Of a DNA stretch of 53,790 nt, positions 1 through 53,790 are shown piece after piece. Positions within the stretch are counted from its first letter, which is position 1. Each line of letters opens with the position of its first letter. This DNA is from Prevotella sp. (GTDB taxonomy: Bacteria > Bacteroidota > Bacteroidia > Bacteroidales > Bacteroidaceae). The position numbers and the translations under genes are program-made. The DNA is taken from positions 1-53,790 of the forward strand of contig JAFVFY010000031.1 in NCBI GenBank assembly GCA_017475265.1. The letters run 5' to 3'. The notes under the pieces are model-generated. The model saw nothing but the letters and a program-made list of their open reading frames with translations, ran no database searches and was not told the DNA's origin.

Positions 1-142
1 GTCAAATGGTTTTCACTTTTTGTTTTTTAGAAATACAGGAAAAAACAAGAAATACTGAGAAAAACAAGACGAATGGTTTTTATCTGTCTTTGTTGTATTT
101 ATCTGTTTTACTAAAAACATCGTTTCCAATTGTCAACTTTAA

Positions 143-280
143 TGTCAGCTGGCAACCACGAATGACTCTGTTGCATTGATTGCCGAACTCTCCGGTTTCT
201 CCCGCAGTTCATTCTTCCGCATCTTCAGCGATGCCTACGGCATGTCGCCTTCGGATTATCGCCGAGTAGCAAGGAAATAA
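143..280 (+). pseudogene. C-terminal remnant of an AraC-type HTH regulator
   Basis: An open stretch of 45 codons ending in TAA at 278-280 translates to the second half of an AraC-type DNA-binding domain: SVALIAELSGFSRSSFFRIF followed by a YGMSPSDYRR segment. It has no start codon and an in-frame TAA lies directly upstream (140-142), so only the tail of a gene is left. The same segment of the convergent intact regulator (stop at 284) reads VGLIAEQSGFSSRSHFNTLF, so the remnant is probably a decayed relative or a partial duplicate. The two ends lie 3 bp apart, tail to tail. Confidence 0.75.
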
Positions 281-283
281 AAG

Positions 284-1993
284 TTACTTCCCTGCCTTCT
301 CCTTGGCGATGTTGCGGTACTCCGAGGGAGTCATCTTGAACTTCTCGCGGAAAAGGGTGTTGAAGTGGCTGCGGCTGCTGAACCCGCTCTGCTCTGCAAT
401 GAGGCCTACGGGATTGTTGGTCTCGGCAACCAACTGGGCGGCATGGCGGATGCGCCAGTCGTCGAGGAAGTCGCCGATGGTCTGGCCTTCCCCGCACTCG
501 CGGATGGCGGCGGCCACGGCATTATAGTTCGTGGCGAGCATCTGGGCAAGGCTGTCGCGGTTCAGGTCGCTGTCGGTGTAAGGCTGCTTCTCGCGCATCA
601 GTTGGCAAATGCGGTTGTAGAGCTGCTGCGACGGGCTGAGCGTTTCCTCTGGCTGGCGGCTCAGTACTTCCTGCCGCTCGTCGGCCTCGCGCATCAACTG
701 TTGCACGGTATCGAACAGTTGGCGGTTCTTCTCCATCAGTCGGCGATGGGCCAGGATGATGCGCCAGAGGAACAGGACACCGCCCACCAGGAACGCCACG
801 AGTGCTATTATAATAATAAGATGTATGCGGGCCTCGGCCTCCTTGTCCTTCAACTGCAGTTCCTTCTCCTGTGTCTTCATCTGCTGGGCATACTTCAGCG
901 TTTCCTGCCGGAGCTCCCGTTGCGTCAAGCTGTCGTTAAGCGTGTTGTGACGGTCAAGCGTCTCGTATGCCTCCCTGTATCGGCCGGAACGGTGAAGGCC
1001 GATGGCATAGATGCTCAATAAGTCTATGTACTGGGATGAGATGGTGTCGAACCGCTCGTGTATGATGCGTTCCAGACGGTCATAGTATTGCTGTATATGG
1101 GAGCCGTCGCCAGAGAAGGCGTAATAGTTCATCATGTCCATCTGGTAGTTGGGACTCACTTTGTCTTTAATCTTTTCAAATGCCTCGGCAGTCTTCCTGG
1201 CTTCGGCCAGATGGCCCTCAGCCCACTGGCAATAGGCCAGAACGCTATAGGTCAAAGCCCTCTTCTCATCGCAGAAGCCTTTGGGAGCGGTGGGTATTTC
1301 CCTGTCAATACGGTCTAACACCTGTAGTCTCTCCTCCAGCAGTTCTATGGCACGGGCGTTATTTCCCTGTTGGGCCAACCTACGGGCAGCGTTGCCCAGA
1401 TTACTTTCCAATACGGGCAATGAGTTCAAGTCATCGCATGAGGCTTCTCTGAGGATGTCGAGACAACGGTCCATGTATTTCATGCCGCTGCCATATTGTA
1501 TATTCTCCATCACAAGGCCCATGTCGTAATAGAAAGCAGCCTCCAATCTCACGTCACCAGCATTGTGTGCCCGCTGTGCCCCTTCCATGGCATAGCGTAT
1601 GGTCTCTGGGTAAGTATCTCGATTCACCTGGAGGATACTGACCAACTGATTGAGTGTTTTGAGATACTGCGCACTGTCGCAAGCGGGGTTAGTGTTGCTG
1701 AGCACCATCATACAATAGTCTTTGGCCTTGTCGAAATCCTCTATCTCTTCATTGCTGTAGTAGATACAAGCCCGCCAATGGTTGGCCTCGTTGACGTCCA
1801 TCACCCCGCGCACCTCGGCAGTATCAAGCATCCTGAGCGCACGTTCAGGTTCTTCCATCAGATACTTCCGTACGTTCTCCCATTGGTAAATACTATCGGC
1901 ATCAGCCACGTTGCCGCTACCATTACTGTTACCGTTGGTGCAACTGATGGCCATGGCAGCCACCATCAAGAACACATGAACCAGATTCTTCAT
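284..1993 (-). CDS. TPR - transmembrane - AraC-type HTH regulator (lipoprotein-like N-terminus)
   Basis: A 569-residue regulator of the Bacteroidales type in which periplasmic TPR repeats are joined through one membrane helix to a cytoplasmic AraC DNA-binding domain. The chosen ATG (1991-1993) gives a signal sequence MKNLVHVFLMVAAMAISC with a lipobox-like AISC. A longer reading adds ten residues without an export signal. TPR-like helices fill about residues 40-370. A membrane helix with a run of Ile/Leu/Val sits near residues 391-414, followed by a basic and coiled-coil stretch. The HTH domain occupies about 490-569. Its target genes are unknown; the surface-protein operon starting at 2542 is divergent and a natural candidate. 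Family assignment is firm, the regulon is inference. Confidence 0.85.
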   Translation of the reverse strand: MKNLVHVFLMVAAMAISCTNGNSNGSGNVADADSIYQWENVRKYLMEEPERALRMLDTAEVRGVMDVNEANHWRACIYYSNEEIEDFDKAKDYCMMVLSNTNPACDSAQYLKTLNQLVSILQVNRDTYPETIRYAMEGAQRAHNAGDVRLEAAFYYDMGLVMENIQYGSGMKYMDRCLDILREASCDDLNSLPVLESNLGNAARRLAQQGNNARAIELLEERLQVLDRIDREIPTAPKGFCDEKRALTYSVLAYCQWAEGHLAEARKTAEAFEKIKDKVSPNYQMDMMNYYAFSGDGSHIQQYYDRLERIIHERFDTISSQYIDLLSIYAIGLHRSGRYREAYETLDRHNTLNDSLTQRELRQETLKYAQQMKTQEKELQLKDKEAEARIHLIIIIALVAFLVGGVLFLWRIILAHRRLMEKNRQLFDTVQQLMREADERQEVLSRQPEETLSPSQQLYNRICQLMREKQPYTDSDLNRDSLAQMLATNYNAVAAAIRECGEGQTIGDFLDDWRIRHAAQLVAETNNPVGLIAEQSGFSSRSHFNTLFREKFKMTPSEYRNIAKEKAGK

Positions 1994-2020
1994 AAGTTGA
2001 CTTCTTTGTAAAATCGTCGG

Positions 2021-2028
2021 CAAAGGTA
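2021..2028 (-). promoter_or_regulatory. -7 box TACCTTTG upstream of the TPR-AraC regulator
   Basis: The reverse strand reads TACCTTTG, matching the Bacteroidetes primary sigma -7 consensus TAnnTTTG, 27 bp upstream of the chosen ATG at 1993. No well-spaced TTTG -33 element is obvious. Confidence 0.5.
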
Positions 2029-2541
2029 CGCATTTTTTCCGAAAACCATATCAAAATGTTTCATATTTGTTTCTTTATTGGTCTCAAAATGCCATTTGTG
2101 CGCCATGAGTACAAAGTTGTGCGCCACAAGAACACACTTTCCAACCACAGTTTCTATCTTTGCAAATAAAAAAACATAAAAAAACAGCTCACAATGAACA
2201 TTATTCGGAAAATAATGCTTATCTTTGCGGCGTATAGTGCGAAACACTTTACGCATAGCATCGGAAGCGTTGTGCTTTTTCCACACCGAGAACTTCGACA
2301 ACTCTCATGAGAAAATGGAAAAGCGAGTACGTTCTTCCCTTGGCGTTGATTTCATTGGACCCGTTCCATTGACGTCATACAAGGGTGTGAGCTGTTCTTC
2401 TAATCTTTTCTCAGGCAGTCGAAGGCCATCGGTGGATTAGCGGACACAGAGTCACACCTTCTTTTTGTTGTGTAGTATGGAGCAGGAAACGAACATACAA
2501 GAGAATAACAAATAACAGTATTAATTTAAAATTTTACGATT
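2029..2541. other. 513-bp divergent intergenic region with two candidate plus-strand -7 boxes
   Basis: No convincing gene is seen. Two copies of TATCTTTG, matching the Bacteroidetes -7 consensus, lie at 2155-2162 and 2220-2227 on the plus strand and could drive the giant surface-protein gene. This would give an untranslated leader of about 300 nt. The 71-codon open stretch at 2225-2440 has no family resemblance or export signal and is left out. The stretch after 2320 contains gtacgttcttccct, reminiscent of the AAGATACGTTCTT repeat found near 18.7 and 23.4 kb. Confidence 0.4.
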
Positions 2542-5500
2542 ATGAAAAGCTTTATTACTACTACATTTGCGCGGGCTGGCGGATGGCTGGCCGGCGCACG
2601 AAGAGTGAGGGCAGCGATGATGCTGCTGCTCGCAGTGATTATGGTGCCGCAGAAAGCGGCGGCAGCAGACGACTACGAATCGAATTATGTGGGAAGGGAT
2701 TTCTCATTAAACTATTCCGGTAGCACGCAGTACGTTTTATTCAGAGTGACCTATTGGGACGACTACGGCACGGATGAAGGCTGGTGTGATAACGACGGAC
2801 TGGTTGTTAAAGCCAGTAAAAACGGAGGAGCCAGTTATGAAGAAATTGGAAGAATTAAGACGAGCAGCTCTGGCGGCCTGACGATGACGGGTAGTCTGAG
2901 TAACGCATGGAGCGAGAGTACCAAATATACAAAAATATGTATTCCCAAATGGGTGCTGCCAAGACAATGGCTCAACTGTAACATTAAAATTATTTGCGAA
3001 GGTTACTGGACCGACTATGACGGAGAAAGCCATGGTAAGAAATCCACGTCATGGAGTTTTACCTCTTCGTTCACCCACACCGTGCGCCAGATATATTGGA
3101 GCGGTTCTCCCTATATCGCCGCTAATGGCACCGTTACCGTGCCCTACTCATTTGGCGGAAGCTGCAATACCGACGGCGAGACGCACATCTGTACACGCAT
3201 CGACGGCGGCTACAATGGCAACATCGGATATAAGTACCCGGCGGGCGGCTATCCGGCAGGCTCCTATACGTTCAATCTGAGCAGCATTGGTAAAAACATG
3301 CGCTCACAGTTCTCCATTGAGCCTTACCATGAGTTCACTCATAACAATGACAAGGATGCGGGCAATGGCACGAAATACTATTGTACGTATGCGGGTGCTG
3401 TTACAATGTATCCTTTGCCGTTAGCTACCATTAGCGAACCCGTTTTCAGTCAGCTCAACCACAACGTGACGCTCAACTGGACGGCCGACTACACGCAGCA
3501 TTATGGCAACGGTAAGTGGGTCATCTATCGCAACGGAACGAAGATTGCGACCGTACCCCAAGTGCAGAACCAGGACACCTACACCTATATTGACCAGAAC
3601 GCAGATGACAACAGTGCTGACAAGTTCCCCTACGAGAGCAATGTAAAATACTTCATTTACTTTGTAGGCAATGGCTGGGATGAGTCGACGCAGCTCAGTG
3701 AACTGAAATCAAACGAGGTGTCGGTGAACACCACGCGTAAAGTGCCTGTGAGCAATCTCAATGCCGAAAGCCGCGATGACCGCATTGTGTTCACCTGGAC
3801 ATCGGACGGTTATCCCGAAGGCTGGGGCAACATGTTCAATATTTATATTGACAATGTGCTGGCCTACACCCTCATACCATCGGATAGCGAGACGAAATTC
3901 AAGTGGGAGCATCGCACTACCGACGTACACAGCGACCGGCAGAGCAGCAATCAAGACAGTGAGACTTTCGATGGCAATCATTACACGGAGGAGCCGCTCA
4001 ACGCCTGTGCGCCCCACAACTACCTCATCGAGGGTGTCATCGGCAACAAGGTACTCAGCAATGCCGAACCGCTGAACAACAGAGCCATCGGTAACGGAAC
4101 ACTGTTCTACACCTTCGACGCTACGAAAGGTGCTTATCCCGGAACTGTGAAGTTGTCGTGGCACGTCAACCGGCAAGGCTCCACCGCCAGTAAGACTTAT
4201 ATCGTAGACCGCCGACGCACCGAGAAGGACGACGAGCCCTGGGTGACCCTCTTCCGCACCTCAAGTAACGAGGACTACCTGATGTACACCGACGACACAC
4301 CGCTGCCGGGCGTATTCTACGACTACCGCGTGACAGTGATTGACAAATGCGATGACGGAACGGAGATTCCCAACGAGACAACGGACATCGGCTTTGCCCA
4401 GACCACGGGAACGATGAGCGGCCGCATCACCTTCGGAGCGACGGGCAGCTCGGTGGCCAATGTGGACGTGGAGGCCAGACGGACGGCCACATCGGGCGAT
4501 GTAGAGGCACAGTATCATGCCATGCGCTTCACTGACACCAATGGTGCCGTGACATGGACATATCCCTCGGAAACATACGCCACCGACAAGTTCGCACAGG
4601 GTGACTTCACCATCCAGATGTGGGTGAAACCCGAAGTGCTGGCTGAAGCCAAAATCGTTCGCCTGAATGGCGAGGGCTGCTACATAGGCATGAACGCCAG
4701 CGGACAGCTGACGCTGGTGAATAATGAAGACGTTTACACCTTCAAGAATGTCGCACTGACCGCCAAGCAGTATAACCATGTTGTGGTGACACGTAGTGGT
4801 AAGAGCGTAACAGCCAGCGTGGTGCGTACCAGCAGCTCCGGCACGAACACGCTGAAAAGCAGCACACTGTCTGTAGAAGGTGACTTGGCGCTGACAGGTG
4901 CCACGCAACTGTCATTAGGCCACTTCAAGGGCTATGTCGATGAGTTCCGCTTTTGGACTAAAGTGCTTACCAAGGCTGAGATATTGGAAAACTTCGACCA
5001 TCTGCTTGTGGGCAACGAGAAGCAGTTGGAAACCTACTGGACCTTCGACGAGGGCCTGCGCACACAGTTCTTCGACTACTCACGCGACGGCACCGTCTAT
5101 CACCAGCACCACGGCAAGATGGACAGCAACGCCGAGCCGTCGAACCAGACTCCCACGCAGCTGAAGCTGAAGGCCAAGACCGACCAGGACGGTAACTTCA
5201 TCATCCAGGGTGTTCCCTTCCAGGGCGAGGGTACTACCTACGCTGTCATCCCCACCTTGGGCATCCACCAGTTCAACCCGACGCAGCAACTGCGCTTCGT
5301 AGGCAACAACTCGCTCGTTCACAACGGCACCGACTTCACCGACATCTCGTCGTTCCCCGTGCGCGGCACCATCCGCTATGCCAACACCGACTATCCGGTG
5401 GAGGGAGTAAACTTCTATGTCGATGGGCAAATCTGCGCCAAGGACGGCACGCCCATCACAACGAATGCCTACGGTGAGTACGAAATCTCTGTGCCCATCG

Positions 5501-8500
5501 GCCAGCACTACATCACCGTAGCCAAGCAAGGCCATGTGTTTGCCGACGATGGCCGCTACCCCGCCGACCCAGAGAAGGTGGGCACCTTAGTGAACTACAA
5601 CGATGCCGTGTCGAACCTCGACTTCGAGGACGTCACGCTGGTCACCGTGGCCGGACGTGTCACGGGTGGTAAGATTGAGGAGGAAAAGCCCCTTGGCTTC
5701 GGCCAGAGCGTGAACAACATCGGACAGGCCACCATCACCCTCGGCATAGACGGCTACCGTCTTAACGTGGTGCGCAACGTAAGCGGCACCACCGTGAGCT
5801 ACGACAGCAACCCCGACAACCTGGCCATCAGCTCACCCACGGAGGACGTGAAGAGCGAGGCTTACCGACAGGGTGGCGATGTTGATGCCGTGAAGAAGGT
5901 CATCATCAAGACCGACCCGAAGACAGGCGAGTTCGCCGCCTTGCTGCCGCCCATTGACTACCGTGTGAAAAGCATTGAGATAGAGAGCAACCAGGACATC
6001 ACCTTCGACGGGCTTCCCATCATCTACGCCAACGACCCGTTGGACACGAAGACCGACTCACTGATGCTGGAGAACGGCACGAAGAAGGAATTTGAGTATG
6101 TGGCGAAGCTCATCCAGAGCTACTACACCGAGCCGGTTTTAGAGGTGACGCAGAAAGACCGCAACGACGGTTCCTTCGGCGAACAGACTTACACCTATAT
6201 TGACACCAAGACGCAAGAGAATACTAAGCTGACGCTCTACACAGCAGCTGACGGTTCCCCCGTCAGCTACACCTACGGCTTCCCCATCTTCCAGCAGATG
6301 AAACAGTACACGTTCAACGTGCGCGGCTATGAGACCTACGTGAACAATGACGATGCGCAGAACCCCGTCGTTTACGAGGTGCCGCTACAGAACGTGCCCG
6401 TGACGTTTACCAACCAGATGGGCACCGGACAGGGTGTGGTGATAGATGCCACGCAGACTGCCGAGAGCGATGACAACGACGGTGACCTGGCTGGAGAAGC
6501 CATCGCCGACCAACTGATGCTCGACGAGAACGGTCAGGGCCAGTACCAGTGGCAGGCCGGCTTCCCCAACATCACGTCGCCCTACACTCGCACACTCGCT
6601 GCCACCTATCAACATAACGATAAGAGCTACACTTGGACGGGCGTGAACACACCCAACTCTCTGTCGGGTATCGTCATCGGTGCATTGCCCACAGGCAGCA
6701 ACTTCGTGACCGCCGGCCCTGACAAGGTGGAGATGATTATCCGCGACCCGGCAGGATCAGGCTCGTCGGCCTTCTGGGAAACGGGCCAGAGCGTGGCACG
6801 GACTGAGACACAGACCATCACCGTGAACAACGAGACGGAGATGATGACCCACACTGAGATTGGTTTTGAACTGACCTCGCTGACGGCTGCCGGCACCGGC
6901 ATTGGCATCATCCTGGGTGTCATAGAGACCAACAAGAGCAAAGTGGATATCGATGTTGGCGTGACCACGGAGTACGAACACGTGTCGGCCGACACCAAGG
7001 TGCTGACCACCAGCACCACGAAGCGCATCTCCACCAGCGGCGAGCCGGAGTATGTGGGTGCCCAGGGCGACGTGTTCATCGGACAGTCGACGAACATCGT
7101 CTTTGGCAATGCCCGCTCGGTGGGCTTCAAGAAGAACGTGACGTCGGGCGACATCGAGTTGCTGAAGTTCGACAACTACGTCACCGGACAGGAGTTTGCA
7201 ACGCATTTCCAATACACGCAGAACTACATCGAGAATGTCCTGATCCCGAACCTCACTGCCCTGCGCAACAGTATCCTCAGCAATGGAGTGGATGAACAAG
7301 GACTGATCTACAACACTACGCTCACCGAGGACGACGCGAACTACGGTGCTGCAGGCACCTATACCACCGCCAAACCCGCGACGGGCGTTAAGGATCTCTA
7401 CACAGACATGGTGCAATACTACAACCAGCAGATAGCCAACTGGGAGAGCCAACTGGCCTGGAATGAAGAGGTGAAGGTGACGGCCATAAGCGACCGCCGC
7501 AAATGGCTCGACGCTAACCAGAGTTTCGACTCGGGTACGTTCATCGATGCCGAGGTATCGACGGAAGGTACTGTGGGCAAGACAACCAGCAACACGTTCA
7601 ATACCAGTCTCATTGCGGGAGGAGGTACCAGCGTGAGCATCTTCGGACAGGATGTGGACATCAGTCTGCAGAACACGACGACGGCCGGCAGCCAGTGGGA
7701 GTCGTCAAGCGAAACGACGCAGACTACTACGACGGGCTACTCGCTTGTAGAGGTGGGCGACGACGATGCCCTGAGCGTCGACGTGTTCCGTGCCCCCGAC
7801 GGCATGGGCGCCATCTTCGTGACCCGTGGCGGACAGACCACCTGTCCCTACGAGGGCGAGCAGCGCACCAAGTACTTTGAGCCGGGCAAGCATGTGCTGG
7901 CCACTGCCACCATGCAGATTGAGGTGCCGAAGATTGCCGTGGAAGACGCTGCCAACCGTGCCGTGGGCGTGCCTGCCGGCAAGAAGGCATCGTACAACTT
8001 GCTGCTGACCAACGAGAGTGAGACGGCCGAGGACTGCTACTTCGACCTCTTCGCCATCGACGAGACAAACACGGAGGGCGCAAAGCTGACTATCAACGGC
8101 GAACCCTTTGGCAACGGACGTGCAGTGCTGGTGCCCGCAGGTGGGACAGTGCGCATGAACCTCGAACTGGCGCAGAACAATACCGGCGGACTTATCTACG
8201 AGGACATTGCCATTGTGCTGGCCTCGCAGTGCCAAAAAGATCCGGCCAGCACGTGGGAGGTCATTGGCGACACCGTGATTATCTCGGCTGAGTTCGTGCC
8301 TACGAGCACCGACGTGGCCCTGCGCATGGACAACCGCGTGGTGAACACCTCGACCAAGGGTATGCTGCCCCTGACGGTGACGGGCTACGACCCGAACTAT
8401 GAGGGACTGAAGTACATCGCCGTGCAGTATCAGGGTGTAGGCGAGACTGCCTGGCACGATGCACGCAAGTATGTGCTGACAAAGCAGGACATCGTGAACC

Positions 8501-11500
8501 AGATTGACGAGTTGCTGCCTACTGACGGCATCATCAACCTGAACTTCGACATGACCAACGGCTCGGTGTTCCCCGACCGCACGTATAAGTTCCGCGCCAT
8601 CTCCGCCCGCACCTACGGCACTGGCGAGGTGACGGCTACGAGCCAGGAGATACAAGTGGTGAAGGACATGAGCCGTCCGAAGCCGCTGGGACAGCCGCAG
8701 CCCACAGATGGCATCCTGTCGGTGGGCGACGAGCTGAGCATCCTCTTCAACGAGGCCATCCTCAACGGCGAGCTGACGAAGGACGCTAACTTCCGCGTGA
8801 CGGGCGTGCTCAACGGATCGAAGGTAGCCCATGAGACGGCACTGGAAATGGAGAACACGGCACTGGCTGCCGCTACAGAAGGTAACATCAACCTCGCCAA
8901 CAAGGACTTCTCCATTGATATGTGGGTGAAGGCCGAGGGAGCCGGCACTCTATTGAGCCACGGCACCGGTAGGCAGAAACTGACCGTAGGCGTGGATGCA
9001 GACAGCAAGCTGATGGTGAAGATTGGCGACCAGACCTATACATCTATTAATACTGTACCGCAGAACCAGTGGGCCTTCCTGACACTGAGCATGACACAGG
9101 ACGCCAAGTTGAGCGCCAGCGTAGCTACTGATGCCACCACCACGACACTGTTCAGCGACAAGGAAGCCATGGTCTACGAGGGCAACGGTCCGCTCGCTGT
9201 AGGTCAGCAGATGACGGGTGCCATGCACGAGTTGCTGCTCTGGGACGAGGCCCGCGACGTGACCACCGCCTTGCAGCAACGCTCGTTGACGAAGACACCG
9301 TCGACACAGGGCCTCATCGGCTACTGGAAGATGAACGAAGGCGAGGGCAGGAGCATACGCGACTATGCCCGCAACCGCCACATGACGATGGCCGCCGAGA
9401 CGTGGCACATTGAGAACGAGAACAAGGCCGTGAGACTCGACGGAGAGCACTACGTGGGCATCAACACCTCTGAGATTCCGCCCATGCCGCAGGACGACTA
9501 CGCCGTGGAGCTGTGGGTGAAGGCAGGAGAGCAGACCGCTGATGCTCAGTTGTTGCAGTTGGGCGAGGTTGGTCTTGTCTTGAAGAGCGACGGCAGCTTG
9601 TCTCTGGAGAGCGACAATGTTCAATGGTCAATGGTCAATGGTCAATTAACCGACAACGCCTGGCACCATGTGGCCCTGAGCGTGTTGCGTGGCGGCAATG
9701 CCAACGTCTATGTGGACGGCGTGGCCAAGGCCACGGTGAGTGCCGACAAGGTGGGCTCGTTAGGCAGCGACCAGTTGCTCATCGGTGCACGCCGCACGTT
9801 GCAGGATGTGCAGGATTCTGAGGTCCTCAATGGTCAATCGTCAATGGTCAATGGTCAATATACCTACGACCGTCCTCTGACGGCCACCATCGATGAGGTG
9901 CGCGTATGGAACGCGACGATGAGTGGCGACCTACTGAAGAAACAGCGCAAGATGCGCCTCACGGGCAGGGAGCCGGGCCTCGTGGCCTACTATCCCTTCG
10001 AGGTGAAGACGCTGAACGCCCAGAACCAGGTGGTGACCAACGGCAGCGCCGCCGACCTCTGCGGCAGCGGCCATGAGGCGCAGCTTAATTCTCAACTCTC
10101 AATTCTCAATTCTCAATTCACTGATGACGCTCCCGCCCTCCGCGTGAAGCCCGAGGAGGAGAACGTCAGCTTCACCTTCACCGCTTCGGACAACAAGATC
10201 GTGATTGACATCGACGAGGCACCTGCCAAGATAGAGGGCACAACGCTGAACTTCACCGTCCGCGACGTGCACGACCAGAACGGCAACCTCTCCGAGCCTG
10301 TCTCCTGGAGTGCCTTCGTGAGCCTGAACCCGCTGGCCTGGAAGGAGAATTCTGTAAGCTGCGTTGCCAACGCAACAGACGGGACAACGATGACCGCCAC
10401 CCTCGTGAACAAGAGCGGCAAGAAGCAGGTATGGACCATGGGCGACCTGCCCTCTTGGCTCGAGGCTGACATGACCTACGGCGACCTGCAGCCCCTTGGC
10501 GAGCAGGCCATCACCTTCACCGTGAGCGAGTCAACGCCCATCGGCAAGTACGAGCAGACGGTCTATGTGGCTGGCAACGACGGCATAGAGACACCGCTCA
10601 CGCTGAACATCAAGGTGACGGGCAACGTTCCCGACTGGGCCGTGAACAGCAGCAACTATGAGCTGTCGATGAACATCATTGGCAGCGTAGACATCCTGGG
10701 TACACCATGCGACGATGCCGACGACATCGTGGCCGCCTTCGTCGGCGACGAGTGCCGGGGCGTGGCGCAACCAGAGTACAACGAGTATTACGATGCCTAC
10801 TTCGTGACGATGGACATCTACGGAGACGGTAATGAAGGCGTAGGCAATCCACTCACCTTCAAGGTCTATGATGCTTCGACGGGCATCACCTATCCAGTGG
10901 TGACGACTACCCTTCCCGAACAGGACAAGCCCTCTGCCATCTTCTTCGAAGCTGACAACCTGATAGGCCGCTATCATTCGCCCGTGCTACTCGCCGCTAC
11001 CGACGAGGTGGAGCAGATGATTGAACTGAACAATGGCTGGAACTGGATGTCGCTCAACGTGGAGTGCGGAGACATGACGGTGCCCGTGGTGTTTGCCAGG
11101 GCAGGCGGCAAGGTGGATGAAGTGAAGAACCATACAGATGGCTTCATGATGTATAACGATGGAGAATGGAAGGGAAACCTGACCCAGATGAGCAGCAGTA
11201 AAATGTATGCGGTGCAGACCAATGAGGCCTTAAAGCTCAGTGTGACAGGCCGGCGCATTGTGACCTCGGATGCTCCCGTCACGGTGAAGAACTACTGGAA
11301 CTGGGTGGGCTATAATGCCCAGAGCCTGATGAGCGTCACAGATGCCCTGGCAGGGATGGATCCACAGGAAGGCGACATCATCAAGGCTCAGCAAGGCGTG
11401 GCCTACTACAGCAGCAATAGGTGGAACGGTTCGCTGAAGACGCTGATGCCAGGCAAGGGGTATAAGATCTATTCGGCAACCACTGCAGACCGCACCTTCT

Positions 11501-12045
11501 CCTATCCCAACAAGACCGTGACTGGAGCCGCAGCCCGCTCCCTTACCTCCTTTACTCCTCAACTCTCCAACTCCTCATCTTTCACCCCCGTGGACTACAG
11601 TCTCTATCCCGCCAACATGGTGCTTATCGCACAAGTAGTGTCGGGCGACGTTCCCGTCGAGGGTGTTGAGTTGGGTGTCTTCGCCGGCGAGGAGTGCCGC
11701 GAGGCCGCCATCACCGACGAAAACGGCATGGTCTATATCACCATCCCTGGCGACAAGCCCTGCGAGCTGACCTTCCGCACTGCTATCAATGGTCAATGGT
11801 CAATGGTCAATAGTCAGTCCATCACCTACGAGACCGATGCCGTCATCGGCAAGCCAAGCGCACCGTTCGTCATTGACCTTACTGCCACAACCGGCATTGC
11901 TGAGATGGAAGATAGAAGATTGAAGATGGAAAATTCTGTCTACGACCTGCAGGGCCGCAAGGTAGAATCTTCAATCTTCAATTCTCAACCTTCAATCCAG
12001 AAGAAGGGTATTTACATTATTAACGGTCAGAAGAAAGTAAAATGA
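2542..12045 (+). CDS. Giant secreted multidomain LamG/Fn3-type surface protein
   Basis: A 3167-residue exported protein. The N-terminus has a long basic region and then a hydrophobic signal (MMLLLAVIMVPQKAAAA, residues 26-42). Three Fn3-like beta domains fit about 292-607. LamG/concanavalin-like folds with IQMWVKPE, IDMWVKAE and VELWVKAG signatures lie at about 657-840, 2097-2280 and 2288-2490. A carboxypeptidase-regulatory-like repeat is near 935-1000. Two WNW-containing repeats are near 2827-2983. The tail VYDLQGRKV...KKGIYIINGQKKVK resembles the C-terminal sorting tail of Bacteroidetes (type IX-like) secreted proteins. The roles of adhesin or glycan binder are inferred from domains only. 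Six heptamer arrays lie in-frame in its last third. It is followed with a 4-bp ATGA overlap, or a 5-bp gap, by the companion gene. Confidence 0.85.
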   Translation: MKSFITTTFARAGGWLAGARRVRAAMMLLLAVIMVPQKAAAADDYESNYVGRDFSLNYSGSTQYVLFRVTYWDDYGTDEGWCDNDGLVVKASKNGGASYEEIGRIKTSSSGGLTMTGSLSNAWSESTKYTKICIPKWVLPRQWLNCNIKIICEGYWTDYDGESHGKKSTSWSFTSSFTHTVRQIYWSGSPYIAANGTVTVPYSFGGSCNTDGETHICTRIDGGYNGNIGYKYPAGGYPAGSYTFNLSSIGKNMRSQFSIEPYHEFTHNNDKDAGNGTKYYCTYAGAVTMYPLPLATISEPVFSQLNHNVTLNWTADYTQHYGNGKWVIYRNGTKIATVPQVQNQDTYTYIDQNADDNSADKFPYESNVKYFIYFVGNGWDESTQLSELKSNEVSVNTTRKVPVSNLNAESRDDRIVFTWTSDGYPEGWGNMFNIYIDNVLAYTLIPSDSETKFKWEHRTTDVHSDRQSSNQDSETFDGNHYTEEPLNACAPHNYLIEGVIGNKVLSNAEPLNNRAIGNGTLFYTFDATKGAYPGTVKLSWHVNRQGSTASKTYIVDRRRTEKDDEPWVTLFRTSSNEDYLMYTDDTPLPGVFYDYRVTVIDKCDDGTEIPNETTDIGFAQTTGTMSGRITFGATGSSVANVDVEARRTATSGDVEAQYHAMRFTDTNGAVTWTYPSETYATDKFAQGDFTIQMWVKPEVLAEAKIVRLNGEGCYIGMNASGQLTLVNNEDVYTFKNVALTAKQYNHVVVTRSGKSVTASVVRTSSSGTNTLKSSTLSVEGDLALTGATQLSLGHFKGYVDEFRFWTKVLTKAEILENFDHLLVGNEKQLETYWTFDEGLRTQFFDYSRDGTVYHQHHGKMDSNAEPSNQTPTQLKLKAKTDQDGNFIIQGVPFQGEGTTYAVIPTLGIHQFNPTQQLRFVGNNSLVHNGTDFTDISSFPVRGTIRYANTDYPVEGVNFYVDGQICAKDGTPITTNAYGEYEISVPIGQHYITVAKQGHVFADDGRYPADPEKVGTLVNYNDAVSNLDFEDVTLVTVAGRVTGGKIEEEKPLGFGQSVNNIGQATITLGIDGYRLNVVRNVSGTTVSYDSNPDNLAISSPTEDVKSEAYRQGGDVDAVKKVIIKTDPKTGEFAALLPPIDYRVKSIEIESNQDITFDGLPIIYANDPLDTKTDSLMLENGTKKEFEYVAKLIQSYYTEPVLEVTQKDRNDGSFGEQTYTYIDTKTQENTKLTLYTAADGSPVSYTYGFPIFQQMKQYTFNVRGYETYVNNDDAQNPVVYEVPLQNVPVTFTNQMGTGQGVVIDATQTAESDDNDGDLAGEAIADQLMLDENGQGQYQWQAGFPNITSPYTRTLAATYQHNDKSYTWTGVNTPNSLSGIVIGALPTGSNFVTAGPDKVEMIIRDPAGSGSSAFWETGQSVARTETQTITVNNETEMMTHTEIGFELTSLTAAGTGIGIILGVIETNKSKVDIDVGVTTEYEHVSADTKVLTTSTTKRISTSGEPEYVGAQGDVFIGQSTNIVFGNARSVGFKKNVTSGDIELLKFDNYVTGQEFATHFQYTQNYIENVLIPNLTALRNSILSNGVDEQGLIYNTTLTEDDANYGAAGTYTTAKPATGVKDLYTDMVQYYNQQIANWESQLAWNEEVKVTAISDRRKWLDANQSFDSGTFIDAEVSTEGTVGKTTSNTFNTSLIAGGGTSVSIFGQDVDISLQNTTTAGSQWESSSETTQTTTTGYSLVEVGDDDALSVDVFRAPDGMGAIFVTRGGQTTCPYEGEQRTKYFEPGKHVLATATMQIEVPKIAVEDAANRAVGVPAGKKASYNLLLTNESETAEDCYFDLFAIDETNTEGAKLTINGEPFGNGRAVLVPAGGTVRMNLELAQNNTGGLIYEDIAIVLASQCQKDPASTWEVIGDTVIISAEFVPTSTDVALRMDNRVVNTSTKGMLPLTVTGYDPNYEGLKYIAVQYQGVGETAWHDARKYVLTKQDIVNQIDELLPTDGIINLNFDMTNGSVFPDRTYKFRAISARTYGTGEVTATSQEIQVVKDMSRPKPLGQPQPTDGILSVGDELSILFNEAILNGELTKDANFRVTGVLNGSKVAHETALEMENTALAAATEGNINLANKDFSIDMWVKAEGAGTLLSHGTGRQKLTVGVDADSKLMVKIGDQTYTSINTVPQNQWAFLTLSMTQDAKLSASVATDATTTTLFSDKEAMVYEGNGPLAVGQQMTGAMHELLLWDEARDVTTALQQRSLTKTPSTQGLIGYWKMNEGEGRSIRDYARNRHMTMAAETWHIENENKAVRLDGEHYVGINTSEIPPMPQDDYAVELWVKAGEQTADAQLLQLGEVGLVLKSDGSLSLESDNVQWSMVNGQLTDNAWHHVALSVLRGGNANVYVDGVAKATVSADKVGSLGSDQLLIGARRTLQDVQDSEVLNGQSSMVNGQYTYDRPLTATIDEVRVWNATMSGDLLKKQRKMRLTGREPGLVAYYPFEVKTLNAQNQVVTNGSAADLCGSGHEAQLNSQLSILNSQFTDDAPALRVKPEEENVSFTFTASDNKIVIDIDEAPAKIEGTTLNFTVRDVHDQNGNLSEPVSWSAFVSLNPLAWKENSVSCVANATDGTTMTATLVNKSGKKQVWTMGDLPSWLEADMTYGDLQPLGEQAITFTVSESTPIGKYEQTVYVAGNDGIETPLTLNIKVTGNVPDWAVNSSNYELSMNIIGSVDILGTPCDDADDIVAAFVGDECRGVAQPEYNEYYDAYFVTMDIYGDGNEGVGNPLTFKVYDASTGITYPVVTTTLPEQDKPSAIFFEADNLIGRYHSPVLLAATDEVEQMIELNNGWNWMSLNVECGDMTVPVVFARAGGKVDEVKNHTDGFMMYNDGEWKGNLTQMSSSKMYAVQTNEALKLSVTGRRIVTSDAPVTVKNYWNWVGYNAQSLMSVTDALAGMDPQEGDIIKAQQGVAYYSSNRWNGSLKTLMPGKGYKIYSATTADRTFSYPNKTVTGAAARSLTSFTPQLSNSSSFTPVDYSLYPANMVLIAQVVSGDVPVEGVELGVFAGEECREAAITDENGMVYITIPGDKPCELTFRTAINGQWSMVNSQSITYETDAVIGKPSAPFVIDLTATTGIAEMEDRRLKMENSVYDLQGRKVESSIFNSQPSIQKKGIYIINGQKKVK
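9621..9646 (+). repeat. Heptamer array TCAATGG x3.7 inside the giant gene
   Basis: Three exact TCAATGG units followed by TCAAT. They encode a WSMVNGQ-type peptide inserted in the third LamG-like domain. A gain or loss of one unit (7 bp) would shift the frame. Confidence 0.9.
9827..9859 (+). repeat. Heptamer array TCAATGG/TCAATCG x4.7 inside the giant gene
   Basis: Units are TCAATGG, TCAATCG, TCAATGG, TCAATGG, TCAAT. It encodes NGQSSMVNGQ. The same unit order, in the coding direction, occurs in the unrelated glycosidase gene at 29167-29198. Confidence 0.9.
10085..10119 (+). repeat. Heptamer array TCAATTC-type x5 inside the giant gene
   Basis: Units are TTAATTC, TCAACTC, TCAATTC, TCAATTC, TCAATTC. 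It encodes an LNSQLSILNSQF-type insertion after the third LamG-like domain. Confidence 0.9.
11786..11820 (+). repeat. Heptamer array TCAATGG-type x5 near the 3' end of the giant gene
   Basis: Units are TCAATGG x3, TCAATAG, TCAGTCC. It encodes NGQWSMVNSQS, about 75 residues before the C-terminus. Confidence 0.85.
11908..11935 (+). repeat. Heptamer array GAAGATn x4 in the tail of the giant gene
   Basis: Units are GAAGATA, GAAGATT, GAAGATG, GAAAATT. The complement is of the TTCnATC type, related to the array at 11966-11998. It lies directly before the VYDLQGR tail motif. Confidence 0.75.
11966..11998 (+). repeat. Heptamer array AATCTTC-type x4.7 in the tail of the giant gene
   Basis: Units are AATCTTC, AATCTTC, AATTCTC, AACCTTC, AATCC. 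It sits between the VYDLQGR motif and the final KKGIYIING strand of the sorting tail. Confidence 0.8.
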
Positions 12046-12050
12046 TTAGT

Positions 12051-13013
12051 ATGAAAAACAGAATCTATGGCATGCTGGCACTCCTCTTCATGGGGAGTGC
12101 CAGCGTCATGGCTGAAGGTGACCCCTTTGGTGAATATAACCCACATATTTATAGTAACACCATGATTCTGGCGGGCTATGTCTGCCTGAACGGCGAGAAA
12201 CTAGGTACTGAGGCGGTAGTGGCCGCCTACTGCGGTAACACCTTGCGTGGCAAACAAAGCCCTAATAATGAAGGTGAACTCTACCTCACCATCGGTGGCG
12301 ACTACACTGGTGACAAGATTCACTTCAAAGTCTATACTGGCGGCAGGGTCATTGAGGTGAACCAGGGCATGACATACACCAACAATGCCACCGTCGGCTC
12401 AGCCAGTGAGCCATACGTCATCAACCTCCCTGCACCCGTCGTCACCACGCCGGCCAAGGAGGGATGGGCCACTACGTGCCTACCTTTCAATGCCGAGGTG
12501 CCCGACGGCGTTGAGGTGTGGAACGCCACTGCCATTGAGAACGGCGAGCTGGTGATGACAAAGTCTACGGGAGCCATCCTCCCGGCCAACACGCCCGTGC
12601 TCCTAAAAAGCGACGGCCTGACGAGCTACGAGTGGCTGTCGCGGGTGGCCGACGGCGACATCACTACCACGGCCAGCATCTTTACTGGCACCACCGAGCC
12701 TACGGCAATAGCTGCCAACAGCGTGCTAACCCTGGGCTACCGCAATGAGGGTAACCACGAGATAGGCTTCTGGCGCTTCACCGGCACCACCATTCCCGCC
12801 AACCGTGCCTATATCAAGGACGTACCCGCCGGTGTGCGTGGCGTGACGTTCCGATTCGAAGATGCATCAGCCATCGGCGCTGCACTAAATGATAAAGGAG
12901 AAATGATAAATGCAGTCTACGACCTGCAAGGCCGTCGCATGGACAGTTCACAGTTCAAGGCGGGTGTTTGTTGGAAAAAAAATAGTAAAGGTCAAATCAT
13001 CATCATCAAGTAG
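12051..13013 (+). CDS. Secreted companion protein with the same C-terminal tail
   Basis: A 320-residue exported protein. The ATG at 12051 gives MKNRIYGMLALLFMGSASVMA, a clean signal peptide. An upstream ATG at 12042 overlaps the previous stop codon (ATGA) and would add three residues. An N-terminal stretch (LNGEKLGTEAVVAAYCGN) resembles VAAFVGDECRG of the giant protein, so the two share a small beta domain. The middle part (ATTCLPFNAEVPDGVEVW) is of a kind seen in Bacteroidales surface proteins. The end, AVYDLQGRRMD then GQIIIIK, matches the tail of the giant protein. Co-transcription and a common export route are inferred from spacing and tail; the function is unknown. Confidence 0.8.
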   Translation: MKNRIYGMLALLFMGSASVMAEGDPFGEYNPHIYSNTMILAGYVCLNGEKLGTEAVVAAYCGNTLRGKQSPNNEGELYLTIGGDYTGDKIHFKVYTGGRVIEVNQGMTYTNNATVGSASEPYVINLPAPVVTTPAKEGWATTCLPFNAEVPDGVEVWNATAIENGELVMTKSTGAILPANTPVLLKSDGLTSYEWLSRVADGDITTTASIFTGTTEPTAIAANSVLTLGYRNEGNHEIGFWRFTGTTIPANRAYIKDVPAGVRGVTFRFEDASAIGAALNDKGEMINAVYDLQGRRMDSSQFKAGVCWKKNSKGQIIIIK

Positions 13014-13014
13014 T

Positions 13015-13164
13015 ATGAAGAAGAAAAATATAAAACCCGTATCTAACGCCATCACCGTCACACTAGTAGCCTCCCTGCTCCTACAGGCCTCCTCAGGGCG
13101 TACCACCAACAACAACTTCTCGCGCAGACTCGATGACGAATTCGACGAAGATGACGAGTGGTAA
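13015..13164 (+). CDS. Small exported acidic peptide (49 aa)
   Basis: An ATG one base after the preceding stop opens 49 codons: a basic start (MKKKNIKPV), a hydrophobic segment ITVTLVASLLLQASS, then a hydrophilic part ending in the acidic DDEFDEDDEW. The layout is that of a short exported or membrane-tethered peptide, third in the operon behind the giant protein and its companion. No family is recognised. Tight coupling to the upstream genes supports it being real; the small size limits confidence. Confidence 0.55.
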   Translation: MKKKNIKPVSNAITVTLVASLLLQASSGRTTNNNFSRRLDDEFDEDDEW

Positions 13165-13252
13165 ATTTCTAATAAACAAACTTTTCACCTAAATTTTCAT
13201 AAAAGACGGCTGGTAAAATCTCGTTCAACTCCTCTTTTCGTCAAAAAAGAAC

Positions 13253-13260
13253 TAACTTTG
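13253..13260 (+). promoter_or_regulatory. -7 box TAACTTTG ahead of a decayed gene
   Basis: TAACTTTG matches the Bacteroidetes -7 consensus and lies 24 bp before an ATG at 13285 that begins a signal-peptide-like stretch. It may also serve the TPR-like gene starting at 13651. Confidence 0.45.
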
Positions 13261-13284
13261 CAGCGAATTTGTAAAGAAACGACG

Positions 13285-13627
13285 ATGAGAGAGCGAACAA
13301 CTATATTATTCTTGATGCTATTCTGACAGATTTCCAAAGTTACCGCCGTTAAGGGTTGAATTTGATTATTCCTTGTTCGTCCATTCCCAGCCGAACTGGC
13401 TACAGATGCCTCTGGCAATCATCCAGAAAAAGGATTCCGTCAAAAACCAATCAATTATGTTTCGTCATCAGGAACTAAATTCGACGATGCAATTTCATTA
13501 CAAGTCGCGACCCGATTACTCGAAGAAGGTCGACAACATGGGGGGCATCCGCGACTATATTGTAAGAAAAAGAAGATGGGATGAAGGACGACCGCTCCAG
13601 CCACTGGCACCAAGGAGGAGATTTTAA
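13285..13627 (+). pseudogene. Probable frameshifted small exported protein
   Basis: From ATG 13285 the frame reads MRERTTILFLMLF and stops at once, in the middle of what looks like a signal peptide. The +1 frame is open from 13316 to TAA 13625-13627 and encodes a basic C-terminal part (SKKVDNMGGIRDYIVRKRRW, then RPLQPLAPRRRF). A promoter-like -7 box at a sensible distance before the ATG supports a former gene broken by one frameshift. An intact 84-codon ORF starting at 13373 is the alternative reading. No family is recognised. Confidence 0.35.
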
Positions 13628-13650
13628 TTATGAACTAAAATAATATGATT

Positions 13651-14643
13651 ATGAAAAAGATTATGATGGCGTTGACCTATGGTCGAGCCTGCTCACGCTC
13701 GACAAAACGAACGAGCTCGTTTTGTGCTCGCTTAATCGCAGCCTTCGCAGCCGCCTTTTGCTGCGCAATGACAACAGTAGTGAACGCTCAGACGGCAGAG
13801 ACCGAGAGCAGCATGGACAAGTATCTGCGCCTGTCGAAGGAGGCCGACGAGAACCCCACCAACTGGCAGGCGCAGTTGGAGGTGGGCCATATACTGCTCG
13901 ACAAGGAGAGCGGAGTTTATAACCAGTCGCGTGCCGCCAGATATTATGAGCGCATCTACCAGCAGGCCGCTGGCTTCAACAAGGAAGTGCCCGACTCCGT
14001 CTTCTTCGAGTCGGTTGTCATGCTGATGACGGTAGCTTCAGAAAAGAAGGACCTGAAGAAGGCCTTGTTCTACATTGACGAGTTGATGCGTGCTGAAAAA
14101 GCAGGCATAGACATCAATAAGGATTATGTTATCAGCTACGGCTGGATGGGTGTTGTGTATAACCTTATGAACGGCGATGCTGTGAAGGCGTTGTGGCACA
14201 TGCTGGATATGCGCAAGCTTGCCGCTGCCGAAAAGAAAACGGGGATCGAGTATTCTGATCCGATGACCGTCATCCTGTACGAGAATCTGCTGTCGGAATA
14301 CAGTAAGACCTTTGGCGACAAGCTGCCCGAACTAACGCTGGACGGCAAGAAGTATGTCGTCATTGCGATGAACAAGTGGAATGTGGAGATGCCGCTGATG
14401 GGCTGGATGGGTGGTCTTAACGACGATGGTGACGGCGAGAGAGGCAACAGGCTGAAGCTGTTATACGGTGAAGACGAGAAGGTCTATGACGACATACACG
14501 GCGAAATGAACTACAGTTTCAATTTCAACAAGGATGGTATCGTGCCACAGGAGGGCTACAATGTCCGCATGATTACCGTCACGCCCGAGCAGCGCCAAAA
14601 GATGGTGGACGCCTACCACAGCTACATGAAGAAGCACAAGTAG
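13651..14643 (+). CDS. Secreted TPR/SEL1-like protein of unknown function
   Basis: A 330-residue protein starting MKKIMMAL (an ATG two codons earlier, 13645, is also possible). The export signal is odd: between MKKIMMALT and the hydrophobic LIAAFAAAFCCAM lies a basic stretch encoded by a hairpin-rich repeat (13682-13724). The likely cleavage is after VVNA (NAQ). The mature part is helical (NPTNWQAQLEVGHILLDKES, YYERIYQQAAG, KKALFYIDELMRAEKAG), consistent with TPR-like repeats. A C-terminal part follows (YVVIAMNKWNVEMPLMGWMG). The gene lies 66 bp before the membrane protein at 14710, separated by a heptamer array. Function unknown. Confidence 0.75.
   Translation: MKKIMMALTYGRACSRSTKRTSSFCARLIAAFAAAFCCAMTTVVNAQTAETESSMDKYLRLSKEADENPTNWQAQLEVGHILLDKESGVYNQSRAARYYERIYQQAAGFNKEVPDSVFFESVVMLMTVASEKKDLKKALFYIDELMRAEKAGIDINKDYVISYGWMGVVYNLMNGDAVKALWHMLDMRKLAAAEKKTGIEYSDPMTVILYENLLSEYSKTFGDKLPELTLDGKKYVVIAMNKWNVEMPLMGWMGGLNDDGDGERGNRLKLLYGEDEKVYDDIHGEMNYSFNFNKDGIVPQEGYNVRMITVTPEQRQKMVDAYHSYMKKHK
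13682..13724 (+). repeat. Double-hairpin repeat embedded in a signal-peptide-coding region
   Basis: Two adjacent inverted repeats: GTCGAGC/GCTCGAC (13682-13688 with 13697-13703) and CAAAACGA/TCGTTTTG (13703-13710 with 13717-13724). They look like an intergenic REP-type element but lie inside the N-terminal coding part of the gene at 13651. Confidence 0.65.
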
Positions 14644-14649
14644 GACACC

Positions 14650-14698
14650 TCAAATCTCAAATCTCAAACCTCAACTCTCAAATCTCAAACCTCAACTC
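14650..14698 (+). repeat. Intergenic heptamer array, exactly 7 units of 7 bp
   Basis: Units are TCAAATC, TCAAATC, TCAAACC, TCAACTC, TCAAATC, TCAAACC, TCAACTC. The array fills almost the whole gap between the stop at 14643 and the start at 14710. Confidence 0.95.
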
Positions 14699-14709
14699 TA
14701 AATAGAGTA

Positions 14710-15918
14710 ATGAACGCGAAATTCAAGATGCCCAAGTTCGGGCGCGACCTGACCAGAAAGGGATGGCTCAAGGAACTGCTGATGACGTTCCTCGGCACCA
14801 CCATCTCCATCGTGCTCACCTTCGGCACGGCGGCCTATCTTGAAGACCAGCAGACGGTGAAGGCGCGCAGGGTGTTGGCGATGACAATCATCAACGACAT
14901 TGACCAAAGCCTTGAAGTCGTCACAAAACGCAGGCTTGCCGAGGAAAGGGGGCATGAAACCGCCTGTTACATCATTGAGAACAAAGACCGCTTGGAAAGC
15001 ATCGGGGAAGATACGCTCCAGACGTTCATCGACTACGTTACCTCCTCATCGTTCAATTCCGATATGGAGTTCAAGAAGATGAATGAGAAAATCTTCAATA
15101 GCAGTCAGGATATGTGGCGCACGCTGAACGACAGGAAGTTCCTGGATAACGTGCAGGAGTTCTACAACGCCAGAGCTGTGCTCGAACAGCAGTGGAAGGA
15201 ATGGATCTGCTTCAAGAAACCCGTCACTAAGGAAGAGGAATACGAATTGTTCATGGGTGGTCAGTGTAAGAGCACAGCCGACCTATGCCGAAGACTTTTG
15301 GAGTGCAAGCGTCTTGAAAGCTACATGGATTTTGTGTCCTCGCGCATGATGGCCTATTTGAGTTTCCTAAGGCTGGTCAATCTGAATGAGGAAAACAAGT
15401 TCCTGATGAACATCACCGAGCAGGACATGGAGGAATTCGTCAATCACACATACATGGAGATAAACCCCGCAAAGGAGAAGGATCTGGTGGGAACGTGGAA
15501 TGCCGTCTTGCATGACAAGAAAAACGAACTGGTCTATGACCTCCATCCTGACCACACGTTTGCTATGCGCCAATCTGTCCGATGGGGCGACTCCTTCTTC
15601 AGGCACAAGATGGTGCAGCGCTTTTCGCTGTCGGGCACGTGGGGCGTCGAGGGCGATTCGTTAGTGATGCACTACGACATGACGAGCTACAAGATGGAAG
15701 TCGATGACAGCGAGGTTACCTATCCCGCCCATTTGGCAGACAGTGTCCATTGGTTTAAGGAACAACTGGCCGGAGAGGTGATGAAGCCCAGACTGGTGAA
15801 GAAACTGGACCAGAACAACCGTACGGCGCAGGCCACGAACCTCGATGACTCCGGTACGCGACTGGAACTGACAGATGGCGAAGATAATACCATGCACTAT
15901 CAGAAGAAAATCAACTAA
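14710..15918 (+). CDS. Inner-membrane-anchored protein with lipocalin-like C-terminal domain
   Basis: A 402-residue protein. A basic N-terminus (MNAKFKMPKFGRDLTRKGW) is followed by one membrane helix (ELLMTFLGTTISIVLTFGTA, about residues 22-42). A long helical region about 50-255 includes the RRVLAMTIINDIDQSLEVV segment. A C-terminal domain begins at KDLVGTWNAVLHD (about 258) and is rich in beta strands, as in small lipocalin-like LVGTW domains. The helical part is predicted outside the cytoplasm. It ends at a bidirectional terminator. It probably shares a transcript with the TPR-like gene upstream; function unknown. Confidence 0.75.
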   Translation: MNAKFKMPKFGRDLTRKGWLKELLMTFLGTTISIVLTFGTAAYLEDQQTVKARRVLAMTIINDIDQSLEVVTKRRLAEERGHETACYIIENKDRLESIGEDTLQTFIDYVTSSSFNSDMEFKKMNEKIFNSSQDMWRTLNDRKFLDNVQEFYNARAVLEQQWKEWICFKKPVTKEEEYELFMGGQCKSTADLCRRLLECKRLESYMDFVSSRMMAYLSFLRLVNLNEENKFLMNITEQDMEEFVNHTYMEINPAKEKDLVGTWNAVLHDKKNELVYDLHPDHTFAMRQSVRWGDSFFRHKMVQRFSLSGTWGVEGDSLVMHYDMTSYKMEVDDSEVTYPAHLADSVHWFKEQLAGEVMKPRLVKKLDQNNRTAQATNLDDSGTRLELTDGEDNTMHYQKKIN

Positions 15919-15941
15919 AAAATAAGCAACAATGAGAAAAA

Positions 15942-15970
15942 ACTGAGTCCACTTTCAAAGTGGACTCAGT
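15942..15970. terminator. Bidirectional terminator between convergent genes
   Basis: A perfect 14-bp inverted repeat (ACTGAGTCCACTTT, one central C, AAAGTGGACTCAGT) with an A-run on the left and a T-rich stretch on the right. It lies between the converging stops at 15918 and 16009, serving both strands. Confidence 0.85.
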
Positions 15971-16008
15971 ATATTTTACTCCCCTCAGAGAGGGACAAGG
16001 GGTGAGGC

Positions 16009-16719
16009 TTAGTGCTTCTGCCCCTTTTGTCCGTAATAGGCGTTGGGGCCGTGCTTGCGGTTGTAGTGCTTCTCAACGAGCAGTGGGTTCATGGTCAGGT
16101 TGGGGTTCACCGAGAAAGCCACGAAGGCCATCTTGGCACACTGCTCCATCACCTTGGCATTATAGACGGCGTTGTCGGGCGAGGTGCCCCATGAGAACGG
16201 GCCATGATTCTTCACCAACACGGCAGGCGTGTGGTCGGGGTTAATCTTGCGGATGTTCAGGATTTCGTCCACGATGACGTTGCCCGTTTCTAACTCGTAC
16301 TGGCCTTCCACCTCCTCCTTGGTCATGTCGCGGGTGCAGGGAATGTCCTTGTAGAAGTAGTCGGCGTGTGTCGTACCGATGTTGGGTATGTCGCGGCCGG
16401 CCTGTGCGAAGGCAGTGGCGTAGGTGGAGTGTGTATGCACCACGCCCTGAATATTGGGGAACGCCTTATATAATACAAGATGTGTAGGCGTGTCGCTGGA
16501 GGGGTTGAGGTCTCCCTCGACCACCTTGCCAGTCTCGAGGTCAACGACCACCATGTCCTCGGCCTTCATCTCGTCGTAGGAGACACCGCTGGGTTTAATA
16601 ACTACGAGGCCCTTCTCACGGTCTATGCCGGAGACATTGCCCCAGGTGAAGATGACCAGTCCCTGCTTTACCAAGTCGAGGTTGGCCTTGAAAACTTTCT
16701 GTTTGAGTTCTTCGAGCAT
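16009..16719 (-). CDS. araD: L-ribulose-5-phosphate 4-epimerase
   Basis: A 236-residue class II aldolase-family epimerase converting L-ribulose 5-phosphate to D-xylulose 5-phosphate, the last step joining L-arabinose breakdown to the pentose phosphate pathway; cytoplasmic. With the ATG at 16719 the residues fall at D76 (PSSDTPTH), H95 and H97 (VVHTHS) and H172 (KNHGPFSWG), the expected zinc and catalytic positions of the Escherichia coli enzyme. A start 14 codons upstream is possible but gives an unusual leader. Other arabinose-type genes (symporter, galM) lie 7-11 kb away on the same strand, so the usual cluster seems split. Regulation is probably by its own promoter at 16759. Confidence 0.95.
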
Positions 16720-16758
16720 GTTCTTGTCGGTTTTTTGTGATATTATTGGTTGGAGTTG

Positions 16759-16766
16759 CAAAGTTA
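16759..16766 (-). promoter_or_regulatory. -7 box TAACTTTG for araD
   Basis: The reverse strand reads TAACTTTG, matching TAnnTTTG, 39 bp before the araD ATG. The -33 element is weak (TTTCTG at about the right spacing). Confidence 0.6.
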
Positions 16767-17080
16767 GCTATTAATGCCGAAATACAGAAACTATTTAAGA
16801 ATCTTTATCACTGTTTTTTTTCTCCAATCTGAGGCTGTTTCACATTATTTATAAATAGCGAGAGGCTTGCTAACAAAATTTTTTGTGAGTTCGTTCCTCG
16901 CTCTGCTCGCTTCCGCGATGCCATCATGCCCGATGTCGTGACCGACGGCATCAAGCGTTACGAAGTGCCTGTCCCCATGATACTCAAATCCGTCCCCTCT
17001 ATGATTCTCAGATTACGACTTCGGGATGCCGGGCGAGGGGTTCGCGGTGCCATTCCGAAGTCGTTTCACTTAAGCAGCAC
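16767..17080. other. 314-bp intergenic stretch with a hairpin and a possible gene scrap
   Basis: No gene with a start was found. Plus-strand codons around 16912-17010 are open and read like protein (FRDAIMPDVVTDGIKRYEVP), possibly a scrap of an old gene that I cannot name. Positions 17015-17064 form a long hairpin with perfect 10-bp outer arms (ACGACTTCGG and CCGAAGTCGT). It could end transcription of the minus-strand gene whose stop is at 17081. Confidence 0.4.
17015..17064 (-). terminator. Long hairpin after the small coiled-coil gene
   Basis: Outer arms are perfect 10-bp complements (17015-17024 and 17055-17064). Inner bases (GATGCC/GGTGCC region) extend the stem imperfectly. It lies 16 bp past the stop of the minus-strand gene and has no clear U-run, so the terminator role is tentative. 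Confidence 0.45.
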
Positions 17081-17392
17081 CTAACGCTTGTCAGGCACAC
17101 CGTAGTCCATCCAGCGCTCCTGGGGGTAGTAGCCCTTCAGCGTCTTTTTCTTCTCGGCATAGGCCTCCTTCACGCTATCCATTGCGACCTTCAGTTTGGC
17201 CACCGTTGGCGTGAGCTGCTCACGAATGCTGTCCACCTCGGCGTTTACGGCCTCCAGTTCCTTGACGGCCTGTTCCATTGCGTTGATCTCATCGTTGGTG
17301 ACGCCACGCTCACCCATTTCCTTGACATGACGACGCAGACCCTCTACGAGACAGCGACTCTTCTCAATCTGAATCTCTACTGTTTTTGACAT
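17081..17392 (-). CDS. Small coiled-coil protein (103 aa)
   Basis: A soluble, highly charged, all-helical protein. About residues 5-85 form heptad-like helices (EIQIEKSRCLVEGLRRHVKE, AMEQAVKELEAVNAEVDSIR), followed by a short tail GYYPQERWMDYGVPDKR. Proteins of this size and style are common in Bacteroidales without known function. The start at 17392 is supported by a -7 box (TATCTTTG) at 17437-17444 and by the absence of an earlier in-frame start. It stands alone on the minus strand. Confidence 0.75.
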   Translation of the reverse strand: MSKTVEIQIEKSRCLVEGLRRHVKEMGERGVTNDEINAMEQAVKELEAVNAEVDSIREQLTPTVAKLKVAMDSVKEAYAEKKKTLKGYYPQERWMDYGVPDKR

Positions 17393-17436
17393 AATTCTGT
17401 TAGTTTTTAATTGTTATTATGGGATTAAATCCACTA

Positions 17437-17444
17437 CAAAGATA
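17437..17444 (-). promoter_or_regulatory. -7 box TATCTTTG for the coiled-coil gene
   Basis: The reverse strand reads TATCTTTG, an exact TAnnTTTG match, 44 bp before the ATG at 17392. Confidence 0.6.
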
Positions 17445-17528
17445 GCAAATATTCCCGATACAGCAATCGTTACAATATGTTGTTTTTTCGATTTTTTAAG
17501 ACGTAAATAGTGCTATTTGTAATGTTCG

Positions 17529-18128
17529 TTAACCTTTCAACTGCCTTACAATGATGATGCTGAGATTTTTCAGCTTGGGCATCTTGCGCATGGTGGAGCG
17601 GACGGGCTGGACGTCGTAGAGAAGCATGAGCAGCAGGACGAAGGTGCCTACGATACACATGATGCCGAACATTTCCTTGACGGCTACCATGAGGATGCTC
17701 TGATAGTCGGTATGCAAACCACGATTCAGGGTATCGGCTATCTGGCAGCGCAGGCCGTAGCTGTATGTGCCTGAACACATCGACTCGGCCACACCGTTGC
17801 GGATGAAGCCAGAGACGGTGAGGGCATGGAAGAACGTGGGGAACTCGATGAGGTCTTTCAGGTAGAGCGTCATCGTGGCAAAGAAGATGCCATAGCCAAA
17901 GGTTCGCAGGAAAGTGGGCAGCCACAGCCGCTCGACATTGAGCATGGGCGACACATAGAGGTACATTAGCACCTGATATGCAAGCAGACAAGCGAAGCCA
18001 ACGGTAAGCAGACGGGTGTACTTGAAGCCGAGGCGGTGGATTCTGCCCCAATTAGGGCAGCCCTTGCCCCACAGCACGGTGAAGGCACTGCCGCAGGCAT
18101 ACCCCAGCATCTCGAAGAGACAGAACTG
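17529..18128 (-). pseudogene. MFS transporter, C-terminal part only
   Basis: The reading frame is open from 18128 to the stop at 17529 and encodes about 199 residues with five or so membrane helices (LLTVGFACLLAYQVLMYLYV, FGYGIFFATMTLYLKDLI, MFGIMCIVGTFVLLLMLLYD). The GxGFxxP-like loops suggest the second half of a drug/proton antiporter-type MFS protein. An intact carrier has 12-14 helices. Here the frame begins at an in-frame TAG (18129-18131), with the ATG at 18108-18110 inside the protein. The N-terminal half is missing, cut exactly where a plus-strand lipoprotein remnant begins, which marks a rearrangement junction. Confidence 0.7.
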
Positions 18129-18129
18129 C

Positions 18130-18261
18130 TATAAAAAAAACATCATCACCTACTTGTTCGCCTTCGTCACCCTCGCTTCTTGCAGCAACAACCCGCAATG
18201 GGCTGATGAGGAGGCGCATGAGAAAACGGAGCAGTTGCGGAAGCAGTACACGCGTCGGTGA
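18130..18261 (+). pseudogene. Lipoprotein remnant lacking its start codon
   Basis: From 18130 the frame reads YKKNIITYLFAFVTLASCSN then PQWADEEAHEKTEQLRKQYTRR and stops at 18259-18261. It has a typical lipoprotein signal with lipobox LASC, but TAT stands where ATG is expected and no usable start is close. It abuts the broken MFS gene on the other strand. A short lipoprotein with an unrecognised start is the alternative. Confidence 0.5.
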
Positions 18262-18410
18262 CGCTGGAAGACAATTAGGTGGTAATTCTTGCTTAGGCAA
18301 GCAATCAAAGGTCGAATATATGTTGAAAGTAAAATGAATGGGCTGGCCAAGGGACGCGACTCTTTTTGTGTTGTATTCTCTGTGTCTTTTCGTTTCGCCT
18401 TTGCGCCGTT

Positions 18411-18418
18411 TACCTTTG
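18411..18418 (+). promoter_or_regulatory. -7 box TACCTTTG for the DUF4248 gene
   Basis: TACCTTTG matches TAnnTTTG and lies 30 bp before the ATG at 18449. Confidence 0.55.
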
Positions 18419-18448
18419 CGCTGACTATTCAACAAAACGTAAAGGACT

Positions 18449-18673
18449 ATGAACAACGAGACTTTCAAGATTCGCCAGTACGGACGCACGGAGCTGGCAC
18501 TGGAGTACAGCCCGAACCTCACGCCGAAAGGGGCTTGGCAGAAACTGAAATCGTGGATGATGATTAATCCACGGCTGCGGGAAGCATTCTTCTGCAAAAG
18601 CGATGGCGCAGGCTTGCGCTCGTTCACTCCGAAACAGGTGCAGATGATAGTGGACGAACTGGGCGAGCCTTGA
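18449..18673 (+). CDS. DUF4248 family protein (74 aa)
   Basis: A small soluble protein beginning MNNETFKIRQYGRTELALEY and ending FTPKQVQMIVDELGEP. The pattern F-K-I-R-x-Y-G-R-x-E-L-A, then Y-S-P-x-L-x-P-x-x-A-W-x-K-L, an internal N-P-R-L, and a final S-F-T-P-x-Q-V-x-x-I-V-x-x-L-G-E-P is that of DUF4248, a Bacteroidales family of unknown function, possibly DNA-binding by its small helical layout. The length is as usual for the family. It has its own promoter-like -7 box and ends in a hairpin overlapping the stop. Family call is from memory of the motif. Confidence 0.75.
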   Translation: MNNETFKIRQYGRTELALEYSPNLTPKGAWQKLKSWMMINPRLREAFFCKSDGAGLRSFTPKQVQMIVDELGEP

Positions 18674-18690
18674 CCCTTGACATCAAGGCT
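18666..18690 (+). terminator. Hairpin overlapping the DUF4248 stop codon
   Basis: Perfect 8-bp arms AGCCTTGA (18666-18673) and TCAAGGCT (18683-18690) around a 9-nt loop. The stop TGA is part of the left arm. There is no T-run, so the terminator role is tentative. Confidence 0.4.
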
Positions 18691-18701
18691 AATAAAGGAT
18701 G

Positions 18702-18776
18702 CTCTGGAGAAGATACGTTCTTGCTCCACGTTGTTACGCAAGCGTCACCCCTTCGGGGATGCCGAGCGCTTCGTGG
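18702..18776 (+). repeat. Dispersed intergenic repeat, copy A (about 75 bp)
   Basis: It begins CTCTGGAGAAGATACGTTCT, continues with TGCTCCACgTTGTTACGCAA, and ends GCCGAGC-CTTC. It is nearly identical to copy B at 23441-23515. The 13-mer AAGATACGTTCTT recurs at 18710, 18781 and 18803. A partial third copy lies at 19057-19086. Confidence 0.8.
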
Positions 18777-18872
18777 CCTGAAGATACGTTCTTCAGGGTG
18801 CGAAGATACGTTCTTCTTGGTACAGGGCTACGTCCCCACTGGTACGGATGTCCGTGCAAGGTATTCCCACCT

Positions 18873-18957
18873 CAGCTGTCAAACGTATCTTTGTCAGCTG
18901 ACAGACGTTTGCGCGTCAGCTGTCAGACGATTGTTTGTCAGCTGTCAAAAGTTCGCG
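18873..18957 (+). repeat. 22-bp imperfect tandem array, about 3.8 units
   Basis: Units start at 18873, 18895, 18917 and 18939. Each opens with the palindrome CAGCTG followed by (A/T)CAnACG-type bases and ends TTTGT or GCGT. Spacing is exactly 22 bp, two helical turns, so successive copies face the same side of the DNA. Confidence 0.8.
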
Positions 18958-18999
18958 TAAGGATTTTTCATGTGAGCCGCAAATTTTCCTCCACTTTTC

Positions 19000-19030
19000 T
19001 TTGCCGTTTCCCGAAATCTTCGTAATTTTG
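19000..19030 (+). promoter_or_regulatory. Promoter of the beta-helix-like protein gene
   Basis: TTTG at 19000-19003, a 19-bp spacer and TAATTTTG at 19023-19030 match the Bacteroidetes -33/-7 promoter layout. The 22-bp CAGCTG array ends 43 bp upstream of the -33 box. The start codon is at 19210, giving a leader of about 170 nt that includes a partial dispersed-repeat copy (19057-19086). Confidence 0.65.
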
Positions 19031-19056
19031 CACCGTGCAACTTCGTAGGGACAGAT

Positions 19057-19086
19057 TCTTGCTCCGCTCTGGCTACGCAAGTGTCT
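19057..19086 (+). repeat. Partial dispersed repeat, copy C
   Basis: TTCTTGCTCCGCTCTGGCTA then CGCAAGTGTC corresponds, with changes, to the TTCTTGCTCCAC-TTGTTACGCAAGCGTC part of copies A and B. Confidence 0.5.
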
Positions 19087-19209
19087 CCTATCGTCATCAA
19101 GTGCTCATATTTGTCCGCAACCACGAAGAAGGCGAAATTTCATTTGCTCAATCGCAGCACGAACAGGAACCTCGAAAAGAGCAGAAAGAATAATTTTATT
19201 TTAGTAAAC

Positions 19210-20283
19210 ATGAAAAAGACAATCCTAATCATTATTGTTGCCATGACCGCTGCCATGACAGCCAAGGCCCAGGAGGCCCTTGCCGTTCTCACACACGGCA
19301 CTACCACCAAGACGTTCACCGGCTACTATGCCCTGCGCAATGCGTATGCCTCCGCTGTCGACGGCGACCTCATCACCCTCTCCAGCGGCACCTTTGGTGC
19401 TACCAACCTTGCCAAGACCATCACTATCCGTGGGGCAGGCATGCGTTACGACCCCACCTACAACACGCAGCCCACCATTCTCGACGGCGACTTCTCGCTC
19501 ATCGTGCCCGACGCCTCGACGGGCAATGTACAGATTGAGGGCATCTACCATGGGGGAATTATCTATTACAACAACTACACGCAACGCAGCCCTAAGTTCA
19601 TCAAATGCCGTCTATCAAGGTTTTGGCCGGGTTCTTTCACCGGCTCCGACGGGAAAAACTATACCGGTGCCATCAAAGACGCACAGTTCCTGCACTGTCG
19701 CATCTCCTACGAAGTGGTGTGCAACAGCAGCAGCTCCATGACCTTTATCAACAGTTTCGTGAGGCATCCGCAGACGAGGAACAAGTCCACGTCGAACCTC
19801 ACACTGCATAATTGCGTGGTGGATGCTACGTATAACAGTAATTCGGCCATTTATTCAAATTTCAGTTATGATGACGGAAGCCATTACAATGTACATCTTT
19901 ACAGTTCCTCATTCACCAACTGTATTCTGGTGAATACAAGCTCCTATACCGTTTACTGGGGGTCATACACTTCGTTCGTGAAATGTCTGCTGCCGTCTAA
20001 CTGGAATCCCAACCTCAGTTCCTACTGGAACTATTCGAAGCTGGCCGACATTTTCTCTACTTACGACGGCGCCTACGGTGACACCCAGGCATTCCTGCTC
20101 ACCGACGATGCGAAGAAGAAGTACAAGGATGAGTTTGGTCGCGAGGTGGGCCTCAACGGCGGCTCATTCCCCTACAGCTACCACGTAGCGGGCCCCCACA
20201 TCAAGTCGATGCAGGTGTCGCCGCGCTCCACTGCCGACGGCAAGCTGAACATAAAGATGCAGATAGAGAACACTGGCTATTAG
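19210..20283 (+). CDS. Secreted beta-helix-like protein
   Basis: A 357-residue exported protein. The ATG at 19210 is chosen because it starts a good signal peptide (MKKTILIIIVAMTAAMTAKA); upstream codons back to 19081 overlap repeats. The mature part has regularly spaced short strands (GDLITLSSGTFGATNLAKTI, IEGIYHGGIIYYNN, FIKCRLSRFW, FLHCRISYEVV, LTLHNCVVDATYNS, FTNCILVNTS), the pattern of right-handed parallel beta-helix proteins such as pectate-lyase-like folds. No catalytic motif is recognised. The chain stops at IENTGY with no sorting tail, so it may be truncated. The CGGATTA array and M6 peptidase gene follow. Function unknown, perhaps polysaccharide binding. Confidence 0.7.
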   Translation: MKKTILIIIVAMTAAMTAKAQEALAVLTHGTTTKTFTGYYALRNAYASAVDGDLITLSSGTFGATNLAKTITIRGAGMRYDPTYNTQPTILDGDFSLIVPDASTGNVQIEGIYHGGIIYYNNYTQRSPKFIKCRLSRFWPGSFTGSDGKNYTGAIKDAQFLHCRISYEVVCNSSSSMTFINSFVRHPQTRNKSTSNLTLHNCVVDATYNSNSAIYSNFSYDDGSHYNVHLYSSSFTNCILVNTSSYTVYWGSYTSFVKCLLPSNWNPNLSSYWNYSKLADIFSTYDGAYGDTQAFLLTDDAKKKYKDEFGREVGLNGGSFPYSYHVAGPHIKSMQVSPRSTADGKLNIKMQIENTGY

Positions 20284-20293
20284 TCTTTTCAAC

Positions 20294-20330
20294 ACAACGG
20301 ATTAATACGGAATAAACGGATTAAACGGAC
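20294..20330 (+). repeat. Solo CGGATTA repeat array
   Basis: ACGGATTA, ACGGAATA and ACGGATTA variants occur in a row between two genes, directly before the M6 peptidase start. It is the same repeat type as the arrays flanking the GxxExxY pseudogene at 25.5-26.1 kb, here without a gene. Confidence 0.7.
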
Positions 20331-20337
20331 TTTTGCC

Positions 20338-23300
20338 ATGAAGAGACTATTAGCAATACTATGCGCGGCATTGCTGCCCGCATTGTCGATGCTGGCAATA
20401 CCAGCCCGACCAGGAGCGGTAATAGTACAGCAGCCAGACGGCACAACGCTGAGCATACGACTGGTGGGTGACGAGTACCTACATTTCAACACCACCGACG
20501 ACGGCTATACCATCATAAAGAATGCGGACGGCTACTACGTCTATGCCGAGCTTCAGGGCGACGACCTTGTTGTCACCACCCGGCGTGCACACGACGAGAG
20601 ATTGCGCACAGAAGACGAGCGTGCATGGCTGGAGAACACCGGAAAGCATCTTCTGCCGAAGATGAGTGACAAGGCCATGCGGAGGAGAGACACTTGCAGG
20701 GCACTGCGGCGGAATACACAGGCGCGGATCAGTAGTCCACTGAGACGTATTGACTACAGCAATTTCTGCGGATTGGTCATCTTGGTTGAGTTCAACGACT
20801 GCAAATTCTCACGTGCAGACTATGCCCAGATAGCAGACAAGATGTGGAATGAGGCCAATTACAAAGGCTATGATGACCCTAACTACGGACAGTTCACGGG
20901 CAGTGTGCATGATTATTTCCGCGACAATTCCAACGGCATATTCGCACCACATTTTGACATTGTGGGGCCGGTCGCCATCAACCACAGCCAGTATGATGCC
21001 ATCGGTTCAGACAACGTCATGCCCCTGATTGTCGATGCAATCAGGGCTGCGGATCCCATCGTGGACTATAGCCTATATGACAAGACAGGTGACAAAGAGG
21101 TCGATGCCCTCTTCTTTGTCTTCGCTGGCCACGCCTCCAGTTATGGGGGTGATGATCGGCTGATATGGCCACATCAGAGCTATATCTCAAATCCTGACCC
21201 AGACTCCGACGAAGCAATGGTCGTCTGCGACGGAGTGACGCTTTGGAATTATGCCTGCTCGACTGAGCTGATGGGTGTGAGTTCCACCATCCTCGAAGGT
21301 ATTAGCACCATTTGCCATGAATTCAGTCATGTGCTGGGGCTGCATGACCTTTACGATACAGACTATGGAAAGAACGGGCAGAGCAATGATCCCTCAACTT
21401 GGAGCATCATGGCAGGGGGAGAACTGAATTATGGCAGGACACCCGTCGGCTATGGTCTCTATGAACGTTATACCTTGGGCTTTACCACACCCGAGACACT
21501 GAAAGCAGATTCCCACTATTCCCTGAAGAGCATTTGCAGTAGCAACAGCGGCTATCGCATTGACTCTGAGGTGCCCAATGAGTTCTTCCTTTTGGAGAAC
21601 CGCCAGAAGACGGACAAATGGGATGCCTGGCTTCCTGGACATGGACTGCTGGTGTTTCGGGTTGACTCCACTGATATCACCCCTTGGTCTTTTAACGAAG
21701 TGAACGCTGATGCTGCCCGCAACTATTACGAGCTGGTGCGTGCCAGCGGAGGACTTGGGGCAAAAGCCTCCGACCCCTTCCCTGGTTCGAACAACGTCAC
21801 ATCACTCACCAATACCACCGAGCCCGCCAACCTGCTATCGTGGTCGGGCAAGCCCACCAGGATGGTGCTGGAAGACATTGCCGAGGACAGCAACGGAACA
21901 GTGTCATTCCGGGTGGTGGACACACAAAAAGAGCCTGGCACACCCGACACGCCCACACTGGGCAGCTACACGGTGAAGTACTGGTTCGACGAACAGCAGG
22001 CGTTGGCAGGAACGATGAGCGATGTGCACTCTGCCCTCCAGCTCGACGTGTCGGCCCTCAGCGATGGTCTCCATGCCTTGCATATCATGGTATGCAACAC
22101 GGCTGAATATGCTAATCCCTTCACTGACGGAACCAGAAACGAATACTTCGAAGAGGCTCCGCACACAGTCTATTTCGAAAAGCATGGCGATGAGATGCAG
22201 GTGCGCAATCTATACTTCATTGATGACGAACTGCAGGCCCAGCAAAACATCTATAATGCAGACAAGACCTACAATCTGGCCATTCCTGTTTTGAATGTCA
22301 GCGAAGGTCTGCACCGCTTGACAAGCATGGTGGTGACCAGAGAAGGGCTGCGCCCTGTCATAGGCAATGGCTATTTCCAGCGTATGCCCACCACGTCGGA
22401 ACTCGACGGCCTGCGACTCAGTGTGAGCATTGATGGCGTCGCGCCCACTACGCTGCAGCGTGGCTTTGAGAATGGAAGTTTGGCCTACGACCTCGACGTG
22501 AGTAAAATGCCATCGGGCCTGCATGACCTGACCTATCAAGTGAAGGGTGTGCTACAGACGACACCTAAGAAAGAGTTTTTTGTCATCGACCCTAAAGTAA
22601 ACGGTTACGACTACTGGTTGAACGGCGACGTCTCCACGGCTGTTCACACCGATATCGCCCCTGCCGCCACTCCCTGCGAGCTGACGTTTGACGTGCCTGT
22701 GCGCTCCATGCCGCTACGCTCAGATAATTTCCGGTTTAACGTGGAGGAGGGCATCCCTGTTACCTACGCCGTAAACGACTTCACCTTCCAGACAGTCACC
22801 GACAACGGCTACTGGGACAACTTCACCACACAGTATCTTGATACGCAAAGTCGCAAACCTGTCAACTCAACACTGCTGCCAAAAAACGAGTCGGTAACAG
22901 AGGCGGCACCGGCTGCCGGCACCCTGAAATGGTTCAATTTGAAAGCCGACCGCGGCAACATCATCGGCCTGAAAACCTCACGCCCCTGCACTATACAGCT
23001 CTTCTCGCCAGAAGCCCAGGAGATATACACAGCCAAGGGCAGCAGTGCCACCACCGCCGGAGAATGTCAAGCCCCGACTAATGGCATCTATTATCTGGCA
23101 ATGCACGACACAAATGATAATCTCGGACAGGCTGATATTACTGTTAGCTACATCAATACTGTCGGTACGCTGCCAGTACTCAAAGGCGATGTGAATTTTG
23201 ACGGCAGCGTCGACGTGGCCGACATCGCCACCATCATCAGCTACATGGCCGGACAGTCAACCAGCGCTTCGGCAGGAATGGTCGACGTGAACGGTGACGA

Positions 23301-23382
23301 CGTGGTGGACGTTGCCGACATTGCAACTGTGATAAGCATTATGGCCGCACTGGCAAGACTATCGGAAAGCCTTGAAGATTAA
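20338..23382 (+). CDS. Secreted M6-family metallopeptidase with dockerin-like tail
   Basis: A 1014-residue exported zinc peptidase of the immune inhibitor A (M6) type. Signal peptide MKRLLAILCAALLPALSMLA. The prodomain-like part (about 25-130) carries TTDDGYTIIKNADGYYVYAE. The catalytic motif HEFSHVLGLHDLYD starts at residue 327 (H327, E328, H331) and the later WSIMAGG fits the Met-turn. Beta domains fill about 530-940. The end (about 950-1000) has two calcium-loop repeats, GDVNFDGSVDVADIATII and DVNGDDVVDVADIATVI, as in type I dockerins. It is expected to cleave host or competitor proteins at or outside the cell surface. No companion cohesin is seen here. Confidence 0.9.
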   Translation: MKRLLAILCAALLPALSMLAIPARPGAVIVQQPDGTTLSIRLVGDEYLHFNTTDDGYTIIKNADGYYVYAELQGDDLVVTTRRAHDERLRTEDERAWLENTGKHLLPKMSDKAMRRRDTCRALRRNTQARISSPLRRIDYSNFCGLVILVEFNDCKFSRADYAQIADKMWNEANYKGYDDPNYGQFTGSVHDYFRDNSNGIFAPHFDIVGPVAINHSQYDAIGSDNVMPLIVDAIRAADPIVDYSLYDKTGDKEVDALFFVFAGHASSYGGDDRLIWPHQSYISNPDPDSDEAMVVCDGVTLWNYACSTELMGVSSTILEGISTICHEFSHVLGLHDLYDTDYGKNGQSNDPSTWSIMAGGELNYGRTPVGYGLYERYTLGFTTPETLKADSHYSLKSICSSNSGYRIDSEVPNEFFLLENRQKTDKWDAWLPGHGLLVFRVDSTDITPWSFNEVNADAARNYYELVRASGGLGAKASDPFPGSNNVTSLTNTTEPANLLSWSGKPTRMVLEDIAEDSNGTVSFRVVDTQKEPGTPDTPTLGSYTVKYWFDEQQALAGTMSDVHSALQLDVSALSDGLHALHIMVCNTAEYANPFTDGTRNEYFEEAPHTVYFEKHGDEMQVRNLYFIDDELQAQQNIYNADKTYNLAIPVLNVSEGLHRLTSMVVTREGLRPVIGNGYFQRMPTTSELDGLRLSVSIDGVAPTTLQRGFENGSLAYDLDVSKMPSGLHDLTYQVKGVLQTTPKKEFFVIDPKVNGYDYWLNGDVSTAVHTDIAPAATPCELTFDVPVRSMPLRSDNFRFNVEEGIPVTYAVNDFTFQTVTDNGYWDNFTTQYLDTQSRKPVNSTLLPKNESVTEAAPAAGTLKWFNLKADRGNIIGLKTSRPCTIQLFSPEAQEIYTAKGSSATTAGECQAPTNGIYYLAMHDTNDNLGQADITVSYINTVGTLPVLKGDVNFDGSVDVADIATIISYMAGQSTSASAGMVDVNGDDVVDVADIATVISIMAALARLSESLED

Positions 23383-23440
23383 AACACAAGTTTCGGGCAC
23401 TTCCTTGGCATACCATCCGTTTTTGGCCTCACAGGGGCAC

Positions 23441-23515
23441 CTCTGGAGAAGATACGTTCTTGCTCCACTTTGTTACGCAAGCGTCACCCCTCTGGGGAAG
23501 CCGAGCACTTCTGGG
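23441..23515 (+). repeat. Dispersed intergenic repeat, copy B (about 75 bp)
   Basis: It is nearly identical to copy A at 18702-18776 over CTCTGGAGAAGATACGTTCT, TGCTCCAC and TTACGCAAGCGTCACCCCT, then diverges gradually. It lies downstream of the M6 peptidase stop. Several short open frames here are not genes. Confidence 0.8.
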
Positions 23516-23601
23516 GTCGAAAGTCCGTTCTTCGTGGGTCGACGAACAGATTTTCTCGGTATGGAAGTACGTTCAAGCCCAATCGGCTCTACAACATAAA
23601 A

Positions 23602-23639
23602 AGATTGAAGATTGTGCAACGCAGCACAATCTTCAATCT
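23602..23639. repeat. Perfect 16-bp inverted repeat
   Basis: Arms AGATTGAAGATTGTGC (23602-23617) and its exact complement (23624-23639) around a 6-nt loop. The arms contain GAAGATT, the heptamer unit also seen at 11908. It may act as terminator of the M6 peptidase transcript. Confidence 0.7.
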
Positions 23640-23654
23640 GTTAATGTATATACT

Positions 23655-23714
23655 CCCCTCCATTCAGGGAGGGGTTGGAGGCTGTTCAGACCCCCAACCC
23701 CCTAACTTAGGGGG
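23655..23714 (-). terminator. GC-rich double hairpin after the symporter gene
   Basis: CCCCTCC/GGAGGGG (23655-23661 with 23668-23674) and CCCCCTAA/TTAGGGGG (23698-23705 with 23707-23714) lie just past the minus-strand stop at 23721. A similar tACTCCCCTC motif follows araD near 15976, so this is probably a recurrent intergenic element. Confidence 0.6.
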
Positions 23715-23720
23715 CTAAGT

Positions 23721-25466
23721 TTACCAGAAGTAAGCATAGAAGCAGGCGCAGAGGCCAATCACGATGAGGGTACCGATGATATCGAAGGCACCCCAGCTCT
23801 CCTTGATGGACTGCTTGAAGTCGGCGGAGAAGGTGATGGCATCGACCTGAGCCTTGGAGGGTGCGGGAGTGAAGAAGCTCACGACCACCATGAGCACGAT
23901 GATAAAGAGCAACAGCCAGCACTCGAAGATAAGCCAGTTGGTCTGCCAGAACCATGTTGTGCTCTCCCAGAAGGCGCCATCCATCACGGCCTTGCCGGAG
24001 TCGGTGACAACGTTGGTGACCAGACGAATCATACCGATGAGGAAGCCACCGATAAGACCCCATTCACCTGCCTTCGGCGTAATCTTCTTGGAGAAGATAC
24101 CGAGGGTGAATACGGCAACCATAGCCGGGGCAATCAGCGACTGGATGTCCTGTAGGTAGCTGTAGAGGTTACCCATGTTCATCATGACTGGCATCCAAAG
24201 CAGACCGAGAATCACCACGACGACAGTAGCTGTACGGCCTACGAACACGTAGTGGGCCTCGCTCATACCCTTCTTCATGGGCTTGTAGAAGTCCTCGGTG
24301 AAGAGCGTTGCGCAGCTGTTGAAGAAGGCAGCCAGAGAAGCGACAAGGGCGCAGACGAAACCGATGGTCACGATACCCTTGATACCGGCGGGCAGGATGT
24401 TCTTCACCATCATGGCGAAGGCTCCGTCGGTAGACTCATGGTTGGTGATGTCCATCTCAATGCCGCTACCCGTCTTCAGAGAGAGGGCGTAGGCAATCAT
24501 ACCAGGAATCAAGAACATGAAGCAAGGCAGAATTTTGAAGAAACCGGCGGCGATGGTACCGCGGCGGGCACGCTTCATCACTTCCTTGTTGTCCTCGCCG
24601 GGCACCTGACCAAGTACACGTTGCACGATGTGCTGGTCAGTACACCAGTACCAGAAACCGATAATCGAGGCTCCGAGGAACACCACATAGCCCGGGAACT
24701 GCGGGTACATCGGGTCGTTGGGATCGGGGTGGAACATGTGGGTGGTTCCGAAACCGTCATGGGCAGCGTTACAGACAGCCATCATGTTAGACCATCCCTG
24801 TGTGATGCTGCCGTCGCCGAGCATGCTCAGGCCGAGGAACAGCACGAGGAACGAACCGATGATAAGGATAGGTGTCTGGATGGTGGAAAGCGTCATCACG
24901 CCCTTCATGCCTCCGAAAACGGTGAAGACAGCGGTGATGGCAATCAGACCGATGGCACCATACCAGAAGGGGATGTCAAGCAGGAACTTGAAGAAGATAC
25001 CACCAGTGAAAGCGGTCACGGAAACCTTAGTAAGCACGTAGGCCACGAGGGTGATGATACTCAGCCACGAGCCAGTGCGCTGTGTGTAGCGGAACTTCAG
25101 GAAGTCGGGCATGGTGATAATCTTGCCCATCTTGTTGATGAGCAGCTGATAGAAGGGCACGAAAAGCCAGCCGAGGATGAGGATCATCCAGCCCTGCATC
25201 TCCCAGTGGGCCATACCCACACCGTCCTTGGCACCAGTACCAGCGAGACCTACGAGGTGCTCAGAGCCGATGTTGGCGGCGAAGATGGCCATACCGATTA
25301 CATACCAGGGCTCGCCCTTACCGAACAGGTAAGCCGACGAATCCTCGCCCTTCTGGGCTTTCTTGTCTTTCCAAATGGCATACCATACGGCAGCCACCAC
25401 TCCTAACAGGCCGACAATGAGCACCACCCAGTCGAGCCAGATAAATTCATGTGAACTCCAATTCAT
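23721..25466 (-). CDS. Sodium/sugar symporter (SSS family)
   Basis: A 581-residue integral inner-membrane carrier of the solute:sodium symporter family, SGLT type. Features seen are about 14 hydrophobic helices, the family segment NIGSEHLVGLAGTGAKDGVG near residue 70, FGGMKGVMTLSTIQ, and WYWCTDQHIVQRVL in the middle. The ATG at 25466 (MNWSSHEFIWLDW) is preferred over a TTG four codons earlier. In other Bacteroidales a carrier of this type is next to galM and araD in the arabinose cluster, so L-arabinose or a related sugar is the likely substrate by inference. Here it is separated from galM by a repeat-flanked pseudogene. Confidence 0.92.
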   Translation of the reverse strand: MNWSSHEFIWLDWVVLIVGLLGVVAAVWYAIWKDKKAQKGEDSSAYLFGKGEPWYVIGMAIFAANIGSEHLVGLAGTGAKDGVGMAHWEMQGWMILILGWLFVPFYQLLINKMGKIITMPDFLKFRYTQRTGSWLSIITLVAYVLTKVSVTAFTGGIFFKFLLDIPFWYGAIGLIAITAVFTVFGGMKGVMTLSTIQTPILIIGSFLVLFLGLSMLGDGSITQGWSNMMAVCNAAHDGFGTTHMFHPDPNDPMYPQFPGYVVFLGASIIGFWYWCTDQHIVQRVLGQVPGEDNKEVMKRARRGTIAAGFFKILPCFMFLIPGMIAYALSLKTGSGIEMDITNHESTDGAFAMMVKNILPAGIKGIVTIGFVCALVASLAAFFNSCATLFTEDFYKPMKKGMSEAHYVFVGRTATVVVVILGLLWMPVMMNMGNLYSYLQDIQSLIAPAMVAVFTLGIFSKKITPKAGEWGLIGGFLIGMIRLVTNVVTDSGKAVMDGAFWESTTWFWQTNWLIFECWLLLFIIVLMVVVSFFTPAPSKAQVDAITFSADFKQSIKESWGAFDIIGTLIVIGLCACFYAYFW

Positions 25467-25493
25467 TGTTATATACAATTATTAATATTATTC

Positions 25494-25628
25494 TTTAAAA
25501 CAACGGATTAAGACTGATTATATTTTTAAAACAACGGATTAAGACTGATTACACGGATTATACGGATTTTCTTTGATTTCACGGATTATCTTTGATTTCA
25601 CGGATGATTTTCGATTTCACGGATTATC
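25494..25628 (+). repeat. Left CGGATTA repeat block flanking the GxxExxY pseudogene
   Basis: A 27-bp direct repeat (25494-25520 and 25525-25551, period 31, containing CAACGGATTAAGACTGATTA) is followed by three 19-bp tandem units TTTGATTTCACGGATTATC (25572, 25591, 25610). The stop codon of the pseudogene falls in the last unit. Confidence 0.9.
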
Positions 25629-26012
25629 CTATGGGGAAACGTTCTTTTTCGAGGGAAGTTTGTCCAAAATTAAATAGAAGCGAGAGCTTGAATCCAGCAA
25701 CCTTCGCGTAGTTGATAGCTTGTGAACGATGAACATCATCTATCTCTTTCACGGCCTTCAGCTCCACAATAATTTTGTCGTAGCAGATGAAATCGGGCTT
25801 ATAGGTAGATCAAGCGTTACTCCCTTATAAGAAGCATGAAGTTCCACCTCTCGTTTGAAAGGAATGCCTCGTTCCATGAATTCCAATGCCAGAGCATCTT
25901 GGTAAACCTTTTCTGTGAATCCCGGTCCCAAAAGACTATGTACTTTCATCGCAGCACCAATGATTTGGTAAGTCTCCTGCGAATATCTCAATTCATGAAC
26001 GTAGTTCTCCAT
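25624..26012 (-). pseudogene. GxxExxY family protein (PD-(D/E)XK nuclease-like fold), frameshifted
   Basis: The start [20 protein letters not shown] and the motif [17 protein letters not shown] match the GxxExxY family (G-x-x-E-x-x-Y), of unknown function and possibly a PD-(D/E)XK-like nuclease. The frame breaks near 25805 after YKGVTLDLP. The next frame continues with [20 protein letters not shown] (a D...ExK pattern) and runs through INYAKVAGFKLSLLFNFG to TAA at 25624-25626. One missing base explains the break. The whole is about 129 codons, the normal family length. Repeat blocks of opposite orientation lie on both sides. A sequencing error cannot be excluded. Confidence 0.85.
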
Positions 26013-26015
26013 TAT

Positions 26016-26118
26016 AACCGTTAAATCAGAATAAATCCGTTTTAATCCGTTGTTATTAATAATCCGTTAAATCAGAATTAATCCGTTCAATCCGTGTAAT
26101 CCGTTTTAATCCGTTGTA
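26016..26118 (+). repeat. Right AATCCGT repeat block flanking the GxxExxY pseudogene
   Basis: Many AATCCGTT units, with the segment CCGTTAAATCAGAAT(A/T)AATCC occurring twice. This is the reverse complement type of the left block (ACGGATT), so the pseudogene lies between inverted repeat arrays. Confidence 0.85.
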
Positions 26119-26129
26119 TATTAAATGAA

Positions 26130-27314
26130 CTATTTCGTAGTGAACTTATAAGCTGCGTGTGAATAATACTTCTCGCCTGGACGGAGCACGGGGCTGGCCC
26201 ACTCGGGGTGGTTGGGGCTGTCGGGGAACTTCTGGCTCTCCAGGCAGACGGAGACGTGCTGGGGGTACTTCTTGCCGAGCTTGCGGACGACGTTTTCTTC
26301 GCCGTCAACACCCTGGAAGTTACCGCTGTAGACCTGTACGCCAGGCTCGTTGGTGTACATCTCCATGAAGATGCCAGTCTTGGGAGAGTAAAGCGAAGCA
26401 CATACCTGCGTGTCGTCACCGGCGGTGTTCAATACCCAGTTGTGGTCATAGCCGTGGGCGTTTTTCACCTGATAGTACTCACTGTGGATAGAGTCGCCAA
26501 CAGCATGTGGAGTACGGAAGTCCATGGGCGTACCCTCAACGCTAAGTATCACGCCAGTAGGCATATAACTATCATCTGCTTCAGTGAAGCTATCAGCATT
26601 TACGTAGAGTATCTGGTCGTAGCCAGGATTCTCTAAGTCACCACTCAGATTATAGTAGTTGTGGTTCGTCTGGTTGATGATGGTCGGCTTGTCGGTCTCA
26701 GCCATCCACTGGATGTCGAGGATGTTATCGTCAGTGACACGGTAGATGGTCGTTGCCGTCACCGTACCGGGGAATCCGTTCTCACCATCCTCGGCCACGA
26801 TGGTCAGTTTCAGTGTCTGGTCATCTACCTGCTCTGCGGTGTAGACCTTATTCATCCAGCCCGTGTCGCCACCTCCATGCAGACAGTGGTCACGTCCGTC
26901 ATGCTTGTCGTTCTGCTTCAGCTGGATGGTGTCGCCATCGAGTACGAACTTGCCCATGTTGATGCGGTTGGCATAGCGTCCCACGCTTGAGCCGTAGTCG
27001 GTAGGAGTATTCTGCGTGTCGGCATACTGCTGGATGTTGTCGAATCCCAATACCACGTCGGTAGGCTGGCCGTCCTTGTCGGGAACAACAAGCGATACTA
27101 CACGTCCGCCATAGTTGGTGATGCACACCTCCATGCCCTGGGCGTTCTTCAGCGTGTACAGCTTTACGGGCTGCTCGTTGATGATGGTGTCAAACTTGGC
27201 CGGGTTGAGTCCCGAGGCCGTCAGCTGGGGCTCCGGTTGGCCGCCGCCAGCACAAGCAGTGAGCATAAGTGCAGCTGCACCCATGCCCAGCAATGATGCT
27301 CTCAATGTTTTCAT
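26130..27314 (-). CDS. galM: Aldose 1-epimerase (mutarotase), lipoprotein form
   Basis: A 394-residue mutarotase interconverting the alpha and beta anomers of free sugars before phosphorylation or uptake. A lipoprotein signal (MKTLRASLLGMGAAALMLTAC) places it on the periplasmic side of a membrane. Family motifs are FDTIINEQPVKLYTL, TDVVLGFDNIQQY, SSVGRYANRI, the His segment NQTNHNYYNLSG, GYDHNWVL and the catalytic-Glu region CLESQKFPDSPNH. Length is normal. A well-formed promoter precedes it. It lies between the LuxR-type regulator and the symporter on the same strand, as in arabinose clusters, although a pseudogene now separates it from the symporter. Confidence 0.93.
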   Translation of the reverse strand: MKTLRASLLGMGAAALMLTACAGGGQPEPQLTASGLNPAKFDTIINEQPVKLYTLKNAQGMEVCITNYGGRVVSLVVPDKDGQPTDVVLGFDNIQQYADTQNTPTDYGSSVGRYANRINMGKFVLDGDTIQLKQNDKHDGRDHCLHGGGDTGWMNKVYTAEQVDDQTLKLTIVAEDGENGFPGTVTATTIYRVTDDNILDIQWMAETDKPTIINQTNHNYYNLSGDLENPGYDQILYVNADSFTEADDSYMPTGVILSVEGTPMDFRTPHAVGDSIHSEYYQVKNAHGYDHNWVLNTAGDDTQVCASLYSPKTGIFMEMYTNEPGVQVYSGNFQGVDGEENVVRKLGKKYPQHVSVCLESQKFPDSPNHPEWASPVLRPGEKYYSHAAYKFTTK

Positions 27315-27364
27315 TAGATTTGTGTTTTTTAGTTAGGAATTTGTTAGGGTTTTCAGATTTTGGG

Positions 27365-27396
27365 CAAAATTACGCATTATTTACCAAACGGCCAAA
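27365..27396 (-). promoter_or_regulatory. Promoter of galM
   Basis: On the reverse strand TTTG (27393-27396), a 20-bp spacer and TAATTTTG (27365-27372) match the Bacteroidetes -33/-7 layout, about 50 bp before the ATG at 27314. Confidence 0.7.
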
Positions 27397-27422
27397 GAAT
27401 TACACACTTTTTCACTAAATTC

Positions 27423-27464
<42 letters not shown>

Positions 27465-28052
27465 TCAGACGGAGTTAATGTCCACATAGCCATGCATAAC
27501 GGCATAGATGGTCAGCGCGCTTACGCTCTTGAGGCCAAGCTTGTCCATGAGATTCTTCCTATGGGTAATGACAGTGGAGAGTCCGATGTTAAGCTGGTCA
27601 GCAATCTCCTTGTTCAAGTAGCCCTGCACAATGAGCGACATCACCTCTATCTCACGGTTGGTCAGCGGGCAACGCTGTGTCGGCTGAGGCATTGGGGGAC
27701 GGTTGTGGCCATTGGCATGAGCACTCTGTTCGAGCATGAGCAGCGAGCGCACCAACATTTTCTCTGGCACGTTGACACAGAGACTATGGAACTCAGGCAG
27801 CTGACCGTTACCGTCCAGCGACATGGAAAGAGCAATGGTCTTATGACGGTGTTCAAGGAAGAACTGGCGGTTGGCTATCACGATGTTTGTGGCAACGAAG
27901 TAATGGACATAATCCTCTGGATGATTGGCCATTAGTTCGCTCATGCTACCGTAAACATCCACCCTGATGATAGGCATCAAGTTCTGTAGCAGGTAGCGCA
28001 GTCCGATACCTGATAGCGTGTTAGGGTCAACGATTGCTATTTGTGGCCGCAT
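27465..28052 (-). CDS. LuxR/NarL-type response regulator with degenerate receiver
   Basis: A 195-residue two-domain regulator. The N-terminal part (MRPQIAIVDPNTLSGIGLRY) folds like a receiver, but at the usual phospho-aspartate position the sequence reads HYFVATNIVIAN with no Asp, so it is probably a pseudo-receiver not controlled by phosphorylation. The C-terminal HTH (LTNREIEVMSLIVQGYLNKE, then STVITHRKNLMDKLGLKSVS) is a typical LuxR DNA-binding domain. The ATG at 28052 is chosen; a TTG six codons upstream lies in a heptamer array. It lies 14 bp after the glycosidase gene, so it is probably co-transcribed with it. Target genes are unknown, but galM and the symporter are the neighbours. Confidence 0.85.
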   Translation of the reverse strand: MRPQIAIVDPNTLSGIGLRYLLQNLMPIIRVDVYGSMSELMANHPEDYVHYFVATNIVIANRQFFLEHRHKTIALSMSLDGNGQLPEFHSLCVNVPEKMLVRSLLMLEQSAHANGHNRPPMPQPTQRCPLTNREIEVMSLIVQGYLNKEIADQLNIGLSTVITHRKNLMDKLGLKSVSALTIYAVMHGYVDINSV

Positions 28053-28059
28053 CACATTC

Positions 28060-28080
28060 TCAATTCTCAATTCTCGATTC
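28060..28080 (+). repeat. Heptamer array TCAATTC x3 at the glycosidase/regulator junction
   Basis: Units are TCAATTC, TCAATTC, TCGATTC. In the coding direction they form the last codons and the stop of the glycosidase gene and the short gap before the regulator start. Confidence 0.85.
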
Positions 28081-29518
28081 GAAAATAGTTTGCACTACTG
28101 TCTGTGGCGATGAGCACGCGGTCGCTGCCACGAAGATAGGCTCCGTCGAAGGTGAAGTCCACGGCAGTTTTGTTGTCGTATTCACCCAGGTACTTCATGG
28201 TGCCGTCGGAGGGGTTCATCAGCCACACATCTTTTTTATTGCCCGAAATCTTCGTCAGGTCGATAGTCATGGGCCGTCCGCTGTAATTATATACAAAGAG
28301 GTAGTCGCGTCCGCGCGTGGCAATGATACGGTCATAGCGAGTACCGTTCTGGCCTACGATGACACTTTGGTCGTTCTGTCCCTCGGTGAAGGGCACAGCG
28401 GTCATCAGTTGCTTCAAGTATTTCATTTGTTTGTAGCCTGGGTCTTTCATCGCATCCCACCAGGCCTTCTCAGCACCAAAGGAGGCGAGTACACCCGGAC
28501 GCATGAACTGCATGATGCTGTTGTGGCCGTAGGTATGTCCGAAGCTGCCGGCAAAGACCGACCAGTAGGCATAACGGCGCACGTCGTAGTCCTGCCAGCG
28601 GGGAGCCGAGAAATCATGGAGTCCCTGGGGGATGTCCTCATAGCTGGGTTCTCCATCGAGGACAGGCTTCTTCGCCCCTCGCACCTCACGTCCGGCAATC
28701 TGCTCCTGCTGGTCACCAAAGCTCATGGCCACATAGCGCCAGTTATCCTCCTCGGTATTGTCACGGATGGTGTAGTCACCGTCGCCATTGCGCTGTCCGT
28801 AGCGACGGTGTCCGCTCTGGAACATGTTGAAGTCCAGCCACTCACGGTCGTTATACCACCAAGCACTTGTAGTACGCCCACGAGGATGGAAGGTCATCAG
28901 GTGGTTCTCGTCAACAGCCTTGATGGCGCGTGCCAGCGCATCCCACGACTCCATCCCTTTGTCGCCCATGATGTCACCGCCTATCATCCAGATGATGTTC
29001 GGCCGGTCCTTATATCGCTCACCCAGGAAACGGCCATATTTCTCTGCCTTCTCGGGTGTCATCTTCTCAATCTGCGAGCCCCAGATGCAGTCCATAGCGA
29101 TGTAGATGCCCTGCGAAGCGGCAAAATCTACAATATAGTCCAAGTGGTCCCAATAGCCGTATTGCAATTGACCATTGACCATTGACGATTGACCATTGCC
29201 AGCGAACTTCTCAAAGTTAAAGGTATCGTCATTGGCCGGCATGCCATATACATTATATGTGGGGATGGCGTTGAGCACCTGTATCTGCTCCACGTTATAG
29301 CCCTCCTCGGCCTCTCGGGTAAGGAAGAACTCCACCTCGTCTCGGTTAAGCCTTTCGGACAGCAGCCACGCCGTATTGCCCAGCCAGAAGAACGGCTTCC
29401 CGTTCTCGTGCACCAGGTACTGTCCCTTTACTGTCAGCCGTCCATTCTTCCACGGTTTCTCCGCTGCGCTCAGGCCCATGGCCACCAGCATCAGCAGCAT
29501 TGCAATCAGTGTTCTCAT
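28067..29518 (-). CDS. DUF4038-type glycoside hydrolase (GH140-like)
   Basis: A 483-residue exported glycosidase. The ATG at 29518 gives the signal peptide MRTLIAMLLMLVAMGLSA; upstream codons lack an export signal and cross the promoter. The early motif GKPFFWLGNTAWLLSERL, then IIWMIGGD and VLDGEPSYED in a (beta/alpha)8-type barrel, followed by a C-terminal beta domain (YLFVYNYSGRPMTIDL), match the DUF4038 plus collagen-binding-like architecture of GH140 apiosidases acting on rhamnogalacturonan-II. The Asp of IGGD and the Glu of DGEPS are the likely catalytic pair. Near residues 107-117 a heptamer-encoded NGQSSMVNGQ is inserted. The substrate is inferred from the family only. Confidence 0.85.
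   Translation of the reverse strand: MRTLIAMLLMLVAMGLSAAEKPWKNGRLTVKGQYLVHENGKPFFWLGNTAWLLSERLNRDEVEFFLTREAEEGYNVEQIQVLNAIPTYNVYGMPANDDTFNFEKFAGNGQSSMVNGQLQYGYWDHLDYIVDFAASQGIYIAMDCIWGSQIEKMTPEKAEKYGRFLGERYKDRPNIIWMIGGDIMGDKGMESWDALARAIKAVDENHLMTFHPRGRTTSAWWYNDREWLDFNMFQSGHRRYGQRNGDGDYTIRDNTEEDNWRYVAMSFGDQQEQIAGREVRGAKKPVLDGEPSYEDIPQGLHDFSAPRWQDYDVRRYAYWSVFAGSFGHTYGHNSIMQFMRPGVLASFGAEKAWWDAMKDPGYKQMKYLKQLMTAVPFTEGQNDQSVIVGQNGTRYDRIIATRGRDYLFVYNYSGRPMTIDLTKISGNKKDVWLMNPSDGTMKYLGEYDNKTAVDFTFDGAYLRGSDRVLIATDSSANYFRIEN
29167..29198 (-). repeat. Heptamer array (TCAATGG-type) x4.4 inside the glycosidase gene
   Basis: Plus-strand units are ATTGACC, ATTGACC, ATTGACG, ATTGACC, ATTG. Their complement has the same unit order as the array at 9827-9859 and encodes the same peptide NGQSSMVNGQ in an unrelated protein. 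Confidence 0.95.
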
Positions 29519-29552
29519 ATTATAATATATTTGTGGAATCTGAAAAACGGCA

Positions 29553-29584
29553 CAAAGATACGACAAAAAGGGTGAACCGCCAAA
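29553..29584 (-). promoter_or_regulatory. Promoter of the glycosidase - LuxR operon
   Basis: On the reverse strand TTTG (29581-29584), a 20-bp spacer and TATCTTTG (29553-29560) form a textbook Bacteroidetes promoter, 34 bp before the ATG at 29518. Confidence 0.8.
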
Positions 29585-29664
29585 CGATTCACCCATTTTT
29601 TTCAATTCATTACTTTTCAACCTTCTGATTTCAGTCTTCGTTCTTCACACGAAGTCCATAGAAC

Positions 29665-29718
29665 GGTTCTTCATAGGAATGGCACGATACCAGCATTACG
29701 CCATTCCTATGAAGAACC
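29665..29718. repeat. Perfect 19-bp inverted repeat near the element boundary
   Basis: GGTTCTTCATAGGAATGGC (29665-29683) and its exact complement (29700-29718) around a 16-nt loop. It lies between the glycosidase promoter and the integrase. It may be a bidirectional terminator, a protein-binding site or part of an attachment site. Confidence 0.8.
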
Positions 29719-30299
29719 CCAAAAAACAGTGCCAATCCATCAAAGTGTACAGGGTTCACCACTTTTTAAAACCTCCGTAACTGTCTGGTCATCAATTTGA
29801 TACGAGCAAATCGGATTTTACTAACTGTACACCCATTTGCCTTTGTGGAGCTGGAGGGAATAGGCCGTCCATTTGCTCTAAACCTCACAAAGTTTCAATT
29901 TGTTTATAATCAGCCACTTGTGAAAACTCCGATTTTCACCTAAGCCTCACTACATGGCGTTAATTATCTCATTTTGGGGGAGGTTTTTGCCCTTGACCTC
30001 CCCCCTGTCTTTCAAACAACGCTCGACCTTTTAGGGGTCAATGTTTTCTTATAGGGCGATGCAAATTTACACATATTTTGTGAGTCAATCAAATATTAAG
30101 TGTATTAATTAACATTCTTTCGCATCAAAAAGCCTCAATCAGTGTCATTTGGGGGAATCACACATTACGATATTTCACAAATAATCATTTTTTACAGATT
30201 TGATTTTTCTTGAAAATGAAGTGTGTTAAACTTCTGAAATGCCTTCAAATAAAGGGATTTCCGCTTGTTCATTACAAATTTTTTTCATACCTTCGCGCC
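29719..30299. other. Gene-free AT-rich stretch before the integrase, possible element end
   Basis: I see no credible gene. There are two further hairpins: GGGGGAGGT/ACCTCCCCC (29976-29984 with 29996-30004), and a shorter gacc/ggtc one at 30025-30039. Base composition changes here from the GC-richer left part to the AT-rich element. No tRNA gene is recognisable, so the attachment site cannot be fixed. Confidence 0.4.
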
Positions 30300-31760
30300 A
30301 TGAAATCAAAGTTTGAGATAAAATACAACACGAGGGTATTCATTCAGATACCAAAGGCCGATAGAAACAAGGTTGATGCTGTTGGCCCCGTCATGTGTCG
30401 TGTCCGTTGGAACTCTAAGAAGAACGAGGTGGGGCTTCGATGTGGCGTATGTGCTAGTGTAGATAAATGGAATGAACAGTCATCTACAGTCAAACGTAAC
30501 ACCACACATGTTTATAAAGGGCGCACCTATTATGCCTCAGACATAAATTTTGCAATCGCTCACCTACTCGACTGTGTATCGGACGTTTTCAAGTCTTTTG
30601 AAGTTAAACAAGTAACGCCAACACAGGAAGAGTTTAAAGAGGCTGTTTACAAAAAAATGGAACTTGACAACCTCGACGTTATGACAAGGAAGCGTCAAGC
30701 GGGAGAAGATATTGATTTGGAGATAATAAAAAAGGAGGAAAACAAAACATTCTGGGACGTATATGATGAGTGGCTTGCCGATGGACTTGCTACAAAACAT
30801 TGGTCGCATGGCACACATAAGAAGTACATGACTCTGAAATATAGACTTGTCGGATTTGACAAGGATCTCATCCTTGAAGATATAACGGAAAAGAAGATTG
30901 CAGCTTTTGAGAACTACCTATTAGACCAACGGGATTACAAGAACTCTTCTGTCAAACGCCACATCAAGACCATACGTGGCATTCTGAGTTGGTGTAAGAA
31001 GAAAGGTTATAAAGTTGAGGAGAAGGCTGTTGGGTATAAGAGCAGCCTTCGGGAAGTCTTTGATCCGGAGATTATATTCCTTAACTGGGAAGAATTTAAG
31101 ACTCTCTATGATTATGAGATACCAGAGCAAAAGCAGTATCTCCAAAGGGTTAAAGATGTTTTCATCTTTGCCTGTGTAACTGGTCTTCGGTTCTCTGATG
31201 TTGAAAAGCTCCATAAAGACCATATTCATTGGAAAGAGGACGAGTTTATAAGCGTGTCAAAGAAAACGTCCAACAATACTCATATTGGACTGAATAAATA
31301 TTCCAGAGAGATTCTGGAGAAATATAGACACACCAACTTTCCTGATGGGATGGCTCTACCTGTTATCTCCAACCAGAAGACTAATGCCTACCTGAAGGAG
31401 CTGTGTCATCTAGCAGGTTTAACAAGCCATATAACAATTGCTAGCGAGAAGGGATCTGAAACGATTGAACAGACATTTGAGAAATGGGAAAGAATCTCAT
31501 TTCACTGTGCCAGAAGAACCTATGTTTCTATTGCTTTATCACTTGGCGCGACTCCAGAAGAGGTTGCAAGAGTGAGCGGACATCACAGTTACGAAGTAAT
31601 GAAACGTTATATTGGACTTGACGAAAAACAAAGACGACATGCTACAGATGTTTTTGACGAGAAAACAGAGCGAGAAGAGCTATACAGTATGTTTGACCAA
31701 ATGAGTGTCAAAGACCTAAGAACAATGTTATATACCTTCAAAAAGTCTACAAACATATAG
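30300..31760 (+). CDS. Tyrosine recombinase / integrase
   Basis: A 486-residue phage-type integrase that inserts and excises a mobile element by strand exchange through a covalent phosphotyrosine. The ATG at 30300 (MKSKFEIKYNTRVFIQIPK) begins the arm-binding-like N-terminal domain; upstream codons look non-coding. A SAM-like core-binding domain is at about 150-255 (FWDVYDEWLADGL...). The catalytic residues are R297 (TGLRFSDV), K321 (SVSKKT), H402 and R405 (SFHCARRTYVS), H428/H429 (SGHHSYEVM) and Y437 (KRYIGL). All are present, so it should be active. The length fits Bacteroidetes integrases. It faces away from the glycosidase and is probably the left-end gene of the element filling the rest of the window. 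Confidence 0.93.
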   Translation: MKSKFEIKYNTRVFIQIPKADRNKVDAVGPVMCRVRWNSKKNEVGLRCGVCASVDKWNEQSSTVKRNTTHVYKGRTYYASDINFAIAHLLDCVSDVFKSFEVKQVTPTQEEFKEAVYKKMELDNLDVMTRKRQAGEDIDLEIIKKEENKTFWDVYDEWLADGLATKHWSHGTHKKYMTLKYRLVGFDKDLILEDITEKKIAAFENYLLDQRDYKNSSVKRHIKTIRGILSWCKKKGYKVEEKAVGYKSSLREVFDPEIIFLNWEEFKTLYDYEIPEQKQYLQRVKDVFIFACVTGLRFSDVEKLHKDHIHWKEDEFISVSKKTSNNTHIGLNKYSREILEKYRHTNFPDGMALPVISNQKTNAYLKELCHLAGLTSHITIASEKGSETIEQTFEKWERISFHCARRTYVSIALSLGATPEEVARVSGHHSYEVMKRYIGLDEKQRRHATDVFDEKTEREELYSMFDQMSVKDLRTMLYTFKKSTNI

Positions 31761-31866
31761 CTTGTTTTTTGAACAAAGTGGTAAGGTGCATTGTAGAGTC
31801 TGGCGATAAATAGTCAAATTTATTATTGAAAGTTGGAAGCGTAAAGGCTTTGACTATGAGCAATGT

Positions 31867-31895
31867 AAAAAGGGAACCCCATCTCTGAGATTCCC
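31867..31895 (-). terminator. Intrinsic terminator of the gene at 31934
   Basis: On the reverse strand GGGAA...TTCCC arms with an inner ATCTC/AGAGAT are followed by five T residues. It lies 39 bp past the minus-strand stop at 31934. Confidence 0.6.
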
Positions 31896-31933
31896 CGTGT
31901 CCTCTGGAGAGGCATATATTTGAGCAAACGGAA

Positions 31934-32521
31934 TTACCTGCGTCCTCCGAAGTGGCCTGAACCGTTACCACGATTGATATTCTGTGCAACCTGGTCGTTC
32001 TGATGGCCACCAGGCTTGCTGGCGGTGTTCCTCCAGGTCGAGCCGTTGCCGTGACCATTGTTGTCGTTCTTTGGCTTCCTGTCGGCATAGTGGTTGGCTG
32101 CTTTCTTGTTGTTTCCACCCTTATAGCTCACATAACCTTTCGGATGCCCCTTGTAGAAGTGGCTCTTGTTGCTGTAGTGGGTGTAGACATTGAAAGTCCA
32201 AGTCCCATCCTTCCATGACAGCGGGTGGTAGAAATACGAGAGACCGATGTACTTGTTGTACTGGTAAGCGGTCAGGACATATTGGAGGTCAGTATTGCGA
32301 CGGCTCCACCAAGCACCGTACACGTCGTTGCGTCCGTTCACACTCATCATGTAGTCCAGATTGATCTCGTAGACAGCCTCACATTGGGCATCGGTCAGGT
32401 TCAGCTCCCAGGCCATCTTGTCCGAAAGATAGTGGGCTTCGTTGCGAGCCTGAACAAAACTCATGGCGTTGGTCGTGATAGTCATTGCCATCATCATAAC
32501 CAGGGTAATCATCTTCTTCAT
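31934..32521 (-). CDS. Secreted protein with basic Gly/Asn-rich tail (host-like)
   Basis: A 195-residue exported protein: signal peptide MKKMITLVMMMAMTITTNA, an ordered N-terminal domain (YLSDKMAWELNLTDAQCEAV, YEINLDYMMSVNGRNDVYGA, LTAYQYNKYIGLSYFYHPL) of a kind common in Prevotella and Bacteroides, and a disordered tail rich in Gly, Asn, His and Lys. The LTDAQ segment recalls short stress-related helical proteins of the envelope, but I do not assign a function. A GGAGA Shine-Dalgarno-like site lies 6 bp before the ATG. The bases look GC-richer than the integrase and the genes to the right, so this may be host DNA or cargo between integrase and element body. Confidence 0.75.
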   Translation of the reverse strand: MKKMITLVMMMAMTITTNAMSFVQARNEAHYLSDKMAWELNLTDAQCEAVYEINLDYMMSVNGRNDVYGAWWSRRNTDLQYVLTAYQYNKYIGLSYFYHPLSWKDGTWTFNVYTHYSNKSHFYKGHPKGYVSYKGGNNKKAANHYADRKPKNDNNGHGNGSTWRNTASKPGGHQNDQVAQNINRGNGSGHFGGRR

Positions 32522-32737
32522 AATTGTATCTCCTATTCGTTAAAGGGTTAAACATTTTGTTTCTTGCTTTCACTCTTTTGACGTAATAGAGGGGGCGAGA
32601 GGTCTGGGATTATTCCTAAAGTGACAGGTCTTTTCCCTATAAATCAGGCGGGATTTTCCCTCTGAGAGCCGTTTTTCTGTTAAAAATACATATAATATAT
32701 ATAATAAGGTGTGTGGAAATCTTATTTTTCAGATTTT

Positions 32738-33067
32738 ATGCTTATACACAAGGCTGTTTACATTTTGTTTCTCAGGCATAAGGAAGGTATTCGATTCAAA
32801 GAACTGGTCAGCTATCGGGACGAGCTTTATTCAATTTATAAAACCATGAAGCACTCCACACAAGCCCCATTGAAGGTTAAGCGGAGTATAATTGACTTGA
32901 CGAACCCCTTAAACAGTTCTATCATTTAAAAATGTTCAAGGATTAACAGCATCATAAAGAGGCTTATAAGTAATGATAAAGCTCACCATTATATGATTGT
33001 TGGTGAAAAGGGTGAGATTAGGAGAATTGAGCTAAACAGAGAGCTTATAGATTGGGAGGAAATTTGA
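32738..33067 (+). pseudogene. Element-associated small protein with an internal stop
   Basis: From ATG 32738 the frame reads MLIHKAVYILFLRHKEGIRF then KELVSYRDELYSIYKTMK and reaches TAA at 32927-32929. The same frame continues with KCSRINSIIKRLISNDKAHH and YMIVGEKGEIRRIELNREL to TGA at 33065-33067. The whole resembles small proteins next to Bacteroidales recombinases, in which the two halves are joined. The single stop suggests a nonsense mutation. Stop readthrough or a sequencing error is the alternative. No function is known. Confidence 0.55.
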
Positions 33068-33261
33068 AAGGCCTCAAATCCTTATAAATAGAGAAGAAAT
33101 AAAGTAAAAAATATTAACAGAAATAAAGAAGAAATAATAACATTCGAGTAAAACCATTGTTAAGGGTGTTTCAATCTGCGGAAAGATACATTCAAGGCAT
33201 GGGGATTGATCAAAGAAGATAGCTTATGCCTATTAATTTGTGAGATTCACTTGAAGAAAAG

Positions 33262-33287
33262 TACAAGCGGAGAGCTTGTATTTTTTT
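33262..33287 (+). terminator. Intrinsic terminator TACAAGC/GCTTGTA + T7
   Basis: Perfect 7-bp arms (33262-33268 and 33274-33280), a 5-nt loop GGAGA, and seven T residues. It ends transcription coming from the pseudogene region and isolates the downstream operon. The stretch 33068-33384 holds no other feature I can support. Confidence 0.8.
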
Positions 33288-33384
33288 GTTTCCCGCTATA
33301 AAAATCATGGGCTAAAACCCTTATATATAGAGAGATAATTAACTATTATGTATAACCATTTAACGAACAAAGAAAGGACAAAAA

Positions 33385-33528
33385 ATGAAGAAAATTTTAA
33401 CATGTTTGCCTCCGACAATAGGGCTGGTCTGTGAGGTTTTGATTATTTTTAATCTCGGAATAGAGATTTACAAGTTTATTCGTAAGCCCAAGGACGACTC
33501 TTCTAATAGCAAATCAAATGACCTATGA
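33385..33528 (+). CDS. Small membrane protein (47 aa)
   Basis: ATG 33385 follows a purine-rich stretch (agaaaggacaaaaa) and opens 47 codons: MKKILTCLPPTIGLVCEVLI then IFNLGIEIYKFIRKPKDD and a polar tail. One membrane helix (about residues 8-31) with a basic then Ser/Asn-rich cytoplasmic end is predicted. It overlaps the next small ORF by 11 bp in another frame, the style of the packed operon beyond. No family is known to me; the short length makes the call moderate. Confidence 0.5.
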   Translation: MKKILTCLPPTIGLVCEVLIIFNLGIEIYKFIRKPKDDSSNSKSNDL

Positions 33529-33655
33529 GAAGACAACTGAAATCATCATCGTGGTGCTGGAGTCCGTAGCACAGATATTGAAGGCTATTAAAAAGCTATG
33601 TGGACTAAAAGGAAAAAGCAAGAACCGCGATGATTTTAAAATCACTGACTATTAA
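33518..33655 (+). CDS. Small protein (45 aa), overlapping the previous one
   Basis: ATG 33518, inside the end of the 47-residue gene, opens MTYEKTTEIIIVVLESVAQI, then LKAIKKLCGLKGKSKNRDDF, and stops at 33653-33655. An amphipathic or hydrophobic helix (about 8-25) is followed by a strongly basic tail. The 11-bp overlap suggests translational coupling. It ends 22 bp before the DUF3871 start. Function unknown. Confidence 0.5.
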   Translation: MTYEKTTEIIIVVLESVAQILKAIKKLCGLKGKSKNRDDFKITDY

Positions 33656-33677
33656 TTTTTTAAAGAAAAAGAAAAAA

Positions 33678-34736
33678 ATGGCAGCAAAAAAACAAAGACA
33701 AGACAATGACTTTAGCCCAATCGAGGTTGAGGTCATGTCACAATCAACATTAGGCATCAATGACCCTGAAATCATCGATGCCGAAGTGATTAACGAAGAG
33801 GGCGACGACAATCACCCTAACTTCATCGAGAGCAATACTCAGGCTATAACGCTTGGGGATCTCTCAGAGAAATCTATAGTTCCTACCTTCGCGGACAACA
33901 CATTAACGGTGAGCCATCAGAGCTTCATCCAGAGTGTTATCGAGGCGGGACAAAGTGTATTTGGGGAACTCACCCCAGTAGAGATACGAATATCGCACCC
34001 TATCAACGGGCGTGTTCCATCGGCTCTACACAAGAAAGCAAGCGAATTGACGGACGAAGAGAAAACAGTCTACTATCAGCGTATGGCATTTATCTGCCAC
34101 GTTATTGGACTGTCGCGTTCAATCAATGGCCAGATGGTGCATCTTTGCATCGGTGGCGTGAGAGCTTATAACGAAGATAAATTATATGGCCGCCAATGCC
34201 CTATGAAATTCAAGATTTTTGTGGGATGGCAGGTCAGAGTTTGTAGTAACCTGTGTTTGACGTGCGACGGCTTCACAGGCGTACTAGAGTGCATGACTAC
34301 CTCCGACATCAAGGAGAAGGCACTTGAACTATTCAATGGTTTCGATCCAGTCAAGGAAGAAAACCTGAGAACACTGGAGGCACTGGCTAACACCAGTATC
34401 ACCGAAGAGCAGTTCTGCAAGATCATCGGTCGCCTGAGACTATACCAGGCATTACCGAACACAACCAGGGCAGAACTAGCTTTGCCTACAATTACCGTGG
34501 GCGACACAGCAGTAAACGCAGTTGTAAGGGGCTATGTTGAGAATCCTAACTTCAAGAAGGAGGATGGCTCAGATACTATCACCTTATGGCAGATGCTCCA
34601 ATTCTTCACCGAGGCTGTTAAGCAGTCGTATATAGACAAGTGGCTTGACCGTGAGAATGAGAGCGTGGAATTTATGTATGGAATACAGAAGGCAATCGAG
34701 GGAATAAACCCCGAATATGCCTGGTTCCTGTCATAA
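33678..34736 (+). CDS. DUF3871 family protein
   Basis: A 352-residue cytoplasmic protein of a Bacteroidetes mobile-element family. Recognisable segments are NFIESNTQAITLGDL, FADNTLTVSHQSFI, IRISHPINGRVPSALHKKA, LCIGGVRAYNEDKLYG, KFKIFVGWQVRVCSNLCLTC, TLWQMLQFFTEAVKQSYIDK and the closing EYAWFLS. The start MAAKKQRQDN at 33678 is taken because the codons before it are an A-rich leader. The biochemical role is not established; its place in mobile elements before replication and recombination genes suggests a DNA-related job. A terminator follows, making this transcript separate or attenuated. Confidence 0.85.
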   Translation: MAAKKQRQDNDFSPIEVEVMSQSTLGINDPEIIDAEVINEEGDDNHPNFIESNTQAITLGDLSEKSIVPTFADNTLTVSHQSFIQSVIEAGQSVFGELTPVEIRISHPINGRVPSALHKKASELTDEEKTVYYQRMAFICHVIGLSRSINGQMVHLCIGGVRAYNEDKLYGRQCPMKFKIFVGWQVRVCSNLCLTCDGFTGVLECMTTSDIKEKALELFNGFDPVKEENLRTLEALANTSITEEQFCKIIGRLRLYQALPNTTRAELALPTITVGDTAVNAVVRGYVENPNFKKEDGSDTITLWQMLQFFTEAVKQSYIDKWLDRENESVEFMYGIQKAIEGINPEYAWFLS

Positions 34737-34774
34737 CCAATAGAACGAAGAGGATAAAACCTCGCCGTTCTCCG

Positions 34775-34819
34775 AGGAGGGGAACTATCACCGTAAAAGG
34801 TGGTGGTTCCTCTTTTTTC
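34775..34819 (+). terminator. Intrinsic terminator after the DUF3871 gene
   Basis: GGAACTATCACC (34781-34792) pairs with GGTGGTGGTTCC (34799-34810) around gtaaaa, with further GAG/CTC pairing, followed by a T-rich run TCTTTTTTC. Confidence 0.8.
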
Positions 34820-34864
34820 TTTTGTGTATAACCAAGAATATCAACAAACTAAAAACAAACAATC

Positions 34865-36487
34865 ATGTTATTCATCAAAGCATTTAGTAACTACGCCGAA
34901 TTCCAACAGATTTTCGGTGTTCGTGTATTCGGAGAAGAAAAGGCGAGAAAGAACAAGATCTTGCTGTCTCTCCTGAAGGACAAAACGGTGCATAAGCATT
35001 GCATCGAGACTGGAGATTACACCTTACTCAGTATCAAGAACATGGTGGATCTCAAAAACATCATCACCAAGAAGATTTATGAGAGTGGAGCCAAAAGCAA
35101 GAAACTCAAATATAAATTCGAACTTCTTGGGCAGACCTACTTTAATGACATCTATTCCCTTGACAGCATGAACGGCATCTGCGAAGATGGCACTCCCAAT
35201 GCTGTACGTTACTACAACAATGAGAATAATCGGGTGTGGAAAATGAAGTGCGGCAAGTTTATGAAGCACCTAATTCAAAGCACTAAGTTCGGAAAGACCC
35301 TCCCGGAGAGCATCGTGATTTGGCTCTGTGAAGAGTTTAGTCGTGATTGGCAGTCTCATGTAATCGGAAAGCTGCCAAAGAACAAGCTCTACATCAACGA
35401 CAACTTTGCTGACATCTACGATTCAGACAGACTAAAAGGCTACAATGAAAAATCTGACTGTTTCATTTCGTGTATGGTAGACAAGGGATTTCACTCCTTC
35501 TACAAATATGCGGTTAACGCAAAAGCCGCTTACTTAGAGGACGAGAATGGTATGATCATCGCACGTTGCATCTTATGGCCAGAGGTCTATGATGAGGACG
35601 GTAAGGTTTGGAGATACGCCGAGAGGCAGTATTCCTATATGTGTAACGATGTTTACAAGCAAGCTCTGATAGACGCTTTGATTCAGGCTGGGGAGATTGA
35701 CTGCTACAAGAAGATTGGGGCAGCATGTTCTGACGCAACAGCCATTGTTGACATCAAAGGAAACTCACTGGCAGACAAGAAATTCTGGATTGACTGCAAT
35801 CTTGATTGGGATGACTATTTGAGTTACCAGGACACATTCAAGTGCTACAGCATGTATCACCACAAAGCATATAACTATGAAGCTGGGGATTACGAACTTG
35901 ATGTGACAGAGGGGAGTCTGGAGGCATCAGAGAACAATAACGATGATGACGAGCCGCAGGAGTATGATTCCTACCACGAAAGGGACGCATGGGAAGTCTG
36001 TACCGTTCACTATCATGGTGACGAAGAGAGCTGTGATATAGAGTGCAGGGAGGATTTCGAGCTGTTCAATGGAAAATGGTATCACCAGGATGACATTGTA
36101 AAGTGCTCTGAGTGTGGAGAAAAAATGCTCAACCCTGAGTATTACGATGAAGATAATGACGTATATAACAGCGATATGACTGGAAAGGCTTACTGCTGTT
36201 TAGACTGTCGTGAGAAAGCTGAGGATAAGTACATGAAGGAAAACTGGTACTATTCCGACTACGATGACGAGTGGTTTGAGGACAAAGATGACCTTACTAT
36301 TTATCGTCAATACAACTGCATCACCTTCGAATATGAGGACAAGACCATTTCAAAGGAAACTCTGGAGGACTTGCTGGATAAAGGCGAGCTGCATGAGTGG
36401 GGTGGTCTTTACTTTGATGTAATTAACGAGGAAACAGGAACCCCGATCGGCTGTGAGACGTTGATTGAGTTCCAATTTGCAGCATAA
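34865..36487 (+). CDS. Acidic zinc-ribbon protein of phage/element type (540 aa)
   Basis: A large soluble protein with no export signal. The first about 340 residues are mixed, with KFGKTLPESIVIWLCEEFSR and IARCILWPEVYDEDGKVWRY as the more conserved-looking segments. The remainder is extremely acidic (NNDDDEPQEYDSYHERDAWE). It holds two Cys pairs (KCSECGEKM near 418 and CCLDCREK near 449) fitting a zinc ribbon, and ends in repeated WYYSDYDDEWFEDKDD-type motifs. This style is seen in large hypothetical proteins of Bacteroidales phages. Acidic, Trp/Tyr-rich DNA mimicry is possible but unproven. Its stop is 4 bp before the M20-like gene, so they are coupled. Confidence 0.75.
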   Translation: MLFIKAFSNYAEFQQIFGVRVFGEEKARKNKILLSLLKDKTVHKHCIETGDYTLLSIKNMVDLKNIITKKIYESGAKSKKLKYKFELLGQTYFNDIYSLDSMNGICEDGTPNAVRYYNNENNRVWKMKCGKFMKHLIQSTKFGKTLPESIVIWLCEEFSRDWQSHVIGKLPKNKLYINDNFADIYDSDRLKGYNEKSDCFISCMVDKGFHSFYKYAVNAKAAYLEDENGMIIARCILWPEVYDEDGKVWRYAERQYSYMCNDVYKQALIDALIQAGEIDCYKKIGAACSDATAIVDIKGNSLADKKFWIDCNLDWDDYLSYQDTFKCYSMYHHKAYNYEAGDYELDVTEGSLEASENNNDDDEPQEYDSYHERDAWEVCTVHYHGDEESCDIECREDFELFNGKWYHQDDIVKCSECGEKMLNPEYYDEDNDVYNSDMTGKAYCCLDCREKAEDKYMKENWYYSDYDDEWFEDKDDLTIYRQYNCITFEYEDKTISKETLEDLLDKGELHEWGGLYFDVINEETGTPIGCETLIEFQFAA

Positions 36488-36491
36488 GGAC

Positions 36492-37517
36492 ATGAAAGAA
36501 GATTTTTCACTACTTAAACAGCTCTTTTGCATCCATTCTAAGAGTGGACGCGAGGGCAAGATTCGCAAGTTTATCTGGAACTGGGTAAGACAAACCGTTC
36601 CAGATGCAAAGATTGAATGTGACAAGCCAGGGAACTTATATGTTACCAAAGGCATGTCAGAAACTTATCCATGTATCGTAGCCCACATGGATCAGGTACA
36701 GGATAGACACTCTAAGGACTTCATGGCATACGAGGCTGAGGACATTATCATCGGATTTTCCCCCAAGCATAGACGGCAAGAGGGATTGGGAGCAGATGAT
36801 AAGGTTGGCCTCTGGATTGGCTTGAAGTGTTTAAAAAAGTATGACTGTCTCAAACTCGCTTTTTTCGTGGAGGAAGAGACAGGTTGCAGAGGCTCGGATC
36901 AGGCAGATATGGACTTTTTCAAGGACTGCCGCTTTGTGATAGAGCCTGACAGACGAGGGCATGAGGATCTGATAACCCAGATAGGGTGGACTCCATTATG
37001 CTCTGATGAATTCCTGAAGGAAATTGGTTTCAAAGATTTCGGTTACAAAGAGGCCGAGGGGATGATGACGGATATTGAAACCCTGAAGGACAACGGACTG
37101 GCCATTTCATGTATCAATCTCAGCTGCGGGTATTACGAGCCACACCATGATACTGAATTTGTGTATAAGCCAGCCGTCTCTAATTGCCTGACTTTCGTGG
37201 AGCATGTAATCGAAACGTGTACCAAGGTTTATCCTCACGTTGACAATACCGCTTATCTCGAAAGACAGAACTACTACGATGACATTTATGATGACCTCTA
37301 CAGCCAGATTTATGACATGCTGACCAATGACCCTAATCAAAGTTTTGGTGACATTGAAGCCAGATACGACTTGTGGTATGGCAAAATGAACATCAACAGA
37401 GGGGAACTGGAAACAGCTTATAAACTGGCGAGGGAGGACATCCTCTTCTATAATGAAGAGAAAGAGAGAAAAACAACCAAATTGTTAAACAAACAAACAA
37501 CAAACAACTATGTGTAA
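36492..37517 (+). CDS. M20-like metallopeptidase in the mobile element
   Basis: A 341-residue protein resembling M20/M28-type zinc peptidases (peptidase T / carboxypeptidase group). Motifs seen are the metal-binding VAHMDQV (H65, D67), GLGADDKVG (D102, D103), the general-base pair FVEEETG (E127, E128), the metal-ligand-like VIEPDRRG, and a late His in EPHHDTEFV. All expected positions are filled, so activity is plausible. It looks cytoplasmic. Compared with cellular M20 enzymes it seems short, with little room for the usual lid/dimerisation domain. It overlaps the annealing-protein gene by 8 bp. A peptidase inside a recombination operon is unusual; the substrate is unknown. Confidence 0.7.
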   Translation: MKEDFSLLKQLFCIHSKSGREGKIRKFIWNWVRQTVPDAKIECDKPGNLYVTKGMSETYPCIVAHMDQVQDRHSKDFMAYEAEDIIIGFSPKHRRQEGLGADDKVGLWIGLKCLKKYDCLKLAFFVEEETGCRGSDQADMDFFKDCRFVIEPDRRGHEDLITQIGWTPLCSDEFLKEIGFKDFGYKEAEGMMTDIETLKDNGLAISCINLSCGYYEPHHDTEFVYKPAVSNCLTFVEHVIETCTKVYPHVDNTAYLERQNYYDDIYDDLYSQIYDMLTNDPNQSFGDIEARYDLWYGKMNINRGELETAYKLAREDILFYNEEKERKTTKLLNKQTTNNYV

Positions 37518-38298
37518 GAACAATGAAATCATGGCTACACTCCCAGAGGGAGCTACGCCAGATGAGAGAAGGGCAGCTTTCTTTGAGGCCGCTTACTCTC
37601 TTAACGTGAATGACAAGTGTGAGAAGAAGGAGAACCTGACGTATCTCACCTGGGCTTTTGCCTGGCCAGAGTTTAAAAAGATCTATCCTTCTGCCACCTA
37701 TCGCGTAATCAAGAACCCAAACACCAATCTTCCGTATTTCGAGGATCCAAATACAGGCCTCATTGTCTATACGGAAGTAACCGCCGAGGGAATCACTCAC
37801 GAAATGTGGCTTCCCGTGATGAACTCAGCTAACAAGGCCATGAAGTCACAGCCGTACCAGTATCAGATGTGGAACAAGCAGGCACGCCAGTACGAGACCA
37901 GGACTGTGGAAGCAGCTACGATGTTTGATGTAAATAAGACCCTGATGCGTTGTCTGGTCAAGAACCTGGCAATGTTTGGATTAGGATTATACATTTATGC
38001 TGGTGAGGACATTCCAGAAGCTGAGAACAATAGTAACTCTGAGGAATCTGCCACCACTACAGTGAAGATGGCGGAACCAAAGAAAGCCACTACGAGAAAA
38101 GCTAAGACAGTAGCAGCACCGCAACAGCCGAAGCAGAACGATCGTTTCACCGCTATCAAGACTGCAATCAATTCGATGCAGGACATTGATTCGCTTCTTG
38201 CTTTGTATAACGAGCACAAGCAAGAGATTGAAGGAGGTTCTCCTGAAATCAAGGCAATGTTTACCCTTCGTAAATATGAACTTCAACAGGCAGCATAA
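37510..38298 (+). CDS. Single-strand annealing protein, Sak3/DUF1071-like
   Basis: A 262-residue recombinase expected to anneal complementary single strands during element replication or recombination, the counterpart of lambda Red beta. The N-terminal domain shows the DUF1071 pattern: NLTYLTWAFAWPEFKKIYPS, ATYRVIKN, LPYFEDPNTGLIVYTEVTAE, GITHEMWLPVMNSANKAMKS, and later LMRCLVKNLAMFGLGLYIYA. The tail (about 175-262) is Ala/Lys-rich then helical. The ATG at 37510 lies within the previous gene's end; a second ATG at 37531 is the alternative start. It sits 2 bp before a RecB-type exonuclease gene, the classic partner. Confidence 0.85.
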   Translation: MCKNNEIMATLPEGATPDERRAAFFEAAYSLNVNDKCEKKENLTYLTWAFAWPEFKKIYPSATYRVIKNPNTNLPYFEDPNTGLIVYTEVTAEGITHEMWLPVMNSANKAMKSQPYQYQMWNKQARQYETRTVEAATMFDVNKTLMRCLVKNLAMFGLGLYIYAGEDIPEAENNSNSEESATTTVKMAEPKKATTRKAKTVAAPQQPKQNDRFTAIKTAINSMQDIDSLLALYNEHKQEIEGGSPEIKAMFTLRKYELQQAA

Positions 38299-38300
38299 TT

Positions 38301-39239
38301 ATGGCAACAAAACGAATTGAACTGAAGGATTCTGGGGTTATCTTTAACGCCGAGAATCACACCTACCTACTTGGCGACAAGTATCTGTCGGGAGTCACCC
38401 CTGTTTTACAAAGGCAATTCTTTCCGACTGAGTTTGAGGGTATTCCAAAGCGAATTGTCGATGCAGCAGCGGAATACGGAACTGGAGTCCACGCATCATG
38501 TGAGGCATTCGACGCGAATTGGGACAATGATGGTACTGTAGAAGTACAAGATTACATCCAGATTTGTAGGGACTACGAATTGCACCATGAGGCATCTGAG
38601 TACACCGTGACGGATGGAAAGGAATATGCTAGCCAGATTGACAAGGTTTATAGAGTGTCGGAAGACACCTTTGACCTTGGAGATATTAAGACCTATGGAC
38701 AAATGACCGACAATAAGCTCCAGAAGGCTCGTTGGCAACTGTCGATTTATGCTTATCTTTTCGAGTTGCAAAACAAGAAAGCGAAGGTAAGAAATCTGTT
38801 TGTCATCCATCTTCGTAACAAACAAAAAAAAGATGGAAGCTGGGATCATATTTCCGAGATTATCTTTGTCAACAGGATTCCAAGCGACATCTGCGAGGAT
38901 TTGTTGGCTACTGACTTAAAGGGTGAACAGTTCTCTAATCCGTTTGGTATTCCCGAAGAATACAAGTTGCAAGAGACTATGATTCGAGAGCTTATCCAGA
39001 CTAAGAACGCTATCGAAGAGAAACTGACCGCTATCAAAGCGAAGATTCTCGCCGATATGACCGCTAAGAACGTAAGGCTTTGGGCAACCGACACAATGAG
39101 GCTAACCCGTAAGCTACCCACTCAACGGACAGCATTTAATCTGCCGTTATTCAAGGAGGATCATCCCGACTTGAACTATGACGATTATAAATACCTCAAA
39201 ATTTCCGAGGTATCTGGCAGTCTGGCTATTGCAGTATAA
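38301..39239 (+). CDS. PD-(D/E)XK exonuclease, recombination partner
   Basis: A 312-residue nuclease-like protein. Motifs are SGVTPVLQRQFFPTEFEG at the N-terminus, YGTGVHASCEAFD (a conserved His/Glu helix), then YASQIDKVYRVSEDTFDLGD with the core DIKT (D128, K130), and RWQLSIYAYLFELQNKKAK, the Q-x-x-x-Y signature of RecB/YqaJ-type exonucleases. It probably resects 5' strands to load the annealing protein encoded just upstream. The C-terminal helices (about 230-312) may contact that partner. The two genes are separated by 2 bp. Family motifs are clear; direction of resection is inference. Confidence 0.85.
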   Translation: MATKRIELKDSGVIFNAENHTYLLGDKYLSGVTPVLQRQFFPTEFEGIPKRIVDAAAEYGTGVHASCEAFDANWDNDGTVEVQDYIQICRDYELHHEASEYTVTDGKEYASQIDKVYRVSEDTFDLGDIKTYGQMTDNKLQKARWQLSIYAYLFELQNKKAKVRNLFVIHLRNKQKKDGSWDHISEIIFVNRIPSDICEDLLATDLKGEQFSNPFGIPEEYKLQETMIRELIQTKNAIEEKLTAIKAKILADMTAKNVRLWATDTMRLTRKLPTQRTAFNLPLFKEDHPDLNYDDYKYLKISEVSGSLAIAV

Positions 39240-39248
39240 ACCAGTTAA

Positions 39249-39306
39249 CAAGGGCAGGGAGATTAACAATTACAAAATTTGTATGAGTTTTCTCCTGGCC
39301 TTTTTT
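39249..39306 (+). terminator. Possible terminator after the exonuclease gene
   Basis: AGGGCAGGGAGA pairs imperfectly with TCTCCTGGCCT over a long AT-rich loop and is followed by TTTTTT. It is a weak hairpin and may only attenuate. Confidence 0.4.
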
Positions 39307-39332
39307 CATTCACCTTCAAAAACAAAAGAACA

Positions 39333-39623
39333 ATGGACTATTTGGAATTAGAAACATTGAAAGAGACCCGCGAGTATAAAGCAGCAGAGGCATTGACCAA
39401 CGCTGTGAACACAATGGGATGGAAACCAGAGAAATTTGCTTTGGGTATGACGGTGCAACATCGTACCCTACAGCAAGAAGTTATGAGAACCTTTGTCGCT
39501 ATGATACACGTTATGGCTAGCGACAAGTATGGTTTTGATGATCGGAATAGAGGTAGCCACGAAGCAGCCAAGAAAATGGTAGAAAGTGGCATCCTCGATG
39601 AAATTTATCTGCCCTTCATTTAG
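39333..39623 (+). CDS. Unknown element protein (96 aa)
   Basis: I do not recognise a family. The ATG at 39333 (MDYLELETLKETREYKAAEA) is chosen because the codons before it overlap a hairpin and an A-rich leader. The protein is soluble and mainly helical (LTNAVNTMGWKPEKFALGMT, LQQEVMRTFVAMIHVMASDK). It begins the second, densely packed gene run and is followed after 3 bp by the next gene. Confidence 0.65.
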   Translation: MDYLELETLKETREYKAAEALTNAVNTMGWKPEKFALGMTVQHRTLQQEVMRTFVAMIHVMASDKYGFDDRNRGSHEAAKKMVESGILDEIYLPFI

Positions 39624-39626
39624 AGT

Positions 39627-39860
39627 ATGTATCTCGAATGTACCTGTATCGGGATTGGCATGAATCGCTGGAACCGACTGATGAAAGGGAGTAAACAGCT
39701 TAACTACAAGTGGCTGAAACAACGGATTAAGAAGTGTTTGCCAGAGCTATACGATGCTTTGTGTATGGACTATTACAATCCCTACGAAGAACAAACGAGA
39801 GTGACCAGGACACACTACATCTTGGTCCACTCTTCAATCGAGTATTTCATTAAAAAGTAA
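39627..39860 (+). CDS. Unknown basic element protein (77 aa)
   Basis: A short, basic protein (MYLECTCIGIGMNRWNRLMK, then LKQRIKKCLPELYDALCMDY) with four Cys. No family is recognised. The 3-bp gap to the gene before and 5-bp gap to the gene after, with the same direction, support a real gene in an operon. Confidence 0.6.
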   Translation: MYLECTCIGIGMNRWNRLMKGSKQLNYKWLKQRIKKCLPELYDALCMDYYNPYEEQTRVTRTHYILVHSSIEYFIKK

Positions 39861-39865
39861 ACGCA

Positions 39866-40243
39866 ATGAACAAGACAATTCACATCAAGCGTACCATTGA
39901 CATAGAGATAACTGTGCCGATGGACGAGACGAAACAAGAAACTGAACAATGGATCGACTGGAATTTCAGAGCAGACGGAACATTGGAGAAAGTGGACTTA
40001 AACCATATCATCAGGAACATCAAACTGGCACCCACCGAGGATGACCAGGATTCGGTGATTGTGGTTAGCTGGCCTGAATCGCAAGAACTTTCAGCGTATG
40101 AAGGCTTTTACGAGAACTGTGACTTTATCTGTGGGGACACCATCGAGCCGTGTTCATACCTTGTCAACAAGAACTGGTATGGCAAGCTCCTTAACGGTGA
40201 ACTCCAGAAGATTGAGGAATACGAAACCTGTGATGCGGCATGA
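39866..40243 (+). CDS. Unknown element protein (125 aa), RTIDIEI N-terminus
   Basis: A soluble acidic protein with beta-rich N-terminus (HIKRTIDIEITVPMDE, then WIDWNFRADG). The same pattern, QRTIEIQMSTQDE then FVDCNYLVEG, opens the product of the gene at 41728, so the two may be related in their first 40 residues. The rest (VIVVSWPESQELSAYEGFYE, FICGDTIEPCSYLVNKNWYG) is unique. Its last bases overlap the next small gene (ATGA). Confidence 0.65.
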   Translation: MNKTIHIKRTIDIEITVPMDETKQETEQWIDWNFRADGTLEKVDLNHIIRNIKLAPTEDDQDSVIVVSWPESQELSAYEGFYENCDFICGDTIEPCSYLVNKNWYGKLLNGELQKIEEYETCDAA

Positions 40244-40323
40244 AAGCAATACTATTCAATATTCACGACGAGGTTTGGAGCCTGTTTATTAACTATCCCG
40301 ACTTCTTTTTTGTGGTATTATGA
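40240..40323 (+). CDS. Micro-protein (27 aa), coupled on both sides
   Basis: ATG 40240 overlaps the previous stop (ATGA) and its stop TGA 40321-40323 overlaps the next start at 40320. The peptide reads MKAILFNIHDEVWSLFINYP followed by DFFFVVL, aromatic and hydrophobic at the end. Double overlap is the main support. No family is known; it could instead be a leader that couples translation of its neighbours. Confidence 0.45.
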   Translation: MKAILFNIHDEVWSLFINYPDFFFVVL

Positions 40324-41009
40324 TGAATCACTCACAGGTAAAGGAGATAGTGGAGAAATCAATCCACGACTCTCAGAACTACAACTTCATGGTCACTATG
40401 GCTAATGGTGACAAGAAGAAAATGCGTATGTTTATTTCCGAAGGTGGCTGGGTATGCGAGTTTAAGAAGCGTTCCCGTACCAGAGGAAGGTGCATATCGT
40501 GTGAAGAACTCTGGAAATCGGTAGTTCCCATCAACAGGGACACCGATAAGGTCAGAGTTTGCAAGCGGAACACTAAGAGTATCATCAAGTACCTCACGGC
40601 AAGCGGTTTTTGGCCAGACATTTTGGAGAATATGACAAAACTGCAGGATTTGAGCGACGAGGATTTGAAGTACCTCTATGAGTGTGAATACGACGAGCAT
40701 AATACATTTATGGAGAAAAAGGGCATTGAGCATATTTCGCCTGACATGTATGACAGCTTATCCTCTCAACGTGGCATCATCACTATAAATTGGGGAAGAG
40801 GTCACGACTGGATCAAGAGGGGCTGGTTAAACGCCCTGAATGAGAAACATAAGTATTCTATGCGTTGGACTGTCTCTTATGACAACAGCGTAGAGTATAA
40901 TCCTGACGGCAACAGAGCATGGTATTCGGAAGAGTATCGGGGATGTGGGAACGGTCACTACTACCTGCTCCTAGATGAAAAGCATGCAGCCTTCAGGGAA
41001 GATGATTAA
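40320..41009 (+). CDS. Unknown element protein (229 aa)
   Basis: A soluble protein without a recognised family. Features are a Cys-containing basic part (WVCEFKKRSRTRGRCISCEE), a helical middle (LQDLSDEDLKYLYECEYDEH) and a C-terminal aromatic part (RWTVSYDNSVEYNPDGNRAW, CGNGHYYLLLDEKHA). Start MM at 40320 is shared with the previous stop; the second ATG (40323) is equally possible. A gap of 25 bp separates it from the next gene. Confidence 0.65.
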   Translation: MMNHSQVKEIVEKSIHDSQNYNFMVTMANGDKKKMRMFISEGGWVCEFKKRSRTRGRCISCEELWKSVVPINRDTDKVRVCKRNTKSIIKYLTASGFWPDILENMTKLQDLSDEDLKYLYECEYDEHNTFMEKKGIEHISPDMYDSLSSQRGIITINWGRGHDWIKRGWLNALNEKHKYSMRWTVSYDNSVEYNPDGNRAWYSEEYRGCGNGHYYLLLDEKHAAFREDD

Positions 41010-41034
41010 ATATAACAATTAAAAACGAAAGACA

Positions 41035-41508
41035 ATGAACATCAATCAATTCATTTTCACAAGAACGCAGTCCAAGAAGAAAATCGAGGCAATCGAGAAT
41101 CTATCTAACGACGAGCTGCTTGATGTGACGGAATCAACGGTCAAGAAAATGATTCAAGAAGTTGGCCAGAGACGTTACAAAAGTAGAGACAAGGATCTCC
41201 GTATCGACTATGACAGAAGATGCGGAAATAGCTGGAACTCAACGGTGGAGAGTGTCAATTTGGTAAAGGGTAAACTATACGTTTCTTTCTACATTCAATA
41301 CGAGAACACCGATACCAACACTTCTGATGATTACGATAATTTCTTCAAACGGAGCAATTACCGTGGAGAGATCAGACGACTTGACAGACATGGAAACGGA
41401 CGAACTTACTACTTCTGCTATGACGAGAGCGATAAGGCAAGGGTAATGAAGTCCATTCTGCTCGAATATGTGTATAGTAAGTATGCCGATAAATTAAAGG
41501 AGGCTTGA
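41035..41508 (+). CDS. Unknown element protein (157 aa)
   Basis: A soluble protein with a helical N-terminal half (KKKIEAIENLSNDELLDVTE, VKKMIQEVGQRRYKSRDKDL) and a beta-rich second half (VNLVKGKLYVSFYIQYENTD, RTYYFCYDESDKARVMKSIL). No family is recognised. The end of the gene carries AAAGGAGG, the Shine-Dalgarno site of the next gene. Confidence 0.65.
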   Translation: MNINQFIFTRTQSKKKIEAIENLSNDELLDVTESTVKKMIQEVGQRRYKSRDKDLRIDYDRRCGNSWNSTVESVNLVKGKLYVSFYIQYENTDTNTSDDYDNFFKRSNYRGEIRRLDRHGNGRTYYFCYDESDKARVMKSILLEYVYSKYADKLKEA

Positions 41509-41510
41509 CT

Positions 41511-41735
41511 ATGGCTGCAAGGAAAGAAACTCCAGCTCAGAAGAAACGCCGTTTGCAGATGGAATTCCTCTACGGCAAAGAAAATGCTAAGAAATCAATG
41601 TACCAGACCGTTCACCACGTACACCATGAGACGGTTAGGCATTGTGATTATTGTGGGAAACCAATGACCCGTAGTGACGTTAACGATTATGGCTCACTCT
41701 GTGAAGCCTGTTATATGAAGGAATACTATGGGTAG
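41511..41735 (+). CDS. Zinc-ribbon protein (74 aa)
   Basis: A small basic protein with a His-rich segment (YQTVHHVHHETVRH) and two CxxC pairs (CDYCGKPMT and CEACYMKEYYG), expected to bind one zinc ion. The ATG at 41511 is fixed by a strong AAAGGAGG Shine-Dalgarno site (41496-41503), rare in this group. It starts 3 bp after the previous stop and overlaps the next gene by 8 bp. A DNA- or RNA-binding role is possible but not shown. Confidence 0.65.
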   Translation: MAARKETPAQKKRRLQMEFLYGKENAKKSMYQTVHHVHHETVRHCDYCGKPMTRSDVNDYGSLCEACYMKEYYG

Positions 41736-42285
41736 GCCAAAAGCATTCAGGAATTTCAAGGTTCAGAGAACCATTGAGATTCAAATGAGTACCCAAGACG
41801 AGAAGCTGACACAAGAGGACGCAGAGCGTTTTGTTGACTGCAATTATCTTGTCGAGGGGAGATTTGATGGAAAGTATAAGGACTTCTTCTTCTTTTGCAG
41901 GACGGAGTTTAGATACAGACCATTTACGCAACGAGAGAAACTGGATCATTTCGTCGAGGACTTTATTATCTGCCCGAAAGAAGTTGGGATTGACTTGACA
42001 GACCGACGAGACTACGAAAAAAAACAGGAAGAACTTGAACTATACTTTGACTTCTATGACGGCATTGCATACGAATGTGATGAAGATGGAAGCAGGGTAT
42101 CATTCAGACCTCTCATTATCCTCTATCCGACCATTGAGATATGTGAATCAATACCAGAACTGAAGGAACAGGTGGAAAATTATGTAGGAGAAGCTGCTTG
42201 GGACGGCATCAACTACCATGACATCGCCCTGACCTTCGGCAAAGTACACAGAACAGACGCATTTCAATATTATGGTGATAAGTGA
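41728..42285 (+). CDS. Unknown element protein (185 aa), RTIEIQM N-terminus
   Basis: An acidic soluble protein. The first 50 residues (FKVQRTIEIQMSTQDEKLTQ, FVDCNYLVEGRFDG) resemble those of the 125-residue product at 39866. Later segments are aromatic and acidic (YKDFFFFCRTEFRYRPF, LELYFDFYDGIAYECDED). No family is recognised. It overlaps both neighbours (8 bp before, 14 bp after), a mark of coupled translation. Confidence 0.65.
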   Translation: MGRPKAFRNFKVQRTIEIQMSTQDEKLTQEDAERFVDCNYLVEGRFDGKYKDFFFFCRTEFRYRPFTQREKLDHFVEDFIICPKEVGIDLTDRRDYEKKQEELELYFDFYDGIAYECDEDGSRVSFRPLIILYPTIEICESIPELKEQVENYVGEAAWDGINYHDIALTFGKVHRTDAFQYYGDK

Positions 42286-42412
42286 AACATTGTATCACAA
42301 CATCGAAATCTGTTTGAGAAATCTGATGGATGAAGATGACGAGGGAAGAAAGCAAAGGATTATAAGGCACATCCTACATTCCCTCAGAGAGAATTGTATA
42401 ACAGAAGATTAA
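42272..42412 (+). CDS. Small helical protein (46 aa)
   Basis: ATG 42272 lies inside the end of the previous gene and opens MVISETLYHNIEICLRNLMD then EDDEGRKQRIIRHILHSLRE and NCITED before TAA 42410-42412. It is predicted to be a helical pair with a charged turn. The next gene starts 10 bp later. The overlap and helix-like composition support it; no family is known. Confidence 0.5.
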   Translation: MVISETLYHNIEICLRNLMDEDDEGRKQRIIRHILHSLRENCITED

Positions 42413-42421
42413 CAAAAGAGT

Positions 42422-42661
42422 ATGGATAAACATTTATATGACAAGCTCTTCCAGGAATATGTAGACTATGTGGTTGACATCATTCGGAAGAAGGGTATCA
42501 AGACAGCGAAAGGATTAAAGGACACCGTGAGAAGAAACATCAACCGTGTGGATCTCAGGTTGTGCCGGGTAGTAATGGCTAATAACGCAAGATTCGGAGC
42601 CTTCCTTGATGACACTTACGAGTCTGTGGGACTGGCGACGGACATAGTAATTGACGATTAG
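42422..42661 (+). CDS. Small basic helical protein (79 aa)
   Basis: MDKHLYDKLFQEYVDYVVDI then IRKKGIKTAKGLKDTVRRNI: a basic, helical, soluble protein with an acidic last segment (DTYESVGLATDIVIDD). No family is recognised. It is 3 bp before the YopX gene. Confidence 0.6.
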   Translation: MDKHLYDKLFQEYVDYVVDIIRKKGIKTAKGLKDTVRRNINRVDLRLCRVVMANNARFGAFLDDTYESVGLATDIVIDD

Positions 42662-42663
42662 AA

Positions 42664-43101
42664 ATGAGAAAATACAGATTCAGAGGGCAAGATGTGAACG
42701 GTTGGCATTATGGCGACTTGCAACATCGAAAGACTGTTTTGCTCCATCGGGTAGGAATAACTATCGAGAACCGAGGAACAACGGTATTCTACACTTGCAA
42801 TCCTAACTCCATCGGGGAAGGGACGGGCATCATGGATATAAATGCCGAAAAAGCAAGCGACACCACCAATGAGATATTTGAGGGTGACATTCTGAGGATG
42901 CCAGACCGTGAGAATTTCCATTCGGAGATAATCGGCCTGGTAGTGTATCATAACGGCTCCTATGTATTGGCGAGTGATCCAAGCAATATCGAGACATGCA
43001 GCAAATGGAATCTCTATGACGCAGTTCATAGCCAGAAAGCCTATGTCATCGGTAACATCATGGATAACCCGGAACTACTGAGGGGCTATATAAAAGAATA
43101 A
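42664..43101 (+). CDS. YopX family protein
   Basis: A 145-residue member of the YopX family found in phages and mobile elements. The start MRKYRFRGQDVNGWHYGDLQ (the RGKR..W.YGDL pattern), the middle EIFEGDILRMPDRE, and the end VIGNIMDNPELLRGY fit the family closely. Its role is not established; members are typical early or accessory phage proteins. This is one of the clearest phage signatures in the element. Confidence 0.85.
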   Translation: MRKYRFRGQDVNGWHYGDLQHRKTVLLHRVGITIENRGTTVFYTCNPNSIGEGTGIMDINAEKASDTTNEIFEGDILRMPDRENFHSEIIGLVVYHNGSYVLASDPSNIETCSKWNLYDAVHSQKAYVIGNIMDNPELLRGYIKE

Positions 43102-43117
43102 TCAAAAACATAACGAC

Positions 43118-43459
43118 ATGGGATATAGACTTCATGTAGCCAAGGTGTATAAAGTAGAATTTGCACTTGGCGACGCTTTCAACTACAAGGTCGAGGAATT
43201 TCACTCACTGCTTTCTGCCTGTGATGCTACATATACAGGCGAATCATACGACGCGGACTTTGAAGTGACGAAAGAAGATTGGAAGAAGGTTATCGACAAG
43301 CTAAAGCACCTGTACGACCTCCCCGAAGATGAAAGGGATGAGATAAAGGGTGCCATTGATGACCTTGGAAGTACGACTGACGAGGTAATTCACATGCTGG
43401 AATACTTCTTAGATAGTGCAGAACCAAACAGTGATTACCTACACTTAGCATTTTTCTGA
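43118..43459 (+). CDS. Unknown element protein (113 aa)
   Basis: A soluble acidic protein (MGYRLHVAKVYKVEFALGDA, then FNYKVEEFHSLLSACDATY and a helical C-terminal part LDSAEPNSDYLHLAFF). Proteins starting MGYRLHVAK are common in phage-like gene sets of Bacteroidales, function unknown. It is 2 bp before the next gene. Confidence 0.6.
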   Translation: MGYRLHVAKVYKVEFALGDAFNYKVEEFHSLLSACDATYTGESYDADFEVTKEDWKKVIDKLKHLYDLPEDERDEIKGAIDDLGSTTDEVIHMLEYFLDSAEPNSDYLHLAFF

Positions 43460-43461
43460 TA

Positions 43462-43860
43462 ATGGAGAAGATTGAACAACACGACATTGAGACCGGGCAG
43501 TACATACTATCCGTTCTCAGCAGTCAAATGAATGTTGTGGCATCTTGGGGATTCGACCCAAAGACGCTTAGACCTATTAAGGCTGGCATACAATTCCATG
43601 TGCAGGGATTTAAGCACACCGGGAACGTACAAGTCAAGTTGAATGAGGGAGCGGATTTGTTTGAAGTATCACTTATCTCCGAATCTGGAGAAACGGTAGA
43701 TACACACGAATCCATTTACCTTGACGAGCTAATTTCTACAATAGATGATGCTGTAGAGAATGTCGATGGCTACGAGAAAAGAGTTTGTGAGGAATATCCA
43801 AATCTCGTGGACCCCAACAATCCTGATAAAATCAGACCTGTAGAAATTGTAATTCTCTGA
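43462..43860 (+). CDS. Unknown element protein (132 aa)
   Basis: A beta-rich soluble protein (YILSVLSSQMNVVASWGFDP, LRPIKAGIQFHVQGFKHTGN, VQVKLNEGADLFEVSLISES) with an acidic helical segment near the end (YLDELISTIDDAVENVDGYE). No family is recognised. A terminator follows it, closing this gene run. Confidence 0.6.
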   Translation: MEKIEQHDIETGQYILSVLSSQMNVVASWGFDPKTLRPIKAGIQFHVQGFKHTGNVQVKLNEGADLFEVSLISESGETVDTHESIYLDELISTIDDAVENVDGYEKRVCEEYPNLVDPNNPDKIRPVEIVIL

Positions 43861-43866
43861 AAAATG

Positions 43867-43924
43867 GGAATGGGAGATTCTTAAAGATATACCAAAAAGT
43901 AAAATCTGAGAGAATCTCCCTTCC
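43867..43924 (+). terminator. Intrinsic terminator before the serine recombinase gene
   Basis: GGAATGGGAGATTCT (from 43867) pairs with AGAATCTCCCTTCC (to 43924) around a long A-rich loop. A T-containing run (TTCCTTTA) follows. Confidence 0.65.
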
Positions 43925-43982
43925 TTTATCCGTGTTTTCAATAACAAGACGACCGTCTAACAAACGAAAATCATGTTAAAAA

Positions 43983-44687
43983 ATGTATAAAGCAGAAGTG
44001 CTGTATGTGGCTTATCTCAGAGTAAGTACACAACGGCAAGGATATTCAGGATTAGGACTTGAAGCACAGAGGGAAATCATACAGAATTACCTTCGTGAGA
44101 CAAAACCGATTTTTGAGTATGTTGAAGTAGAGAGCGGACGCAAGACCGATAAAGGGCGACCCAAACTGAAAGAAGCATTATCACAGTGCCGGACATACGG
44201 AGCAAAGCTGATTGTAGCAAAGCTCGACCGACTGGCTAGAAACGTGAGCTTCCTGTCAGCTCTCTTAGATTCTGACGTGGAGATAGTATTTTGCGACTTC
44301 CCACAAGCGAACAAGATGGTACTGCATATTCTGGCATCAATCAGCCAGTATGAGGCAGAACTAATCTCTACACGTACCAAACAAGCATTAGCCGCCAAGA
44401 AATCCAGAGGGTGCAAGCTGGGCAACCCGGAGCACTTGATGGATAAGCATAAGGAGGCTATTGAACACAGTAATGAAACCAACAGAAAAAAAGCTGCCGA
44501 CAACCCTAACAACAAAAGGGCTGTGGCTATGCTGAAAGTTCTGGCGGCACAAGGTATGACACTTTCCGAAATGACCGAAACATTGAACAAAGAGGGATTC
44601 GTGACCTCAAAAGGATATGCGTTCAGGCCATCCCAAGTGTATGTCCTAATTAAAAGGTATAACATTGAAAAAATAGAAGATGTCTAA
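43983..44687 (+). CDS. Serine recombinase (resolvase/invertase type)
   Basis: A 234-residue small serine recombinase. The catalytic Ser is S15 (VAYLRVSTQRQ). The arginines in ESGRKTDKGRPKL and KLDRLARNV, the ANKMVLHILASISQYEAELI segment and a C-terminal HTH (MTLSEMTETLNKEGFVTSKG, then YAFRPSQVYVLIKRY) complete the family pattern. It could resolve element multimers or invert a segment. Such a recombinase beside an integrase points to a second, independent DNA-rearranging function. It starts with MYKAEVLYV after a terminator and overlaps the next gene by 8 bp. Confidence 0.9.
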   Translation: MYKAEVLYVAYLRVSTQRQGYSGLGLEAQREIIQNYLRETKPIFEYVEVESGRKTDKGRPKLKEALSQCRTYGAKLIVAKLDRLARNVSFLSALLDSDVEIVFCDFPQANKMVLHILASISQYEAELISTRTKQALAAKKSRGCKLGNPEHLMDKHKEAIEHSNETNRKKAADNPNNKRAVAMLKVLAAQGMTLSEMTETLNKEGFVTSKGYAFRPSQVYVLIKRYNIEKIEDV

Positions 44688-44982
44688 GAACAAACAATTA
44701 TTTCCAGTTTTCGAGACTGACTCCTGGCACAGTACGGCAAAAAAGCGGTTCAGGGGGATTTTTACCTCCAAGACCGCTGCCGTCAATGCCATTGTGAAGA
44801 ACCACGAAATAGATGACCATGAGTTTTTTGAGAACATCCACGAAATGATACCCCTGACTAAGACGGAAAGAGAGGCCGAAATCAAACGGCGACTCAGAAA
44901 GGACTTCGAGGACAGCCTTCAGACACAGGGCTATAGCGTCAACTATGAAATTGAAGTAATCAACTTAAATGAGTGGGACTGA
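44680..44982 (+). CDS. Unknown element protein (100 aa)
   Basis: A soluble charged protein (MSKNKQLFPVFETDSWHSTA, KKRFRGIFTSKTAAVNAIVK, EREAEIKRRLRKDFEDSLQT). The start overlaps the recombinase end by 8 bp. The family is not recognised. Confidence 0.55.
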   Translation: MSKNKQLFPVFETDSWHSTAKKRFRGIFTSKTAAVNAIVKNHEIDDHEFFENIHEMIPLTKTEREAEIKRRLRKDFEDSLQTQGYSVNYEIEVINLNEWD

Positions 44983-45050
44983 TGATTAAGGAACTTATTA
45001 ACCGCTACTATGATTGGGTATGGCGTGTAGCCGAACCATCATTGTACTAA
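44982..45050 (+). CDS. Possible micro-protein (22 aa)
   Basis: ATG 44982 overlaps the previous stop (TGATG) and opens MIKELINRYYDWVWRVAEPS then LY and TAA. It is Trp/Tyr-rich. The overlap is the only support; it may instead be a spacer. Confidence 0.3.
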   Translation: MIKELINRYYDWVWRVAEPSLY

Positions 45051-45063
45051 AACGAAAACAGCA

Positions 45064-45636
45064 ATGTTAGACAAAGAACCGTACATGTCTGGGAAAATCG
45101 TCTTTTGGCGATCCCTGGGCGTAAACATTGGCTTTTTCAAGAGATTCGACACTCCCCAAGGTGGGGGTGAGTATTGGAAGAGCCAAGGCTATGTACCCAT
45201 TTCATCCGAAAGACAAGGACAGAGGTGGGCAGACCCTAACGATCTCTATTCCCCTGCTGATGCTTTCAAGCGGTGGGGAAATGAGATTAACCCTCTGATG
45301 GCGATATTCACGGAAGCACGAGAGTCCGTTTTAAACGCCATTGCAAAGTATGTCTGGAACACCAAGGAGAAGCGTATAAGGCTTGACATAGGCGTAACAG
45401 ATTACAACGAAGATAACGGCATGTTGTATCATCGGCACTATACATCTATTTATATGGAGCACTACATCTGCATCGTGGAATACAAGGAATCACCGAAGAT
45501 TGCCGACTACCTGAGCGATGACGAGTATGTAGAACCAGAGACCGTGACAGAGCCGATAGAAGATATGTCGTTAGACAGACTTTTCGAGATTATTAACTTT
45601 ATAACAGATCAGAACAATGGAAACGAAAAACATTAA
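45064..45636 (+). CDS. Unknown element protein (190 aa)
   Basis: A soluble protein with aromatic and basic parts (GKIVFWRSLGVNIGFFKRFD, RWADPNDLYSPADAFKRWGN, AKYVWNTKEKRIRLDIGVTD) and a more acidic C-terminal quarter (VEPETVTEPIEDMSLDRL). No family is recognised. It overlaps the next gene by 20 bp. Confidence 0.6.
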   Translation: MLDKEPYMSGKIVFWRSLGVNIGFFKRFDTPQGGGEYWKSQGYVPISSERQGQRWADPNDLYSPADAFKRWGNEINPLMAIFTEARESVLNAIAKYVWNTKEKRIRLDIGVTDYNEDNGMLYHRHYTSIYMEHYICIVEYKESPKIADYLSDDEYVEPETVTEPIEDMSLDRLFEIINFITDQNNGNEKH

Positions 45637-45904
45637 CAACCAGGGTGGAGCTACGATTGTTACGCTTCATCCATCAAAGACGGCACAGGCTATTATCTAC
45701 AGCAATGAGCAGCGTGCCAAAGTAGTACAACTTATAAGGCACGGATTCCTCCCGCATCACACATCGGTTGGAACAGGGGAAACCAAGGAAGGCTTCTGGG
45801 GCGTGGAGAAATGCCGTGGACGCTTCGGGAAAGGCTTCAAGATGATTACAAAGTCCCCCTATAGTACGAACTTCAATCACCTTACCTATTTTACAATCGC
45901 ATGA
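45617..45904 (+). CDS. Unknown element protein (95 aa)
   Basis: A small basic protein (ATIVTLHPSKTAQAIIYSNE, VVQLIRHGFLPHHTSVGTGE, TKEGFWGVEKCRGRFGKGFK). The start is inside the previous gene's 3' end. It ends 3 bp before the Api92-like gene. No family is recognised. Confidence 0.6.
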   Translation: METKNINNQGGATIVTLHPSKTAQAIIYSNEQRAKVVQLIRHGFLPHHTSVGTGETKEGFWGVEKCRGRFGKGFKMITKSPYSTNFNHLTYFTIA

Positions 45905-45907
45905 GAT

Positions 45908-46498
45908 ATGGCTAATTGGTGTTATACGTCTTATGTGATAGACGGGAAGAGGAAAGAAGTTCAGAGCTTGTACAGCAAAATGAACTATCTGGAAATGAGA
46001 AAGAAACCTTTGGTAGGCAATGACTTCGGGAAAACGTGGCTGGGATGCCTTGTCACGAAACTCGGCGGCAACTGGCATGAAGTCTATTGCAGGGGATCAT
46101 GGAGCGATTTGCAGTATGACGGAGGCACACTCTCTTTTAATACTGTTACTGCCAATGGACCGATGAATGAGGTTTTCAAATTCATTAAGAACATCTATCC
46201 ATCCTTGGAGATATACTATTGTGCCGAAGAGGATGGATGGGGCTACTACGCGACTAATGACGTTCAGGGTTTACATTTCCCTGAACGATTCAAGGTCGAA
46301 TCTGAATGGGAAACAGAGTACCCGACTAGTATTGAGAACGCTTGCAGTTATGTGTCTAAGCTTATAGGAAAGGAAGTCAAGACCAGGGAAGAGCTTGAAA
46401 AAGCTGTCGAGGAATGGAACGACAATCTTAGCATGGACGATGACGACAAGCGAATATACTTTCACGAATATATAGTTGAGGAAAATGAATACCTATGA
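45908..46498 (+). CDS. Api92-like (DUF1281-type) protein
   Basis: A 196-residue soluble protein whose start MANWCYTSYVIDGKRKEV fits the (M)(A/P)NWC(S/Y) signature of Api92-like ferredoxin-fold proteins from phages and plasmids. Then follow WHEVYCRGSWSDLQYDGGTL, YYCAEEDGWGYYATNDVQGL and an acidic C-terminal tail. Family members bind no known ligand and have no established function. It overlaps the next gene by 14 bp. Confidence 0.65.
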   Translation: MANWCYTSYVIDGKRKEVQSLYSKMNYLEMRKKPLVGNDFGKTWLGCLVTKLGGNWHEVYCRGSWSDLQYDGGTLSFNTVTANGPMNEVFKFIKNIYPSLEIYYCAEEDGWGYYATNDVQGLHFPERFKVESEWETEYPTSIENACSYVSKLIGKEVKTREELEKAVEEWNDNLSMDDDDKRIYFHEYIVEENEYL

Positions 46499-46676
46499 GT
46501 TTAACGTAACGGTAGAAGGCTCGACATTCAAAACTTACACACAGTCGAACAATCCGAGCTATGCCTACCAGAAAGCCAGAAGATTATATCCGACGGCAAG
46601 TAATATCCACTTAATAAAACTTATAAAAAATGAGCATATTCACAGACAACGCAGATTTCTACCCGACACCCAATGA
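46485..46676 (+). CDS. Unknown element protein (63 aa)
   Basis: ATG 46485 (MNTYEFNVTVEGSTFKTYTQ) is chosen over an ATG three codons earlier; both lie inside the previous gene. The protein is short and basic (PSYAYQKARRLYPTASNIHL). Its last 47 bases overlap the truncated methyltransferase in another frame, so one of the two may be non-functional. Confidence 0.5.
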   Translation: MNTYEFNVTVEGSTFKTYTQSNNPSYAYQKARRLYPTASNIHLIKLIKNEHIHRQRRFLPDTQ

Positions 46677-46824
46677 GGTAATCGGGCAGATGATGATGGG
46701 CGAAGATTTCCTTGGAAAAACCATTCTTGAACCATCAGCTGGGAAAGGAAACATCGTGGACTGGCTTAAAGCTCAAAGGCTGGGAATTACCCAAGAAAGC
46801 AGCATAAATAAGTCAAATCTATAA
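46630..46824 (+). pseudogene. Truncated N6-adenine-type DNA methyltransferase (N-terminal part)
   Basis: The 64 codons encode MSIFTDNADFYPTPNEVIGQ then MMMGEDFLGKTILEPSAGKG and NIVDWLKAQRLGITQ. FYPTP and the motif I-like ILEPSAGKGNIV (SAM-binding loop) are those of a Bacteroidales element methyltransferase that normally runs to several hundred residues. Here it ends after about 52 recognisable residues at a short unrelated tail. The catalytic (D/N)PP(Y/F) motif is absent, so the protein is almost certainly inactive. A deletion junction is expected near 46780. Confidence 0.75.
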
Positions 46825-46836
46825 ACTTCAAGAATT

Positions 46837-46953
46837 ATGAGAAGATCAACAAGATTTTTGCTGAGGGTTGCAATAACAATAGTGACTTATGTCATATTGG
46901 TAGACCCTTGGCCATTAAACAAGAAAGAGTATGAAAGAAACTATGGAATCTAA
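46837..46953 (+). CDS. Small membrane protein (38 aa)
   Basis: ATG 46837 opens MRRSTRFLLRVAITIVTYVI then LVDPWPLNKKEYERNYGI, stopping at 46951-46953. One membrane helix (about residues 7-24) behind a positive N-terminus, then a short polar tail: the layout of a phage-type small membrane protein. It overlaps the next gene by 23 bp. No family is recognised. Confidence 0.5.
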   Translation: MRRSTRFLLRVAITIVTYVILVDPWPLNKKEYERNYGI

Positions 46954-47290
46954 GAAAGACCCTGTTGATGTGCTGAGAGAGGAAATCATGACACATCCTG
47001 ATTTAGAGAAGTTCTTCACGGAAAAGGTTGGAATGAGCCTGAAACAGTACATGGCTGGCTATGTCATAAGCAATACCGACGTGGACGAACTTGTAGATGA
47101 ACTTGATTTGCAGCACTCCAGGTGTTGCTCTCATTGCGGGAAAGCTATGTATGAGGGATTCTGTATAGAGAACGGAGCCGAATACTATTGTTCGGAAGAG
47201 TGTCTGCATAAGCACTTGACAGAAGAGGAATATGAAGAACTCTACGATGACGGCAGGGGAGATTCATATTGGACGAGCTGGCTGGACTGA
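46931..47290 (+). CDS. Zinc-finger element protein (119 aa)
   Basis: A soluble acidic protein. A helical N-terminal half (DPVDVLREEIMTHPDLEKFF, then MSLKQYMAGYVISNTDVDEL) precedes a Cys-rich finger: CCSHCGKAMYEGFCIENG then YYCSEECLHKHLTEEE. Those Cys pairs resemble a FCS/MYND-like zinc finger. A second ATG at 46943 is possible. It is the last gene before the 540-bp gap that precedes the SHOCT operon. Confidence 0.65.
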   Translation: MKETMESKKDPVDVLREEIMTHPDLEKFFTEKVGMSLKQYMAGYVISNTDVDELVDELDLQHSRCCSHCGKAMYEGFCIENGAEYYCSEECLHKHLTEEEYEELYDDGRGDSYWTSWLD

Positions 47291-47828
47291 GTATTGTGAA
47301 AGAGAGAGAGGCGTATCAGAAATGGTACGCTTTTCTTTTGTTTTGCACAAAATGTCGAATGTGTGCAGTTGTAAGCCGAATGACGTTAAAAATCTATATA
47401 AATACTACCATATTTAATACTTTTGGAGGTAAATTGAATAATATTAACTAACTTTGCATCTGCATCCTGCTCTACTGTTGTATGGATAGGTGGGAGGCTA
47501 TATACTGATTAGTGTTACTAACGCTGATTTTGACTCCCAAACTCGCAACTTGGAAGTGAAGGTCTACTTGACTGAATCTCTAGTCAAAAAAAGCAATAGT
47601 GAACACTACTCTGAATATGATTGTAAGCTGTGGCATCATAATAATTGGTGCAACATTGTTTGTCATATTCGGTGTGGGTGTTTCGCATTGCTTGTCCTGA
47701 CTAGAGAGGTAATGCGAGACCTGGGAGTGGGATAAGTGATGTAAAGCCCACACTTTTCGTATATATGAAAAACCGGGAACAAATATTAACTCGTTGGGGC
47801 TTGACGGGAAACGAAAAATACAATAAGT
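47291..47828. other. 538-bp gap before the SHOCT operon
   Basis: No firm gene. A weak hairpin GCGTA/TACGC followed by TTTTCTTTTG (about 47308-47335) may end the previous transcript. TAACTTTG at 47449-47456 with TTTG at 47422-47425 (23-bp spacer) is a possible promoter. A 27-codon hydrophobic ORF at 47617-47700 (MIVSCGIIIIGATLFVIFGV then GVSHCLS) resembles a single membrane helix. An 81-codon open frame at 47490-47735 is less likely coding. A long leader or regulatory RNA is possible. Confidence 0.4.
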
Positions 47829-49055
47829 ATGTCACACCTTTTAAAAACCGCCAGTCAAGCAATATTATTATTGTTAGTTATTTTTGGTTGTTCTGATAGC
47901 AGCCTCATTTCAAAAAAGAGAAATCCGTATGAACGTGATTATCTTGCCGTAAAATACTCAAAGGATGATTATTGGAGTATCGTTGACAAGGATGGCAACA
48001 TTGTAGTCAAGGAAGAATATTCTCCAAACGACTATCTATCAGCAATTTACGATGGAGCTTACTGGGTTAAGAGTAATGGAAAGTTTCAGTTATATAACGT
48101 TGAATCACCCAAAAAGCCAGTAAATAATGAGGAATTCGATGAAGTAACAGACTTTACTTGTGGCGTTGCAGCAGTTTCAAAGAACGGAAGCCCCATTCAG
48201 ATAATAAACACTAAAGGTGTCATTGTTGCCACATTACCAGATTCTGTTGTAACGGCATCCCAATTTGGTTTTCAAGGTTATTCTGTCGTTGAAAACGTTT
48301 CCTCTGTTAGTGTAGTAGACAGTAAGGGAAATTTTGTGTTGCAAGGGAAACTTTTTGCGACTTTATTTGACAACATCATTTTATATGTTGACCCCGATAA
48401 AGAAGAAACCCTAATGACTGCTGACTTGGAAGGGAACAAATTGGGGGAATTTAGCATGTACAAATGGAGTTGTGCGAGTCTGTATTATTCTGAAGGCGAA
48501 CTGGCTGTGTACGAGCATCTGCCAAACTCAGAAGAGCCAATTGAAGATGCCCCTATATCCATTATTGACGCAAAAGGACAGAAACTATTCGATCTAAAAA
48601 AATCTTATGCTAAGAACTGTATGGGAGCACTCTATAGAGACGGTTTAATAACATATAGGGCTAAAGATATGGCCTATGGGGTAGCAAATGAGACAGGAGA
48701 AGATGTTATACGTCCCAAATATCAAGAACTGATAGAGAATGGTGACAAATATTACATAGCCAAGAAGAACAACAAGTATGGGATAATTGATACAGAGGAA
48801 AATGTCATAGTTCCTTTTGAATATGACAACGCATTCCTTGTGAGACTGAGAGATAATTTCTTGTTAATGCAGGATAGCAAAGTATATATCGTTGACATGA
48901 ATGGAAAGGAATTGAATAAAGATGGGTTTGCTCTTTTTGCGTACAATATCGGAACCCAAGTGAAAACTGGAAAGAATATTAAAAGGCAGGAAGATGTCTA
49001 CCCTCAAAGTGAAGATTATGAAATAACTCTTGAAGATCTTGGAAAAGATAATTAA
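47829..49055 (+). CDS. WG-repeat lipoprotein, first gene of the SHOCT operon
   Basis: A 408-residue lipoprotein. The signal MSHLLKTASQAILLLLVIFG ends in a lipobox (IFGC), so it sits in the periplasm or outer membrane. The mature part has about nine WG-type beta repeats (WSIVDKDGNIVVKEEY, YGIIDTEENVIVPFEYDNAF, YGVANETGEDVIRPKYQELI), a fold that forms a binding platform in other systems. It starts the run of six genes with 2-20 bp gaps. Its job may be to sense or bind an outside ligand and pass the signal to the membrane proteins encoded downstream; this is inference. Confidence 0.85.
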   Translation: MSHLLKTASQAILLLLVIFGCSDSSLISKKRNPYERDYLAVKYSKDDYWSIVDKDGNIVVKEEYSPNDYLSAIYDGAYWVKSNGKFQLYNVESPKKPVNNEEFDEVTDFTCGVAAVSKNGSPIQIINTKGVIVATLPDSVVTASQFGFQGYSVVENVSSVSVVDSKGNFVLQGKLFATLFDNIILYVDPDKEETLMTADLEGNKLGEFSMYKWSCASLYYSEGELAVYEHLPNSEEPIEDAPISIIDAKGQKLFDLKKSYAKNCMGALYRDGLITYRAKDMAYGVANETGEDVIRPKYQELIENGDKYYIAKKNNKYGIIDTEENVIVPFEYDNAFLVRLRDNFLLMQDSKVYIVDMNGKELNKDGFALFAYNIGTQVKTGKNIKRQEDVYPQSEDYEITLEDLGKDN

Positions 49056-49075
49056 AAGACAACGGCTTTATAATT

Positions 49076-50125
49076 ATGGATCAGAGCTCAAAAATAGACA
49101 AGCTTGTAGAACTTCAAAAACTGCTTGAAGCAGGAGTGCTGACAAAGGAAGAACTGGAAGAACAGAAAAAAAAGATTCTCGAAACAAAAGAGAATGAAGA
49201 ACCCGAATCACCTTCAATTATTGATAGTGAAGAGTTGGCTCCTGAGACTTCTTTCTTTCAAAAGTATAAAATAGCAATAGTGGGAGCATCGGCAATCATA
49301 ATAGTTGCATTACTTTCCTTCCTGTTTTTTCAAAAAGGGCAGTCATCACAAAACATTTCAAATGATTCGGAAGAAGAAGCCCAGTCTATAGTTGCCGAAG
49401 CTGAGCAAGACTCTATATATTTAGTAAACTCTGTTACAGAAGAGTTACACTATATTTTCTGTTTCAAAATTCAAGGAGAGGCGGTTTCTGGTTATGCGAA
49501 GATGGCTGGCAATTCCTCCCGTGCATCGCTTGAAGGAACCATTGACAAAGATCGGTGGCTTATAATAAGAGTAACTGAAGATAAAGAAACTGGAAGATTT
49601 GAAGGGAAACTAGATTCTGACAGTTTTAGCGGAACACTTTTCCCCCCAAATGGTAAGGAAACAACTTCTTGGAATGCAAAAAGGATGACAAAAGAGCAAG
49701 TAAACGAGTTGGAAAATAAAGTAAATGAATTGTTAGCTCGTATGCCTGTTGTCAATGAGAATCAACAAGAATCGGACAACTATTCTTTCACTGGCGTTAT
49801 ACAAGGTGGTGATAAACAATATACTTTTACCATGTCACTTGGTATTGAAAATGACGGTAATGTAACAGGCTATTACTATGTGACAAATGGAGAGAACAAA
49901 CCAGTTGAATTAAGTGGCCAAGTAGAAGAATGGGCAGACAACCTACAGGGGAATATTACATTATACGAATTCGATTCAGCTACCCATAAAGCAACAGGAT
50001 ATTATTTCCAAGGATTTCTTAGTATCGAACATTCTGAACTAGGTAGATTTGCTGGTTACTCTATTGAAGGCTATTACAAAAACAGTGATAAAATTAATTG
50101 GCCATTTACTGCACAAACTGAATAA
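49076..50125 (+). CDS. SHOCT - TM - twin beta-domain membrane protein
   Basis: A 349-residue single-pass protein. The N-terminal SHOCT module (KIDKLVELQKLLEAGVLTKE then ELEEQKKKILE, about 6-36) lies in the cytoplasm. An acidic linker, one membrane helix (KIAIVGASAIIIVALLSFLF, about 63-86), and two related beta domains outside follow. Domain 1 is at about 120-210 (EGTIDKDRWLIIRVTEDKET, LDSDSFSGTL). Domain 2 is at about 235-345 (LSGQVEEWADNLQGNITLYE). The product at 52476 has a third copy of this domain type. The family is not named to my knowledge. The SHOCT consensus matches the other four proteins of the operon. Confidence 0.8.
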   Translation: MDQSSKIDKLVELQKLLEAGVLTKEELEEQKKKILETKENEEPESPSIIDSEELAPETSFFQKYKIAIVGASAIIIVALLSFLFFQKGQSSQNISNDSEEEAQSIVAEAEQDSIYLVNSVTEELHYIFCFKIQGEAVSGYAKMAGNSSRASLEGTIDKDRWLIIRVTEDKETGRFEGKLDSDSFSGTLFPPNGKETTSWNAKRMTKEQVNELENKVNELLARMPVVNENQQESDNYSFTGVIQGGDKQYTFTMSLGIENDGNVTGYYYVTNGENKPVELSGQVEEWADNLQGNITLYEFDSATHKATGYYFQGFLSIEHSELGRFAGYSIEGYYKNSDKINWPFTAQTE

Positions 50126-50143
50126 CTAAAATAAATAAATAGT

Positions 50144-50878
50144 ATGGAAGGTTTATTAGTAATTATCGGAATAATCGTTTCTGTATTCATTCTTAAAGAA
50201 CTTTTCAAGAAAAAGAATCCTTTCTTGAAAAGGCGTGGTGTCGCGGGGTTATTTATTGCACCTGTGTTACAAATTGCATGTATGGGAATCTTCCTATATG
50301 ACGCGCTCCATCCAAACCTGGTTAATACTAACAACTTCTGGGGTATGGCGTTGTCTTTTATAAATGAACAGCGTGGAAGTAATGCTGAAAGTCTCTACTA
50401 TGAATCTTTTGCTACTTTTTCCGCCGTTGCTAAAATATGCTTCTTAATTACCATTTGCTCGGCAGGCTATCTGATTTACAAATTATTTGATGACGATGAA
50501 TGTAATAAGTCTCTAATGAAAATTCTTATAGGAATTGGTACTGTGGCTTGTCTTGTTACTATCTATTTTAACGGCCAGTTCTTTACAAGCTTCATGCACT
50601 ATCTTGGACAAAAATCCGATGATATGTTCATTATCTCTTTCTTAATTATAGCTGCGGCAATTTTATTGTGGGCCTGGTACTATTTATCCGCTACATTGAA
50701 AGACATTCTAGCATTGTCAACATCGGAAAGTGAAGTGATGCCAACAATTACGACAAATAGTGAGAACACGATAGCAAACAAGACACAAGACCTAATAAAG
50801 TTGAAAAATCTTCTTGATTCGGGAGTACTGACACAAGAAGAATTTGATATACAAAAAAAACAAATTTTAAACTCATAA
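50144..50878 (+). CDS. Multi-pass membrane protein with C-terminal SHOCT
   Basis: A 244-residue protein with about five membrane helices (LLVIIGIIVSVFILKELF at 3-20; LFIAPVLQIACMGIFLYDAL near 36; ICFLITICSAGYLIYKLF; LIGIGTVACLVTIYFNGQFF; FLIIAAAILLWAWYYLSATL). After a Ser/Thr/Asn-rich linker the C-terminal SHOCT module (DLIKLKNLLDSGVLTQEEFD then IQKKQILNS, about 216-244) is cytoplasmic if the N-terminus is outside, which the Lys-rich loop after helix 1 supports. The family is unrecognised. It is 18 bp after the previous gene and 7 bp before the next. Confidence 0.8.
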   Translation: MEGLLVIIGIIVSVFILKELFKKKNPFLKRRGVAGLFIAPVLQIACMGIFLYDALHPNLVNTNNFWGMALSFINEQRGSNAESLYYESFATFSAVAKICFLITICSAGYLIYKLFDDDECNKSLMKILIGIGTVACLVTIYFNGQFFTSFMHYLGQKSDDMFIISFLIIAAAILLWAWYYLSATLKDILALSTSESEVMPTITTNSENTIANKTQDLIKLKNLLDSGVLTQEEFDIQKKQILNS

Positions 50879-50885
50879 AGAAAAA

Positions 50886-51341
50886 ATGAAAACAAAATCT
50901 GTCGCTCTTCTTCTTACTTTTTTTCTTGGATGCTTTGGTGTCCACTGGTTTTACTTGGGTAAAAGTACAAAAGGTGCTATATATCTTTGCATTGGTGCTG
51001 TGGGATTATTTCTATGGATTCCATTATTAATAACAGGAATTCTTTCTCTTATAGATTTTATAGTAATTGCTTTTACAAGTGAAGAACGCTTTAATGAAGA
51101 ATTCAATTATGATTATACTCAATCAAGCAAATATCAACAACAGCAGTTTTATCAGAATCCTCAGCCCCAACAGCAACAACCTCAAAATGCCCAATTCCCA
51201 GATCAAAGCCAAAAGACGGCTCAAAAGGATGACTTTGCTCAAAAGGCAGATAGGCTGAAAGACTTGAAATCTCTGTTGGATGCTGGTGTTTTGACACAGG
51301 ATGAATTTGATGCAGAAAAGAAAAAAGTGTTGAATTCATAA
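50886..51341 (+). CDS. TM2-domain protein with C-terminal SHOCT
   Basis: A 151-residue protein. The TM2 domain (MKTKSVALLLTFFLGCFGVH then WFYLGKSTKGAIYLCIGAVG, LLITGILSLIDFIVIAFT; about 1-60) forms two membrane helices with the G-x-x-x-x-H-x-F-Y-L-G pattern. A Gln/Pro-rich linker (about 80-110) follows. The SHOCT module (RLKDLKSLLDAGVLTQDEFD then AEKKKVLNS, about 121-151) ends the chain. The TM2 plus SHOCT combination is common in bacteria. Here it is one of five SHOCT proteins in a row. The linker suggests a flexible tether for the SHOCT part. Confidence 0.88.
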   Translation: MKTKSVALLLTFFLGCFGVHWFYLGKSTKGAIYLCIGAVGLFLWIPLLITGILSLIDFIVIAFTSEERFNEEFNYDYTQSSKYQQQQFYQNPQPQQQQPQNAQFPDQSQKTAQKDDFAQKADRLKDLKSLLDAGVLTQDEFDAEKKKVLNS

Positions 51342-51357
51342 ATAGGCAGAACAATAC

Positions 51358-52473
51358 ATGTCATCTGATATATTTTCAAAAAAAGTATCTACGTGGGCAT
51401 TGATAGGGCTGATGATCTTGCCAATAGCTCATGTGGTCGTGTCTTTTTGGGTCATCGATGTAGCTAACGAGGCAATACATCAATGCACAATGGACTATGA
51501 GAAACCTGTAGGTACAGCTCTTAGTGAAAATCTTGGCATATTCAGTGGAGTTGGTGAAGCTATCGAAGATTATCTGAATGACAGTTTTAGTGAAGAGATA
51601 AAGAGTCATCTAGGTGAGGTGGGCGACTTGAAGGACAAGTCTGTATACTTGATGTATGCCAGTTTCCTTTTGTTACTTATTGATATTGCTTGTTTATGGT
51701 TCAGGGAATCTGTCAATAAGTTCGTCCTCAATTTTGCTCGTCTTGCTTTCACAATTGCTATAGGCTATCTTGTATATAATGGGGTTTTGATTGTATATAG
51801 CATATCGTCAAGTAGGTTAGATGCCAAGACTTATGGCTTGTTCGGCCTATTAACAGGCGGTGACAGTTTCGGATATGACATATTGGTAGGGTTTATGTCA
51901 GCAGCCATGTATGTTGCTCCATTGTTAATTCTACACTTCTTATATTATAAGAGTTCATCCAAATATTACGATGTAGAAGAAGATGATGACTATTCGGTAG
52001 AACTCGCTCCTATTGTTCAAACACCTGTCTTGGCACAACAATTCCATCAACCGCAACTTGCGCCTGTTGTTCAAGGCTACTTGGAACAGCCGAATTCTAC
52101 CTCTTCGGAAACAACCGACGAAGATTTGACACGACTCGATGAACTACTGGAGGCTGGCATTCTAACTCCAGAAGAACATGCTGAACAGAGGGGAAAAATA
52201 ATCCCAACGGCACCACAGCAAACAGAACAGGTCGAAAATAATAAAATTGCATTGCTTAGAAACCTGAAATCCCTTCTTGATGCTGACATACTTACTTCCG
52301 AAGAGTATTCAAGTCAGAAAAGTAACATTCTAAGGACATCAACTATTCCTATGTGGAGTGCTGATAAAACAAATGTTGAGACCCTTATTGAATTGAAATC
52401 GTTATTAGATGACAACATACTAACCCAAGAAGAATTCGACTTCCATAAAAAAAGATTAATGAATTCGCTATAG
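51358..52473 (+). CDS. Multi-pass membrane protein with three SHOCT modules
   Basis: A 371-residue protein: membrane helices near 13-33 (LIGLMILPIAHVVVSFWVID), 97-117 (LMYASFLLLLIDIACLWF), 123-150 (LNFARLAFTIAIGYLVYNGV) and 178-200 (ILVGFMSAAMYVAPLLILHF), then an acidic linker. Three SHOCT modules follow: DLTRLDELLEAGILTPEEHA (about 256-282), LLRNLKSLLDADILTSEEYS (about 298-325) and TLIELKSLLDDNILTQEEFD (about 341-371). Three modules in one chain would allow it to bring several SHOCT partners together, so I see it as the scaffold of the complex. This is inference; no family name is known to me. Confidence 0.8.
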   Translation: MSSDIFSKKVSTWALIGLMILPIAHVVVSFWVIDVANEAIHQCTMDYEKPVGTALSENLGIFSGVGEAIEDYLNDSFSEEIKSHLGEVGDLKDKSVYLMYASFLLLLIDIACLWFRESVNKFVLNFARLAFTIAIGYLVYNGVLIVYSISSSRLDAKTYGLFGLLTGGDSFGYDILVGFMSAAMYVAPLLILHFLYYKSSSKYYDVEEDDDYSVELAPIVQTPVLAQQFHQPQLAPVVQGYLEQPNSTSSETTDEDLTRLDELLEAGILTPEEHAEQRGKIIPTAPQQTEQVENNKIALLRNLKSLLDADILTSEEYSSQKSNILRTSTIPMWSADKTNVETLIELKSLLDDNILTQEEFDFHKKRLMNSL

Positions 52474-52475
52474 AT

Positions 52476-53651
52476 ATGAGTGACATAAATAAGACTAAAA
52501 TTGAGAAGCTTTTAGAACTGAAAAAGCTTTATGAAAATGGCATTCTGACAAAAGAGGAAATGGAGGCTGAGAAGCAAAAGATACTCGGCACTACTACACC
52601 CCCTCCTAAACAAAGTATTCCCCATGAGACCAAAGAACCAGTAAAAGAAATTGAAACCTATGACAATATTACCGCTATTGACTCGGAATTTGAAGAGGAC
52701 GAAGAGGAATCATTTTTCAAAAGAAACAAGGTGCTCATTATTCTCTGTATAGTGGCTGGAGTTATTGGCATCTATTTCTTGTTCTCAAAGGTTATACTCC
52801 CTTTAAGTGATGCCGACAAAGAGCACGAGACATTAGCAATAGAAAGGAACCGTGAACCTATTGCAATTAAAGGCAAGATAAACGGTAAGATAGGCTTCAC
52901 TATGCGTTTGAAGTTTAATGGAAGGGAAATAGAAGGCACCGAGCATTATGACAGTCAAAAAGCAGATGCGATTCTCTCTGTAAAGGGTAGCATTGATAAC
53001 GAAGGTTTTATGACCTTACGTGAATTTGATGGCAATAATGAGGCTGGCCTATATAAAGGAAACCTCAGTGCCAATTCGTTTGAAGGCACTTTTACTAACA
53101 CAAAGAACACGGTGTTTCCTTTCTATGCTGATGTTATGAGTGAGAAGGAAATGCAAGCAAGAGAAAAAGACCAGGAAAAAGCTGTTGAAAAAATTGAAAG
53201 AATAGGAACAGTCATTACTTGCCTCGATGGAAAAGTCTATTATTTAAACAAAGATTATTCAGAGGGCAGATATGATAGTCAAGGAGACGATTCCGGAAAA
53301 ATATTTGTTTACGACATTTCCTCTGAATCTACTACTCAAATACCAATACATATCCCATCAGAAGAATTGTATTCAATTGATAATTGGCAATGTAAAGATC
53401 AAAAAATCACCTTTGTTCTCTATGATGTGGGAAGGAATGGGTTTGGCATTGGAAACTATTGTACCGAAGTGAGCCAATATAATATCAAAACAGGTAAATG
53501 GAAAGATATTGCAGAAGGTTGTGCTAGTGCAGAATTCATTGAAAATGGAAAGAAGATAAAAATAACCTGGGCAAGTATTACCAATTATGACGAGGCTACA
53601 GCCGCATTTGAATACGAATATGCATATACGGAAGAAATTATTGAATTATAA
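52476..53651 (+). CDS. SHOCT - TM - beta-domain membrane protein
   Basis: A 391-residue single-pass protein, last of the operon (2-bp gap). The N-terminal SHOCT (KIEKLLELKKLYENGILTKE then EMEAEKQKILG, about 6-37) is followed by an acidic linker, one helix (VLIILCIVAGVIGIYFLFSK, about 88-107), and outside a beta domain (FTMRLKFNGREIEGTEHYDS, VKGSIDNEGFMTLREFDGNN, LSANSFEGTF) of the type found twice in the product at 49076. The C-terminal 180 residues are beta-rich (KVYYLNKDYSEGRYDSQGDD, FVLYDVGRNGFGIGNYCTEV) and may form a propeller-like unit. The chain stops just before an IS fragment, so some truncation cannot be excluded. Confidence 0.8.
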   Translation: MSDINKTKIEKLLELKKLYENGILTKEEMEAEKQKILGTTTPPPKQSIPHETKEPVKEIETYDNITAIDSEFEEDEEESFFKRNKVLIILCIVAGVIGIYFLFSKVILPLSDADKEHETLAIERNREPIAIKGKINGKIGFTMRLKFNGREIEGTEHYDSQKADAILSVKGSIDNEGFMTLREFDGNNEAGLYKGNLSANSFEGTFTNTKNTVFPFYADVMSEKEMQAREKDQEKAVEKIERIGTVITCLDGKVYYLNKDYSEGRYDSQGDDSGKIFVYDISSESTTQIPIHIPSEELYSIDNWQCKDQKITFVLYDVGRNGFGIGNYCTEVSQYNIKTGKWKDIAEGCASAEFIENGKKIKITWASITNYDEATAAFEYEYAYTEEIIEL

Positions 53652-53657
53652 AAATGA

Positions 53658-53790
53658 TTATCCGCAACCAGCCGACAGGTTCCTATTGTAGATGCGATGC
53701 TCAAACTCCGATGTGCAAGCGATGGAAGCTATCATAAGCCTGTCAAACAACTTGTCTCCAAAGTACCTGCGATTGAACTTGTAACAGAAC
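53658..53790 (-). CDS. IS1595-family (ISXO2-like) transposase, C-terminal fragment
   Basis: The reverse strand is open from the window edge to TAA at 53658-53660 and encodes FCYKFNRRYFGDKLFDRLMI then ASIACTSEFEHRIYNRNLSA and GCG. The FC(Y/F)(K/R)(F/L)NRR...FDRL pattern is the end of ISXO2-like transposases. The gene enters from outside the window, so only its last 44 codons are seen. The insertion sequence borders the stop of the last SHOCT gene by a few bases. No terminal inverted repeat could be confirmed. Confidence 0.7.
   Translation of the reverse strand, partial: FCYKFNRRYFGDKLFDRLMIASIACTSEFEHRIYNRNLSAGCG

Follow-up and report, generated by a model that had tools for sequence, protein, structure and literature searches.

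A six-gene Prevotella operon with seven SHOCT modules as a candidate envelope sensor assembly

Introduction

The 2013 description of the SHOCT domain covered more than a thousand examples (Eberhardt et al. 2013, PMC3581485). According to the accessible text of that paper, the domain is C-terminal in 89% of cases, a SHOCT fusion was monomeric in a multimerisation test that examined one SHOCT for self-association, and localisation or inner-leaflet anchoring was proposed as its role. The accessible part of a 2024 PSP study proposes localisation or inner-leaflet anchoring as well (PMC11237479). In the literature as accessible to us, the 2013 assay is the sole published direct self-association test found, covering one SHOCT with itself. 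Its monomeric outcome contradicts the view of SHOCT as an established oligomerisation domain (PMC3581485), and a first-pass annotation of the locus reported here, in which SHOCT was thought to mediate oligomerisation, is corrected in this respect. In addition, a SHOCT gene is listed beside the integrase of a Lactococcus garvieae prophage in the accessible part of a further report (PMC5431838). In the titles and abstract openings of the SHOCT literature accessible to us, no operon such as the one below is described; literature queries for WG-repeat lipoproteins, and for TM2 in connection with exclusion, returned nothing relevant.

Results

Organization of the operon

The DNA analysed, hereafter the window, is the whole 53,790-nucleotide stretch of contig JAFVFY010000031.1 (Prevotella sp., assembly GCA_017475265.1, positions 1-53,790, forward strand). 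Six plus-strand open reading frames (47829..53651), all intact and closely spaced with successive gaps of 20, 18, 7, 16 and 2 bp, encode one WG-repeat lipoprotein (W1) and five membrane proteins (W2-W6) with seven SHOCT modules.

47829..49055, + strand: W1, WG-repeat lipoprotein, 408 aa (PF14903, E 1.7e-15; homologue in the G080 element, 1.1e-19)
49076..50125, + strand: W2, SHOCT, one helix and two beta-domain copies, 349 aa; sensor type
50144..50878, + strand: W3, five-helix membrane protein with C-terminal SHOCT, 244 aa; partner type
50886..51341, + strand: W4, TM2 domain and C-terminal SHOCT, 151 aa; partner type (PF05154, 1.4e-10; PF09851, 7e-9)
51358..52473, + strand: W5, four-helix membrane protein with three C-terminal SHOCTs, 371 aa; partner type (PF09851, 1.3e-14, three stretches)
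52476..53651, + strand: W6, SHOCT, one helix, beta domain and C-terminal part, 391 aa; sensor type

Reading frames and profiles thus bear out the earlier description of a six-gene plus-strand operon, with gaps of 2-20 bp, for a lipoprotein and five SHOCT membrane proteins. The signal sequence of W1 ends in VIFGC (lipobox judged by eye), and the protein matches WG_beta_rep (PF14903) in four stretches with 57.1 bits, above the cut-off of 25.6; the TM2 match of W4 (PF05154) reaches 41.6 bits against a cut-off of 27.9. Simple hydropathy gave 1, 5, 2, 4 and 1 hydrophobic segments for genes 2-6. These helix counts agree in all five proteins with the proposed cytoplasmic placing of the SHOCTs, whereas the flanking charges back this placing in gene 3 alone, being ambiguous elsewhere. 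The helix part of W3 is only weakly similar to other partners, and the C-terminal part of W6 weakly resembles a Leyella protein (L094:10010-10882, E 0.0019). A Bacteroides-type promoter pattern has five matches in the window, none of them before W1. Matches of W3 to HisKA_7TM (Pfam, E 0.003), of W5 to CARD (Pfam, E 0.023) and of W5 to an NCBIfam gliding-motility domain (2.5e-4, 21.5 bits against a cut-off of 55) were taken as chance, and PDB sequence searches gave no match better than E 0.12.

SHOCT modules of two subtypes

In the whole 4.75-Mb genome, PF09851 has seven matches at E<=0.001, all within this operon, of which two exceed the Pfam curated cut-off at the single-match level. Scored as whole proteins against the cut-off of 27 bits, W3 (32.5), W4 (35.6) and W5 (53.8) lie above it, and W2 (22.1) and W6 (18.3) fall below it with a SHOCT motif that is nevertheless plain. 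The module is C-terminal in W3-W5 and N-terminal in W2 and W6.

49097..49180, + strand: SHOCT 1 (W2), sensor subtype, TKEEL
50792..50869, + strand: SHOCT 2 (W3), partner subtype, TQEEF
51249..51332, + strand: SHOCT 3 (W4), partner subtype, TQDEF
52126..52200, + strand: SHOCT 4 (W5a), TPEEH
52255..52332, + strand: SHOCT 5 (W5b), TSEEY
52381..52461, + strand: SHOCT 6 (W5c), partner subtype, TQEEF
52503..52586, + strand: SHOCT 7 (W6), sensor subtype, TKEEM

The structure model of W6 is poor (mean pLDDT 41); residues 3-20 and 26-37 are modelled as helices, with a pLDDT of ~62-79 over residues 1-40.

With a strict motif, Met or Leu occupies SHOCT position 18 in 7/7 sensors, 0/15 partners and 0/18 background modules, the rows of this count sharing descent and the 15 partner SHOCTs excluding the single SHOCT genes of the family in L084 and L085, which have Phe and Tyr. 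A looser motif applied to all retrieved loci of at least 1500 bases found 49 distinct motifs in membrane frames, nine of them with Met or Leu: the seven sensors, one chance frame in L044, and L096. The last is an exception to the rule, a viral-contig protein with a C-terminal SHOCT carrying Met, which the strict motif missed and which had been retrieved by a sensor-SHOCT search. This one exception apart, sensor SHOCTs appear to form a subtype of their own, suggesting that SHOCT joins proteins.

Outer domains of the sensor-type proteins

Both sensor-type proteins carry a beta domain beyond their helix.

49439..49687, + strand: beta domain, first copy of W2
49775..50119, + strand: beta domain, second copy of W2, weaker (6.6e-6 to 0.09 by profiles made without it)
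52860..53144, + strand: beta domain of W6

The W2 domain is found at 9.1e-15 by a profile made without W2. The domain also stands behind a single helix in other proteins, kinase-like or zinc-ribbon-like (named by eye), as in L089, L134, L136, L138 and L142-L144, where one-pass proteins combine a cytoplasmic part of either kind with the same beta domain. Outer domains vary from locus to locus, and a Paraprevotella sensor (L053:5614-6993) matches DUF3298, a domain linked to RsiV/PdaC, at E 2.9e-4 with 22.1 bits, below the cut-off of 24.1; Pfam gave no DUF3298 match in W2 or W6. The outer parts look like sensor domains, which agrees with the outside sensing proposed in the first-pass annotation.

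Recurrence in relatives

The complete six-gene set was found in none of the relatives examined. A two-gene unit does recur, in which a membrane protein with SHOCT at its C-terminus directly precedes a protein with SHOCT, one helix and an outer domain; this pair is present with gaps of 2-8 bp in five loci, namely the window (W5-W6), L053, L054, L081 and L095. SHOCT membrane genes occur singly too, and gene content differs between loci; all three Leyella SHOCTs are N-terminal, and the partners of L053 and L082 are 69% identical. Single, unlinked occurrence of the five proteins had been named beforehand as a refutation of a common complex, and half of that picture is found: lone SHOCT membrane genes exist, and it is the pair that recurs, not the six-gene set. 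Moreover, SHOCT genes cluster above chance, with a pair within 5 kb in 7 of 31 other multi-match genomes against 0.18 expected, again suggesting joining through SHOCT.

A fusion-like relative

In G080, a 777-aa protein has an N-terminal multi-helix part that a linker of ~95 residues connects to one helix and a beta domain of the W6 type, and a Pfam scan of it found no SHOCT. Its gene sits 12 bp behind a WG lipoprotein gene in an integrative element. The beta domain scores 1.3e-11 against a profile built without the fusion and without W6. In pairwise comparison the helix part reaches 84 with the L082 partner and 70 with W5, in each case more than any of the 63 unrelated membrane controls in either direction (control maxima: 60 for the fusion, 52 for L082, 51 for W5). 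Lower scores were obtained against W3 (50, reached by 2/63 controls), the L053 partner (54, reached by 2/63, or by 5/63 with that partner's own controls) and the L054 partner (44, reached by 8/63), so that the control test is positive for two of five partners; W3 and W5 show no similarity to each other (38, reached by 22-27/63). Profiles built without the fusion did not rank it first, and profile-profile comparison of its helix part with the partners is weak. There is no second fusion among 295 genomes of the order, because the 12 that match do so by the beta or C-terminal part only. Judged from its sequence, the G080 protein looks like both partners fused without SHOCT, which suggests that SHOCT serves to join them.

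Genomic setting

Genes of a small integrative element precede the operon, and the window ends in an insertion sequence (IS).

30210..47290, + strand: integrative-element genes (integrase, DUF3871, Sak annealing protein, exonuclease-like, YopX, resolvase, MANWC, the last at 45908-46498)
53653..53790, - strand (by eye): terminus of a multi-copy IS, where the window ends

The assembly has three further near-identical copies of this IS, and two of these sit at contig ends. Because the window ends in such a terminus, its right edge is an assembly break; it is ruled out as an element edge, and the earlier placing of the operon at a mobile-element edge next to an IS does not hold. The proposal of mobile-element cargo is strengthened, since related operons are carried by integrative elements, two of which are delimited: in G069 a 21.2-kb element with a 108-bp repeat and tRNA-Arg encloses a SHOCT pair, and in G080 a 28.5-kb element with a 27-bp repeat encloses the WG and fusion genes. 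The operon is probably cargo of the element whose genes it adjoins. Among the family SHOCT operons, 3/6 have no element gene in the stretches fetched, and a motif scan of 17 loci retrieved by MANWC found no SHOCT membrane gene. Ten scanned element proteins (seven from the window, three from G080) include no capsid, portal, terminase or tail protein, and visual inspection of the genes listed for the delimited G069 and G080 elements revealed no phage structural gene. The primase of one relative, used to look for the remainder of the element in the window's genome, found nothing, which says little since the primase gene may simply be absent.

PADLOC matches of the six proteins are weak and were taken as chance (W3 to the "Effector 2TM" model, 0.0018, and to Csx1, 0.011; W2, 0.042), and with a best E of 0.0018 they do not support the suggested phage-defence cargo. 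The operon DNA matched no plasmid or phage; neither did the W6 and W5 proteins in plasmids and phages, nor W2 in phages. Viral contigs searched with W6, W3, A3, the Leyella sensor and W5 gave two SHOCT-only matches and no others. Two relatives adjoin defence-type genes: a candidate defence gene, PDC-S05, is present in the Leyella element, and a type IIG restriction gene lies next to a four-SHOCT operon from another family.

Discussion

We tentatively read the operon as a SHOCT-coupled envelope sensor assembly on probable element cargo, with the WG lipoprotein as an accessory. W2 and W6 would be single-pass sensors with SHOCT inside, one helix, and the beta domain outside, and W3, W4 and W5 multi-helix membrane partners with C-terminal SHOCT inside. 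Beneath the inner membrane, a sensor SHOCT may pair with the opposite subtype on a partner, which would couple the outer domain to that partner; the three SHOCTs of W5 might allow it to hold several sensors, and W1 would stand outside. Of the earlier proposal that the modules dock into one complex, assembly of the operon's proteins is likely, and the subtypes and the fusion-like relative favour SHOCT-to-SHOCT joining of different proteins, but the six-gene set was found in no other genome examined. A more specific reading, which we hold as possible and more doubtful, is that SHOCT is a heterotypic coupling plug with sensor and partner subtypes, that fusion makes both dispensable, and that this operon is the richest member seen. 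If two SHOCT subtypes snap together, elements could therefore reassort sensors and outputs like plug and socket. It would give a role to a widespread domain, and would reveal a mobile, modular, nameless envelope-surveillance system on Bacteroidales integrative elements. The loci, with subtype rule, adjacent pair and fusion-like relative lacking SHOCT, form a natural experiment and supply small proteins suited to direct tests of heterotypic pairing.

SHOCT might instead be a localisation tag that binds the inner leaflet or one common host protein, free of SHOCT-SHOCT contacts. The monomeric fusion of 2013 fits this, as does the role proposed by both groups of authors in the accessible text of their papers (PMC3581485, PMC11237479), but a protein that already has helices has little need of an anchor, SHOCT subtypes divide by protein type save for L096, and SHOCT is missing from the G080 fusion, where both partners are joined; we consider a tag unlikely. 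Passive pile-up, in which recombination gathered SHOCT membrane genes in an element and no complex forms, would account for locus-variable gene content, SHOCT singles and a six-gene copy unique among the genomes examined. Six intact, closely spaced frames, a pair order repeated in five loci, the subtype rule and the G080 relative all speak against it, and it appears quite improbable.

The sensor-assembly reading is compatible with a further proposal that names an output, namely phage or element exclusion, in which the lipoprotein and outer domains recognise an invader, with the multi-helix proteins either stopping it from entering or affecting the membrane. It draws on the integrative elements around related operons, the outer domains that differ among loci, the Leyella PDC-S05 candidate, the type IIG gene beside the other-family operon and, from the accessible part of its report, the Lactococcus garvieae prophage gene (PMC5431838). 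Set against these, the PADLOC matches are weak, three family loci have no element gene in the stretches fetched, and the 17 MANWC loci yielded no SHOCT membrane gene; we regard exclusion as unlikely too. Within the sensor-assembly reading, we would guess, at low probability, that its output shields the host of the element against other phages or elements, either by excluding them or through a membrane response.

Among described systems, PSP/Lia partners share with this operon SHOCT-like modules and membrane parts and are proposed, in the accessible part of the 2024 study, to assemble sub-membrane complexes (PMC11237479). The operon differs in having no PspA, PspC, Toastrack or LiaF family member, none of which appears in the Pfam and NCBIfam lists of W1-W6 up to E 1. 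The kinase-like and zinc-ribbon-like one-pass proteins have the same order of cytoplasmic module, helix and beta domain as W2 and W6, where SHOCT forms the cytoplasmic module and adjacent genes encode membrane partners. With the 2013 proteins, the operon appears to share the short two-helix module, and it has a TM2-SHOCT combination already listed there (PMC3581485). The accessible text of that paper deals with single proteins and multi-SHOCT Naegleria proteins, whereas here seven modules of two subtypes are spread over five adjacent genes and, unlike in the 2013 set, are accompanied by a fusion-like relative that dispenses with SHOCT.

Organization of the SHOCT operon

The operon at 47829..53651 comprises six plus-strand ORFs (W1-W6) separated by gaps of 20, 18, 7, 16 and 2 bp. 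W1 carries a signal sequence and WG repeats; W2 and W6 (sensor type) each have a single helix with a SHOCT module (PF09851) N-terminal to it; and in the membrane partners W3 (five helices), W4 (TM2 domain) and W5 (four helices) SHOCT follows the last helix, in three copies in W5. A beta domain of ~94 residues occurs twice in W2 and once in W6. The operon is real, and the first-pass annotation had described it correctly as six plus-strand ORFs with gaps of 2-20 bp encoding a WG lipoprotein and five SHOCT membrane proteins.

When PF09851 was searched against the whole genome (4.75 Mb), all seven matches at E<=0.001 fell within the operon, a concentration therefore far from chance. The Pfam cut-off for whole proteins was passed by W3, W4 and W5 and failed by W2 and W6. 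Own-genome matches to the beta-domain and multi-helix profiles were confined to the operon, and WG repeats also matched on three further contigs. G+C falls from 0.51 left of the element to 0.40-0.45 across its genes and 0.36-0.39 in the operon.

The window ends inside the terminus of an IS that starts at most ~4 bases from the stop codon of W6 and has three other near-identical copies in the assembly, two at contig ends. The right edge is therefore a break in the assembly. Further genes may once have belonged to the operon; its supposed position at the edge of a mobile element next to an IS does not hold. Far to the left, the window encodes a 3167-aa protein with three Laminin_G_3 stretches (2542-12045) and an M6-type peptidase (20338-23382) that ends in a type I dockerin, a peptidase-dockerin combination unusual for the host's group.

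A recurring partner-sensor pair in relatives

SHOCT matches were found in 114 of 393 genomes of the order. Besides the window genome, at least 7 of the 31 multi-match genomes, from 5 genera, had two matches within 5 kb, compared with 0.18 genomes expected under even placement (maximum 4 in 20,000 simulations). In other families, neighbouring SHOCT genes often carry the module at the same end of the protein.

Within the family, W5 matched 3 of 201 genomes, two via SHOCT only, and a sensor-type alignment matched 15 of 301, from ten of which eleven stretches were sampled, plus one more piece of G042. Adjacent SHOCT genes occur in at least 4 of the 301 genomes (the window genome, G069, G042 and G593). 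A scan of named genomes (584 candidate stretches) confirmed at least three: uncultured Paraprevotella (G069), Leyella stercorea DSM 18206 and uncultured Prevotella. Lone SHOCT membrane genes are present in G593 C1, G625, G660, G064 and G072.

The six-gene set was absent from every relative locus examined. A pair, namely a membrane protein with C-terminal SHOCT directly followed by a SHOCT-helix-outer domain protein, recurs at four loci besides the window. Its gaps are 2-8 bp in the window (W5-W6), the Paraprevotella locus L053, L054, L081 and L095. The outer domain varies, being a beta domain in the window, DUF3298-like (below cut-off) in L053, a relative of the latter in L081 (7.3e-41) and other domains in L054 and L095. 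The Leyella operon has its parts arranged differently, as a SHOCT-seven-helix protein, a separate beta-domain protein (E 1.6e-6 by a profile built without it), a SHOCT-helix protein, a SHOCT-helix-outer domain protein and a lipoprotein, with SHOCT N-terminal in all three cases.

Two further genes lie beside the Leyella operon (L094): one of Fic type (819-1853), which matches PDC-S04/SoFic, and one carried by the Leyella element (5433-6449), which is RhuM-like by eye and matches the defence candidate PDC-S05. In a different family, the G239 operon L043:4171-9916 encodes four membrane proteins with SHOCT, of which one contains TPR-like repeats; it adjoins a type IIG restriction gene, and a recombinase-like gene (by eye) lies farther along.

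Association with an integrative element

The window carries, at 30.2-47.3 kb, genes for an integrase, DUF3871, a Sak annealing protein, an exonuclease-like protein, YopX and a resolvase, and small genes including MANWC (45908-46498). Element core genes are common to the window, G080, G069, Leyella, G050, G126, G154 and G054. The G069 element, 21.2 kb with a SHOCT pair and an integrase-like ORF (by eye) inside, lies between copies of a repeat holding tRNA-Arg(ccg):

contig 9, positions 17697 and 38931 (L161, L162), uncultured Paraprevotella: 108-bp exact repeat

The G080 element spans 28.5 kb between 27-bp repeats (L117/L159/L160) and contains integrase, WG and putative partner-sensor fusion genes. 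IS66-like genes (named by eye) are also inside it. From these relatives we infer that the operon lies inside an integrative element, of which the window shows the left part.

MANWC allowed an independent count. It matched 21 of 201 family genomes, and 17 loci from 15 of these were fetched. In several elements its neighbour is a resolvase gene, but it also occurs in other contexts; Pfam and PHROG searches at E<=0.001 gave no match. Other core genes were found in five of the 17 loci (G126, G154, G080, G050 and G054), of which one has the WG-plus-fusion operon (G080), one a lipoprotein (G126; truncated by the contig start, carrying the L095 sensor's outer domain, 7.6e-8) and three neither. A motif search detected a SHOCT membrane gene in none of the 17. 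Outside the core-bearing five, G149 encodes a WG protein similar to W1 (L112:6216-9404; 8.6e-18), preceded by two multi-helix genes without SHOCT. Core genes were absent from the fetched stretches of L054 with L092, L081 and L095, L054 starting at the contig start. Together, the core-bearing and core-less loci indicate that such operons are housed by the element but also elsewhere.

SHOCT subtypes and an apparent partner-sensor fusion

Among 22 SHOCTs of the family loci, all seven sensor modules have Met or Leu at position 18, and of the other fifteen 13 have Phe, one Tyr and one His, a pattern seen by eye before counting, in rows linked by descent and with most sensors coming from searches containing a sensor SHOCT. 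In a background set of 18 SHOCTs, taken from membrane ORFs of order-level loci, the residue is Phe in 14 and Tyr in 4. In Leyella the sensor letter is on the sensor and the partner letter on the two other SHOCTs, though all are N-terminal; the short SHOCT-helix protein without outer domain was scored as partner. Recounting with a looser motif across all loci gave one real exception, a two-helix protein of viral contig L096 whose C-terminal SHOCT has Met.

The G080 locus was retrieved via MANWC, with no SHOCT in the query. Behind its element core come a WG lipoprotein homologous to W1 (1.1e-19) and, 12 bp on, a 777-aa protein consisting of a multi-helix part, a ~95-residue linker, one helix and a W6-type beta domain, with no SHOCT detected by Pfam. 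The helix part scored 84 against the L082 partner and 70 against W5, values reached by none of 63 unrelated membrane segments in either direction (highest control scores 60, 52 and 51 for the fusion, the L082 partner and W5, respectively). Lower scores against W3 (50), the L053 partner (54) and the L054 partner (44) were reached by 2, 2 (5 with the L053 partner's own controls) and 8 of the 63 controls. Two observations count against the relationship: the L053 partner, 69% identical to that of L082, has a much lower score, and the fusion was not top-ranked by profiles from which it had been left out. In a search for further fusions, 12 of 295 order genomes matched, solely by the beta or C-terminal part, leaving G080 as one case. 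Because partner and sensor appear fused here and are separate neighbours elsewhere, this single case suggests that they work jointly, and the lack of SHOCT where they are fused suggests that SHOCT is what joins them elsewhere.

Proposed mechanism and relation to known systems

The W1-W6 proteins may follow a sense-couple-output scheme, in which the outer domain of the sensor would sense, its helix would bring SHOCT to the inner face of the membrane, this SHOCT would dock onto a partner SHOCT of the other subtype, and the multi-helix partner would supply the output. The annotation's reading of the operon, with modules docking on each other to build one complex linking outside sensing to the membrane, was right in part. 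Its premise of SHOCT as a domain thought to oligomerise sits poorly with a published test, in which one module fused to a carrier was a monomer, a single kind of module being assayed (PMC3581485). SHOCT as a heterotypic plug is a bold reading that is directly testable. Exclusion or defence is at most a possible output, given the defence-type genes near two relatives (the Leyella element and the type IIG restriction gene of G239).

The libraries searched contained no known system corresponding to W1-W6, which appears to be a variant of putative SHOCT-bearing membrane complexes. The beta domain, for which a sequence search found no related solved structure and the W6 structure model was poor apart from the SHOCT hairpin, matched 23 of 251 family genomes and appears to be an outer domain, still without a name, of this family. 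Preceded by one helix, it follows a Ser/Thr kinase-like part in L131, L134 and L089:5255-7561 and a zinc-ribbon-like part in L136, L138, L142, L143 and L144 (all named by eye); the other beta-domain ORFs examined are lipoprotein-like or of other make-up. SHOCT thus occupies the position of the kinase or ribbon: whereas these fill the cytoplasmic slot in the kinase-like and zinc-ribbon-like proteins, W2 and W6 have SHOCT instead.
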